Origin: a virus
Length of the DNA: 43,104 bases
Virus record (IMG/VR): IMGVR_UViG_3300005613_000129
Location: 1-43,104 of that record
Strand: one strand, 5' to 3'
Positions 1-43,104 of the stretch are shown one piece after another. The notes beneath the pieces were generated by a model. That model saw only the letters and a list, made by a program, of their open reading frames with translations, ran no database searches and had not been told where the DNA came from. Within the stretch, counting starts at the first letter, position 1; every line of letters begins with the position of its first letter. The position numbers and the translations under genes were made by a program.

Positions 1-55
1 CGAAGAGCAATCATTTGACTTCGATGAGTACATCAATTCTGATGAGGATTACTGA
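1..55 (+). CDS. C-terminal end of an unknown acidic protein (partial)
   Basis: Only the last 17 codons are in the window, in the frame starting at base 2, ending EEQSFDFDEYINSDEDY and a TGA at 53-55. The tail is strongly acidic and aromatic. It cannot be assigned to a family from so little. It is kept as a gene end because the next ATG abuts its stop codon (TGAATG), and a GAGG sequence about 8 nt before that ATG lies within this coding end, which is the arrangement of translationally coupled phage genes. Confidence 0.5.
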   Translation, partial: EEQSFDFDEYINSDEDY

Positions 56-130
56 ATGAACTTCACCAGTTTCGGGGTGATTGTATTCACCCTTTCTTTC
101 ACCTTCTTTGCACTCTTGCTTCCTTTCTGA
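56..130 (+). CDS. 24-residue hydrophobic peptide, single membrane segment
   Basis: A 24-codon ORF starts immediately after the stop of the upstream gene and ends just before a perfect terminator palindrome. The product, MNFTSFGVIVFTLSFTFFAL followed by LLPF, is almost entirely a single hydrophobic segment and would sit in a membrane. A GAGG ribosome-binding sequence lies about 8 nt upstream. Its position between a coupled upstream gene and a terminator argues that it is translated, although ORFs this short can arise by chance. No family is recognised. A small membrane protein that affects the host envelope or photosynthetic membrane is one possibility, but this is inference only. Confidence 0.5.
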   Translation: MNFTSFGVIVFTLSFTFFALLLPF

Positions 131-152
131 GGATCATATGATCCTTTTTTTT
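131..152 (+). terminator. Rho-independent terminator
   Basis: The perfect palindrome GGATCATATGATCC (131-144) is followed by eight T residues. It abuts the stop codon of the 24-residue ORF and closes the first transcription unit. Confidence 0.85.
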
Positions 153-160
153 ATTACTAT

Positions 161-250
161 TCAATTATTTTGTGACAGGATTAGTGTGTCTTACTATTCA
201 TCACTGAGCTTCTTGCTCTCTTCTTCTCTTGTTGTTAGTAGTCTAGCAGA
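161..250 (+). repeat. Dispersed ~80-bp element, copy R1
   Basis: This is the most diverged of seven copies. Conserved blocks are TATTTTGTGACAGGATTAG, a GAGC-TTCTT-GCTC hairpin, TCTTCTCTTGTTG and GTCTAGCAG. As in the other direct copies it lies between an upstream terminator and a downstream palindrome plus promoter. Confidence 0.75.
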
Positions 251-277
251 TTTTATGGCGATTGGGAGTCGAGAAAA

Positions 278-342
278 CCAGTTTGACAACTGGTACAAGG
301 TAGCTGGATCACTGTGGATTTTGGTGCAATACTATGAATGTC
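278..342 (+). promoter_or_regulatory. Palindrome and sigma70-type promoter for the ArdA-like gene
   Basis: The perfect palindrome CCAGTTTGACAACTGG (278-293) is followed by a weak -35 (TGGATC, 305-310), a 17-bp spacer, a -10 (AATACT, 328-333) and a GTC at 340-342, seven bases after the -10. The ATG is at 359. The same layout recurs before several neighbouring genes. The palindrome is centred near -55 and could bind an activator or repressor (inferred from position). Confidence 0.6.
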
Positions 343-358
343 CTAAAGGAAACGCTTC

Positions 359-844
359 ATGACTCCTCTCACCGGATCCGACCTCCTGACAAAAGTCTCC
401 GAGCTGCAGGCGCAGAACGCCACGCGCACTGATATCGTGCTCGCGTGTGGCTATGTGCGTGATAATGGGAAAGCTGCCTACACTGCTTTCTATGAAGAAT
501 TGATCGCAGCCAAGCAACCAGAATGGAATAATCAAGAGGAAGATGTAGACACAGATCTAGAGTTTGTAGACGAAGAACATCAGGAACAATTTATGGAATT
601 GTGTGCCAATTATCCTCAAGAAGCCTTGGAGATTTATTACCGAGATTTTGAAAACTTCAACGATTTTAAAGAAGCTTATGTCGGAGAATATGACAGTGAG
701 GCACATTTTACTGAGGAAATGATCTCCGAATTTGGAGATTATCAGATTCCTAGTTGGATTTCAATCGATTATCAAGCAACATGGGACAGTGCACTGCGTT
801 ATAAATACTGGGAAGAAGATGGCTACTTCTTCCGCAATATTTGA
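359..844 (+). CDS. Antirestriction ArdA-type protein with an AbrB-like N-terminus
   Basis: The protein is 161 aa. Residues 4-52 (LTGSDLL, LACGYV, YTAFYEELIAAK) resemble the AbrB-like domain (PF14250 type) common in cyanobacteria and their phages. Residues about 70-161 resemble the middle and C-terminal parts of ArdA, including AYVGEYDSE at 106-114, IPSWISIDYQ at 130-139 and the terminal DGYFFRNI. ArdA proteins are acidic DNA mimics that block type I restriction enzymes, and this half is rich in Asp and Glu. The usual ArdA N-terminal domain is missing and appears replaced by the AbrB-like segment. The start is supported by its own promoter and the ~19-nt leader shared with other genes here; a terminator follows. 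The likely role is protecting incoming phage DNA early in infection. The antirestriction assignment rests on motif recognition. Confidence 0.75.
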   Translation: MTPLTGSDLLTKVSELQAQNATRTDIVLACGYVRDNGKAAYTAFYEELIAAKQPEWNNQEEDVDTDLEFVDEEHQEQFMELCANYPQEALEIYYRDFENFNDFKEAYVGEYDSEAHFTEEMISEFGDYQIPSWISIDYQATWDSALRYKYWEEDGYFFRNI

Positions 845-850
845 ACACTT

Positions 851-874
851 GGGAGCATAATTGCTCCCTTTTTT
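851..874 (+). terminator. Rho-independent terminator
   Basis: The palindrome GGGAGCATAATTGCTCCC (851-868) is followed by TTTTTT. The same hairpin plus downstream sequence recurs at 1606, so the terminator belongs to a duplicated cassette. Confidence 0.9.
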
Positions 875-890
875 ATTATTATTTTTTTTA

Positions 891-973
891 TTATTTCATT
901 GCAGGATGTTTGTGGCTTACTTATCGTCACTGAGCTTCTTGCTCTCCTTTTCTCTTGTGACCACAGTCTAGCA
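891..973 (+). repeat. Dispersed ~80-bp element, copy R2
   Basis: The first part (CATTGCAGGATGTTTGTGGC and TTACTTATCGTCA) is identical to R3. It carries the GAGC-TTCTT-GCTC hairpin and ends CACAGTCTAGCA. From the upstream terminator at 851 to about 934 the sequence is nearly identical to 1606-1682. Confidence 0.85.
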
Positions 974-1003
974 ACGGCATACTCTCCACTGTGGCAGTTT
1001 CAG

Positions 1004-1069
1004 CCAGTTCTGGAACTGGCACGAAACCCACATGACAGCCATGAGATCTTGATGTATCATAATGAAGTC
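1004..1069 (+). promoter_or_regulatory. Palindrome and promoter for the 59-aa gene
   Basis: The palindrome CCAGTTCTGGAACTGG (1004-1019) is followed by a -35 ATGACA (1032-1037), a 17-bp spacer, a -10 TATCAT (1055-1060) and GTC at 1067-1069. The leader AAGTCAACC before the ATG at 1085 matches the leader of the gene at 2615 (GAGTCAACC), which fixes the start codon. Confidence 0.65.
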
Positions 1070-1084
1070 AACCGGACAGAGCCC

Positions 1085-1264
1085 ATGACCATCACACTTG
1101 ACGCCAGAGACGCTAAGCTCGCGCTGTTGGCGCTACATCGCTACTGGGACTCGATTCGCGCCAACGGATCGCAGAACACTTATGAGCGGATCGCTAATTA
1201 TGAGACTGGTGAGCTGATCCGTTTCCTGGAGACTGAGCTGAGAGCCATCAGCCTGGACAGCTGA
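1085..1264 (+). CDS. Small unknown protein (59 aa)
   Basis: The product begins MTITLDARDAKLALLALHRY and is predicted to be largely helical, with Leu/Ala-rich heptads. The same frame is open back to 899, but that extension reads through the R2 repeat and the promoter. The ATG at 1085 is preferred because it sits 18 nt after the GTC of the conserved promoter and shares its leader with the gene at 2615. Codon use is G/C-rich compared with the late genes. No family is recognised. The gene runs directly into the promoter of the next one, with no terminator between them. Confidence 0.7.
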   Translation: MTITLDARDAKLALLALHRYWDSIRANGSQNTYERIANYETGELIRFLETELRAISLDS

Positions 1265-1291
1265 GTCCTCCCATGCTACACTAATCAAGTC
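1254..1291 (+). promoter_or_regulatory. Promoter for the 96-aa gene
   Basis: TGGACA (1254-1259), a 17-bp spacer and TACACT (1277-1282, with an upstream TG) are followed by GTC at 1289-1291. The promoter overlaps the end of the preceding gene. Unlike its neighbours it has no CCAG palindrome upstream. Confidence 0.55.
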
Positions 1292-1307
1292 ACCCCAAAA
1301 CGACACC

Positions 1308-1598
1308 ATGCCTACCATCAGCACTCTCGTCTCTGACATTAAAGCCAAGAAGGCTCAAATTGAACAGCTTAAGGCTGAACTTGAAACGGATCAACAGATC
1401 TTGATTGATCTTATCAAACAATCGGGTGAGACTAAGATCAAAACAGATAATGGCACTGCTATCTTATGCAAAGGTCGCAGAACTGTTGCTGTTATCTGTC
1501 CGGCACTGAATGCCGAAATTAAACTTATGAAAGAGCGAGGAGTTAGGACTGGCCGATGTGAAGAAAGAATTGGCTCAGAATACTGCATGATTCGCTGA
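1308..1598 (+). CDS. Small unknown protein with N-terminal coiled coil (96 aa)
   Basis: Residues 1-40 (MPTISTLVSDIKAKKAQIEQ and LKAELETDQQILIDLI) form a clear amphipathic coiled coil. A compact domain with conserved-looking basic and Cys residues follows (ILCKGRRTV, LNAEIKLMKERGVRTGRCEE). The overall pattern recalls a small protein seen repeatedly in cyanophages, but no function is known to me. The start is supported by a promoter whose GTC lies 19 nt upstream of the ATG. A strong terminator begins 8 nt after the stop. Oligomerisation through the coiled coil is likely; binding of a host target is speculation. Confidence 0.7.
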   Translation: MPTISTLVSDIKAKKAQIEQLKAELETDQQILIDLIKQSGETKIKTDNGTAILCKGRRTVAVICPALNAEIKLMKERGVRTGRCEERIGSEYCMIR

Positions 1599-1605
1599 TT
1601 CTTAT

Positions 1606-1629
1606 GGGAGCATAATTGCTCCCTTTTTT
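1606..1629 (+). terminator. Rho-independent terminator
   Basis: The palindrome GGGAGCATAATTGCTCCC (1606-1623) is followed by TTTTTT. It is identical to the terminator at 851. Confidence 0.9.
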
Positions 1630-1644
1630 ATTATTATTTTTTTA

Positions 1645-1727
1645 TTATTTCATTGCAGGATGTTTGTGGCTTACTTATCGTCATTGGCCTTCTTAGCCTC
1701 CCCTGGTTGTTGTCATAATTCTAGCAG
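1645..1727 (+). repeat. Dispersed ~80-bp element, copy R3
   Basis: The 5' half is identical to R2. The hairpin is GGCCTTCTTAGCC and the 3' half is the second type (CCCCTGGTTGTTGTCATAAT, TCTAGCAG), shared with R6. R3 therefore combines the R2-type 5' half with the R6-type 3' half, as recombination between copies would produce. Confidence 0.85.
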
Positions 1728-1755
1728 CCAGCAGAGCCAGCTGTGACCTCGGCAA

Positions 1756-1819
1756 CCAGTTGAATCACTGGCACAAGGTGGCTGGATCACTCTCAAATCT
1801 GGATTATCTTATGGGAGTC
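1756..1819 (+). promoter_or_regulatory. Palindrome and promoter for the 156-aa gene
   Basis: The near-palindrome CCAGTTGAATCACTGG (1756-1771) is followed by GCACAAGGTGGCTGGATCAC, the same kind of sequence as in copy R1. A weak -35 (TGGATC, 1783-1788), a -10 TATCTT (1805-1810) and GTC (1817-1819) follow. A small GGG-AATTA-CCC hairpin lies just before the ATG. Confidence 0.6.
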
Positions 1820-1836
1820 GAAGGGAATTACCCCAA

Positions 1837-2307
1837 ATGAACACTGACCTTCAAGTCATCACCGCTCAACTCGCCACTGTAGCAGAGTCTCTGACCACGC
1901 TACAAGAGGCTCTGGCAGCTGTCCAGGCTCAGCAGGCCCAACAGTCTACCAAGGCCACCAGCAACGCTCTCGCGCCGTTCTCGGCCTTCCTGATGGTGGA
2001 GCTGACACCGTACTTCGGAGGCGGTGGCGCTAAACTGATCGTCGATCGTCTGAATCGCTGCAATGCGATCGGAGACTATCGTTATTTTATTCCCATCTAC
2101 AAGATGGCTGGAGAAGATCTTGAAAAGCGCCAACTTTTGACTCTGATTTCTTCTGTTCATCGCTACAAGTTTATCTACAGTAAGCATCATAATACACCAC
2201 AAAAGTACAGCCTGAAGTCTAAGATCAAGTACGCAAAAGCTTGTCCTCATTGTGGTGCACTTGCTGCTGTTCTTTATGATCGTCTCGTGAAGGAGGGCCT
2301 TCTCTGA
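1837..2307 (+). CDS. Unknown protein with N-terminal coiled coil (156 aa)
   Basis: Residues 1-40 are a Gln/Ala-rich coiled coil (LTTLQEALAAVQAQQAQQ). A hydrophobic stretch with Gly repeats follows (YFGGGGAKLIVDRLNRCNAI), then a basic C-terminal part with a single CPHC knuckle near residue 136. One CxxC pair is not a full zinc site on its own. No family is recognised. The start follows a conserved promoter and short leader. The stop overlaps the next start (TGATG), and an AGGAGG sequence inside the last codons serves the following gene, so the two are co-translated. Confidence 0.65.
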   Translation: MNTDLQVITAQLATVAESLTTLQEALAAVQAQQAQQSTKATSNALAPFSAFLMVELTPYFGGGGAKLIVDRLNRCNAIGDYRYFIPIYKMAGEDLEKRQLLTLISSVHRYKFIYSKHHNTPQKYSLKSKIKYAKACPHCGALAAVLYDRLVKEGLL

Positions 2308-2444
2308 TGCATCTTACTCAAACATACGACATCAAAACTAAAGAAATGTATTGGACTTTTGTTGATACAAATCACCAAATCTGGCACTTCAAATCACATC
2401 AGGTTCAGTCATTCGTTGATGTTCGTTACCGTATCCTACGCTGA
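2307..2444 (+). CDS. Small unknown protein (45 aa), coupled to upstream gene
   Basis: The ATG overlaps the TGA of the preceding gene, and an AGGAGG ribosome-binding site lies 11-17 nt upstream, one of the strongest Shine-Dalgarno sequences in the first 6 kb. The product, beginning MHLTQTYDIKTKEMYWTF, is a 45-aa beta-rich peptide with many aromatic residues. A strong terminator begins 12 nt after the stop, so this is the last gene of a two-gene unit. Function is unknown. Confidence 0.65.
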   Translation: MHLTQTYDIKTKEMYWTFVDTNHQIWHFKSHQVQSFVDVRYRILR

Positions 2445-2456
2445 CAGGCTCACACA

Positions 2457-2483
2457 GGGAGAGAGAAATCTCTCCCTTTTTTT
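2457..2483 (+). terminator. Rho-independent terminator
   Basis: The hairpin GGGAGAGAGAAATCTCTCCC (2457-2476) is followed by seven T residues. The stretch after it, to the next promoter at 2584, is T-rich with TTTTTTCG motifs and carries no R repeat. Confidence 0.9.
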
Positions 2484-2580
2484 ATTATTTTTTTCGTTTT
2501 TTCGTATTCTTCCAAGATCTTGTGCCAATCCTAGAACCGGATCAAACCCTCGCCAGAAGCCTCCAGAAACCCCCACAAGC

Positions 2581-2598
2581 TGCTATAATTACAGAGTC
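2581..2598 (+). promoter_or_regulatory. Extended -10 promoter for the 76-aa gene
   Basis: TGCTATAAT (2581-2589) is a consensus -10 with the extended TGn. GTC follows at 2596-2598, seven bases downstream as in the other promoters. No -35 and no palindrome are visible, so the extended -10 probably substitutes for them. Confidence 0.65.
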
Positions 2599-2614
2599 AA
2601 CCACAGAGAGCCCC

Positions 2615-2845
2615 ATGGCCATCATCACTGACAAGACCATCACTATCAACGGAGTCCAGCACACTGTGACTGCAGTCAATGACATGGATCGTGTTCAAAT
2701 TAACAATGAGCTTCATTATATTGGTGATCAAATCCTGAAGCTTAAGATGCAGCAGGCAGAGCTGATTGAAGCTCGGAATATGATCGACCAATGCAATAAA
2801 GATCGAGATCTCGGTGATCTTTTCCTGGAGATGTTTAGCCTCTGA
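2615..2845 (+). CDS. Small unknown protein (76 aa)
   Basis: The start chosen is the ATG 19 nt after the GTC of a consensus extended -10 promoter. The frame is open further upstream, but through promoter sequence. The protein begins MAIITDKTITINGVQHTVTA, likely a beta hairpin, and continues into a long amphipathic helix or coiled coil (DQILKLKMQQAELIEARNMI) with a short hydrophobic C-terminus. No family is recognised. A terminator begins 8 nt after the stop, making this a single-gene unit. Confidence 0.7.
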   Translation: MAIITDKTITINGVQHTVTAVNDMDRVQINNELHYIGDQILKLKMQQAELIEARNMIDQCNKDRDLGDLFLEMFSL

Positions 2846-2852
2846 TAGTATC

Positions 2853-2894
2853 AGGAGCCTGTGTGAGAGTATCACAAGCTCCTCTACATTTTTT
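2853..2894 (+). terminator. Rho-independent terminator
   Basis: AGGAGC (2853-2858) pairs with GCTCCT (2878-2883), with inner TGTG/CACA pairing, and six T residues follow at 2889-2894. The next ~65 bases are a low-complexity T-rich run with repeated TCGTTTTT. Confidence 0.75.
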
Positions 2895-2960
2895 GAATTT
2901 TTGTAAAAAATCGTTTTTTTAATTTCGTTTTTCGTTTTTTTTTTGATTCTTATGATTTAA

Positions 2961-3044
2961 TTATTTTATGGCAGGATGTTTGTGGCTTACTTATCGTCAT
3001 CGGCCTTCGTGGCCTGTCTCTTCTCTTGTGACCATAGTCTAGCA
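2961..3044 (+). repeat. Dispersed ~80-bp element, copy R4
   Basis: The 5' half is of the R2/R3 type (GGCAGGATGTTTGTGGCTTA). The hairpin is a perfect GGCC-TTCGT-GGCC and the 3' half is TCTTCTCTTGTGACCATAGT followed by CTAGCA, like R2 and R5. Confidence 0.85.
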
Positions 3045-3067
3045 CAGAATCTGGCCAGCGCAGCCAG

Positions 3068-3140
3068 CCAGTCAGATCACTGTCTGGCACAAGACCCCAT
3101 GGACAATGCCGATCCTGACTGTTATTGTATCAATGTAGTT
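3068..3140 (+). promoter_or_regulatory. Palindrome-like site and promoter for the 63-aa gene
   Basis: CCAG (3068-3071) and CTGG (3084-3087) flank 12 bases. TGGACA (3100-3105), a 17-bp spacer and TATTGT (3123-3128) follow, with the variant GTT in place of GTC at 3138-3140. The ATG is at 3154. Confidence 0.55.
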
Positions 3141-3153
3141 CGAAACTGATCCA

Positions 3154-3345
3154 ATGTTCGCTGTTCTTCCCACTGGTGAAGATTATGTCCAGGAAGATGC
3201 ACTTTTCTTCATTGATCTTGAAGATGCCTATCAAGAAGCACTCGATTGGAGCGTTCAACTTGATGGTAGGATTGTAAATGTTTATGAATTTTATCAAGGT
3301 AAATTCAATAATCTTACAAAAGCAAAAGCACAAGTATTTGCATAA
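3154..3345 (+). CDS. Small unknown acidic protein (63 aa)
   Basis: The product begins MFAVLPTGEDYVQEDALFFI and is acidic, with an alpha/beta pattern and a Lys-rich C-terminus. It looks like a short protein type often found in cyanomyovirus genomes, but I know no function. The ATG lies 16 nt after the conserved promoter start. A terminator starts 8 nt after the stop. It is AT-richer than its neighbours to the right. Confidence 0.7.
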   Translation: MFAVLPTGEDYVQEDALFFIDLEDAYQEALDWSVQLDGRIVNVYEFYQGKFNNLTKAKAQVFA

Positions 3346-3353
3346 GAAATAAC

Positions 3354-3377
3354 AAGGATCTTAATGATCCTTTTTTT
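3354..3377 (+). terminator. Rho-independent terminator
   Basis: AAGGATC-TTAAT-GATCCTT (3354-3372) runs into a block of seven T residues (3371-3377). Confidence 0.85.
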
Positions 3378-3390
3378 ATTCTTATTATTC

Positions 3391-3475
3391 AATTATTTTA
3401 TGGCAGGGTTAGCGTGGCTGACTGATCGTCATCGAGCTTCTTGCTCTCCTCTTCTCTTGTACCCATAGTCTAGTA
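3391..3475 (+). repeat. Dispersed ~80-bp element, copy R5
   Basis: The 5' half (TTATGGCAGGGTTAGCGTGG) is identical to R6. The hairpin is GAGC-TTCTT-GCTC and the 3' half is TCTTCTCTTGTACCCATAGT followed by CTAGTA. This copy is followed by its own terminator at 3514 and not by a palindrome. Confidence 0.85.
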
Positions 3476-3513
3476 GGCTGGATGCCGGTTTGGTGGGCTT
3501 CTCCAGGAATTTT

Positions 3514-3546
3514 ACGATAAGAATTTTTTATCGTTTAATTTTTTCG
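3514..3546 (+). terminator. Terminator-like hairpin downstream of R5
   Basis: ACGATAA (3514-3520) pairs with TTATCGT (3528-3534), followed by TTAATTTTTT. There is no ORF between R5 and this hairpin, so any transcript ended here would be noncoding. Confidence 0.55.
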
Positions 3547-3583
3547 TATTTCGTATTCTTATGGGTCGAATGGCGCTGAGTGC

Positions 3584-3621
3584 TTGACAGGCCGATTCCA
3601 GTCGGTTACTGTATGGGTGTC
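3584..3621 (+). promoter_or_regulatory. Consensus-like promoter for the 99-aa gene
   Basis: TTGACA (3584-3589), a 17-bp spacer and TACTGT (3607-3612) are followed by GTC at 3619-3621. It is the only member of the set with a perfect -35, and it lacks the CCAG palindrome. This fits the idea that the palindrome compensates for weak -35 boxes elsewhere. Confidence 0.7.
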
Positions 3622-3637
3622 GTCAGGGATTCATCCC

Positions 3638-3937
3638 ATGCAGATCACAACCAACAACCAGCCACGCGAGCTGATCAGCGCTTTCGAGCTACCGACTGCA
3701 AACTATCAAGAACTGCGGAAACAGTTTGATTACTTGAACGATGAAGAGTTTGAGTGCTCGATGTTCTTCACCTACAAAGGTGAGATCTATTCTCTCAGCG
3801 ACTTTATGCGAATCCATGCTGGCGATCTTCTGGTGAAAGGTTGGCAGGGAATCTACAACTGGCACGCATTCGGTGGCTTGCTTGTTAAGATTAAAGAATC
3901 TTGCCAGAGTGTAGTTGTCGGAACCTACACTTGCTGA
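3638..3937 (+). CDS. Small unknown protein (99 aa)
   Basis: The start is the ATG 19 nt after the promoter GTC; upstream in-frame codons would lie in the promoter. A GGGA-TTCA-TCCC mini-hairpin directly abuts the ATG. The protein begins MQITTNNQPRELISAFELPT and contains a central region rich in aromatic and acidic residues (FDYLNDEEFECSMFFTYKGE). The segment FFTYKGEIYSLSDFMRI resembles a short conserved phage motif, but I cannot name a family. A strong terminator starts 16 nt after the stop. Confidence 0.7.
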   Translation: MQITTNNQPRELISAFELPTANYQELRKQFDYLNDEEFECSMFFTYKGEIYSLSDFMRIHAGDLLVKGWQGIYNWHAFGGLLVKIKESCQSVVVGTYTC

Positions 3938-3952
3938 CATTCTTTACACTTA

Positions 3953-3988
3953 AGAGTTTGTGGTTTTTATCACAAACTCTTTTTTTTT
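3953..3988 (+). terminator. Rho-independent terminator
   Basis: AGAGTTTGTG (3953-3962) pairs with CACAAACTCT (3971-3980), giving a 10-bp stem, followed by eight T residues. Confidence 0.95.
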
Positions 3989-4026
3989 ATTCTTTACACT
4001 TAAGATTTTTTTAATTCTTATTATTC

Positions 4027-4110
4027 AATTATTTTATGGCAGGGTTAGCGTGGCTTACTTATCGTCATCGGCCTTCTTAGCCTCCCCTGGTTGTTGACAT
4101 AATTCTAGCA
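4027..4110 (+). repeat. Dispersed ~80-bp element, copy R6
   Basis: The first ~40 bases, including the AT-rich lead-in, match R5 exactly. The hairpin GGCCTTCTTAGCC and the 3' half (CCCCTGGTTGTTGACATAAT, TCTAGCAG) match R3. Confidence 0.85.
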
Positions 4111-4149
4111 GACCGAGAGCCGATCTGCGAGCCAATCCGGCAAATTAAA

Positions 4150-4218
4150 CCAGTTTAGCCACTGGCACAAGGTGGCCATGGCAGCTGCCGATCTGGGCTG
4201 TAGGATATGGGGGCAGTC
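4150..4218 (+). promoter_or_regulatory. Palindrome and promoter for the 62-aa gene
   Basis: CCAGTTTAGCCACTGG (4150-4165) is followed by CACAAGGTGGC. ATGGCA (4178-4183), a 17-bp spacer and TAGGAT (4201-4206) precede GTC at 4216-4218. The -10 to GTC distance is nine rather than seven, so this is the weakest match of the set. Confidence 0.5.
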
Positions 4219-4229
4219 GCAACCGAGCC

Positions 4230-4418
4230 ATGACAAACTACACCTGGGCCGACAATGCACTTCGCTGCGCCGCTGCGCGGATCCGCGAGCTGCGTCCGGT
4301 GGAACACTACAGCTGGGCGCACTACAGGCAGCAGCGCGAGCGTCAAACCCTGAGCGCTCTTTATGATCACTATTGGGGTGGAATCCGCCGCGAATTCGAG
4401 ACAGCCTACGGCAGCTGA
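4230..4418 (+). CDS. Small unknown Arg-rich protein (62 aa)
   Basis: The product begins MTNYTWADNALRCAAARIRE and is rich in Arg, Ala, Tyr and Trp, with a predicted long helix (YRQQRERQTLSALYDHYWGG). The start lies 14 nt after the GTC of its promoter. Codon use is very G/C-rich, among the most host-like in the window. An alternative frame open at 4172-4366 is rejected because it starts before the promoter -10. No family is recognised and no terminator is seen before the next gene. Confidence 0.6.
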   Translation: MTNYTWADNALRCAAARIRELRPVEHYSWAHYRQQRERQTLSALYDHYWGGIRREFETAYGS

Positions 4419-4484
4419 TTCTCCGGCCTAGGGTATGCCGTTAAACTGCCCTGATTCTCAACAATCCCACTAAACTTTCCAGCC

Positions 4485-4832
4485 ATGCGTAAGATCGAAG
4501 CCCAGATGAATCAAGCCATTCTCGATAAGATCAACTGGCAATCTGCTAACACTAAAGTTAGCTATTCTCCGGAGAATGACTCGTCTTATGTGCATCTTTA
4601 TGGTCACCACATCGCCACGGTTGGTGATAATTATGTGGAGATCTTTAGTCGCGGACATAAGACAGCAACGACAAAGAGCCGCCTAAATGCTATTATCCGC
4701 GAGCACGGAATCGATGGAGAGTGTATCTTCCAGCGTAACTTTGAGTGGTTTGTGCATAAGTTTGTGGGGAAAGCTGGCACTGTTTCTGTGTATGTTGAGA
4801 AAGAATTCGAGGAGGGAATGATTCTTTCCTGA
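4485..4832 (+). CDS. Conserved cyanophage-type unknown protein (115 aa)
   Basis: The product begins MRKIEAQMNQAILDKINWQS. The pattern NWQSANT, a V-x-L-[YH]-G segment (VHLYGHHIA) and the TTKSRLNAII motif recall a protein family widespread in phages and cyanobacteria whose function is unknown to me. The fold looks beta-rich, with a Trp and Tyr-rich core. No member of the GTC promoter set precedes it; TAAACT at 4442-4447 is a possible -10. The stop codon lies within an alternative-hairpin region that leads to the next gene. Confidence 0.7.
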   Translation: MRKIEAQMNQAILDKINWQSANTKVSYSPENDSSYVHLYGHHIATVGDNYVEIFSRGHKTATTKSRLNAIIREHGIDGECIFQRNFEWFVHKFVGKAGTVSVYVEKEFEEGMILS

Positions 4833-4890
4833 CTCTAAACTCTTGGGGGCAGAGTCTAAAAGCCCCCATAATTCCATCGCTATTCTTCTC
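4831..4890 (+). promoter_or_regulatory. Stem-loop leader before the 52-aa gene
   Basis: Two overlapping hairpins are possible: GACTCT (4831-4836) with AGAGTC (4851-4856), or GGGGGC (4845-4850) with GCCCCC (4862-4867). Forming one disrupts the other. The sequence CATAATTCCATCG and TTCTTC before the ATG closely matches the leader of the gene at 6006, where a GGGG/CCCC stem is also present. There is no T-run, so this is not a standard terminator. Confidence 0.5.
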
Positions 4891-5049
4891 ATGACAATCC
4901 GAATCTCTTTCTTTGCACCTTATCCTCGCTTCAATGGCGAGAGAAAGCATCAAGAATTTAAGACAATATCCGAGGCAAAGCGAATGATTGCATTCTACAA
5001 CTCCATGGGATCTTATGATGCAAAGGTCGAAACTTTCGCTGAAAAATAA
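4891..5049 (+). CDS. Small unknown protein (52 aa)
   Basis: The ATG at 4891 follows a leader shared with the gene at 6006. A frame extension back to a TTG at 4843 would read through the stem-loop and is rejected. The protein begins MTIRISFFAPYPRFNGERKH and contains a helix (ISEAKRMIAFYNSMG). It looks like one of the short alpha/beta proteins common in cyanophages. A GC-rich hairpin lies 19 nt after the stop. Confidence 0.6.
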   Translation: MTIRISFFAPYPRFNGERKHQEFKTISEAKRMIAFYNSMGSYDAKVETFAEK

Positions 5050-5067
5050 TAATTAACAATTATGTCA

Positions 5068-5088
5068 GGGCGGCCACGGCTGCCGCCC
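5068..5088. terminator. GC-rich hairpin between convergent-looking elements
   Basis: GGGCGGC (5068-5074) pairs perfectly with GCCGCCC (5082-5088). No T-run follows on the plus strand. On the minus strand the sequence after it is AT-rich (TGACATAATTGTTAATTATT), so it could terminate minus-strand transcription coming from the inverted repeat R7. The direction of action is uncertain. Confidence 0.45.
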
Positions 5089-5094
5089 TTGGCA

Positions 5095-5175
5095 TGTTAG
5101 GATAGGTGAAACCGGGAGAGGCCACGAAGGCCGATGATGACAAGTGAGCCACGCTAACCCTGTCATTTAATAATA
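5095..5175 (-). repeat. Dispersed ~80-bp element, copy R7 (inverted)
   Basis: Read on the minus strand it gives AATGACAGGGTTAGCGTGGC, a GGCC-TTCGT-GGCC hairpin and a diverged 3' part (CTCCCGGTTTCACCTATCCT). It is the only inverted copy, yet it still sits next to the palindrome of the plus-strand promoter for 5264. That argues against the element being a simple 5' leader of the downstream gene. Confidence 0.8.
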
Positions 5176-5176
5176 A

Positions 5177-5247
5177 CAGTGTCCAGTTGGATAATCTGCA
5201 CACTGGCTGCCGCACAATCGCCAAGCTGGCTGTATACTGTAGGAGTC
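5177..5247 (+). promoter_or_regulatory. Inverted repeat and promoter for the DUF6011-like gene
   Basis: CAGTGT (5177-5182) pairs with ACACTG (5200-5205), and CCAGTT/ACTGG lie inside the same region. The -10 is TATACT (5233-5238) and GTC lies at 5245-5247. No good -35 is visible at the 17-bp spacing. A GGAT-TAA-ATCC mini-hairpin abuts the ATG at 5264. Confidence 0.55.
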
Positions 5248-5263
5248 GTCACGGATTAAATCC

Positions 5264-5941
5264 ATGAAAACCGCCACTGCAACAGATCGCTCCGCAGCCA
5301 TCGCTCAAGCGATCCGTCACGCCGCCTTGCGTGACCCTCAGACCCTCACTGTGATCGCTCGCGGCGAGCTTGTGAGCTTTGAGTCGCGCCTGAGCGATGA
5401 CGCCGCTCAGGATCTGCTGCAGTACTGCCCTGGCCGCTTCGCTCAGTCGCTGTGGCAGCAGTCACATGACCGTGGCCTCAGTGAGCGCCAGCTGGCTTGG
5501 GCGCACAAACTGAGCTGTGATCTCCTGCAGGCAGAATCGGATGATGACAATAGCGAGCCGCAATTTAGCCGCTTGTTTGATACTTTCAAAGCTGCAAAAG
5601 CTCGCGGTTTGAAGCGCCTTACGATGCGATTCTCCGGCATTCGTATCAAGCCCAGCAAGGATCTGCAGTCGCTTTGGGTACTGTCTGACACTGAGACTGA
5701 GGAAGGTTATTATGGCCTGCAGCCAAAGTATCTCGGTAAAGTTACACCGCGACGCATGGATTCGCGTTTGTCTGATGATGTTAAGTCGGTTATTTTGGAG
5801 GCTGCCAGTGATCCTCTCACCGCTGCAGTTAGGTATGGGCGTGAGACTGGCAGCTGTAGCTGCTGCGGTCGTGATCTCACAAACCCTGACTCGATTGCGG
5901 CAGGGATTGGTCCTGTCTGCCGTGAAAAGTACGGCCTCTGA
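5264..5941 (+). CDS. DUF6011-like protein with C-terminal four-cysteine site
   Basis: The protein is 225 aa. The C-terminal 30 residues carry a compact metal-binding pattern: C198, C200, C201 and C219 in SCSCCGRDLTNPDSIAAGIG and GPVC, which recalls DUF6011-type phage proteins. The middle (LSERQLAWAHKL near residue 80) is the other feature shared with that group; a loosely conserved domain (FDTFKAAKARGLKRLTMRF) follows. The function is unknown; nucleic-acid binding is a reasonable guess from the zinc-knuckle-like end. It has a conserved-type promoter and a 19-nt leader. Base composition is the most G/C-rich in the window (63% over 5281-5340 by hand count), in sharp contrast to the late genes. 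Confidence 0.75.
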   Translation: MKTATATDRSAAIAQAIRHAALRDPQTLTVIARGELVSFESRLSDDAAQDLLQYCPGRFAQSLWQQSHDRGLSERQLAWAHKLSCDLLQAESDDDNSEPQFSRLFDTFKAAKARGLKRLTMRFSGIRIKPSKDLQSLWVLSDTETEEGYYGLQPKYLGKVTPRRMDSRLSDDVKSVILEAASDPLTAAVRYGRETGSCSCCGRDLTNPDSIAAGIGPVCREKYGL

Positions 5942-5954
5942 GTGTAGCTAACTG

Positions 5955-6005
5955 TCCTGGGGCATGACATAAAACTACCCCACAATTCCATCGTTTTTCT
6001 TCATT
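5955..6005 (+). promoter_or_regulatory. Stem-loop leader before the 68-aa gene
   Basis: GGGG (5959-5962) can pair with CCCC (5978-5981) across CATGACATAAAACTA. The following ACAATTCCATCG and TTCTTC before the ATG match the leader of the gene at 4891 almost base for base, so the two genes share a regulatory leader distinct from the GTC promoters. Confidence 0.5.
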
Positions 6006-6212
6006 ATGACCAACAATTCTGTAGTTAAATTCTTCCAAACCTGGCAGGATTGGCGTTGGTTTGGTAGGTTGGGGCCAGTGGAAGTTGGCTTCGATTTGCA
6101 ACAACAATGGGATGATTTAGAGGTAATTTGGTATACCTGGGATGTGAAAGGTGTGGGGTTTAGTATTTACTGGTGTCGCCAAAATGGCTGGGTTAAGATC
6201 AACTGGGAATGA
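6006..6212 (+). CDS. Small unknown Trp-rich protein (68 aa)
   Basis: The product begins MTNNSVVKFFQTWQDWRWFG and has nine Trp in 68 residues, suggesting a compact beta structure or a surface-binding peptide. No family is recognised. The ATG is supported by the leader shared with the gene at 4891. A strong 10-bp hairpin begins 10 nt after the stop. This is the last gene of the G/C-rich part; base composition falls abruptly downstream. Confidence 0.6.
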   Translation: MTNNSVVKFFQTWQDWRWFGRLGPVEVGFDLQQQWDDLEVIWYTWDVKGVGFSIYWCRQNGWVKINWE

Positions 6213-6221
6213 GGATCTTAT

Positions 6222-6250
6222 GGATGTACAGTATAAACAACTGTACATCC
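6222..6250 (+). terminator. 10-bp hairpin after the Trp-rich gene
   Basis: GGATGTACAG (6222-6231) pairs perfectly with CTGTACATCC (6241-6250) around a nine-base loop. The downstream GTATTCTTTATAG is only moderately T-rich, so it may be a weak terminator or an mRNA-stabilising 3' end. It sits at the base-composition boundary. Confidence 0.5.
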
Positions 6251-6542
6251 GTATTCTTTATAGTATTAAAAGCGTATAAAGGTATAAAGTGACAGTCTAG
6301 AAAGTGTCACAGGGACAGTTGATTGATCGCCCATGCCATGGTAGGGTTGGGCCATGCGTTAAAAAAAGTTAGGTACCATAAGGCTACAAAACTAGGTACA
6401 TACCATAAGAATATTAAACGCATAAGAACAAAAAAAATCCGCCCACATAAAAAATCAAAAAAACCCCCACAAGAAAAAAAATCGCCGCCCAAAAAATCAC
6501 ATAAAACCTCTCATGCTAAAATCAAATGCGAAAACCATTTCC
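6251..6542. other. Low-complexity intergenic region, no convincing gene
   Basis: The stretch contains an inverted repeat GTGACA (6289-6294)/TGTCAC (6305-6310) and, from about 6360, long A-tracts. A frame is open from 6323 to 6700 but encodes a Lys/Pro/His-rich low-complexity product across a repeat, so I do not call it. A small part at the right is a 38-bp duplicated unit, listed separately. Confidence 0.5.
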
Positions 6543-6582
6543 ATGAAAAAAATCGCCGCCCAAAAAAATCACATAAAACCTC
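6473..6582 (+). repeat. 38-bp direct duplication with A-tracts
   Basis: Copies at 6473-6510 and 6545-6582 share G-A(7-8)-TCGCCGCCC-A(6-7)-TCACATAAAACCTC and differ only in the lengths of the two A-runs (8/6 against 7/7). A degenerate third copy (AAAAAAAATCCGCCC, ACATAAAA) lies near 6429-6451. The second copy overlaps the start of the 56-aa membrane protein gene. Confidence 0.8.
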
Positions 6583-6713
6583 CAACACCATACTGGAGTT
6601 TTTGGAGAGTTGTGCTTGCTGGTTGGGTAATCAGATATCCCAAGACATTTGCAAAGCTCATTGGAATTCCCATTGGATTTATTTTAGTGATACTATATAA
6701 TGCAAGTAGATAA
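6543..6713 (+). CDS. Small membrane protein (56 aa)
   Basis: The product begins MKKIAAQKNHIKPPTPYWSF. A hydrophobic membrane segment near the C-terminus (LIGIPIGFILVILYNAS) follows a basic stretch (WVIRYPKTFAK). The architecture resembles small membrane proteins common in cyanophages. An upstream in-frame ATG at 6513 would add ten residues; 6543 is preferred because the extra residues read like duplicated low-complexity sequence. The start lies inside the second copy of a 38-bp direct repeat, so the 5' end of this gene has been rearranged. Function is unknown. Confidence 0.55.
   Translation: MKKIAAQKNHIKPPTPYWSFWRVVLAGWVIRYPKTFAKLIGIPIGFILVILYNASR
6673..6701 (+). promoter_or_regulatory. Sigma70-type promoter for the 61-aa gene
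   Basis: TTGGAT (6673-6678), a 17-bp spacer and a perfect TATAAT (6696-6701) lie at the end of the membrane protein gene. Transcription would start about 14 nt before the ATG at 6722. Confidence 0.6.
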
Positions 6714-6721
6714 GATTTTTT

Positions 6722-6907
6722 ATGGATAAAGTTTATCACATCTATGTAAAAAATGAATGTATCTATCATTCATTAACGAAAGAAAAATTTAAAGAGTTAT
6801 GGGATTTTGTGCAAAAAATTACATGGATCACTGAAATTCATGAAGATGATATACAGTATGAGGAAGTTTCAATCGATAAAGAATTTTCATTGAATTCTTC
6901 TTATTGA
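6722..6907 (+). CDS. Small unknown cyanophage-type protein (61 aa)
   Basis: The product begins MDKVYHIYVKNECIYHSLTK. The layout (beta hairpin with VYHIYVKNECIYHSL, a helix containing EEF/KEKFKELWDFV, then an acidic tail with YEEV) is like short proteins found in many cyanomyoviruses. It also resembles the 46-aa product at 7898 (a short strand, a T/S-x-EE helix, an acidic E-E-V end), so the two may be distant paralogues. A sigma70-type promoter lies directly upstream, and another, for the next gene, overlaps its end. Function is unknown. Confidence 0.7.
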   Translation: MDKVYHIYVKNECIYHSLTKEKFKELWDFVQKITWITEIHEDDIQYEEVSIDKEFSLNSSY

Positions 6908-6933
6908 CATAAACTAAATATAACTGCTATAAT
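6904..6933 (+). promoter_or_regulatory. Consensus sigma70 promoter for the glycosyltransferase operon
   Basis: TTGACA (6904-6909), an 18-bp spacer and TATAAT (6928-6933) are both perfect hexamers. The leader of about 35 nt contains GGAG 9-12 nt before the ATG at 6975. This marks the four-gene cluster up to 8181 as host-polymerase (early) transcribed. Confidence 0.8.
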
Positions 6934-6974
6934 TGAATTGCAACTTATTTTCATATACTTTGGAGAATTAATAA

Positions 6975-7748
6975 ATGGCAAAAGGATTTACTGTAAAAGC
7001 AAAAGCACCAGTTAATAATAAAACAAAAGAAGACTGGGATTATGATCAGATCAAAGAAAGAATGAGAGGGAAGAGTATAGTTTTTTGTCTTCCTGGTAGG
7101 GGATGTTCTTATACATTTCTAAAATCATTTGTACAATTATGCTTTGATCTTGTACAAAATGGAATGAGCATTCAAATTTCACAAGATTATTCATCTATGG
7201 TAAACTTTGCACGATGTAAGTGTCTTGGTGCAAATGTTCTTCGTGGTCCAAAACAAATTCCTTGGGATGGGAAATTAAATTATGATTATCAACTATGGAT
7301 TGATAGTGATATTGTTTTCGATTCTAATAAGTTCTGGCAACTTTGTGATCTTGCGGTAAATGAAGAAGGAGAAGAAAAAGAGATTGTTGCTGGTTGGTAT
7401 TGCACAGAAGATGGTCGTACCACATCAGTTGCACATTGGCTAGAAGAAGAAGAATTCCGTCAGAATGGTGGAGTTATGAACCATGAGACTGTAGAAAGCA
7501 TTAGTAAGCGTCGTAAGCCATTTACAGTTGATTACACAGGATTTGGTTGGGTTTTGATTAAGAATGGAGTATTTGAAAATCTAGAATATCCTTGGTTTGC
7601 ACCAAAGATGCAGGTTTTTGAATCTGGTGCAGTACAAGATATGTGTGGTGAAGATGTTTCATTCTGTCTTGATGCAAAAGAGGCAGGTTTTGAAATTTGG
7701 TGTGATCCTAGGATTCGGGTAGGTCATGAAAAGCAGAGAATTTTGTAA
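6975..7748 (+). CDS. GT-A type glycosyltransferase-like protein
   Basis: The protein is 257 aa. It shows the nucleotide-sugar transferase layout: an N-terminal Rossmann-like start (KSIVFCLPGRGCSY at 33-46), a DxD metal-binding motif in YQLWIDSDIVF (Asp110 and Asp112), a variable acceptor region, and the late motif GEDVSFCLDAKEAGFEIW (225-242) with H251 near the end. GT-A enzymes transfer a sugar from a nucleotide donor to an acceptor; in cyanophages such proteins are common and their acceptor is usually unknown (DNA bases, virion proteins or host surface are possibilities). The consensus promoter suggests early expression. Its stop overlaps the next start (TAATG), so it heads a tightly coupled operon. 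Confidence 0.8.
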   Translation: MAKGFTVKAKAPVNNKTKEDWDYDQIKERMRGKSIVFCLPGRGCSYTFLKSFVQLCFDLVQNGMSIQISQDYSSMVNFARCKCLGANVLRGPKQIPWDGKLNYDYQLWIDSDIVFDSNKFWQLCDLAVNEEGEEKEIVAGWYCTEDGRTTSVAHWLEEEEFRQNGGVMNHETVESISKRRKPFTVDYTGFGWVLIKNGVFENLEYPWFAPKMQVFESGAVQDMCGEDVSFCLDAKEAGFEIWCDPRIRVGHEKQRIL

Positions 7749-7894
7749 TGGAATATGAGGTAAAAAGATGGGAAGGTTATTACCTTTCCATCGATGGCAA
7801 TGACATAAAAGTTTATAGTTCCTGGGGGAGACCACTAGAGAAACCAACTAAAGGAGTACCAAGAACATCCATAGGATATCATAGAAGTTGTTGA
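7748..7894 (+). CDS. Small unknown protein (48 aa), coupled
   Basis: The ATG overlaps the stop of the glycosyltransferase gene (TAATG). The product begins MEYEVKRWEGYYLSIDGNDI and is beta-rich with an Arg/Gly-rich end (GVPRTSIGYHRSC). Its genuineness is supported by the overlapping start, by sensible codon use and by the close start of the next gene three bases after its stop. It could support the enzyme encoded upstream, but this is only inferred from position. Confidence 0.6.
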   Translation: MEYEVKRWEGYYLSIDGNDIKVYSSWGRPLEKPTKGVPRTSIGYHRSC

Positions 7895-7897
7895 ATT

Positions 7898-8038
7898 ATG
7901 ATTAACATACTCTACAAAGGTAGAAAAATTTATACTGATCTCACAGAAGAAGAAGCAACAGAAGTACTTTTCGAATTAGCAGAAAAGTCTTATAATAATG
8001 AAATAGATCAAAATGAAATTGAATTGGAGGAAGTTTAA
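7898..8038 (+). CDS. Small unknown acidic protein (46 aa)
   Basis: The product begins MINILYKGRKIYTDLTEEEA and ends in an acidic E-I-E-L-E-E-V tail. The form is a short beta strand followed by a helix (TEEEATEVLFELAEKSY). It is similar in pattern to the 61-aa protein encoded at 6722. It starts three bases after the preceding stop and overlaps the next start (TAATG). A GGAGG within its last codons is the ribosome-binding site of the following gene. Confidence 0.65.
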   Translation: MINILYKGRKIYTDLTEEEATEVLFELAEKSYNNEIDQNEIELEEV

Positions 8039-8181
8039 TGGCAAAAATTAAAAGTCTGAATGGTACAGAGCAAATTGAATTCAAACCCAAAAAGTCCCGA
8101 CAGGGAAATGGGAAACACACAAAATATTCTGCAACGAGCAGGAATCGTGCGAAAAAACCAAGTAGAGGTCAAGGAAATTAA
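8038..8181 (+). CDS. Small basic conserved cyanophage protein (47 aa)
   Basis: The product begins MAKIKSLNGTEQIEFKPKKS and ends RAKKPSRGQGN. It is a highly basic, Gly-rich, probably unstructured peptide of a type found in many cyanomyoviruses, with a typical K-H-T-K-Y-S-A-T-S-R-N core. A nucleic-acid or ribosome-associated role is plausible from charge alone, but unproven. The start codon overlaps the upstream stop and has a GGAGG 8-12 nt upstream. A terminator 8 nt after the stop closes the operon. Confidence 0.75.
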   Translation: MAKIKSLNGTEQIEFKPKKSRQGNGKHTKYSATSRNRAKKPSRGQGN

Positions 8182-8189
8182 TCTTTTTG

Positions 8190-8213
8190 GGAGTCTGTAA
8201 TGACTCCTTTTTT
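8190..8213 (+). terminator. Rho-independent terminator of the early operon
   Basis: GGAGTC (8190-8195) pairs with GACTCC (8202-8207), followed by six T residues. It separates the early operon from the late structural genes. Confidence 0.9.
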
Positions 8214-8334
8214 ATTGGGTTTTATGTTTTTACTAAATTTTTATGAAAGCATAGATACTTATGAACCCGTTTAAAAAATTGGGATAGAAACCCCATAAAA
8301 AGTTCTGATTTAAAAAGATCAGGAGAAACTAAAA

Positions 8335-8556
8335 ATGACCGATAAAAACAAAAAATATATGATGAGCATGTGGGGAACAGAATACCTAGTAAGTGAATAC
8401 GGCTGGGAAGAAAAAATCAAAAAACAAAAAATGCTAAGAGAAATAAATCATGATGATGCAACCCCAAAAGAATATGACTCTTATGTACAGAGTGAACTTC
8501 ATGCAAAAAATTACAATCAAGTAAATAGTAAGAATATAAACTCAATTTTTGGTTAA
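8335..8556 (+). CDS. Small unknown protein before the baseplate genes (73 aa)
   Basis: The product begins MTDKNKKYMMSMWGTEYLVS. It is hydrophilic, helical in the middle (EEKIKKQKMLREINHDD) and Asn-rich at the end. A GGAG lies 9-12 nt upstream of the ATG. It sits between the early-operon terminator and the late promoter of gp25, and could be transcribed with either set. No family is recognised. Confidence 0.65.
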   Translation: MTDKNKKYMMSMWGTEYLVSEYGWEEKIKKQKMLREINHDDATPKEYDSYVQSELHAKNYNQVNSKNINSIFG

Positions 8557-8562
8557 TAAATA
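8555..8562 (+). promoter_or_regulatory. T4-type late promoter before gp25
   Basis: AATAAATA matches the T4-type late consensus NATAAATA that is read by host RNA polymerase with the phage gp55 sigma factor. It overlaps the stop of the 73-aa gene and lies 20 nt before the gp25 start. Confidence 0.65.
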
Positions 8563-8582
8563 AGATAGAATCTGTAGAATAA

Positions 8583-8984
8583 ATGCCAATAGAGCGAGTC
8601 AGCAAAGCATTTAAGGACATTAGCCTATCATTGCAGGTAAATCCACTAAATTATGATCTCATCGATACTAAAAATGAGACTGCAATCGCTCGTTCAATTC
8701 GCAATTTAGTTTTCACACTGCCAGGAGAAAGATTTTTTAATCAAAATCTTGGCTCTAACATCTCACAGAGCCTTTTTGAAAACATTGATAATGTATCTGC
8801 CTCAATATTAAAAGATGAAATTAAAAATACAATTGAAAATTATGAGCCCAGAGTTGATTTAATCAGTGTAGATGTAACACCAAATTATGATAATTATGAG
8901 TTTAATGTCACAGTGAAATATTACATTGTTGGAATTGATGTTCTTCCACAGCAGTTAACATTTGCACTACAATCAGTACGATAA
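8583..8984 (+). CDS. gp25: Baseplate wedge protein gp25
   Basis: At 133 aa it matches T4 gp25 (132 aa). The hallmark segment ETAIARSIRNLVFTLPGERF followed by FNQNLGSNIS lies near residues 37-66, and the whole protein fits the GpW/gp25 family (lysozyme-like in name only). In T4, gp25 sits at the base of the wedge and joins the sheath-like start of the tail tube and sheath to the baseplate. Its stop overlaps the gp6 start (TAATG), as expected for subunits made in fixed ratios. A late promoter lies 20 nt upstream. Confidence 0.95.
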   Translation: MPIERVSKAFKDISLSLQVNPLNYDLIDTKNETAIARSIRNLVFTLPGERFFNQNLGSNISQSLFENIDNVSASILKDEIKNTIENYEPRVDLISVDVTPNYDNYEFNVTVKYYIVGIDVLPQQLTFALQSVR

Positions 8985-10894
8985 TGGCATTAGTTAATTT
9001 TACAAATCTAGATTTTGATCAAATCAAAACATCGATCAAAGATTATTTGAGATCAAACTCAAATTTCACTGATTATGATTTTGAAGGCTCTAACATGTCA
9101 GTTTTAATTGACATGTTAGCTTACAACACATATATTGCATCATATAATGCAAATATGGTTAGTAATGAAGTTTTCATTGATAGTGCCACCCTTCGTGAAA
9201 ATATTGTATCATTGGCTCGTAATATTGGCTATGTACCATATTCAAGACGAGCAGCAAAGGCAAATATTAGTTTTTTTATTGAAGTAACAAATCCATCAGT
9301 CAAAGTTGTTACTATTAAAAGTGGTGTTGTTTGTAATACCTTAAGTTTTGGTAGAAGCTCATTTGTTTTTTCCATCTTGGATGACATAACTGTCCCTGTA
9401 ATTGATGGAATTGCATCATTTGATGATATTGACATTTATGAAGGTTCTTACATAAGTAATAATTTTACAGTAACACCTACAAATAATGAAGTCAACAATC
9501 AAAGATATATACTAGAAAATAGAGGAATAGATACAAGAACACTAAAAGTATTAGTAAGAGATACTCCATCAAATACTAGCGCGAGAAAATTCATCAATTC
9601 ATCAAGTATTCTGGATGTGACATCGAAATCAAGAGTATTTTTTATCCAAGAAATTGAAGATGAGAGATATGAATTAATCTTTGGTGATGGTGTTTTTGGC
9701 GAAAAATTAGTTGAAAATAATTATATTGAGGTATCATATCTTATTTCAAATGGAGCAGATGGAAATGGATTTTCTTCATTTAACTTTTCTGGTATTTTCG
9801 TTGATGGTAATAATTCTCCAATTGATGGTACGGTTTCTCTAATCACGACTAATGCTTCTTCTTCTGGTGGATCTGCAATTGAATCTATAAATTCAATCCG
9901 AAATTTTGCGCCAAGGACATATGCATCTCAGAATCGTGCTGTAACCGCATCAGATTATGAGACTTTAATTCCAAAAATTTATCCCGAAGCAGAATCGGTT
10001 TCTGCATTTGGTGGAGAAGAATTACTACCACCACAATATGGTAAGGTATTCATTACCATAAAACCAAGATTTGGCACATTTTTGTCAAATAGCATAAAAG
10101 ACAATATTAAATTCGAACTCAGAAAATATGCTGTTGCTGGTATTGTCCCAGAAATTTTAGATCTTAAATACATTTATCTGGAATTGAGTTCTAATGTATA
10201 CTATGATACTAACTCTTCATTGAATAGCGATGCCACCAAAACCAAGATCATCAATAATATTGAAAAATTTGCAGATTCCGAAGAATTAAACAAGTATGGC
10301 GCAAGATTTAAGTATAGTAAGTACCAGAAATTAATTGATGATAGTGATGTTGCTATCACATCAAACATCACAAGGCTTCAGATGAGGAGGGATCTCAAAG
10401 TTTCAATCAATCAGTTTGCCCAATATGAAATTTGTTTTAGAAATCAATTTCACATCAAAAATACTACTAGCTACAACATAAAATCTTCTGGATTTAAAGT
10501 CAGTGGAATTTCGAATGTTGTTTACTTTGGTGATAGTCCAAATACTGATAATAAAACCGGATCATTATTTCTTTTTTACTTAAATTCTGATACTCAGCCA
10601 GTAATTATTCGAAAATCTGTTGGTAAAGTTAATTATATTACTGGAGAAATTACAACGAATCCAATCAAAATTATCTCCACTGAAAAAAATGATGGCGGAA
10701 CACAAATCATTGAAATTTCTGCGGTTCCAGAGTCCAATGATGTCCTCGGAATTCAAGATCTTTATTTGCAGATAGATATTAATAAGTTGGAAATTAACAC
10801 TATACCAGATAATATTGAATCTGGATCCGATACTTCTGGATCAAACTACATTATTTCTTCCAGTTATCAAAATGGCAATCTAGTAAGAAAATAA
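8984..10894 (+). CDS. gp6: Baseplate wedge protein gp6
   Basis: At 636 aa it is close to T4 gp6 (660 aa). The N-terminal core GSNMSVLIDMLAYNTYIASY near residue 36 and SRRAAKANISFFIEV near residue 85 are characteristic, as is ASDYETLIPKIYPEAESVSA around 322-341, which lies in the baseplate-J-like part. gp6 forms the iris-like ring linking wedges around the baseplate hub. Like other gp6 proteins it ends in a loosely conserved beta-rich part. It is coupled to gp25 by start-stop overlap and followed after three bases by the gp7-like gene. Confidence 0.93.
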   Translation: MALVNFTNLDFDQIKTSIKDYLRSNSNFTDYDFEGSNMSVLIDMLAYNTYIASYNANMVSNEVFIDSATLRENIVSLARNIGYVPYSRRAAKANISFFIEVTNPSVKVVTIKSGVVCNTLSFGRSSFVFSILDDITVPVIDGIASFDDIDIYEGSYISNNFTVTPTNNEVNNQRYILENRGIDTRTLKVLVRDTPSNTSARKFINSSSILDVTSKSRVFFIQEIEDERYELIFGDGVFGEKLVENNYIEVSYLISNGADGNGFSSFNFSGIFVDGNNSPIDGTVSLITTNASSSGGSAIESINSIRNFAPRTYASQNRAVTASDYETLIPKIYPEAESVSAFGGEELLPPQYGKVFITIKPRFGTFLSNSIKDNIKFELRKYAVAGIVPEILDLKYIYLELSSNVYYDTNSSLNSDATKTKIINNIEKFADSEELNKYGARFKYSKYQKLIDDSDVAITSNITRLQMRRDLKVSINQFAQYEICFRNQFHIKNTTSYNIKSSGFKVSGISNVVYFGDSPNTDNKTGSLFLFYLNSDTQPVIIRKSVGKVNYITGEITTNPIKIISTEKNDGGTQIIEISAVPESNDVLGIQDLYLQIDINKLEINTIPDNIESGSDTSGSNYIISSSYQNGNLVRK

Positions 10895-10897
10895 TAA

Positions 10898-13800
10898 ATG
10901 GAAACGAACAGAATTAAACTCAGTTCAATAATAGAAACTCAACTTCCTCTTTTTGTGAGAGAAGATTATCCCCTTGTTTCCGAACTTCTTACAGAGTATT
11001 ATAGATCATTAGAACTTAAAGGTTCTTCTTATGATATATTACAAAATATTGATCAATATGTAAAGGTTAATAATTTATCAAATTTAGTCGAAAAAACTAA
11101 ATTAAAGTCAGAAATTGGTTTTGTTGATACTACTATTTCTGTCGATAGTACAGATGGATTTCCACAAACTTATGGTATTATACAAATTAATAATGAAATT
11201 GTTTTATATAAGTCCAAAACTTCTAATACATTTAATGAATGTACTAGAGGATTCAGTGGAATCTCCGAGTATTCGACTGGAAATTCAGAAGATTTTATTT
11301 TTAGTTCTACTGAAATACAAGAGCATTCAGCAAATTCTGAAATTATAAATTTAAGTTCTTTATTTTTAAAGGAATTTTTTCAAAAAATTAAGAAGCAATT
11401 TGCACATGGATTTGATAATAGAAGTCTTTTTTCTGGAATTAATCAAAATCTATTCACAAAACAATCAAAAGATTTCTACAATTCAAAAGGAACAGATCGA
11501 TCATTTGAGATTCTATTTAGAGTTCTCTATGGCAAAGATGTTGAGGTTATTCTACCTAAAAAATATCTGATTGAACCATCCAATGCTCAGTATCGAGTTA
11601 CTAGAAACTTTGTTGTCGAGCAAATCCAGGGAAATGTCGAAGAAATAGTAAATAAAACAGTATTTCAAGATCAGTACGACAATATATCAAAATCATTTGG
11701 TACAGTAACTGATATACAAAAGATTTTCAAAAATGGAAGAGAATATTATACATTAATGCTTGATTATGATTTTGATAAGGATGTTACTGTTTCTGGTTCT
11801 ATTTTTGGTGATCTTAAAATACACCCAAAAACAGTAACAACTACATCAACTTCAATTTCTTCTGATAATATTGTTGTAGATTCAACGATAGGATTTCCGG
11901 ATTCTGGCGAATTGATTGTTAATGGTGAATTTGGACCAATATACATCACATATAATGAAAAAACAATTAATCAGTTTTTAGGATGTAGTGGAATAACAGA
12001 ATTTATTACTTCTAATACTGACATTGCCTTAAACACTTATGCATATGGGTTTGATTCTGATGGAAATCAAATTCAATTCAGAATTACCGGAGTCATTCAA
12101 GATATTGATTTGCCACTTAATACTAAATATTATGAAAAAAATGATGTCGCAAAACTACTAACTCTTGGATATAATAAAGATTATTTCCAAGATAATAATT
12201 GGATATTCAATAAAACTGTCAAATGTGAAGTAAAATCCTTTACTATAACTGCTATTGTTGGAAATAGCTATAGTTATGAAATTGAAACATTTGATGATAA
12301 TGGAATTTATAAAGGCGATCAAGTAGAAATTGAATATTCTGATAATTCTAGCGAAGGAAGGAAAACTACAACTAAGGAAATATCATTCGCAACTGGCAGT
12401 ATACCCGGAAAAAAGTTCTTAGTTGAAGGCATAAATTCGCAAATAATAAAAATATACTACATTAAAAAAATACAATCCAGGTATTCCGGGAAATATATTT
12501 CAGATGTATTAAATGTTTATAGAGATTTTAATTCTAACAGTTTATATGTTGCTTCTTCTTCTCTTCCATCATATTATGATGTAGTGCAGACAATAGACGA
12601 CTACAAAATAGTTTTTGGTGGTACTTTTTCCGGAACGACAATTAATTTGGGAAAGTCTCATGGATTTTTAACTGGAGATTCTGTAATTTATTCCTACGAG
12701 AATCCAAACAATACATTAGGAATTCAATCTGGAGTTTATTTCATAAAAAGTGAAGACCAAACTAATATAAAACTAGCCAGAAGTAGATCTGACATTAGAT
12801 TTGAAAAATTTGTTTCAATTGGTACAACTACAGTATCTAATAATATTATAAGTCTAACAAAGTTTGCTAAGAATAATAATTTACCATCGGAAATTGATTC
12901 ACAAAGAATTATAAAATTACTGAAGACACCAGAAAATGATGGAAAATCATATGAGACAACTGGCGGGACAACTGGAATTTTAGTCAATGGAGTTGAAATA
13001 CTAAACTATAAATCTGATGATTACATTTATTATGGTGCAATAAAAACTGCAGATGTGATTTCCCCTGGTGATGGCTATGATGTCATCGATCCACCAGAAT
13101 TGGATATAGTTACATCTTCTATTGGACTTTCTAGTGCTCGTGGCTATTGTGGAATTGAAGGATCATTACAAAAAATTAATTTAATTGATAGTGGATTTGA
13201 TTATATTGATACTCCAGTTATTACCATCACAGGTGGAAATGGTAGTGGCGCTTCTGCACTTGTAAAAACTGCATCTTTTAATTATTTTGCAGATTTTAAC
13301 TCTACTATATCAAATTCTAAAATTAGTCTTGCTTCTAATGTTATAGGATTTTCAACTTACCATAAGTTTAGAAATGGGGAGTCCGTCATTTACAATAATG
13401 GAAATGGTACATCAATTGGCGGATTATCTATTGATGCGAAGTATTATGTAAAAGTAATAGATGGACATACGATTAATTTACATAAAACATTAAATGATTC
13501 ATTAGTTGGAATCAATACCATCGATCTCACATCATATGGAACTGGAAATCATAGACTAGAATCAACTGAAAAAAAGAAAAAAATAAGTGATGTAATAGTT
13601 ACAAATTCAGGATCTGGATATAAGAGCAAAAAAATATTAGTTTCTTCTTCTGGCATCAATACATCAATTAATACAGTAAATGTATATGAAAATCCATACA
13701 ATAGTGGAGACATCATTTATTATTATGGTGGAGATACAAATATAAGTGGATTAGATACCGGAAAATATATTGCAACTAGAATTAATAATACTTCATTTAA

Positions 13801-16800
13801 GCTATCTTCTATTGGCACTGGATCAACTGCTGCAGATTTTTATTATAAGACAAAACAATATATTGACTTCAAATCAAGTGGATCTGGGAATCATATATTT
13901 GATTATGAACCAATTACTGTTACTATTTCCGGGAAAGTTGGTGTCTCGACATTATCTGAATTTGATGCGATTGCAAAAATTCAGCCAATATTCAGAGGAA
14001 AAGTAGTATCAACATTTATCTATGATGGTGGTGTTGGATATGGATCACCAGAAATTATTAACTACAACAAGCAACCAGAATATAGTCTAAAATCTGGTTA
14101 TGGCGCAGTAATTTCTCCTATAGTATCAAACGGAAGAATTGTTAATGTAGTCATAAATGAAAAAGGAAAAGAATATAATTCACCACCAGATTTAATTGTA
14201 AAAGGTTTTGGTGTTGGTGCGGTGCTGACACCAATCGTTCAAAATGGGCAGATAGTTGATGTAAAAATAATTAATGGTGGAATAGGATATGAACAAAAAA
14301 ATACTTTGATTGATATTTTAGTTCCTGGTACTGGATGTGAAATTAAATTTTTTCCTCAAGTTTGGACAATAAACAAAGTTGAAAGATTATTGAAAACAGA
14401 AAAAATTTCAGCTAATGATGGTGCAGTTTTTGTTGGAAGTAGTAGAAATTATGGGCTAGAATATACACACTTATATGCTCCAAGACCACTCAGAAAAAAA
14501 GTATTTTCTCAAAATTTAGATGATGGTATTATAAAATATAGAAGTGATTATGATAATGATGAGGCGACAGAAAAATATCATTCTCCATTATTAGGTTGGG
14601 CATATGATGGAAATCCAATTTATGGTCCATATGGATATGATTCCCCAACAAATAAAAAAATACGACAAATGAAAAGTGGTTATGTAGCAAATGATAGCTC
14701 CACAAATAGACCAGATAAAAAAACTTTCCCCAAAGGATATTTTGTGGAAGATTATGTATTTCAAAATTCTGGGGATTTGGATGAGCATAATGGAAGATTT
14801 TGTGTAACTCCAGAATTCCCAAATGGAACTTATGCTTACTTCATGACTTTAGAATTGACCGGATCTGGCGATAAAACACCTAAATTTCCATATGTTATTG
14901 GCAATTCATATAAATCAAAACCAATAAATTTTAATTTTGATTCTAGGATTGATCAAAATAATTTTGATTTTCAAAATTCAAATTTAATTAGAAATACAAG
15001 ACCCTTCAATACTTTAGACGATACTTCTGCATATGAGCAGTTTAAATTTTCTGATGATTTAAATTCCAAAGTAAAAAATACTACGAAAGGAACTATAGAT
15101 TCAATTAAGATTATTTCAAGTGGAGAAAATTATAAAATTGGGGATAGAGTAATATTTAATAACCAAGGCAGTGGTGGAAAATTGGCATCAGCAAAAGTTG
15201 AGTTTATAAAAGGAAAAACAATATCTGGAATTTCTCAGACATCTATTACTATTTCTGACATTGAATTTTATCCTTCATTTTCCCAGAACAGAGTTATTGG
15301 TTTTTCTTCCGCTCCACATAATTTACTTAATGGTGATTTTGTAACAATTGATTCGTTGTCAAATTATGACGACCAATTACAAGGTTCATTTAATGTTGGG
15401 GTGAGATCCGATAATTTTATACTAACTTTGGGTATTGCTGATACATCTGTTACTGGAATTGCCACATATTTTTATGTTTCTGGGCTATTAGAGTATCCAA
15501 ATATAAGAGAAAATGACATTTTAACTATTGGGAGTGAGGAAGTAAAAGTATTAAACATTGACAAACCAACATCAAGAATTCGTGTTTTAAGAGAACAAAA
15601 TTCTACAGTTGGATCTTCACATTCGGCATACGAAATTTTATATGAAAATCCAAGAAAATTTTATATCGAATTGGACGATGATATTAATAATAGAGAATAT
15701 AACTTAAACAGAGAAATATACTTCAATCCATCCGAGTCTTTGGGTATTGGTACAGTTATTGGTATTGGATATACAATCACATTTTCAAATCCTGGAATTG
15801 GATTAACTTCCATCATAGTCCCAGAAAAAACAATTTACATAAAAGATCACAAATTAAATACTGGCGATGAACTTGTTTATCAGACAAATGGTGGTATTGG
15901 AATTACAGTTACGGATAATTTAAGCTCTAATTTTACATTAAATGATAATAGTTCGATTTATGTAGCAAAGATATCAAAAAATTTTATTGGAATATCAACA
16001 GTGAAGGTTGGACTGGGAACAACTGGTGAATTTGTTGGAATATCACAAACTGGATCTACTTTATATTTTACTTCTCCTGGATCTGGGACATATCACAGTT
16101 TTAAAACCAAATTTAATAATGTATCAAAGGGAAATATAAACAAAAATACTGTGACTGTATCAACTGCATCTACACATTCACTTCAAGTAGATGATACTAT
16201 AGTATTGGAAGTTTTAAGTGGATTGACAACTACAATTACTGTAAAATATAATGATTATCATCGTAGATTAATTATAAATCCAAGAAATTTTTCTTTCATA
16301 GATTTAAATGAAAATTTAATTACGATCAATGATCATAATTACGAAAATGGACAAAAATTAATTCACAATTCAACCTCACCTGCTATTGGATTAGAAGATC
16401 AAGGAATTTATTATGCTATAATATATGACAAAAATAGAATTAAACTTGCAAAATCATATTATGATGCAATTAATTACATCCCAATTGAACTAATTTCATC
16501 TTCTTTTGGTACGCTATCTCAAATAAATCCAAAAATTTATATCACAAAAAATCAAAAAGTTTTAATTGATGTTTCTGATAATTCATTATCTCTTGGCATT
16601 GGAGTTGGAAATACATCAGCTTTTGATTTTCAGTTATTTTCCGATGAAAATTTCTCAAACAAATATTTTCCAGTTAATTCTGATGGTATTGCAAAAATAA
16701 TAAAGACTGGAGTCATTGGTATATCTTCTGATGCAAAAATAGAATTTACAGTAGATAATGAATTTTTGTCATCAATTTGGTATAATTTAATCCCCAAAAC

Positions 16801-18502
16801 AACTAGTAAAAATAAAAGTGAATATACCATTGATGATGAAGTTATAGAAAATAATAAAATTACTTTTGTGAGTAATATATTGAATGGCACAAAAACAATA
16901 GTTGGAGTTACTTCGAGCACATTTAATTTTTACAATCAATTTGATTCAGATGCGGAATTATATACTCCAGAAAATGGGACATTTAGATATTATACAAACT
17001 CAGTAAATGAAACCGGAGAAATAGAGGATATAAAAATAACTTCTGGTGGAAAAACTTATGAAAGATTACCATTTATATCTTCAATTTCATCTTTAACCGG
17101 AAGTGGCGCAATTGTATTGCCACAAAGCAATACAATAGGAAAAATAAATTCATCTAACATAGTAGACATTGGATATGATTATTCAATTGACAATACAATA
17201 AAACCGAGAATTAAATTCCCTACAATATTAAGAATTGAACCATTATCAACAATAGATTCGATCCAAGTAGTTTTTCCTGGGTTAAATTATAATACTTCAC
17301 CAGATTTAGTATTAATAGATGGATTTACAAATCAAATAGTAAATGATATTTTACTAGATTATGAAATTGAAAATAATCTAGTAACAATTATTAAAAATAC
17401 AACTGGTCTATATGGAGTTGAGCCAAAAATTCTCGCAATTAATAATTCAAATGGACTTGGAATAAGTTCAATTCAATATAATAATATTACAAAAACAGTA
17501 AAAGCATATTTAACAAAAGAATTCAGTGACCCAAATACTTTTCCATTCAGTGTCAATGATAAGGTGATTATTGAAAATATATCAACAATAGAACCAACAA
17601 GCAAAGGTTATAATTCAAAAAATTACAATTATTCACTTTTTCCTGTTGTTGGAGTAGAGACTAGTTTAGGCGGTTCTGGTGCGTATGTTGAATACTCACT
17701 CGACGAATTTATCGCAGCCACAGAAATTCCGGGAACATTTGATCCCGAAAATTCTTTTGGACAAATAATACCAGAAAGATTTTTACCAGTGTTCAAAACC
17801 AATTTAATAAAAAATTCATACATTGTGGGAGAATCTGCTATTAGTGTTGATAAAATTGGAACAATACTCAAATTTGATGTTCAAAATGAATTTTTGACTA
17901 TAGAAACAAAAAATAACTTTGAGATTGGTACTTTAATTGTTGGGGAAACTTCAAATGCTCAGGCATTTATCAAAGAAATTTTTGATAGCGAATCTTTTTG
18001 TGAAATTGGATCATCTTCAATTGTTTCTAGTGGTTGGAACAGAGAAACTGGATTCTTAAATAATGATTTACAGAGAGTGCAGGATAGTGATTATTATCAA
18101 TATTTTTCATATGCATTAAAATCCGAAATTCCAATCCAAGAATGGAATGATGTAGTTAGTAACCTAAATCATACATTGGGATTCAAGAAATTTGGAAATT
18201 TAGAATTAAACTCTTCTCCAGAAATTTCTGGAATCCAAACCTCACAGAATGAAGGATTATTCACATCTGTATGTGACTTAAATAATATAATAGATGTTGA
18301 TTGTATTCATGATTATGATTTGGTCTCTGAAAACAGTTTTTATGTAAATTCTACATTAACCTCAAATGAAATTATTTTCAATTCTGTAATCTTACAGGAT
18401 TATTCCGAATCTGTTGGTAACAGAGTCTTAATCATAGATGATATAAGTGATGAATTTAATACATCAATAACAAGAACATTCGTAACTTCTTTCAATATAT
18501 AA
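10898..18502 (+). CDS. gp7-like giant baseplate wedge protein with YHYH domain
   Basis: The protein is 2534 aa. Near the N-terminus, residues 10-40 (LPLFVREDYPLVSELLTEYY) and about 192-217 (DFYNSKGTDRSFEILFRVLY then GKDVEV) match the part of T4 gp7 that reads DFYSTKG...FKVLYNEEVEI, which in T4 lies towards the C-terminal side of a 1032-aa protein. The rest is a long series of beta-rich modules, with GSGY-type repeats at roughly residues 720, 765, 900, 1045, 1086 and 1123. A YHYH domain (PF14240 type) lies at about 1226-1340 (YHSPLLGWAYDGNPIYGPYG, EHNGRFCVTPEFPNGTYAYF). Position between gp6 and gp8 supports a gp7 role, organising wedge assembly. Size and domain order are unlike T4. Whether the YHYH part binds a surface ligand is unknown. 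Confidence 0.8.
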   Translation: METNRIKLSSIIETQLPLFVREDYPLVSELLTEYYRSLELKGSSYDILQNIDQYVKVNNLSNLVEKTKLKSEIGFVDTTISVDSTDGFPQTYGIIQINNEIVLYKSKTSNTFNECTRGFSGISEYSTGNSEDFIFSSTEIQEHSANSEIINLSSLFLKEFFQKIKKQFAHGFDNRSLFSGINQNLFTKQSKDFYNSKGTDRSFEILFRVLYGKDVEVILPKKYLIEPSNAQYRVTRNFVVEQIQGNVEEIVNKTVFQDQYDNISKSFGTVTDIQKIFKNGREYYTLMLDYDFDKDVTVSGSIFGDLKIHPKTVTTTSTSISSDNIVVDSTIGFPDSGELIVNGEFGPIYITYNEKTINQFLGCSGITEFITSNTDIALNTYAYGFDSDGNQIQFRITGVIQDIDLPLNTKYYEKNDVAKLLTLGYNKDYFQDNNWIFNKTVKCEVKSFTITAIVGNSYSYEIETFDDNGIYKGDQVEIEYSDNSSEGRKTTTKEISFATGSIPGKKFLVEGINSQIIKIYYIKKIQSRYSGKYISDVLNVYRDFNSNSLYVASSSLPSYYDVVQTIDDYKIVFGGTFSGTTINLGKSHGFLTGDSVIYSYENPNNTLGIQSGVYFIKSEDQTNIKLARSRSDIRFEKFVSIGTTTVSNNIISLTKFAKNNNLPSEIDSQRIIKLLKTPENDGKSYETTGGTTGILVNGVEILNYKSDDYIYYGAIKTADVISPGDGYDVIDPPELDIVTSSIGLSSARGYCGIEGSLQKINLIDSGFDYIDTPVITITGGNGSGASALVKTASFNYFADFNSTISNSKISLASNVIGFSTYHKFRNGESVIYNNGNGTSIGGLSIDAKYYVKVIDGHTINLHKTLNDSLVGINTIDLTSYGTGNHRLESTEKKKKISDVIVTNSGSGYKSKKILVSSSGINTSINTVNVYENPYNSGDIIYYYGGDTNISGLDTGKYIATRINNTSFKLSSIGTGSTAADFYYKTKQYIDFKSSGSGNHIFDYEPITVTISGKVGVSTLSEFDAIAKIQPIFRGKVVSTFIYDGGVGYGSPEIINYNKQPEYSLKSGYGAVISPIVSNGRIVNVVINEKGKEYNSPPDLIVKGFGVGAVLTPIVQNGQIVDVKIINGGIGYEQKNTLIDILVPGTGCEIKFFPQVWTINKVERLLKTEKISANDGAVFVGSSRNYGLEYTHLYAPRPLRKKVFSQNLDDGIIKYRSDYDNDEATEKYHSPLLGWAYDGNPIYGPYGYDSPTNKKIRQMKSGYVANDSSTNRPDKKTFPKGYFVEDYVFQNSGDLDEHNGRFCVTPEFPNGTYAYFMTLELTGSGDKTPKFPYVIGNSYKSKPINFNFDSRIDQNNFDFQNSNLIRNTRPFNTLDDTSAYEQFKFSDDLNSKVKNTTKGTIDSIKIISSGENYKIGDRVIFNNQGSGGKLASAKVEFIKGKTISGISQTSITISDIEFYPSFSQNRVIGFSSAPHNLLNGDFVTIDSLSNYDDQLQGSFNVGVRSDNFILTLGIADTSVTGIATYFYVSGLLEYPNIRENDILTIGSEEVKVLNIDKPTSRIRVLREQNSTVGSSHSAYEILYENPRKFYIELDDDINNREYNLNREIYFNPSESLGIGTVIGIGYTITFSNPGIGLTSIIVPEKTIYIKDHKLNTGDELVYQTNGGIGITVTDNLSSNFTLNDNSSIYVAKISKNFIGISTVKVGLGTTGEFVGISQTGSTLYFTSPGSGTYHSFKTKFNNVSKGNINKNTVTVSTASTHSLQVDDTIVLEVLSGLTTTITVKYNDYHRRLIINPRNFSFIDLNENLITINDHNYENGQKLIHNSTSPAIGLEDQGIYYAIIYDKNRIKLAKSYYDAINYIPIELISSSFGTLSQINPKIYITKNQKVLIDVSDNSLSLGIGVGNTSAFDFQLFSDENFSNKYFPVNSDGIAKIIKTGVIGISSDAKIEFTVDNEFLSSIWYNLIPKTTSKNKSEYTIDDEVIENNKITFVSNILNGTKTIVGVTSSTFNFYNQFDSDAELYTPENGTFRYYTNSVNETGEIEDIKITSGGKTYERLPFISSISSLTGSGAIVLPQSNTIGKINSSNIVDIGYDYSIDNTIKPRIKFPTILRIEPLSTIDSIQVVFPGLNYNTSPDLVLIDGFTNQIVNDILLDYEIENNLVTIIKNTTGLYGVEPKILAINNSNGLGISSIQYNNITKTVKAYLTKEFSDPNTFPFSVNDKVIIENISTIEPTSKGYNSKNYNYSLFPVVGVETSLGGSGAYVEYSLDEFIAATEIPGTFDPENSFGQIIPERFLPVFKTNLIKNSYIVGESAISVDKIGTILKFDVQNEFLTIETKNNFEIGTLIVGETSNAQAFIKEIFDSESFCEIGSSSIVSSGWNRETGFLNNDLQRVQDSDYYQYFSYALKSEIPIQEWNDVVSNLNHTLGFKKFGNLELNSSPEISGIQTSQNEGLFTSVCDLNNIIDVDCIHDYDLVSENSFYVNSTLTSNEIIFNSVILQDYSESVGNRVLIIDDISDEFNTSITRTFVTSFNI

Positions 18503-18508
18503 TCAAAT

Positions 18509-21500
18509 ATGGTAACTAAAGTTAGAGCAAAGAAATTTTATCTCGCAGTGCAAGATGATAGATTCAATGATAAAGTACAGTCTTCAATATTGACTGCGCT
18601 AACTGATGGAAATGAGCTATATTTGAATCAATATGGTAAAATGTTTACCGAAAATGAACTTGGAAATTTTGATATCACTAAAGTTGATAATAATGCTGTA
18701 CTAGAGTTTTATCCTTTGGATGGTAGAATTAATGAATATCGATACAGTTTTATTTCTTATGATACAAAAAAAAATATATTCGATAATGATTCTTATGATT
18801 TTGGTAATACTGTAAGTATTGCATCTACATTTTCAAATATTGTTTCTTCTGGCACATCTGTTGTATATAAAATTCAACCAAATTTTACTTCTGCAAAAAT
18901 TTTAATTGAATTATCTTCCGTTTCTGGCTCTAGTTATGAATATAATGAAATAAATTTAGTTTATGATGGATCTAATGTGCACTTTTCTGAATTTGGGAGA
19001 ATAACCACATCAAATGATACATATAAAAATTTAGTTGGCATTGGTACATATGATGTCTTAAAATCTGGATCCGATTTGGATGTAATTTTTTACCCTAATG
19101 TTACTGATTCTTTGAGGTGTAATGCATTTGGAGTGTCAATTGCTAGTACAAATTCTAGTGCGATTAGTTCTAGACCTTTAAAGTATGCTGATGTAGGATC
19201 AAAAACTGTATCAATTGCATCATCAAGTACTCCAACTGCGGAATTTGTATCCTCATATTCTCTAAACTATAATTTTGGATATTTTATAGTTCAGATAACT
19301 GACACAACAAATAATCAAATTCAACTATCAGAAATTGCGATACTCAACAATGAAATAACATCAACGATTATAGAGTATGGAAATGTATATTCAGATAATT
19401 CTCTAGGATCATTTGATTCTACTATTGGGGCTTCTGTGGAATTATTATTTACTCCAAATCCAGACATTGACATATCTATTACTTTATTGCAGCATTCTGT
19501 AACTTATTTGGAGTTTGCATCATTTCCGGTCTCTATAAATTTCAAAAACGCGGAATTATCAACTGGAATAAGCAAGTTTACATCTAGTAGCGATCTTAAC
19601 TTTAAAAAAGATTTTGATTTGACTCATAATTTTGCGCCAATTTTTGAGCGACGATTTGATGGATCAGTCGAATATACGAATACTAATTTTTCTGGGGTTG
19701 ATTTAACTAGAAATCTAATTTATGTTCCGGGACACTTTTTTAATAGTGGAGAAAAAGTATTATATAAATCAAATCTATTTACATACATTGAGTTATCAAC
19801 TACACAAGTATCTTCTACTGCTGGAGTTGGGACAAATATTATTGATGTTGATTCTACAGTTGGTGTTAAAGTTAATGACTATTTCAGTGATTCATATGTT
19901 CCAATTATTGCTGTCAATTCTGGTTCAATATCACTTGCTAGCACAATTTCATCAGAAATTACTGTTGGTTCAGCAGTAACTTTTTATGGACTTTTTGAGT
20001 CTGAATTTACCCAAGAATCAACTTTTTCTAATATTGGAATTGCCGAAACTTACATTTCTGGTATTGGTATAACTGATAAATTGAGTGGAGATTTATATGC
20101 ATACAAATATGATAATAAATTTATTGGCTTATGTACTTCTCCATTTGATTCTTTGAGTTCTCCCCCAAATTTAATTAATTTGAATAGTGTTGGAATTGGG
20201 GATAATCATTATATTATGTCAACAAATCAAAATGCGAAATGTATAATTTTGATTGATAATGTAATTCAATCTCCCATCGTTTCCACTGGAATTACTGCGG
20301 TTCTACAAAATGATTTGGAACTACTGGATACAACTCTACATTTTTCTGGAATAAGTTCCTTCTTTGCTGGCGATTTAATAAAAGTTGAAAATGAAATTAT
20401 GAAAATAACTTCGGTTGGAGTTGGAAGTACAACTTTTGTTGAGGTTGAGCGACCAACTATGGGTACTATATTATCTACCCACCAAACTGAATCCCAAATA
20501 ACAAAATTAAAAGGAAACTACAATATAGTAGGAAGTAAAATATATTTTTCGCAAGCCCCATATGGGCCAATATATGATCAGGTTAATGGCGATATAAACA
20601 TAAGATCTACATTCCAAGGAAGAGTATTCTTACGATCTGGTATACCAAATTCAGATGAAAGTACTTACGAAAAAAACTATGTATTTGATGATATAAACTC
20701 ACAGTTTGATGCAGCAACTAAAGATTTTACTTTAACATCCAATAACCAAAACATCACTGGATTTTCAACATCAAATTCAATTCTTCTAATTAACAGCATA
20801 TTTCAAAGTCCAGAAGATAATTACAATTTATCTGAGCCAGGATCTGAGACTCAAGTTAACTTTACTGGAACTGCGACCTCTGCCCTATATGATGTGAATA
20901 ATGCTGGAGTTCCTAGAGGTGGAGTTATTATATCAGTTGGTTCTAGTAATGGATTTGGATATCAGCCACTTGTATCTGCTGGCGGAACTGCGATAGTATC
21001 AGTTGCAGGTACCATTCAATCAATTAGCATTGGAAATAGTGGATCTGGTTATAGATCGGGAATTCAAACAAATGTTAGAGTTGGAGTACAAACATTAAGT
21101 ATAGATACACCAAATATAGAGTATATTGGCACTGCTTCCATTAATAATGGAAATATAGTCAGCATAGCAATAACAAATCCAGGATCTGGATACACATCAA
21201 CAAATCCACCACAGGTAGTTTTCGATGATCCATTATCATATTCAGATTTGGAGTTGATTTACATAGACAATAACAGTGGAATTGGAACCCAGGCAAAAAT
21301 TGATATTGTTGTTGGCCAGGGATCTAGTATAATTGACTTCACAATCAAAAATTATGGATATTCATATAATGAGGGTGATATATTAACTGTACAAACTGGA
21401 GGAGCAACTGGAATACCGACAGACGCATCAAAACCATTTGAGCAATTTTCAATTATAGTAGAAAGAACATTTGCAGATGAGTTCAGTGGATGGTCTTTGG

Positions 21501-23005
21501 GGGAACTACAAAAACTAGATGATATTGATTCTCTGCTTGATGGATTTAGAAAAACATTTCCAATATCTGATAATGGAAATAGATTTTCAATTATAACAAA
21601 AGATGGTTCAAATATTGATCTTAAATCTGTTCTTCTCATTTTTATTAATGATGTGCTCCAAGAACCTGATGTAGCATATACTTTCAATGGTGGAAGTTTA
21701 ATTGCATTTTCCGAAGCCCCAAAAAGTGGAGATAAATGCAAAATACTTTTTTACAGAGGAACTCCAAATATTGATGTTGTTGATATAGATATACTAGAAA
21801 CAGTAAAAACGGGCGATAAATTAAAAATAATTGGGGATGAAACTAAGTTTATAGAAAATAACAGGCTTGTAACTGATATTATTTTACCTGATACAACACA
21901 AACAAATCCATACAATTCAATTGGAGTTACATCAGATTTGGATTTTACAAGATCTGTAGAGTGGTGCAAACAAAGAAATGACACTACTATAGGTGGAATA
22001 GAAATTAATAAAGATCGAATAAGACTAGAACCTTTAATATTTCCAGTAAGTAACTTAATTCAATCGGTTGGCGTAGGATCCACACAAATTTTTGTAGATT
22101 CGGTTAAAATATCTTTTGATGTAGAAAATGAAAATACTTCATCTGATATTGTCAATAAAATTGAAATAATAGATAATAAAATTTCTTCAGTTGCGATAGC
22201 AACTGCTGTGGTTTCTTCTGGTGGAACAATACAATCTGTAAATATTATTGATGGTGGAACTGGATACATTACAAATCCAATTGTTTCAATTCAAAATCCC
22301 ATTGGTGTTGGATCTACTGGAATTGCCTCACTAGAAGCTTCTATTACAACTGGGATAGTTACCGGAATTAATGTAATTTCACCTGGATTTGGGTATACAT
22401 CCTCACATCCACCATTGATTTCGATCGAGCCACCAATTTTAACAAAGGAGTTTATTGATGGAGTTAATTATTTTGGAGACTTTGGTATAATTAGTGGAAT
22501 TAACACTGCAAATGTTGGATTAGCATCAACTGCTTTAATATTTGATCTTTATATTCCACAAGATTCATATCTAAAAAATTCATCAATTACAAATCCAATT
22601 ATATTAGAAAGTCAATTGGATGAAGGATATTATTTTAAGGTTTCAAATTCTGCAGTTGGTAATGGTGTAACTTCTTTAAGAAGTGATGGGTCAGTAATTG
22701 GAATTGGAACTACAGGAATAGACAATATCTATCAAGTAATTTCAGTATCAACTGGAACTACTGATGTATATGGAGTTGGAAGTGCTACCGTAGTTAAAGT
22801 AACAGTTAGTGTTTCTGATTATAATGGATTATCTGGGATTGGATATAGTTCTTATTATGGAGATTATAGTTGGGGAGTAATAAATGTTTCAAATATTACA
22901 AATAATTTTTCTGTTGGTAATGATTATGGTGTTGTTGGTATCAATAGCACTCCAATTGTTAGAAGATATAATCAACTGAGAGTTCAAAATTATAATAATA
23001 TATAA
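18509..23005 (+). CDS. Large structural protein of beta-rich repeats (1498 aa)
   Basis: The product begins MVTKVRAKKFYLAVQDDRFN. It lies between the gp7-like giant and gp8 in the late operon, so it is probably a baseplate or tail-fibre-associated virion protein. Visible modules include GSGY-type repeats (ITNPGSGYTSTNPPQVVF near residue 888, IIDGGTGYITNPIV near 1246, ISPGFGYTSSHPPLISI near 1289). A segment near residues 436-492 closely matches part of the tail sheath encoded at the window end (AGVGT...SLASTISS...VTF). A fibre-like module near residue 1050 (FINDVLQEPDVAYTFNGGSL) resembles repeats in cyanophage fibre proteins. No T4 homologue is recognised. Confidence 0.75.
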   Translation: MVTKVRAKKFYLAVQDDRFNDKVQSSILTALTDGNELYLNQYGKMFTENELGNFDITKVDNNAVLEFYPLDGRINEYRYSFISYDTKKNIFDNDSYDFGNTVSIASTFSNIVSSGTSVVYKIQPNFTSAKILIELSSVSGSSYEYNEINLVYDGSNVHFSEFGRITTSNDTYKNLVGIGTYDVLKSGSDLDVIFYPNVTDSLRCNAFGVSIASTNSSAISSRPLKYADVGSKTVSIASSSTPTAEFVSSYSLNYNFGYFIVQITDTTNNQIQLSEIAILNNEITSTIIEYGNVYSDNSLGSFDSTIGASVELLFTPNPDIDISITLLQHSVTYLEFASFPVSINFKNAELSTGISKFTSSSDLNFKKDFDLTHNFAPIFERRFDGSVEYTNTNFSGVDLTRNLIYVPGHFFNSGEKVLYKSNLFTYIELSTTQVSSTAGVGTNIIDVDSTVGVKVNDYFSDSYVPIIAVNSGSISLASTISSEITVGSAVTFYGLFESEFTQESTFSNIGIAETYISGIGITDKLSGDLYAYKYDNKFIGLCTSPFDSLSSPPNLINLNSVGIGDNHYIMSTNQNAKCIILIDNVIQSPIVSTGITAVLQNDLELLDTTLHFSGISSFFAGDLIKVENEIMKITSVGVGSTTFVEVERPTMGTILSTHQTESQITKLKGNYNIVGSKIYFSQAPYGPIYDQVNGDINIRSTFQGRVFLRSGIPNSDESTYEKNYVFDDINSQFDAATKDFTLTSNNQNITGFSTSNSILLINSIFQSPEDNYNLSEPGSETQVNFTGTATSALYDVNNAGVPRGGVIISVGSSNGFGYQPLVSAGGTAIVSVAGTIQSISIGNSGSGYRSGIQTNVRVGVQTLSIDTPNIEYIGTASINNGNIVSIAITNPGSGYTSTNPPQVVFDDPLSYSDLELIYIDNNSGIGTQAKIDIVVGQGSSIIDFTIKNYGYSYNEGDILTVQTGGATGIPTDASKPFEQFSIIVERTFADEFSGWSLGELQKLDDIDSLLDGFRKTFPISDNGNRFSIITKDGSNIDLKSVLLIFINDVLQEPDVAYTFNGGSLIAFSEAPKSGDKCKILFYRGTPNIDVVDIDILETVKTGDKLKIIGDETKFIENNRLVTDIILPDTTQTNPYNSIGVTSDLDFTRSVEWCKQRNDTTIGGIEINKDRIRLEPLIFPVSNLIQSVGVGSTQIFVDSVKISFDVENENTSSDIVNKIEIIDNKISSVAIATAVVSSGGTIQSVNIIDGGTGYITNPIVSIQNPIGVGSTGIASLEASITTGIVTGINVISPGFGYTSSHPPLISIEPPILTKEFIDGVNYFGDFGIISGINTANVGLASTALIFDLYIPQDSYLKNSSITNPIILESQLDEGYYFKVSNSAVGNGVTSLRSDGSVIGIGTTGIDNIYQVISVSTGTTDVYGVGSATVVKVTVSVSDYNGLSGIGYSSYYGDYSWGVINVSNITNNFSVGNDYGVVGINSTPIVRRYNQLRVQNYNNI

Positions 23006-23054
23006 TATGAGCAAACTATGAAAAAAATTTTATTTTTGTAGATTCAAAAATACA

Positions 23055-23062
23055 TATAAATA
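23055..23062 (+). promoter_or_regulatory. T4-type late promoter before gp8
   Basis: TATAAATA is a perfect T4-type late promoter core, 19 bases before the gp8 start codon, in the 76-bp gap after the 1498-aa gene. It gives gp8 and the genes after it their own late transcript. Confidence 0.8.
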
Positions 23063-23081
23063 CAAAAAAAGTAATAAGTAA

Positions 23082-24635
23082 ATGTCTGCGATTATAACAG
23101 ATCAGTTTAGAATATTAAGTGCAGAGAATTTTTCTCTATCGGTTGCATCTACTGCAAATTCTTATTATTCGTTTGTTGGATTGACTAATTCAACCGAATA
23201 TAAGACTGATTGGGAACAATCTCCGTTATCACCGATTGATTCATTTGACAATTATAATGATGTGTGGGACACCATAATTGGACTAAAAAAAATAAATTCG
23301 GATGATGTAAGTCAGGTAATCAGAAGAATTGATTGGGTGTCTGGTAATACTTATGATATGTATCGCCACGACATAAGCAGAAATAATTTATCAAAGCCAT
23401 CAAATAAAACTAGTTTATATGAATCAAATTTTTATGTAATGAATAGTGACTACAGAGTTTATATTTGCCTCCACAATGGAACAGATCCAGAAAATCCAAA
23501 TGGAAGGCCATCACTTGATGAGCCTACATTTACTGATCTTGAGCCAAGGCCAGCTGGTGTGAGTGGTGATGGATATATTTGGAAATATCTATATACAATA
23601 AAACCTAATAATCTTATAAAATTTGATTCCTTAAATTATATCCCAACACCAAAAAATTGGAGTACAAATGCAGAAAATGCACCAATTCGAGACAATGCTA
23701 ATAGTTCCGCGAGTGGACAACTAAAAACAATTATTATCACAAATAGAGGAAGTGGACTTGGCGACGAGCCAAAATCTTATACAAATGTCCCAATTGTTGG
23801 TGATGGTAATGGGGCAGAAGCAACAATAGTTGTTGGAAACGATTCTACAGTAGAATCAATCAATATTACATCTGGTGGACAAAACTATACATATGGTGTG
23901 GTAGATTTAGTTGCCGGAAATGTACCAATAGGAGATTCCCAACCATCATTTGATGTCATAATTCCTCCACCCGGGGGACATGGAAAAAATATTTACAGCG
24001 AGTTGGGAGCAAAAAATATTTTAGTTTATTCTAGAATAGAAAATGATAATTTGGACCCAGATTTTATCACTGGAAATAAAGTTGCAAGAATTGGAATAAT
24101 TAAAAATCCACTTTTTTTTGATACTACTAGTAGTTTGTTGAATAAACAAAAAGCAAGTAATACTTACGCAATTAAATTAACCGGAGATTTTGAATCTGCT
24201 ACATTTGCTTCAAATTCTAAAATTACTCAAACTATTGCTGGAGTTGGAACTGCAGTTGGTAGAGTCGTGTCTTATGATAATAGGACAGGAGTTTTAAAAT
24301 ATTGGCAAGATAGAAGTATTGTTGGATTTGAGACTGGAAGTAGCTCTTTGGACAATACTCCAGAATATGGATATAATTTAATTCGGTTTTCTTCTTCTGG
24401 TGGGACCATCAATGGCGAATTAAATAATCTACCAATAGATACAACATTTAGTGGATTTACTACTACATTTGGGCTAAATAATATTACATATAATCTTGGT
24501 CAAGATTTTTCAAATGGACTGGCAAATCCAGAAGTCAAAAAGTATTCTGGTGAGCTAATTTATATTGACAATAGACCATCAATCACAAGATCACAGAACC
24601 AAAAAGAAGACATCAAAGTTATTTTGCAATTCTAA
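23082..24635 (+). CDS. gp8: Baseplate wedge protein gp8
   Basis: The protein is 517 aa, against 334 in T4. The N-terminal half (SAIITDQFRILSAENF, FDNYNDVWDTIIGLKKINSD, VIRRIDWVSGNTYDMYRHD) is the conserved gp8 core, continuing to GDGYIWKYLYTI near residue 163. A later region (residues about 218-290) holds beta modules of the GSG type (ITNRGSGLGDEP, ITSGGQNYTYGVVDL), which accounts for the extra length. gp8 dimers form the outer part of each wedge. Preceded by a perfect late promoter and followed after nine bases by the DUF4815 giant. Confidence 0.9.
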   Translation: MSAIITDQFRILSAENFSLSVASTANSYYSFVGLTNSTEYKTDWEQSPLSPIDSFDNYNDVWDTIIGLKKINSDDVSQVIRRIDWVSGNTYDMYRHDISRNNLSKPSNKTSLYESNFYVMNSDYRVYICLHNGTDPENPNGRPSLDEPTFTDLEPRPAGVSGDGYIWKYLYTIKPNNLIKFDSLNYIPTPKNWSTNAENAPIRDNANSSASGQLKTIIITNRGSGLGDEPKSYTNVPIVGDGNGAEATIVVGNDSTVESINITSGGQNYTYGVVDLVAGNVPIGDSQPSFDVIIPPPGGHGKNIYSELGAKNILVYSRIENDNLDPDFITGNKVARIGIIKNPLFFDTTSSLLNKQKASNTYAIKLTGDFESATFASNSKITQTIAGVGTAVGRVVSYDNRTGVLKYWQDRSIVGFETGSSSLDNTPEYGYNLIRFSSSGGTINGELNNLPIDTTFSGFTTTFGLNNITYNLGQDFSNGLANPEVKKYSGELIYIDNRPSITRSQNQKEDIKVILQF

Positions 24636-24644
24636 GTAAGAGTT

Positions 24645-27600
24645 ATGCCACAAGAAACTAATCTCAATGTCTCACCATATTTTGACGACTTTGATAAAAC
24701 TGATAATTATCATAAAGTTTTATTTAAGCCTGGATACCCAGTACAAGCAAGAGAATTAACAACATTACAATCAATACTTCAAAATCAAGTAGAACAGTTT
24801 GGTTCTCATTTCTTCAGAGAAGGGGCAAAAGTAATTCCTGGTCAACTGACTTATGTTAGTAACTTTTATGCAGTAGAAATAAATAGTGAGTTTTTTGGCA
24901 CCCCAGTTAATCTTTATTTAAATGATTTGATTGAATCCATAATATATGGCAGATCTTCTGGAGTAAAAGCAAAAATAGTTAAAGTTATAACAGCAGAAGA
25001 TTCGGAGAGAGGAAATATAACATTATATGTAGATTATTTGGAATCATCAACATCAGATTTTTCCAAACGAGAATTTTCTGATGGAGAAATTTTATATTCA
25101 GATTCCCCAATACAATTCGGAAATACTTTTATTTCATCTGGGGAAGGATTTGCTTCTACCATATCAACAAATTCTACTTCCACTGGATCTGCATTTGCGT
25201 TATCGAATGGAGTATATTTTTTAAGAGGAGCATTTGTAGAAGTCAGGGATGAAATACTAATTTTGGACCAATATGATAATAAACCAAGTTATAGAGTTGG
25301 ATTATCGATAAGTGAGGAAATTATAACATCGGATGATGATTTTTCATTGACTGACAACGCACAAGGTTTTAATAACTATTCTGCTCCTGGTGCAGATAGA
25401 TTAAAAATATCAGCTATATTATCTAAAAAAGATATAAATGATTTTGATAACGCTAATTTTGTTCAATTAGCTACAGTACAAAATGGCATTTTAAGAGAAA
25501 TAAACAATAATACAGATTATAATATTCTTGGCGATGAACTAGCAAAAAGAACATTTGATGAGTCTGGTCACTATTATACTAAATCATTTACAACATATTG
25601 CAAAGAAAGTCTAAATGATGGCATTGGAAATGGTGGTATCTTTAAGGAAGGAGAACTTACATATTCCGGATCAGTCCCAAGTGAAGATTTGGCAATTTAT
25701 AAAATCAGCCCAGGAAAAGCATATGTTAAAGGCTATGAAGTAGATTTCCAGGGACCGACATTATTAGATGTATTAAAACCAAGAACTACAAAAACAATTC
25801 AAAGTCAAGCTGTAAATTTTGGATTTAATCCCACATTAACCGTAAATAATGTAACTGGATCTCCACTAATTGATTTCAATACATCAACAACATTGAGTTT
25901 AAGGGACGACAGAGTTTCTAATGACCCTGGTTCTGCGGCGGGAAATGAAATTGGAATAGCTAGGGTATATGATTTTGTTCTTGAGCAAGGTGGATATGAT
26001 GTAGAAACTTTAGATACAAATAGATGGGATTTAACTTTATTTGATGTCCAGACATATTCAAAACTGACTTTAAGTGAACCAGTCACTCTAACTATTCCGA
26101 CTTATGTCCAGGGAGAACAAACTGGAGCAACTGGATATTTAAAAGATTCAGTATCGGGACTAAGTACAATAACTCTATATCAGATAAGAGGACAGTTTTC
26201 AGAAAAAGAAAACATAATTTTTAATAATTCAGATGAAAATGAATCTTTTAGATATGTAACCGATATTAAAAATTATGGAATATCTGATATAAAATCTGTA
26301 TATTCATCTAATGTTGGTTCTGGGATTACATTTACGGCAGATACAGTACAAACAGTTTCTAATATTATTGGAAATGCGACTATAACTCAAGGTAGTGCCG
26401 GTATTTCCACAGTCACAGTTAATGGTGATAATATATCTGGAATTGTAACAACTGGAAATATCATAAGATACAGTCAGCCAGGAATTTCTACAATTTCTTA
26501 TGCAAAAGTCGAAGATGTATTTTTCTTGGCATCTGAATTCCAAATCTCCCCAGTTGAAAGTGTTCAAGGAGTAGCATATGGAAGCCTGCCAACTTCAGAA
26601 ATTAATGTAAATGATTTATCTATATTGACAACTAGACTTCAATCTAGTGGAGATAGTGGAAATGTAACAAGTAATAATTCACTCTTTAGTATTTTACCAA
26701 AATCAAATATCGAATCAGTAGATTTAACTGAGTCTCAGATAACGATAAGAAAACAATTTAGTAATATTACTATATCCAGTAATTCGACTGACCCAATTGA
26801 TGCTGGACAAAATGAAGTATTTTTGCCTTTTGACGAAGAGCGTTATATATTGATCAGAAGTAATGGTAGTTTAGAAACATTAACTTCTGATAAATTTGAA
26901 TTTCAGTCTGGATCAACGAGATTGGTTATTAATAACTTAGGTGCAAATGATACCGGAGCAATTTTAATTGCAACAATTAGAAAAAGTAAAATAAAATCAA
27001 AAAATAAGAAAAAGAAAATAGTAGATAGTATAATAATTAACAAATCATCAAATTCATATTCTGGAATTGGACAATCTTCCACAAATGATGGCTTAACCTA
27101 TGGTAATTATCCATATGGAACTAGAGTTCAAGATAAAGAGATTTGTTTGAATTATCCAGATATTAATTTATTGTATGGAGTCTTTGAATCTAAAGATTCT
27201 AATGATCCAGACTCACCATCTGCAACTATTGGATCTATGGATGGCGCAACTGCAACAACAAATGATTTAATAATCGGAGAAACATTAATTGGTTCTATTA
27301 GTGGCGCAAGAGCACTTTACACAGAAAAAAAAAGTGATACTTCAATTGGCTTTATTTACGAAAATAATATCAACTTTACAAATGGTGAGCTTATAAAATT
27401 TACACAATCAAATGTAAATGGCGTAATTGGATCTATCAATACTGGAAGTACTAATGTAACAGATAGATATAAATTAGACAATGGACAACGAGAAACTTAC
27501 ATTGACTATTCGAGATTAATACGAAACGCAGCATCACCAGAGCCAGAAAGAAAATTAAAGGTTTTTTTCATGCGTGGATTTTTTGAATCATCAGATGATG

Positions 27601-30600
27601 GTGATATTACAACTGTAAATTCTTATGCAACATTTAATTATAAAAATGAAATTCCCACAATTGCTGGATATAGAGTAACTGACTTAATTGATTTGAGGCC
27701 AAGAGTAGGTGATTATAGTGTATCAGAAGGAAACAGATCTCCATTTGAATTTGAAGGGAGAGACTTTTCTGGTTCTAATCATAGTTCTAAAAATATAATT
27801 TCTTCCGACGAATCATTAATTCTTACTTACTCTTATTATTTACCAAGAATTGATAGAATTTATCTGAGCAAAGACAAATCATTTGTTGTGAAATATGGCA
27901 ATCCATCAGATAATCCAGTTTTGCCAGAGGAAGTTTCTGGTGCAATGAATATTGCAAATATATATCTTCCAGCTTATTTGTATAATACATCCGATGCTAA
28001 AATTGAATTTATTCAACACAAAAGATATCAGATGCGAGATATTTTTAATCTCGAATCTAGAATTAAAAATTTAGAATATTATACTTCACTTTCTTTACTC
28101 GAAACAAACACTCAAAATCTTTTTGTTGACGATGGAGATGGCCAAAATAGATTTAAGTCTGGTTTTTATGTCGATAATTTTGGATCACTTTTGACGCAAG
28201 ATTTGACAAATGGAGTAAAAAACAGTATCGACACAAAACGAGGTGAACTTAGACCATCACATTATACAACAAATTTGAAGTTGGAAGTCGCAAACAATAC
28301 AATAACTGGCATTGGGACATCATCTCAGTCAAATGGAGACAAAAAATATGCAGAAATATTTGGTTCTAATATAAAAAGAAGTGGTGATGTTGTTACTTTA
28401 GACTACTCTGAAACTTCTTGGCTAAGACAGCCATTTGCTACAAGAACTGAGAATGTGACTCCTTTCTTTGTAAAGCTTTGGGAAGGTTCTATTCAACTTT
28501 ACCCAACCGTAGATGTTTGGATTGATACAAACAGACTAGAACTCAATAATGTTGAAATGGAAGGTTCTTTCTTGGGGATAGCCGAGGCATTGAGAACAGA
28601 AATTTCAACCAATGAAGATGGAGAAAGACTAGGAGTAAGTCCAGTTATCTGGAATTCTTGGGAGACTACTGGAGTAGATCTCAATCGAAGAGTTGAACGA
28701 AATAGCAGCACTAGCACTAGTAGGGGGACATCAACTTCCAGCAGACAGGGAACTGCAGCAGAATTCCAAAGATTTACTGGCCAGAGTGCTGCAAATGGAG
28801 TACCAAGAACATTTAGAGTTGGTGAGGTTAGAGATACGACTACAAGGCGCACCGTGACGACAACTAATACCTTCATGGATATTAGGCTAGATCAACAAAG
28901 AACTGGAATACAAAATACAGTAAATGAACAAATTGACACCGAATCTTTAGGTGACCGAATAGTTAGAAGAGATATTATAACTTTCATGAGGTCTAGAAAT
29001 ATAGAATTTACTTCTAGACAAATGAAACCATATACTGAAGTCTATCCTTTCTTTGATGGAGTCAATGTTAGTGATTATTGCTTCAGTAAGTTAATAGAAA
29101 TAGAAATGATATCTGGTACATTTGAAGTTGGCGAAACAGTAATTGGTGGTCTGCTGAATACGGCTGTAGTGGGAACAAACCCAGAAATAATATCATTTAG
29201 AGTGGCACAATCAAACCATAAGTATGGAGAATATGATAACCCAACTGATGTTTTTGATAGAAATCCATATAATAGAGAAATAAACATTCCAGAGTTTTAC
29301 TCATCGACCAGTACTACACTAAATATTGATACTTTTTCTTTGGCAGACGAATCAACTCCGCAATTTAGTGGAATTATAAAGCAATCAATGACACTTAGGG
29401 GATTAAGTTCCGGCGCAGAAGCAATTGTAACTAATGTGAGACTTGTTACCGATAGAGTTGGCACATTAATTGGTTCATATCAAGTTCCAAGCTCATCAAT
29501 AGACTCAAATCCAGCATTCGAAACCGGACGCTCTAGATTTAGATTGACTAGTAGTTCAACTAATTCACAAATTCCTGGCGTAGTAACTACAGTTGCCGAA
29601 GAAACTTTTTATTCACAAGGTGATGTCGATTCAACACAAGAAGTTACACTATCATTGAGAAATGCTAGAGTTGAAGTAGATGACAGCTTTAGGCAAACTA
29701 GAGCACTATCCGATTCTGCATTATTAGATACACAAACGACTGTATCTAGCTCTACTTCTAGATCAAATCCAAGACTTACTGGAGAATACAGAGATCCACT
29801 AGCACAATCTTTTATTGTCGATGACCCAACTGGAGTCTATATAACAAAAGTAGATCTATATTTCCGCACTAAGGATGAAACACTGCCGGTAACAGTACAA
29901 ATCAGAGAGGTAGAACTTGGAACTCCAAGTCAAAAAATACTTCCATTCTCTGAAGTTGAATTGACCCCAGATAAAATTAATTTGTCTGATGATGCGTCAG
30001 TTGCAACATCTTTTGTTTTTGAATCTCCTGTTTATCTAGAAAGTCAAAGAGAATATGCCATCATTGTCATTTCAAATTCAAATGAGTATAATGTGTGGAT
30101 TTCTAGATTAGGGGAATCTGATGTTGCCACATTAGCAACAGAACAAAATCAAATCCTTGTAACAACTCAAAGACTACTTGGATCCCTATTCAAATCACAA
30201 AATGCCTCCACCTGGACTCCAAGTCAATATGAAGATTTGACATTTGAACTCCATAGAGCAGATTTTGAAACATCTGGTTTCGTTCAACTATTTAATTCTA
30301 ATCTACCTGAAAATCTCCAGGTAATGACTAAAGATCCACTTACTATTGAATCAAACAAAGTAAAAGTATCTCTATCTTCTACCATAACAAATACAGACCT
30401 AAGCCTTGGCAACACTGTCATACAACAGCCAGCTGATCTATCAACTGCTTTTGGTAATCTTGTTGGTTATGCTGGTAGTGCATTTGGTACTCTTAATATT
30501 GTGGCTGCTGGAGTTGGATATACTGGCTCTAATACCACATATACTGGAGTTGCACTCACGAGTATAACTGGATCTGGCGTCAATGCAACTGCAAATATTA

Positions 30601-32249
30601 CAATCAATGATGGTGGTGTTGTTGCTGCAGGTGCCACTATTCTAGTTGGAGGATCTGGATATGTTGTTGGTGATATACTAGAACCAATTTCTGTTGGCGC
30701 ACAAAATTTGGGTTTAGGAATGCGGCTAAGTGTTTCTGAAATTTCTGGTAGAAATGAATTAATTATTAATAATGTACAGGGTGAATTTACTACAGTTCCA
30801 AGTGATAAAATTAAATTTGTTAATAATTCGGGAATAACAACTGATTTTAGTGATGATGGAACTGAATTTTCTATATCAAATATTAATATTTTAACAAATG
30901 GAGAACATATAAAAGTATTCCATAGAAATCATGGAATGCATTCTTCTTCTAATAATGTTATAATTCGAGATATAAAATCCGATATTGATCAAGTTTCTCT
31001 TACTTCACAGTATCCTAGTGCTTCTGGATCTTCTAGCGAAATTACTATTTCTGATGCATCAGAATTTACAACATTTGAAAATGTGGCAGTGAGTGCTTTA
31101 TATAAAGGTTATATTAAAATACTTGATGAGATTTTAAGTTATGAGGGAGTAAATCTATCCACAAACACGCTAACTGGAGTATCCAGAGAAATTGACTCAA
31201 CTAAAGGATTTAATTATCCAGTAGGAACTGCGGTTGAAAAATATGAATTGGGTGGAGTCTCACTCAGAAGAATCAATAAGACACATGATCTTTCTGATGT
31301 TGATAATACAATTTCAGACAAAATTGGTGCAAATCACTATTACATAAAAATTGTTATGTCTTCTAATGGGGAAGACAGAAGTATAAGCACTGGATACGGA
31401 AAACTAAAGTTTAATAGAACTAAGCAATCTGGTGGATCGATTGGCAAGGCAACCTATAATATTCCGTTTGAAGCCATAATTCCTAATATCAGACAAATTG
31501 CACCAGTTGGAACTGGAATAAGATCTTCGGTGAGAACAGTAAGTGGAACAAGTCTTGGCGGAAATGAAGTTTCTTTTATTGATAGAGGATTGCAAGATAT
31601 TACAAACTCTAAAATTAATTACTTCGATTCTCCTAGAGTTGTTGCATCAAAAGTCAACGAGACAAATTACCTCACTGATTTACCAGGTAATAAATCATTA
31701 AATGTTAATTTATTCTTTACCTCTTCCGACTCTAGGATTAGTCCAAGTATAGATCTATCAAATAATAGCTTGGTTCTTATAAGTAATCGAGTCAATAATC
31801 CCATTTCTAACTATGCGAATGACCCAAGAGTAAATTCAATTTCCGATGATCCAACTTTATTTACCTACATCTCAAATCAAATTGCATTGGAAACTGCTGC
31901 GTCTTCAATTAAAGTCCTATTAGATGGATATATTCACAATAAATCAGATCTAAGAGCGTTCTATGCAATAGAAAACAGTAATGTATTTGTTCCTTTCCCA
32001 GGATATGCAAACATTGACACAAATGGAACTGTAATTGATGGCAAAAATAGTAATGGAAGTCCCGACAAAAAAATGACAAAACAAGATAGATATATCAATA
32101 ATCCATTACAATCTGACTTTAAAGAATATACATTCACAATTGACTTAAATCAAACTTTTAAACAATTTAGAATTAAACTGATAGGTACAAGCGAAAATCA
32201 GGCTTATGTTCCAATTATTAGAAATCTCAGAGTAATTGCTCTTGCATAA
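24645..32249 (+). CDS. DUF4815-type giant tail/baseplate protein
   Basis: The protein is 2534 aa. The N-terminal ~400 residues carry the DUF4815 pattern common to cyanomyovirus tail proteins (FDKTDNYHKVLFKPGYPVQA, RELTTLQSILQNQVEQFGSH, KISPGKAYVKGYEVDF). A middle conserved part includes GYRVTDLIDLRPRVGDYSV and YQMRDIFNLESRIKNLEYYT. The C-terminal third contains GSGY-type repeats near residues 1954 and 1999, then a module near residue 2125 (DASEFTTFENVAVSALYKGY), and ends with a domain (FKEYTFTIDLNQTFKQFRIK) like terminal domains of virion proteins. Position after gp8 corresponds to the T4 gp9/gp10 region (fibre-attachment and tail-pin proteins), so a peripheral baseplate role is likely; direct homology to either is not visible. 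Confidence 0.78.
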   Translation: MPQETNLNVSPYFDDFDKTDNYHKVLFKPGYPVQARELTTLQSILQNQVEQFGSHFFREGAKVIPGQLTYVSNFYAVEINSEFFGTPVNLYLNDLIESIIYGRSSGVKAKIVKVITAEDSERGNITLYVDYLESSTSDFSKREFSDGEILYSDSPIQFGNTFISSGEGFASTISTNSTSTGSAFALSNGVYFLRGAFVEVRDEILILDQYDNKPSYRVGLSISEEIITSDDDFSLTDNAQGFNNYSAPGADRLKISAILSKKDINDFDNANFVQLATVQNGILREINNNTDYNILGDELAKRTFDESGHYYTKSFTTYCKESLNDGIGNGGIFKEGELTYSGSVPSEDLAIYKISPGKAYVKGYEVDFQGPTLLDVLKPRTTKTIQSQAVNFGFNPTLTVNNVTGSPLIDFNTSTTLSLRDDRVSNDPGSAAGNEIGIARVYDFVLEQGGYDVETLDTNRWDLTLFDVQTYSKLTLSEPVTLTIPTYVQGEQTGATGYLKDSVSGLSTITLYQIRGQFSEKENIIFNNSDENESFRYVTDIKNYGISDIKSVYSSNVGSGITFTADTVQTVSNIIGNATITQGSAGISTVTVNGDNISGIVTTGNIIRYSQPGISTISYAKVEDVFFLASEFQISPVESVQGVAYGSLPTSEINVNDLSILTTRLQSSGDSGNVTSNNSLFSILPKSNIESVDLTESQITIRKQFSNITISSNSTDPIDAGQNEVFLPFDEERYILIRSNGSLETLTSDKFEFQSGSTRLVINNLGANDTGAILIATIRKSKIKSKNKKKKIVDSIIINKSSNSYSGIGQSSTNDGLTYGNYPYGTRVQDKEICLNYPDINLLYGVFESKDSNDPDSPSATIGSMDGATATTNDLIIGETLIGSISGARALYTEKKSDTSIGFIYENNINFTNGELIKFTQSNVNGVIGSINTGSTNVTDRYKLDNGQRETYIDYSRLIRNAASPEPERKLKVFFMRGFFESSDDGDITTVNSYATFNYKNEIPTIAGYRVTDLIDLRPRVGDYSVSEGNRSPFEFEGRDFSGSNHSSKNIISSDESLILTYSYYLPRIDRIYLSKDKSFVVKYGNPSDNPVLPEEVSGAMNIANIYLPAYLYNTSDAKIEFIQHKRYQMRDIFNLESRIKNLEYYTSLSLLETNTQNLFVDDGDGQNRFKSGFYVDNFGSLLTQDLTNGVKNSIDTKRGELRPSHYTTNLKLEVANNTITGIGTSSQSNGDKKYAEIFGSNIKRSGDVVTLDYSETSWLRQPFATRTENVTPFFVKLWEGSIQLYPTVDVWIDTNRLELNNVEMEGSFLGIAEALRTEISTNEDGERLGVSPVIWNSWETTGVDLNRRVERNSSTSTSRGTSTSSRQGTAAEFQRFTGQSAANGVPRTFRVGEVRDTTTRRTVTTTNTFMDIRLDQQRTGIQNTVNEQIDTESLGDRIVRRDIITFMRSRNIEFTSRQMKPYTEVYPFFDGVNVSDYCFSKLIEIEMISGTFEVGETVIGGLLNTAVVGTNPEIISFRVAQSNHKYGEYDNPTDVFDRNPYNREINIPEFYSSTSTTLNIDTFSLADESTPQFSGIIKQSMTLRGLSSGAEAIVTNVRLVTDRVGTLIGSYQVPSSSIDSNPAFETGRSRFRLTSSSTNSQIPGVVTTVAEETFYSQGDVDSTQEVTLSLRNARVEVDDSFRQTRALSDSALLDTQTTVSSSTSRSNPRLTGEYRDPLAQSFIVDDPTGVYITKVDLYFRTKDETLPVTVQIREVELGTPSQKILPFSEVELTPDKINLSDDASVATSFVFESPVYLESQREYAIIVISNSNEYNVWISRLGESDVATLATEQNQILVTTQRLLGSLFKSQNASTWTPSQYEDLTFELHRADFETSGFVQLFNSNLPENLQVMTKDPLTIESNKVKVSLSSTITNTDLSLGNTVIQQPADLSTAFGNLVGYAGSAFGTLNIVAAGVGYTGSNTTYTGVALTSITGSGVNATANITINDGGVVAAGATILVGGSGYVVGDILEPISVGAQNLGLGMRLSVSEISGRNELIINNVQGEFTTVPSDKIKFVNNSGITTDFSDDGTEFSISNINILTNGEHIKVFHRNHGMHSSSNNVIIRDIKSDIDQVSLTSQYPSASGSSSEITISDASEFTTFENVAVSALYKGYIKILDEILSYEGVNLSTNTLTGVSREIDSTKGFNYPVGTAVEKYELGGVSLRRINKTHDLSDVDNTISDKIGANHYYIKIVMSSNGEDRSISTGYGKLKFNRTKQSGGSIGKATYNIPFEAIIPNIRQIAPVGTGIRSSVRTVSGTSLGGNEVSFIDRGLQDITNSKINYFDSPRVVASKVNETNYLTDLPGNKSLNVNLFFTSSDSRISPSIDLSNNSLVLISNRVNNPISNYANDPRVNSISDDPTLFTYISNQIALETAASSIKVLLDGYIHNKSDLRAFYAIENSNVFVPFPGYANIDTNGTVIDGKNSNGSPDKKMTKQDRYINNPLQSDFKEYTFTIDLNQTFKQFRIKLIGTSENQAYVPIIRNLRVIALA

Positions 32250-32251
32250 CT

Positions 32252-32470
32252 ATGAATTTAATTCCAGTCGAAGGACAAAAAGATCTCTATCGAGATCCAC
32301 GAACTAATGCTATCATTAATACAAACAAAAATGATTATGAGTCTTATATTATGAGAAGAGATTCCATTCAAAATCAAAAGAAAAAAATTGAGACTATTGA
32401 AAGTGAGGTTTCGAGTATAAAAACTGATTTAGGTGAGATCAAGACTTTACTAAAGGAGCTATTAAAATGA
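32252..32470 (+). CDS. Small coiled-coil protein of the late cluster (72 aa)
   Basis: The product begins MNLIPVEGQKDLYRDPRTNA, a short conserved-looking N-terminus with the RDPRTNAI motif. It ends in a coiled coil (KKIETIESEVSSIKTDLGEI). It starts three bases after the DUF4815 gene and overlaps the next gene by four bases (ATGA). The same kind of small gene is commonly found between the large tail gene and gp13 in cyanomyoviruses. A virion or assembly role is inferred from context. Confidence 0.75.
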   Translation: MNLIPVEGQKDLYRDPRTNAIINTNKNDYESYIMRRDSIQNQKKKIETIESEVSSIKTDLGEIKTLLKELLK

Positions 32471-32649
32471 ATCCAGATAACATTGAACTACAAAATTTAA
32501 CTAAAACTTTTGAATATTTTAAATATTCATCGGAAATTGATAATATAGAGAATGTAAATGACCTAAGAAATATTGCAAAGTCTTATTATAAATTATATCT
32601 AAAGCAGCAAGAAGTAATTTCTTCGCTTTCATTTGAAAGTTTACAATAA
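32467..32649 (+). CDS. Small helical protein of the late cluster (60 aa)
   Basis: The product begins MNPDNIELQNLTKTFEYFKY and is predicted to be mainly helical (VNDLRNIAKSYYKLYLKQQE). It overlaps the preceding gene by four bases, and a GGAG lies 8-11 nt before the ATG. The stop codon lies inside a late promoter for gp13. No family name is known to me, though the pairing with the preceding small coiled-coil gene is typical of cyanomyoviruses. Confidence 0.72.
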   Translation: MNPDNIELQNLTKTFEYFKYSSEIDNIENVNDLRNIAKSYYKLYLKQQEVISSLSFESLQ

Positions 32650-32652
32650 ATA
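32645..32652 (+). promoter_or_regulatory. T4-type late promoter before gp13
   Basis: AATAAATA fits the late consensus NATAAATA, overlaps the stop codon of the 60-aa gene and lies 20 nt before the gp13 ATG. Confidence 0.65.
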
Positions 32653-32672
32653 GTAACAAAGAGTAGAAGACA

Positions 32673-33488
32673 ATGGCACAACCATCTACTAGACAAGAAT
32701 TAATTGACTATTGCCTGAGAAAGTTAGGTGCTCCAGTATTAGAGGTCAATGTTGCACAAGAACAAATAGAAGATCTGGTAGATGACGCTATTCAATTTTT
32801 TCAAGAAAGACACTTTGATGGAGTAGCGCAAACATTTCTCAAATATGAAATTACACAAGAAGATTTAGATAGAGCCAGAGGTAGACAAGGAGTTGGAATT
32901 ACTACAGTAACTGGAGAAAAGACTTATGAGTACCAAGAAACTGCTAATTATCTCCAGATACCATCTTATGTGATAGGAGTCAATAAAATATTTCAATTTG
33001 AAGGTTCTAATAGTATTTCTAGTGGAATGTTCAGTATTAAGTATCAGTTATTCTTAAATGATGTTTACTATTGGGGGTCAACTGAACTTTTGACATACTC
33101 AATGGTAAAAACATATCTAGAAGATTTAAATTGGCTGTTAACCACACAAAAGCAAGTCAGATTCAATAAAAGAGAAGATAAATTGTATCTTGATGTGGAC
33201 TGGTCAAGTTTAACTGTTGGCCAAATTATAGTTATTGATTGTTATAGAGCACTAAATCCAGCAGAATCAACTAAAGTGTGGAATGATTCTTTCTTGAAGC
33301 AATATTTGACTGCACTTATCAAGCGCCAATGGGGGCAAAATCTGATTAAATTTAGAGGAGTCAAACTTCCAGGTGGTGTTGAACTAGATGGTAGACCAAT
33401 TTATGATGATGCTCAACGGGAAATTGATATTATTATGGAGAAAATGTCAAGTACTTATGAAATTCCTCCGTTAGATCTTGTGGGATAA
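32673..33488 (+). CDS. gp13: Neck protein gp13
   Basis: The protein is 271 aa, against 309 in T4. The N-terminus (MAQPSTRQELIDYCLRKLGA, PVLEVNVAQEQIEDLVDDAI) is the strongly conserved gp13 signature in cyanomyoviruses. A later conserved stretch is LTALIKRQWGQNLIKFRGVK near residue 210. In T4, gp13 and gp14 form the neck complex that closes the filled head and accepts the tail. The gene has its own late promoter and is followed after three bases by gp14. Confidence 0.93.
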   Translation: MAQPSTRQELIDYCLRKLGAPVLEVNVAQEQIEDLVDDAIQFFQERHFDGVAQTFLKYEITQEDLDRARGRQGVGITTVTGEKTYEYQETANYLQIPSYVIGVNKIFQFEGSNSISSGMFSIKYQLFLNDVYYWGSTELLTYSMVKTYLEDLNWLLTTQKQVRFNKREDKLYLDVDWSSLTVGQIIVIDCYRALNPAESTKVWNDSFLKQYLTALIKRQWGQNLIKFRGVKLPGGVELDGRPIYDDAQREIDIIMEKMSSTYEIPPLDLVG

Positions 33489-33491
33489 TTT

Positions 33492-34865
33492 ATGTTAAAT
33501 CCATTTTTTCTCCAGGGTTCAAAATCAGAACAAGGACTAATACAAGATCTCATCAACGAACAGCTAAAGATCTATGGAATTGATGTACATTATATTCCTA
33601 GGAAATATATAACAAAAAAAACTATCATCAAAGAAGTAATCGAATCTGAGTTTGATGGCGCATATCCAATTGAAGCTTATGTAGATACTTATGAGGGATA
33701 TGAAGGTGCTGGAACATTATTAACTAAATTTGGTGTTCAACCATATAATGATTTGACACTAATCATATCAAAAGAAAGATATGAAAATTACATTTCACCA
33801 TTAATAAAAGATCAATCTAATGTAGAGTTATTCACTAGACCAAAAGAAGGTGACCTGATTTATTTTCCATTGGGCGATCGATTATTTGAAATTAAATTTG
33901 TTGAACATGAGGTACCTTTTTATCAACTCCAAAAAACTTATGTTTATACATTAAGATGTGAACTGTTCAGATATCAAGACGAAGTTATTGACACTGGAAT
34001 TGATTACATTGACGACAATGTAGAACAACAAGGATATATTCAAACTTTTGATATGATTGGCGCTGGAGTCACCGCAACAGCAACAGCAACAATAGTAAAT
34101 GGTGGTGTAACTTTTGTTCAAGTGACAAATCGTGGTGATGGATATAAGACTGCACCAACAGTCAAGTTTTCTCCGCCAACATCAGGAAAAGTAGCAACTG
34201 GAATTGCAACAATGATTGGTGGAATTGTTGATCTTTGCGAGACAGATTCTACACTATTTAGAGTTCAGGGTGTCGAGATTACTAATGCTGGTTATGGATA
34301 TACTACTCCACCAACTGTGGCTTTTTATGGTGGAGATGGACAAGGTGCAACAGCTGTCGCATCAATTGGTGATGGAATTGTTGGAATTGTTAGCGTCACG
34401 AGCGGTGGCTCGGGATATGTCGAAGCACCAACTGTTCAATTTATTGGTACATCAACAATTCCAGCTCAGGCAAGAGCAATTTTAACTGATGGTGTTGTTA
34501 CCAGAATTGGAATTGTTACTACTGGAATTGGATATACACAGGCACCAATTGTTCAAATTCAAAGTCCTTACATGGTTGGTTACGGTACATATTTTTATAA
34601 TGAGACTGTTGTCGGATCTTCATCTGGATATACCGCAAGAGTTAAATCATGGAATGCCATAACAAACAAATTAGAGCTTTCTAATATCACTGGAGATTTT
34701 GCACCTGGAGAAACTCTTGTTGGATCTGCTTCAAGTGCAAGTTATGAAATTAAGAAGACAGAAGTTGACAATTTGATTGATCCGTTCGCACAAAATAAAG
34801 AAATACAACTAGAAGCCAGCACAATTATTGATTTTAGTGAGAGTAATCCATTTGGAACTCCATAA
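33492..34865 (+). CDS. gp14: Neck protein gp14 with inserted GSGY repeats
   Basis: The protein is 457 aa, against 256 in T4. The first ~165 residues match gp14 (IYGIDVHYIPRKYITKKTII, FTRPKEGDLIYFPLGDRLFE, YVYTLRCELFRYQDEVIDTG), and the conserved end (EIQLEASTIIDFSESNPFGT) is at the C-terminus. Between them, residues about 190-410 contain four GSGY-type repeats starting near 210, 262, 301 and 341 (VTNRGDGYKTAPTVKF, ITNAGYGYTTPPTVAF, VTSGGSGYVEAPTVQF, VTTGIGYTQAPIVQI). These make up the extra length. The repeats probably decorate the neck exterior. gp14 works with gp13 to seal the head and join the tail. Confidence 0.93.
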   Translation: MLNPFFLQGSKSEQGLIQDLINEQLKIYGIDVHYIPRKYITKKTIIKEVIESEFDGAYPIEAYVDTYEGYEGAGTLLTKFGVQPYNDLTLIISKERYENYISPLIKDQSNVELFTRPKEGDLIYFPLGDRLFEIKFVEHEVPFYQLQKTYVYTLRCELFRYQDEVIDTGIDYIDDNVEQQGYIQTFDMIGAGVTATATATIVNGGVTFVQVTNRGDGYKTAPTVKFSPPTSGKVATGIATMIGGIVDLCETDSTLFRVQGVEITNAGYGYTTPPTVAFYGGDGQGATAVASIGDGIVGIVSVTSGGSGYVEAPTVQFIGTSTIPAQARAILTDGVVTRIGIVTTGIGYTQAPIVQIQSPYMVGYGTYFYNETVVGSSSGYTARVKSWNAITNKLELSNITGDFAPGETLVGSASSASYEIKKTEVDNLIDPFAQNKEIQLEASTIIDFSESNPFGTP

Positions 34866-34900
34866 TTTGTTAAATAATAATATAAGGATTTCCTAACATT

Positions 34901-35905
34901 ATGTTTGAGTATTTTTATAACCAAATAATCAGAAAAACTGTAGTGTCTTTTGGTACTTTGTTTGATGGTATTACAATTAAACATAAAGATAATAGTGGAG
35001 TAGTAAAATCTTCTATTAGAGTTCCATTGGCGTATGGGCCAACCCAAAAATTTCTAGCTAGATTGGAGCAAGTACCCAATTTAAATAAGCCAGTTCAAAT
35101 GAATCTACCAAGAATGTCATTTGAACTAATTGGCATGTCTTATGATACAACAAGAAAATTAACTACAACTCAGACTTTTGTGACTAGAGATGTAGATAAT
35201 AATGAAATAAGAAAAGCATATTTTCCAGTTCCATATAATTTAAATTTTGAGCTTAGTATTATGACTAAGCTCAATGATGATATGCTACAAATTGTTGAGC
35301 AAATATTACCATACTTCCAACCAAATTATAGTCTATCTGTAGATTTAGTCGAAGAAATTGGGGAGAAGAGAGACATCCCGATCGTACTCGATAATATCTC
35401 AATGACTGACAATTATGAAGGTGACTACACAGAAAGAAGAGCCTTAGTATACACATTAAAATTTACAGCTAAAACATATTTGTTTGGTCCTGTATCTACA
35501 GATTCTGTTTCTTCCGAAATTATCAAGAAAGTATCTATTGGTTTTGTTGCTGGAGAAGCATCTGGTGTGGCTAGAAGAGAAGTTAGTTATAGTGTAGAAC
35601 CTCGTGCAATTCAAAGCTACACCGGAACTGTAACCACTACGGTTGCAATTGATATTGAAAAGACTGATACTCTAATTGAAGTTTCTGATTCCACTGGAAT
35701 TACTCCAGGTTCTTATCTTGATATTAATCAAGAAGAACTTTATGTTGAATCTGTTTCTGGTAATACATTGACAGTTAGACGAGGACAGGATTCAACTGCG
35801 ATTCTCTCTCATATTTCTGGTTCTGATGTGAAGCTAATTACTGCAGCAGATAATTTACTCATTGAACCTGGAGATGACTTTGGGTTCTCTGGATCTTTAG
35901 ATTGA
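34901..35905 (+). CDS. gp15: Tail sheath stabiliser / tail completion protein gp15
   Basis: The protein is 334 aa, against 272 in T4. The body, starting MFEYFYNQIIRKTVVSFGTL, contains VPLAYGPTQKFLARLEQVPN near residue 46 and YNLNFELSIMTKLNDDMLQI near 113, which are characteristic of gp15. The C-terminal ~90 residues form a module (TDTLIEVSDSTGITPGSYLD, ITPG..LDINQEELYVESVSG) like modules in the gp7-like and 1498-aa proteins, and appear to be an extension. gp15 caps the top of the tail tube and sheath and binds the neck. An AAGG lies upstream of the ATG. Confidence 0.92.
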   Translation: MFEYFYNQIIRKTVVSFGTLFDGITIKHKDNSGVVKSSIRVPLAYGPTQKFLARLEQVPNLNKPVQMNLPRMSFELIGMSYDTTRKLTTTQTFVTRDVDNNEIRKAYFPVPYNLNFELSIMTKLNDDMLQIVEQILPYFQPNYSLSVDLVEEIGEKRDIPIVLDNISMTDNYEGDYTERRALVYTLKFTAKTYLFGPVSTDSVSSEIIKKVSIGFVAGEASGVARREVSYSVEPRAIQSYTGTVTTTVAIDIEKTDTLIEVSDSTGITPGSYLDINQEELYVESVSGNTLTVRRGQDSTAILSHISGSDVKLITAADNLLIEPGDDFGFSGSLD

Positions 35906-35918
35906 ATGGAAGATCAGT

Positions 35919-36374
35919 ATGAAAATGACTAAAAAATACAAAAAACTAAATGAGACATTTAATATAGATGATAATTCTGATGAAGTTATTCATCCAGAAA
36001 TTACAGAAGAAGATTCCAAAGATATTATATCAAAGGAAGAGTCTTTGATTGACGATATCAGAAAAGATTATGAGTATACTCGTGGGAATCTATACTCAAT
36101 TATAGAAAAAGGTCAAGAAGCAATTAATAATGTCCTCGAATTGGCACAAGAAACAGATACTCCAAGAGCTTATGAAGTTGTTGGACAGTTAATTAAAAAT
36201 GTTTCTGATGCTACAGATAAACTTATGGATCTACAAAAGAAGATCAAAGCATTAGACGAAACAAAAACACAAAGAGGTCCTACTAATGTTACTAATGCTT
36301 TATTTGTTGGCTCCACTGCAGAATTGTCAAAAATGCTTAAAAATCAACTAAAAGATAGTTCCGACGATAAATAA
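35919..36374 (+). CDS. gp16: Terminase small subunit gp16
   Basis: The protein is 151 aa, against 164 in T4. The central helical region (YEYTRGNLYSIIEKGQEAIN, LAQETDTPRAYEVVGQLIKN) is the conserved gp16 coiled-coil core that forms the oligomeric ring, and the end (FVGSTAELSKMLKN) is the conserved C-terminal tail. gp16 recognises DNA and stimulates the ATPase and regulates the nuclease of gp17. A GGAAG lies before the ATG; MTKKYKK three codons later is a possible alternative start. The gene is not directly followed by gp17: a 395-aa gene intervenes. Its stop overlaps a late promoter. Confidence 0.92.
   Translation: MKMTKKYKKLNETFNIDDNSDEVIHPEITEEDSKDIISKEESLIDDIRKDYEYTRGNLYSIIEKGQEAINNVLELAQETDTPRAYEVVGQLIKNVSDATDKLMDLQKKIKALDETKTQRGPTNVTNALFVGSTAELSKMLKNQLKDSSDDK
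36366..36373 (+). promoter_or_regulatory. T4-type late promoter after gp16
   Basis: GATAAATA fits the late consensus, lies across the gp16 stop and 31 nt before the next start. It would transcribe the inserted 395-aa gene and gp17. Confidence 0.65.
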
Positions 36375-36404
36375 AAATAAATTGCTTTTTATTGACTCAC
36401 AAAA

Positions 36405-37592
36405 ATGAAAAGAATTAACGAAGACCACAAAGAAATTGCCAGTGGCAAGAAAAAAGATGACGAAGGCTACATGGCAAGAATTGAATTGGATTCAATTGAG
36501 AGATCAATTAAGAATCTAAGAAAAGCAATTAAGAGCGCAGATACTCAACTCCCTGCTTGGGTACAATCAAAAATTACAAGAGCAGCTGATTATATTGATT
36601 CTGCAACTGAGTACCTCCAAAGTGATCAGGATTTAGATGAGAATATATCATTTGATGTAAATCCAAAAAAACATAAAAAGGAAACAGTAAAAAATAAAGT
36701 AACTAAAATAATAGATAAACCAGGAACTCCAGGTGAAGGCGAAGCAGCAGTAAATACAGTGAGAAAAAAAGGTGGTACTGGTGTAATTAGTGTCCCAAAA
36801 TACAAACATTTACCTCCATATTATAGAGAACCACAAAAGGAAGAAACTTTACTGGTAGATAAAATCTTATCCGAAATGGGATGTGGTAGCGATAAAAAGA
36901 AAAAAAAGAAAAAGACTCAATACGAAGCAAAAGAACCAAAAAACTCAGTAAAACCACATAAGACTCCAGAGGAAATCGCAAAAAAGAAAGATCCATGTTG
37001 GGATGGATATAGAAAAGATCCAAGTAAAAAAGACTATGAAGAAGGTTCTTGTGTTAAGATAGATGAGGCTATTATGCCACAAAAGAACGGACATAATATG
37101 TCTGTGACTCTTATGTGGAGAGCAAAATATTATAATATTCAAATGTTTTTTCCTCAGTTGAGAATCCCAAATCGCAGAGAAGTTGCAGATGAAGCGAATA
37201 AAGTATATCCTGGGTGTAAAGTAATAACTTATGCTCCTTGTGCGATACAAAGAAATGTTCCTATAGTTCAAGTCCCAGATAAAAAGTCTAAGAACTATCT
37301 TATGAATAACGGAACTATTGGAGAAGAAACCGAAAAAAAGCCTCTGGGAAAGCCTATGAGGACACCAGGAGAAAGAAAAAAGTTTAAAGTTTATGTAAAG
37401 GATCCTGATACTGGAAATATTATTACAGTTCGTTTTGGTGATCCAAACATGGAAATTAGGAGAGATGACCCAAAAAGACTGAAAGCTTTTAGAGATAGAC
37501 ACAATTGCGACTCTCCGGAAGCAAAAGACAAAACAACTGCAAAGTATTGGTCTTGTTACCAATGGAGAAAAGGTAAAAAAGTAGAAGATTAA
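36405..37592 (+). CDS. Lys-rich multidomain protein with DUF5872 end, between gp16 and gp17
   Basis: The protein is 395 aa, very rich in Lys. In order: residues 24-74 are a helical domain (ELDSIERSIKNLRKAIKSAD, QLPAWVQSKITRAADYIDSA) seen in several cyanophage proteins; 75-195 are low-complexity and charged; 196-222 hold a DPCWDGY motif of a kind also found at the ends of other cyanophage proteins; 230-290 are a small compact domain (MWRAKYYNIQMFFPQLRIPN); and 315-390 resemble DUF5872 (KKFKVYVKDPDTGNIITVRF, RLKAFRDRHNCDSPEAKDKT, YWSC). It looks like a fusion of several cyanophage modules. Position between the terminase subunits suggests a packaging or virion-DNA role, or simply an insertion. 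Unknown function. Confidence 0.75.
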   Translation: MKRINEDHKEIASGKKKDDEGYMARIELDSIERSIKNLRKAIKSADTQLPAWVQSKITRAADYIDSATEYLQSDQDLDENISFDVNPKKHKKETVKNKVTKIIDKPGTPGEGEAAVNTVRKKGGTGVISVPKYKHLPPYYREPQKEETLLVDKILSEMGCGSDKKKKKKKTQYEAKEPKNSVKPHKTPEEIAKKKDPCWDGYRKDPSKKDYEEGSCVKIDEAIMPQKNGHNMSVTLMWRAKYYNIQMFFPQLRIPNRREVADEANKVYPGCKVITYAPCAIQRNVPIVQVPDKKSKNYLMNNGTIGEETEKKPLGKPMRTPGERKKFKVYVKDPDTGNIITVRFGDPNMEIRRDDPKRLKAFRDRHNCDSPEAKDKTTAKYWSCYQWRKGKKVED

Positions 37593-37610
37593 TTTTTAAA
37601 CTATTGTATT

Positions 37611-39806
37611 ATGGCTGAAGAACATTATTTGGGTAATCCGTTACTCAAGAAAGCGAATACTCAAATTGAATTTACTGAAAAGCAAATTATAGAATTCGCA
37701 AAGTGCGCTAATGATCCTGTATACTTTGCGAATAATTATATTCAAATTGTTACTCTAGATCATGGTCTGCAACCTTTTGATATGTATCCATTCCAAGAAA
37801 GAATGTTGAAGTCTTTTCATGAGAATCGATTTAATATCTGTAAGCTCCCACGTCAGTCAGGGAAAAGTACAACCGTAGTTTCATACCTACTTCATTATGC
37901 AATTTTCAATGACAATGTAAATATTGCTATTCTAGCAAACAAAGCACAGACAGCTAGGGATCTGCTTGGGCGTTTACAGACTGGTTATGAGAATCTACCA
38001 AAGTGGCTCCAACAAGGTATCTGCTCATGGAATAAAGGCTCGCTAGAATTGGAAAACGGATCTAAGATTTTTGCCGCTTCAACTTCTGCGTCTTCTGTTC
38101 GTGGTAGTACTTACAATATTATTTTCTTGGACGAATTTGCATTCGTTCCAAATCAAGTTGCCGACTCATTCTTTAGTTCTGTATATCCTACGATTACTTC
38201 TGGTAAGTCTTCAAAGGTGATTGTCGTATCTTGTGTAACAAAAGATACTTATCTACTTACAGATAAAGGATACAGAAAAATAGAAACATTAATTGACCCA
38301 AACAAAGAAGGTGCGTATATCACAAATCAATACACAATCAGAGGAAAAGATAAATTCTATTCGAGTGATGTTCTAGTCAATCATAAAAAATCACCAACCA
38401 ATATCATAAGAACAAGATACGAAGAAATAGAATGCTCCCTAGAGCATAAGTTGTGGGCGTATAAAGACGGAAAATACGATTATGTAAAAAGTCAAGATCT
38501 GTCCGTAGGAGATTATATTGCATTAAAATACAATCAACAAATTTTTGGTAATGATGATTATGTAGGGTTTAATCCAGAAAAAGGAAAATCAAAAAATCTA
38601 TTTTCCTGTGATTATATTAATGAAGATATTGCGTACTTTATAGGTCTTTATGTATCAGAAGGTTATGCTAGAAACATAGTCAATAATGATACCGGAAATC
38701 ACAGAGGAGGACAAGTCATCATATCCTGTGGAGATGACATCTCTTCTTCATTGAATAAATTGAATCTTGCCCATTCAAAAACTGATGATGTACATTATAC
38801 AATCAATTCAAAACAATTAGTTGAGTTTATTGAGCTATTAGGATTTGATATTAATAAAAAATCAAATGAGAAAATTTTACCAGATAAAGTCTTATCTTGG
38901 TCAAAGAAAAACATTGTCTCACTACTGAGAGGAATGTTTGATGGGGATGGTTGTATCAATAAAAGAGGAAGAGTAACTTATACATCAACATCTAAAGAAC
39001 TAACAAGGCAAGTTCAACTTCTACTAGCAAATCTTGGAATTATTGGTTCAATTTATAAAACCACATCAAAACCAACAGAATTAGTTAAAGTATATTCCAC
39101 TCATTATACCATCGAAATTACTGGATCTTATGTGATCAAGTATTTTGATGAGATTGGATTTGGACTACAAAGAAAACAAGAAAGAGTCAGTTTGGTGAAG
39201 CATTCAAGTAGAAATGGAAGCACAATTGATATTATTCCTGGATCGTCTTTAATTATTGAACAAAACAAGAATAAAGACATTCGCAAACTTAAACTCAAAT
39301 CTGGTAGACCCAAAAACTTTAGAAACTATTCTCGTCAGTTTCTACTCACCAAGCGTCAGTCTCTTTATGAGAATTCTAATGAGACTCTCAGAGAGTTTCT
39401 AGATGATAATGTTCGGGAGGATATGGTCTGGCTAAAGATAAAAGATATTGAGCAATCTTATAATGAAGTCTTTGATGTTTCACTTCCTGATATTGATGGT
39501 GATAAGTGGGCGCATTCGGTTCTTTATAATAACTTCTTAGGACACCAAACGCCTAAAGGTCTCAATCATTTCTATAAATTATGGGACGATGCAATCAAGG
39601 GAAAGAATGAATATGTACCAATTGAGGTGTTTTGGACTGATGTTCCAGGGAGAGACGAAGAATTTAAGAAAACGACAATCGCCAACACAAGCGAAAGTCA
39701 ATGGAGGCAAGAATTTGAGTCGGTCTCAACCGAGACGCAGATTGAGATTAAAGAGGCGGGAATCCGTAGGACGATAACCATTGGTGACCTTTATGATGTG
39801 CTATAA
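37611..39806 (+). CDS. gp17: Terminase large subunit gp17, N-terminal part, with a complete intein and a split-intein N-piece
   Basis: This 731-aa ORF encodes the ATPase half of the packaging motor plus two intein segments. Residues 1-207 are terminase: Walker A RQSGKST (81-87) and Walker B IIFLDEF (170-176). Residues 208-646 are a complete intein with a LAGLIDADG endonuclease. Residues 647-703 resume terminase at TPKGLNHFYKLWDDAIKG, the coupling motif region (TTTPNG in T4), and end WRQEFE. Residues 704-731 (SVSTETQIEIKEAGIRRTIT plus IGDLYDVL) are a 28-residue split-intein N-piece followed by a stop. The terminase then continues in the ORF at 40072. Without splicing the product lacks the nuclease domain. 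Mature gp17 (207+57+285 residues) would be about 549 aa; T4 gp17 is 610. Confidence 0.93.
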   Translation: MAEEHYLGNPLLKKANTQIEFTEKQIIEFAKCANDPVYFANNYIQIVTLDHGLQPFDMYPFQERMLKSFHENRFNICKLPRQSGKSTTVVSYLLHYAIFNDNVNIAILANKAQTARDLLGRLQTGYENLPKWLQQGICSWNKGSLELENGSKIFAASTSASSVRGSTYNIIFLDEFAFVPNQVADSFFSSVYPTITSGKSSKVIVVSCVTKDTYLLTDKGYRKIETLIDPNKEGAYITNQYTIRGKDKFYSSDVLVNHKKSPTNIIRTRYEEIECSLEHKLWAYKDGKYDYVKSQDLSVGDYIALKYNQQIFGNDDYVGFNPEKGKSKNLFSCDYINEDIAYFIGLYVSEGYARNIVNNDTGNHRGGQVIISCGDDISSSLNKLNLAHSKTDDVHYTINSKQLVEFIELLGFDINKKSNEKILPDKVLSWSKKNIVSLLRGMFDGDGCINKRGRVTYTSTSKELTRQVQLLLANLGIIGSIYKTTSKPTELVKVYSTHYTIEITGSYVIKYFDEIGFGLQRKQERVSLVKHSSRNGSTIDIIPGSSLIIEQNKNKDIRKLKLKSGRPKNFRNYSRQFLLTKRQSLYENSNETLREFLDDNVREDMVWLKIKDIEQSYNEVFDVSLPDIDGDKWAHSVLYNNFLGHQTPKGLNHFYKLWDDAIKGKNEYVPIEVFWTDVPGRDEEFKKTTIANTSESQWRQEFESVSTETQIEIKEAGIRRTITIGDLYDVL
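38232..39548 (+). other. Intein 1 in gp17 (contiguous, LAGLIDADG endonuclease)
   Basis: A 439-aa intein begins at Cys208 (CVTKDTYLLTDKGYRKIETL, block A) and ends GHQ before Thr647. Block B is SLEHKLW (His279). The endonuclease motifs are FIGLYVSEG (343-351) and LLRGMFDGDG (438-447), with probable catalytic acids Glu350 and Asp446. Both are intact, so an active homing enzyme is plausible. The final intein residue is Gln in place of the usual Asn, and the +1 residue is Thr; Gln-ending inteins are known. Removing it joins KVIVVS to TPKGLNHFY, which restores the terminase motif. Cis-splicing must occur for the N-half to be functional. Confidence 0.9.
39720..39803 (+). other. Split intein 2, N-piece (28 aa, Ser1)
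   Basis: The segment SVSTETQIEIKEAGIRRTIT then IGDLYDVL ends at the ORF stop. It aligns in form with the ~25-residue N-piece of the AceL-TerL split intein (a short strand, a turn, then I-x-D-L-Y near the end). It begins with Ser, as reported for the metagenomic GOS-TerL split intein, which combines Ser1 and Cys+1. The upstream extein ends QEFE. By hand count 40 of its 84 bases are G or C, higher than in the matching C-piece. Confidence 0.88.
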
Positions 39807-39832
39807 TGATCTAAATCATAAAAACCAAACCA

Positions 39833-40033
39833 ATGAAACCATCAAAAGAAGATCTAATGTATGATTACTTTGAACTGAACTTGTCCCAGCAAGAGATCGC
39901 TGAGAAATATGGCTCCAAAACAAGACAAGTCATTGGTCGTTTGTTCAAAAAATATGATATTCAACCAAAAAGTAAAAGTCAATTGGTTGAAGAACGGATG
40001 GAAAAGAAAAAAAACCAACAAAAGAAGAATTAA
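39833..40033 (+). CDS. 66-aa helix-turn-helix protein between the terminase halves, probable endonuclease remnant
   Basis: The product begins MKPSKEDLMYDYFELNLSQQ, and residues 17-43 (SQQEIAEKYGSKTRQVIGRL, then FKKYDI) form a clear helix-turn-helix. It ends in a Lys/Gln-rich tail. Genes between the halves of split-intein-split genes often encode free-standing homing endonucleases; this ORF has the kind of DNA-binding repeat seen in such enzymes but no catalytic domain. A frameshifted second repeat start follows immediately, so it is probably the truncated remains of a larger endonuclease, or a small DNA-binding protein now used for something else. A TATAAT hexamer overlaps the preceding stop at 39802-39807. 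Confidence 0.65.
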   Translation: MKPSKEDLMYDYFELNLSQQEIAEKYGSKTRQVIGRLFKKYDIQPKSKSQLVEERMEKKKNQQKKN

Positions 40034-40050
40034 TTTCTCTGTATAAATGA
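40012..40050 (+). pseudogene. Frameshifted remnant of a second HTH repeat
   Basis: Just after an eight-A run (40007-40014), a shifted frame reads KPTKEELISLYK then stop. This matches KPSKEDLMYDYF, the start of the 66-aa ORF, in its first eight positions apart from conservative changes. It looks like the beginning of a second tandem DNA-binding repeat, lost by a slip in the A-run and a later deletion. Confidence 0.6.
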
Positions 40051-40071
40051 TCCACAAGAAGCATTAAATAA

Positions 40072-40437
40072 ATGCATAAGATTCTTAATAACATGAACCT
40101 ACCAGATACAGTAGTAAAAAATCATAAGAATATAAAAATACTCACGCCAAATGGTTATGAATCATTCTTTGGGGTGAATAAGATCAAAAAAAACAATTAT
40201 GCACATTTGATTTTTGAGAATGGAAAAGAACTTAAGTGTTCACTAGATCATCCATTATCAACAATAGAAGGAATCATAAAAGCAAAAGATCTCGATAAAA
40301 ATACCGAAATTTTAACAAAGAGCGGCGGAACTTTCTTAAAATCTCGTAGAGTTGTCAAAAAAGATATAGAATTATTTGATATCGTCAATTCTGGTAAAAA
40401 TCATCTATATTATACAAACGACATTGTATCCCACAAC
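40072..40437 (+). other. Split intein 2, C-piece (about 115-122 aa)
   Basis: Characteristic positions: NIKILTPNGYESFFGVNKI (residues 20-38), matching the NIKILSPNGF start of the AceL-TerL C-piece; CSLDHPL with block-B His60; and the end LYYTNDIVSHN (112-122) directly before Cys+1. The intein carries no endonuclease domain. Two 60-base lines from this part (40141-40260) hold 38 G/C of 120, so it is as AT-rich as the late genes around it, unlike the N-piece. Confidence 0.9.
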
Positions 40438-41295
40438 TGCGAATTTTTAGGTTCAGTAGACACATTGATTTCTGGTGCAAAGCTATCAACACTAACACAA
40501 GAAAGACCAATCAAATCAAATGCTGGCTTTGATATATATGAAAATCCAAAAGAAGATCATCAATATGTAATTACTGTAGATGTTGCTAGAGGAGTAGAAA
40601 TAGACTATTCTGCTTTTGTCGTTTTTGATATTACAACATTCCCATATAGGGTAGTAGCAAAATATAAAAATAATGAAATTAAACCCATGATGTTTCCATA
40701 CATCATTAGAGATGCTGGCAAAGTATATAATGATGCATATTTATTATGTGAAATTAATGATGTAGGAGATCAAGTAGCTTCTGCATTACATTATGATCTA
40801 GAATATCCAAATGTTCTAATGTGTTCAATGCGCGGAAGAGCAGGTCAAATTGTAGGTCAGGGATTTTCTGGGAAAAAAACTCAAATGGGCGTAAAAATGT
40901 CCAAAAATGTCAAGAAAGTTGGTTGTATAAATTTAAAAGCTATTATCGAAGAAGAAAAATTAATATTCAATGACTACGATATTATATCAGAATTGACCAC
41001 ATTTGTCCAAAAATATAGTTCATTCGAAGCAGAAGAAGGGTGTAATGATGATTTAACTATGTGTTTAGTTATTTTTGCTTGGCTAATCGTTCAGGATTAT
41101 TTTAAAGAAATGACTGACATTGATGTCAGAAAAAGATTATATGAAGAGCAACAAAATCAATTAGAGCAAGATATGGCTCCATTTGGCTTTATTATTGACG
41201 GAAGAGAGGAAAATAATTTTGTAGATTCCGATGGAACTCGTTGGTTTACTGATGAATATGGCGATATGTCTTATATGTGGGAATATAATTTCTAA
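40072..41295 (+). CDS. gp17: Terminase large subunit gp17, C-terminal part, led by a split-intein C-piece
   Basis: This 407-aa ORF starts with about 122 residues of split intein and continues at Cys123 into terminase: CEFLGSVDTLISGAKLSTLT, the region that follows WRQEFE in gp17. The nuclease domain that cuts the concatemer is complete, with likely metal-binding residues Asp170 (VITVDVARG), Glu227 (LLCEINDVG) and Asp326 or Asp327 (CNDDLTMCL), in the order of T4 Asp401, Glu458 and Asp542. Start choice is 40072 or the Met at 40093; the latter gives a C-piece closer to AceL-TerL length. A weak TATAAATG (40042-40049) may be a late promoter. GCATT/AATGC (40061-40075) can hide the first start codon in a small hairpin. 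Confidence 0.93.
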   Translation: MHKILNNMNLPDTVVKNHKNIKILTPNGYESFFGVNKIKKNNYAHLIFENGKELKCSLDHPLSTIEGIIKAKDLDKNTEILTKSGGTFLKSRRVVKKDIELFDIVNSGKNHLYYTNDIVSHNCEFLGSVDTLISGAKLSTLTQERPIKSNAGFDIYENPKEDHQYVITVDVARGVEIDYSAFVVFDITTFPYRVVAKYKNNEIKPMMFPYIIRDAGKVYNDAYLLCEINDVGDQVASALHYDLEYPNVLMCSMRGRAGQIVGQGFSGKKTQMGVKMSKNVKKVGCINLKAIIEEEKLIFNDYDIISELTTFVQKYSSFEAEEGCNDDLTMCLVIFAWLIVQDYFKEMTDIDVRKRLYEEQQNQLEQDMAPFGFIIDGREENNFVDSDGTRWFTDEYGDMSYMWEYNF

Positions 41296-41307
41296 AATAC
41301 CATTTTT

Positions 41308-41315
41308 CATAAATA
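41308..41315 (+). promoter_or_regulatory. T4-type late promoter before gp18
   Basis: CATAAATA fits the late consensus, 13 bases after the terminase stop and 36 nt before the gp18 ATG. A GGGAG ribosome-binding sequence lies 6-11 nt upstream of the start. Confidence 0.75.
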
Positions 41316-41351
41316 TTTTTTAGAGAAATAGAGTATTTCAGGGAGAAAAAC

Positions 41352-43104
41352 ATGGCGACTCCTCAATTATCTCCAGGCATTCTTGTCAGAGAGGTTGATT
41401 TAACTGTAGGAAGAGCTGATAATGTCATTGATAACATTGGAGCAATTGCTGGTCCTTTTGCGATTGGTCCAGTCGAAGAACCAATTGACATTACAACAGA
41501 ACAAGAGTTAATCAATACTTTTGGCAAACCTCTTTCAACCGATGCTCAGTATGAGTATTGGATGAGTGCATCTTCATATCTATCTTATGGTGGTATACTA
41601 AAAGTAGTTAGAGTAGATGATACTAACCTTAAGAATGCAAGAGTTGGTTACAATACGACTGCAACAGTTGATATTAAAAACTTTGATGATTATAATTCTC
41701 AAGAAACTGGAAGTTATCACTTTGCAGCAAAAACTCCAGGAACTTGGGCAAATAATCTTAAAGTTTGTGTAATTGATGATAAGGCAGACCAGATTATTGG
41801 AATCAATACTACAAATTTATCTAATATTGGTGCAAAAATTGGATATGGGGTTACCGTTTCTCTAACTAACGTAACTTTTGCTGGCGTTGGAGCAACTTCG
41901 GTGTTTAGTGGACACCTAAAAGGAATTATAACTGGAGTAACAACAGATGTAACAAATGGAAACAGCACTGTTGATGTAAAAATAGTTTCTAGGGTATCAT
42001 CCACATCTGCAGAATATAAAACTACACTACAAACAACTGCTTCTCAACTTGCTGGTATTGGTACAGATATTGTTTATGTTTCTAGTACAACAGGATTAAA
42101 TACATTAGATACACTAACTGCACCAGGACTGAATAATTTAACGATTACATCAGTTGGTTCTTCCACAGTTTCTCTTGCAAGCACTATAAGTTCTGCTATT
42201 AATTCTGGAGTTGCAGTAACATTTTCTAGATTAGTAACTATTGGTGGAGAAGAAGTTAGTATTAATTATTCGGAAGGTTCTAGATTTGGACAAATCCAAT
42301 CCGGTGACACCATAACCTTTGTTAATAATTCCGGTATCGCTACTGGTACTTCTCCAGTATCTTCTACACTAGATTGGTATAATCAGCAGACTCTGGGATT
42401 AACAAACTCAACTTTATTCTGGAGATCTATTGCACCAAGACCAGTAACAAATCAGTATGCAGCAACTCGAAATGCAAAGAATGATGCGCTAAACATTGTA
42501 ATTATTGATGATACTGGATCTTTAACTGGTGTTCAAGGTAATATCCTTGAGAAGCACACTTCGATTTCTAAGGCAACTGATTCTGTTTCTGGAGTAAATT
42601 CACCACAAAAGACTTGGTATAGAAATTATCTTGCCAACTTCTCAAATTATGTTTACTCAGGAACAAATTATTACACCTCGGAAGATACTTTAAATAATGT
42701 AACTCCCGTTACAACTGGGTTTACCACATACTCTGGTGTTCCTGCTGATTCATTTACTCCATTAAATGCTTCTTCTGGTGGTTGGAATCAAGAAGCACAG
42801 GGAACAGTATTTAATGCGATTGGAAACGTAACATTTGAACTTTCTGCAGGTGCTGATTATTCTGGTAACGGGGCAAAAGCAGAATTGGGTGGATTAAGTT
42901 CTGCATATGATCTCTTCTCAAATTCAGATGAAGTTGAGGTTGATTATTTAATTTGTGGTCCTGGACTAGAGACAAAAGAAGATTCACAAGCAAAAGCAAA
43001 TAAAATTATCTCAATTGCTGAAAATCGTAAAGATTGTGTTGCTGTAATTTCACCATACAGAGGTGCAGTAGTTGATATTACAAATACAACTACACAAACA
43101 GATA
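41352..43104 (+). CDS. gp18: Tail sheath protein gp18 (partial, runs off the window)
   Basis: The frame is open from the ATG to the window end (584 codons). The N-terminus MATPQLSPGILVREVDLTVG, then NIGAIAGPFAIGPVEEPI and the YEYWMSASSYLSYGG motif near residue 72, are typical of cyanomyovirus tail sheath. The sheath polymerises around the tail tube and contracts to drive it into the host. Residues about 234-292 (AGIGTDIVYVSSTTGL, SLASTISSAINSGVAVTF) form a module also found in the 1498-aa structural protein at 18509. A perfect-order late promoter and strong ribosome-binding site precede it, as expected for a protein needed in many copies. The C-terminal core lies outside. Confidence 0.95.
   Translation, partial: MATPQLSPGILVREVDLTVGRADNVIDNIGAIAGPFAIGPVEEPIDITTEQELINTFGKPLSTDAQYEYWMSASSYLSYGGILKVVRVDDTNLKNARVGYNTTATVDIKNFDDYNSQETGSYHFAAKTPGTWANNLKVCVIDDKADQIIGINTTNLSNIGAKIGYGVTVSLTNVTFAGVGATSVFSGHLKGIITGVTTDVTNGNSTVDVKIVSRVSSTSAEYKTTLQTTASQLAGIGTDIVYVSSTTGLNTLDTLTAPGLNNLTITSVGSSTVSLASTISSAINSGVAVTFSRLVTIGGEEVSINYSEGSRFGQIQSGDTITFVNNSGIATGTSPVSSTLDWYNQQTLGLTNSTLFWRSIAPRPVTNQYAATRNAKNDALNIVIIDDTGSLTGVQGNILEKHTSISKATDSVSGVNSPQKTWYRNYLANFSNYVYSGTNYYTSEDTLNNVTPVTTGFTTYSGVPADSFTPLNASSGGWNQEAQGTVFNAIGNVTFELSAGADYSGNGAKAELGGLSSAYDLFSNSDEVEVDYLICGPGLETKEDSQAKANKIISIAENRKDCVAVISPYRGAVVDITNTTTQTD

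What the first reader, a model, noticed from the sequence alone, without database searches (positions are those of the whole stretch)
37611..41295. Phage large terminase made from two genes by a Ser1/Cys+1 atypically split intein
The terminase ATPase half ends WRQEFE, then 28 residues beginning Ser and a stop; 265 bases later a second ORF begins with an intein C-piece ending VSHN and resumes terminase at CEFLGS. The pieces resemble AceL-TerL (25-residue N-piece) and GOS-TerL (Ser1 with Cys+1), which were described from metagenomic fragments. Here the split intein lies in its full T4-like genome context, with every neighbour visible, so the packaging motor of this phage should depend on trans-splicing.
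Basis: partly seen in the sequence, partly recalled or inferred. Interest (0 to 1): 0.95.

Follow-up and report, generated by a model that had tools for sequence, protein, structure and literature searches.

The report
Terminase gene split by trans-splicing intein
This virus makes its DNA-packaging motor as two separate proteins that a self-splicing protein tag (a split intein) must join; the tag belongs to a known family that spreads between phages with a DNA-cutting gene, and here that gene is dead while the split remains.

Summary
The terL ORF (37611-39806) ends SQWRQEFE plus a 28-residue intein N-piece starting with Ser. After 265 bases, the second ORF (40072-41295) starts with an intein C-piece ending VSHN and resumes terminase at CEFLGS. 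Intein-free relatives at 87-90% identity in the C-half read QWRQEFE-CEFLGS without interruption. A second intein, not mentioned in the finding (439 aa, 38232-39548), also sits in the N-half, so the 549-aa motor needs one cis-splice and one trans-splice.

The C-piece matches Cat, the engineered consensus of GOS-TerL and AceL-TerL, by sequence (E 1.7e-20) and predicted fold (TM 0.81), and is under strong purifying selection. I found 46 further viral contigs with the same split site; 44 of 47 (window included) are Ser1, and all have SHN|Cys+1. Many carry a 315-390-aa endonuclease between the halves. Pairwise comparisons show the cassette homes between phages. In the window the endonuclease is a relic; no locus has re-fused.

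It is not new in kind: isolated T4-like phages (e.g. Aeromonas PX29, annotated as such) have Cys1 split TerL inteins at this site. New here: Ser1/Cys+1 breadth, homing evidence and repeated endonuclease loss. No splicing was shown.

The parts
37611..38231 (+). TerL extein A (207 aa): Walker A, Walker B, up to VIVVS
   Evidence: Pfam Terminase_6N E 8.3e-20; PHROG terminase large subunit E 2.4e-57; 99% aa identity to intein-free L012
38232..39548 (+). First intein, contiguous, 439 aa, Cys1 ... HQ|Thr+1, with LAGLIDADG endonuclease motifs (FIGLYVSEGY, LLRGMFDGDG)
   Evidence: LAGLIDADG_3 E 1.9e-18, Intein_splicing E 5.3e-8, TIGR01445 above cut-off; absent from L001/L005/L012; shared with L002/L003
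39549..39719 (+). TerL extein B (57 aa), ends SQWRQEFE
   Evidence: 98% aa identity to L001/L002/L005; aligns to T4 gp17 up to T353
39720..39803 (+). Split intein N-piece, 28 aa, Ser1; stop codon 39804-39806
   Evidence: IGxLY motif (L or I) present in 47/47 loci; Ser1 in 44/47; pooled pN/pS of relatives 0.18
39833..40033 (+). Relic of homing endonuclease gene, head (66-aa ORF, HTH); in the other frame the match runs on to ~40046 (KKPTKEELISLYK)
   Evidence: 77% aa identity to residues 1-60 of the 369-aa endonuclease of L002; frames compared
40049..40096 (+). Relic of homing endonuclease gene, last codons (DPQEALNKCIRFLIT*), ATGA overlap (40093-40096) with IntC Met8
   Evidence: L001 endonuclease ends DPQETLNKCIRFLTQ* with the same ATGA overlap; about 280 codons between head and tail are missing
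40072..40437 (+). Split intein C-piece, 122 aa (115 aa if started at Met8, 40093), ends VSHN
   Evidence: phmmer to Cat intein 6dsl E 1.7e-20; AlphaFold model pLDDT 91.8 matches 6dsl TM 0.81; dN/dS 0.055-0.063
40438..41295 (+). TerL extein C (285 aa, Cys+1): RNase H-like nuclease domain
   Evidence: Pfam Terminase_6C E 1.1e-11; 90% aa identity to L012
34901..35905 (+). gp15-like tail sheath stabilizer (context)
   Evidence: PHROG_227 E 3.7e-94
35919..36374 (+). gp16-like small terminase (context)
   Evidence: PHROG_445 E 5.5e-50
41352..43104 (+). gp18-like tail sheath, runs off the window (context)
   Evidence: PHROG_23 E 2.3e-37

Best explanation
A T4-like (cyanophage-type) virus encodes its large terminase as two proteins fused to the halves of an atypically split class 1 intein. 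The N-protein (ATPase, still carrying a contiguous intein that must splice in cis) ends with a 28-aa IntN. The C-protein starts with a 115-122-aa IntC. The pieces meet, Ser1 makes an oxoester, Cys+1 takes over the N-extein by transesterification, the terminal Asn of SHN cyclises, and QEFE is joined to CEFLGS to give a 549-aa TerL. The split intein entered as a mobile cassette: IntN, a free-standing HTH + IEFDGxxWH endonuclease, IntC. The endonuclease presumably cuts intein-less terL and copies the cassette in. In this phage the endonuclease has been deleted down to a relic, but the split cannot be undone without losing TerL, so the intein persists under purifying selection. Shown here: anatomy, exact junction, homology and predicted fold, selection, independent occurrence, horizontal movement of the cassette in relatives. 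Inferred: the chemistry and its success in vivo, the endonuclease target, dependence of packaging on splicing.
For: Exact empty-site junction in 87-90% identical relatives. IntC matches Cat (E 1.7e-20; TM 0.81, E 7.9e-9), with block B CSLDH, SHN and Cys+1 all kept; catalytic columns are invariant in the alignment. IntC dN/dS 0.055-0.063 against L001/L002; IntN pooled pN/pS 0.18. Same split site in 47 loci with both halves, 35 distinct: SHN and Cys+1 47/47, IGxLY in IntN 47/47, Ser1 44/47, fused 0/47. Loci L160-L163 and L167 have IntN 37 and IntC 115, the published lengths of GOS-TerL, which is Ser1/Cys+1 and splices (PMC11766414). Homing: L006 vs L009 99.7% identical over the 1536-nt insert but 89% and 76% in the flanks; L001 vs L005 97.8% against 83-89% on the 3' side. 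Endonuclease presence changes at least 13 times on the IntC tree (a quick tree with open forks), including sister pairs such as L155/L157 and L175/L176. T4 gp17 cut at the linker loses translocation (PMC3012670).
Against: No protein or splicing data exist for this phage. IntN alone has no PDB sequence match, being only 28 aa. Ser1 to Cys+1 is thermodynamically uphill, and GOS-TerL splices only moderately fast (PMC11766414). The window is mosaic: IntC is 96% like L001, whose IntN is only 46% like the window's; IntN and endonuclease head are nearer to L002 (54%, 73%), so the two pieces may not be a long-coevolved pair. The endonuclease-deletion junction was not found in any other contig, so a local assembly join at about 40.03-40.05 kb cannot be excluded. 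Both candidate parents are, however, split at the same place.
Confidence: 0.9

Rival explanations
1. Genes-in-pieces without splicing: the halves work as a two-chain terminase, as in the split ribonucleotide reductase of some T4-like phages, and the intein pieces are dead tails.
For: A split ribonucleotide reductase that functions as two peptides is known (cited in PMC10448857); N- and C-domains of T4 gp17 keep their ATPase and nuclease activities when separated (PMC9958956).
Against: Intein pieces keep the catalytic residues in 47/47 loci and are under purifying selection. Separated T4 domains lose translocation (PMC3012670).
Confidence: 0.05
2. The gap is a self-splicing intron (group I or II) that joins the two reading frames in mRNA, as in terL of phage ICP1.
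For: ICP1 terL is RNA-spliced (PMC10448857); the gap holds endonuclease remains.
Against: Rfam finds no intron at E up to 1 in 37000-41500. The pieces flanking the gap are intein-coding and selected as protein. In L154 the two ORFs overlap by ATGA and in L160 only 4 nt separate them, leaving no room for an intron.
Confidence: 0.02
3. Assembly artefact: the gap or the join at ~40.03-40.05 kb is chimeric.
For: Left part (IntN, endonuclease head) resembles L002, right part (IntC) resembles L001; the change of kinship coincides with the deletion; the junction 20-mer occurs in no other IMG/VR contig.
Against: The split arrangement itself is in 46 other contigs, and both candidate parents are split. 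Window IntC is not L001's (dS 0.35), and the flanking exteins are well diverged from both L001 and L002. Other loci (L146, L151, L155, L175, L197) have comparable endonuclease deletions.
Confidence: 0.1

Closest known systems
GOS-TerL split intein (Bachmann and Mootz; reviewed in PMC11766414)
   Same: Ser1/Cys+1, atypical short IntN, IntC 115 aa (window from Met8), large terminase; 70% IntC identity to IMG/VR loci with GOS-TerL's exact piece lengths (L160 group)
   Different: IntN 28 instead of 37 aa; endonuclease relic in the gap, where the L160 group has only 4 nt; N-half carries a second, cis-splicing intein
AceL-TerL and the engineered consensus Cat (PDB 6dsl)
   Same: Same host protein and split region; C-piece fold and sequence match; Cys1 relatives L024-L042 sit at the same TerL site
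   Different: Cys1 instead of Ser1; the Cys1 clade carries a 189-aa GIY-YIG endonuclease instead of the HTH/IEFDGxxWH type
Split gp17A/gp17B of Aeromonas phage PX29 and relatives (Providencia PSTRCR_127, Serratia 92A1)
   Same: T4-like phage genomes with TerL split at the same site; GenBank notes for PX29 name N-intein, C-intein and GIY-YIG endonuclease
   Different: Cys1, IntC only about 28-33% identical
'Fractured genes' (Dassa et al. 2009, cited in PMC10448857; paper itself not held)
   Same: Gene broken by a split intein with a free-standing endonuclease between the halves
   Different: In the window the endonuclease is dead; whether this endonuclease is the family of that paper was not tested against its sequences

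Membership tests
Class 1 split intein | Nucleophile at position 1, block B His, C-terminal His-Asn, Cys/Ser/Thr +1 | tested here: met
   Ser1, CSLDH, SHN, Cys+1 in window; invariant or nearly so in relatives
Class 1 split intein | HINT fold | tested here: met
   IntC model pLDDT 91.8; best PDB matches are inteins and intein-like domains, 6dsl TM 0.81; IntN not modelled with it
Class 1 split intein | Trans-splicing activity | not testable with these tools
   needs co-expression and mass spectrometry
GOS-TerL/AceL-TerL atypically split TerL inteins | Short IntN (25-37 aa), IntC of ~104-115 aa, inserted in large terminase | tested here: met
   28 aa and 115-122 aa; TerL by Pfam/PHROGs; lengths from PMC11766414
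GOS-TerL | Ser1 with Cys+1 | tested here: met
GOS-TerL | Direct sequence homology to the published GOS-TerL protein | tested here: inconclusive
   published sequence not available in the tools; L160-type loci have the exact 37/115 lengths and 70% IntC identity to the window
Fractured gene with free-standing homing endonuclease | Intact endonuclease ORF between the halves | tested here: not met
   window has only head and tail of the endonuclease; intact in L001, L002, L006, L016 and others
Homing mobile element | Element nearly identical between hosts whose flanks have diverged | tested here: met
   met for relatives L006/L009, L001/L005; for the window only weakly (IntC dS 0.35 against extein dS about 1-1.9)

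The most novel reading that the evidence does not exclude
The Ser1/Cys+1 TerL split intein is a large, actively homing phage family in which the endonuclease gene between the halves is lost again and again while the gene never re-fuses: fracture of an essential gene acts as an evolutionary one-way ratchet, leaving phages that depend on trans-splicing after the selfish gene that brought it has died. The window is such an end state, possibly with IntN and IntC of different ancestry, so the pieces must cross-react.
Probability: 0.6. Interest if true: 0.65.

Novelty: new member of a known kind. Interest (0 to 1): 0.5.

Why it matters
[quoted passage not shown] Here the combination is seen in 34 distinct IntN/IntC pairs (44 loci), so the odd chemistry looks like a stable natural solution and gives a ready panel for protein engineering (IntN of 27-47 aa, several with endonuclease-free, adjacent genes). 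The set also lets one test directly whether a gene fractured by a split intein can ever be mended once the endonuclease is gone, and it shows a virus whose packaging motor should be a trans-spliced protein.

Tried and rejected
Intron instead of intein: Rfam scan at E up to 1 found only two non-intron hits below their gathering scores. IntN alone against PDB: no match. Deletion-junction 20-mer in viral contigs: none. Ser1 IntC profile in 84,980 prokaryote genomes: no relative, so this looks viral. Intein family Pfam PF14890 in the own record by six-frame search: no match at the cut-off, although the ORFs themselves hit it weakly. Left end of the window (1-6.5 kb, GC 0.45 against 0.32) considered as a sign of a chimeric contig: its few matches are Synechococcus phages and it has no plasmid match, so not pursued. 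Dassa 2009 paper not held. Low identity of window IntN to L001's IntN first looked like a misassembly; kept only as a possible local join because both parents are split.
Full report
Observation. The reading frames are as described. ORF 37611-39806 ends SQWRQEFE followed by 28 residues starting with Ser and a TAA stop; 265 bases on, ORF 40072-41295 opens with 122 residues ending VSHN and continues CEFLGS. Eleven intein-free loci (L012-L015, L017-L023; C-half 87-90% identical) read QWRQEFE-CEFLGS without a break, which fixes the junction between window bases 39719 and 40438. The neighbours are gp15-, gp16- and gp18-like genes, with baseplate-wedge and head-closure genes upstream: a T4-like virion module. 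The record is a 43-kb linear virus fragment, not a whole genome.

A second intein. The first ORF is 731 aa, of which 439 (38232-39548) form a contiguous intein with LAGLIDADG motifs between VIVVS and TPKGLNH. It begins with Cys and ends HQ before Thr.

What the pieces are. The C-piece matches the Cat intein, the engineered consensus of GOS-TerL and AceL-TerL, at E 1.7e-20. A predicted structure (pLDDT 91.8) has 6dsl (Cat) as its best PDB match (TM 0.81, E 7.9e-9), followed by gp41-1 and other inteins. Block B CSLDH, SHN and Cys+1 are intact. IntC has dN/dS 0.055-0.063 against L001 and L002, and IntN of close relatives pools to pN/pS 0.18.

Relatives. A profile of Ser1 C-pieces found 61 IMG/VR loci and none in 84,980 prokaryote genomes. 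Forty-six of them plus the window hold both complete halves: 35 distinct pairs, Ser1 in 44 loci and Cys1 in 3 (L164-L166), SHN|Cys in all 47, IG.[LI]Y in every IntN, IntN 27-47 aa, and never a fused gene. Five loci (L160-L163, L167) have IntN 37 and IntC 115, the lengths published for GOS-TerL (PMC11766414). A second clade at the same site (L024-L042) is Cys1, AceL-like, with a GIY-YIG endonuclease between the halves. Sequenced phages also have the Cys1 arrangement at this site, and PX29 is annotated as such in GenBank. The claim that only metagenomic fragments were known is therefore not right, although Ser1 copies seem to be metagenomic so far: the 43 phage-collection matches to IntC are all under 60% identical, and of those read here none showed Ser1 at this site.

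Endonuclease and mobility. In 19 of 35 distinct Ser1-family pairs a 315-390-aa ORF (HTH plus, in most, a C-terminal IEFDGxxWH motif; those tested hit DUF559/MTES_1575) lies between the halves. In L001 and the window the endonuclease frame ends in an ATGA overlap with the IntC start. Pairs of contigs show insert identity far above flank identity, with edges at the intein ends: L006/L009 99.7% over 1536 nt against 89% and 76%; L001/L005 97.8% against 83-89% on the 3' side; L033/L039 in the Cys1 clade 96.6% against 71-74% on the 3' side. This is the mark of homing of the whole cassette. In the window the endonuclease is dead: its first ~72 codons (with a frameshift in an A-run) and last 15 codons remain and about 280 codons are gone. 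Presence/absence of the endonuclease changes at least 13 times on the IntC tree (quick tree, several open forks), and sister pairs such as L155/L157, L175/L176 and L191/L192 differ only recently. None of the losses re-fused the gene.

Mosaic. The window's IntC is 96% like L001 (IntN of L001 only 46% like the window's), whereas its IntN and endonuclease head are nearer to L002 (54%, 73%; IntC 80%) (L144 is the same contig as L002). Either recombination joined two alleles, with the deletion at the joint, or the assembly did; the joint was not found elsewhere. Both candidate parents are split, so the main conclusion does not depend on this.

Mechanism. The junction maps to T4 gp17 T353/A354, at the end of the ATPase domain. 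T4 gp17 split at the linker keeps ATPase and nuclease but loses translocation (PMC3012670, PMC9958956), so splicing is most likely essential. GOS-TerL, with the same nucleophiles, splices at 2.4e-3 per second at 37 C, its IntN can be cut to 27 aa and exchanged with AceL's (PMC11766414), so a 28-aa IntN and some cross-reactivity are plausible. None of this has been shown for the window.

Verdict. Observation confirmed; interpretation supported; novelty moderate.

Noticed in passing
window 38232-39548: Contiguous 439-aa LAGLIDADG intein in terL at VS|T, ending in Gln (HQ) instead of Asn; the copy in L002/L003 has degenerate endonuclease motifs. Best phage relative is in Psychrobacillus phage Perkons terminase (27% identity).
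   Followed up: partly
L002:2579-3643; L007:635-2233; L008:3046-4638; L016:1860-3467; L041:3551-5143; L078:4237-5829: Further inteins in the TerL P-loop (a mini-intein in L002, ~330-aa LAGLIDADG inteins in the others); L002 TerL would need three splicing events.
   Followed up: partly
L005:7042-8061: Yet another contiguous intein in the TerL nuclease domain (EGCNDDLVM|C...HN|CLVIF), so this terL has at least four intein sites.
   Followed up: no
L081:1837-4053; L085:1-1962; L086:628-2589: In Vibrio phages VP-1, K469 and 1.244.A the N-half carries IntN plus a GIY-YIG-like endonuclease fused in one ORF before the stop.
   Followed up: no
L141:2995-4323: Campylobacter phage CP30A encodes the IntC-TerL C-half next to gp13 with no N-half gene adjacent; the N-half may lie elsewhere in the genome.
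   Followed up: no
window 1-6500: GC 0.45 here against about 0.32 in the rest, with an anti-restriction-like gene (359-844); only weak matches, to Synechococcus phages. Possible foreign segment or contig join near 6.5 kb.
   Followed up: partly
L164-L166: Cys1 copies nested in the Ser1 clade on a quick IntC tree: a possible Ser to Cys change at position 1.
   Followed up: no
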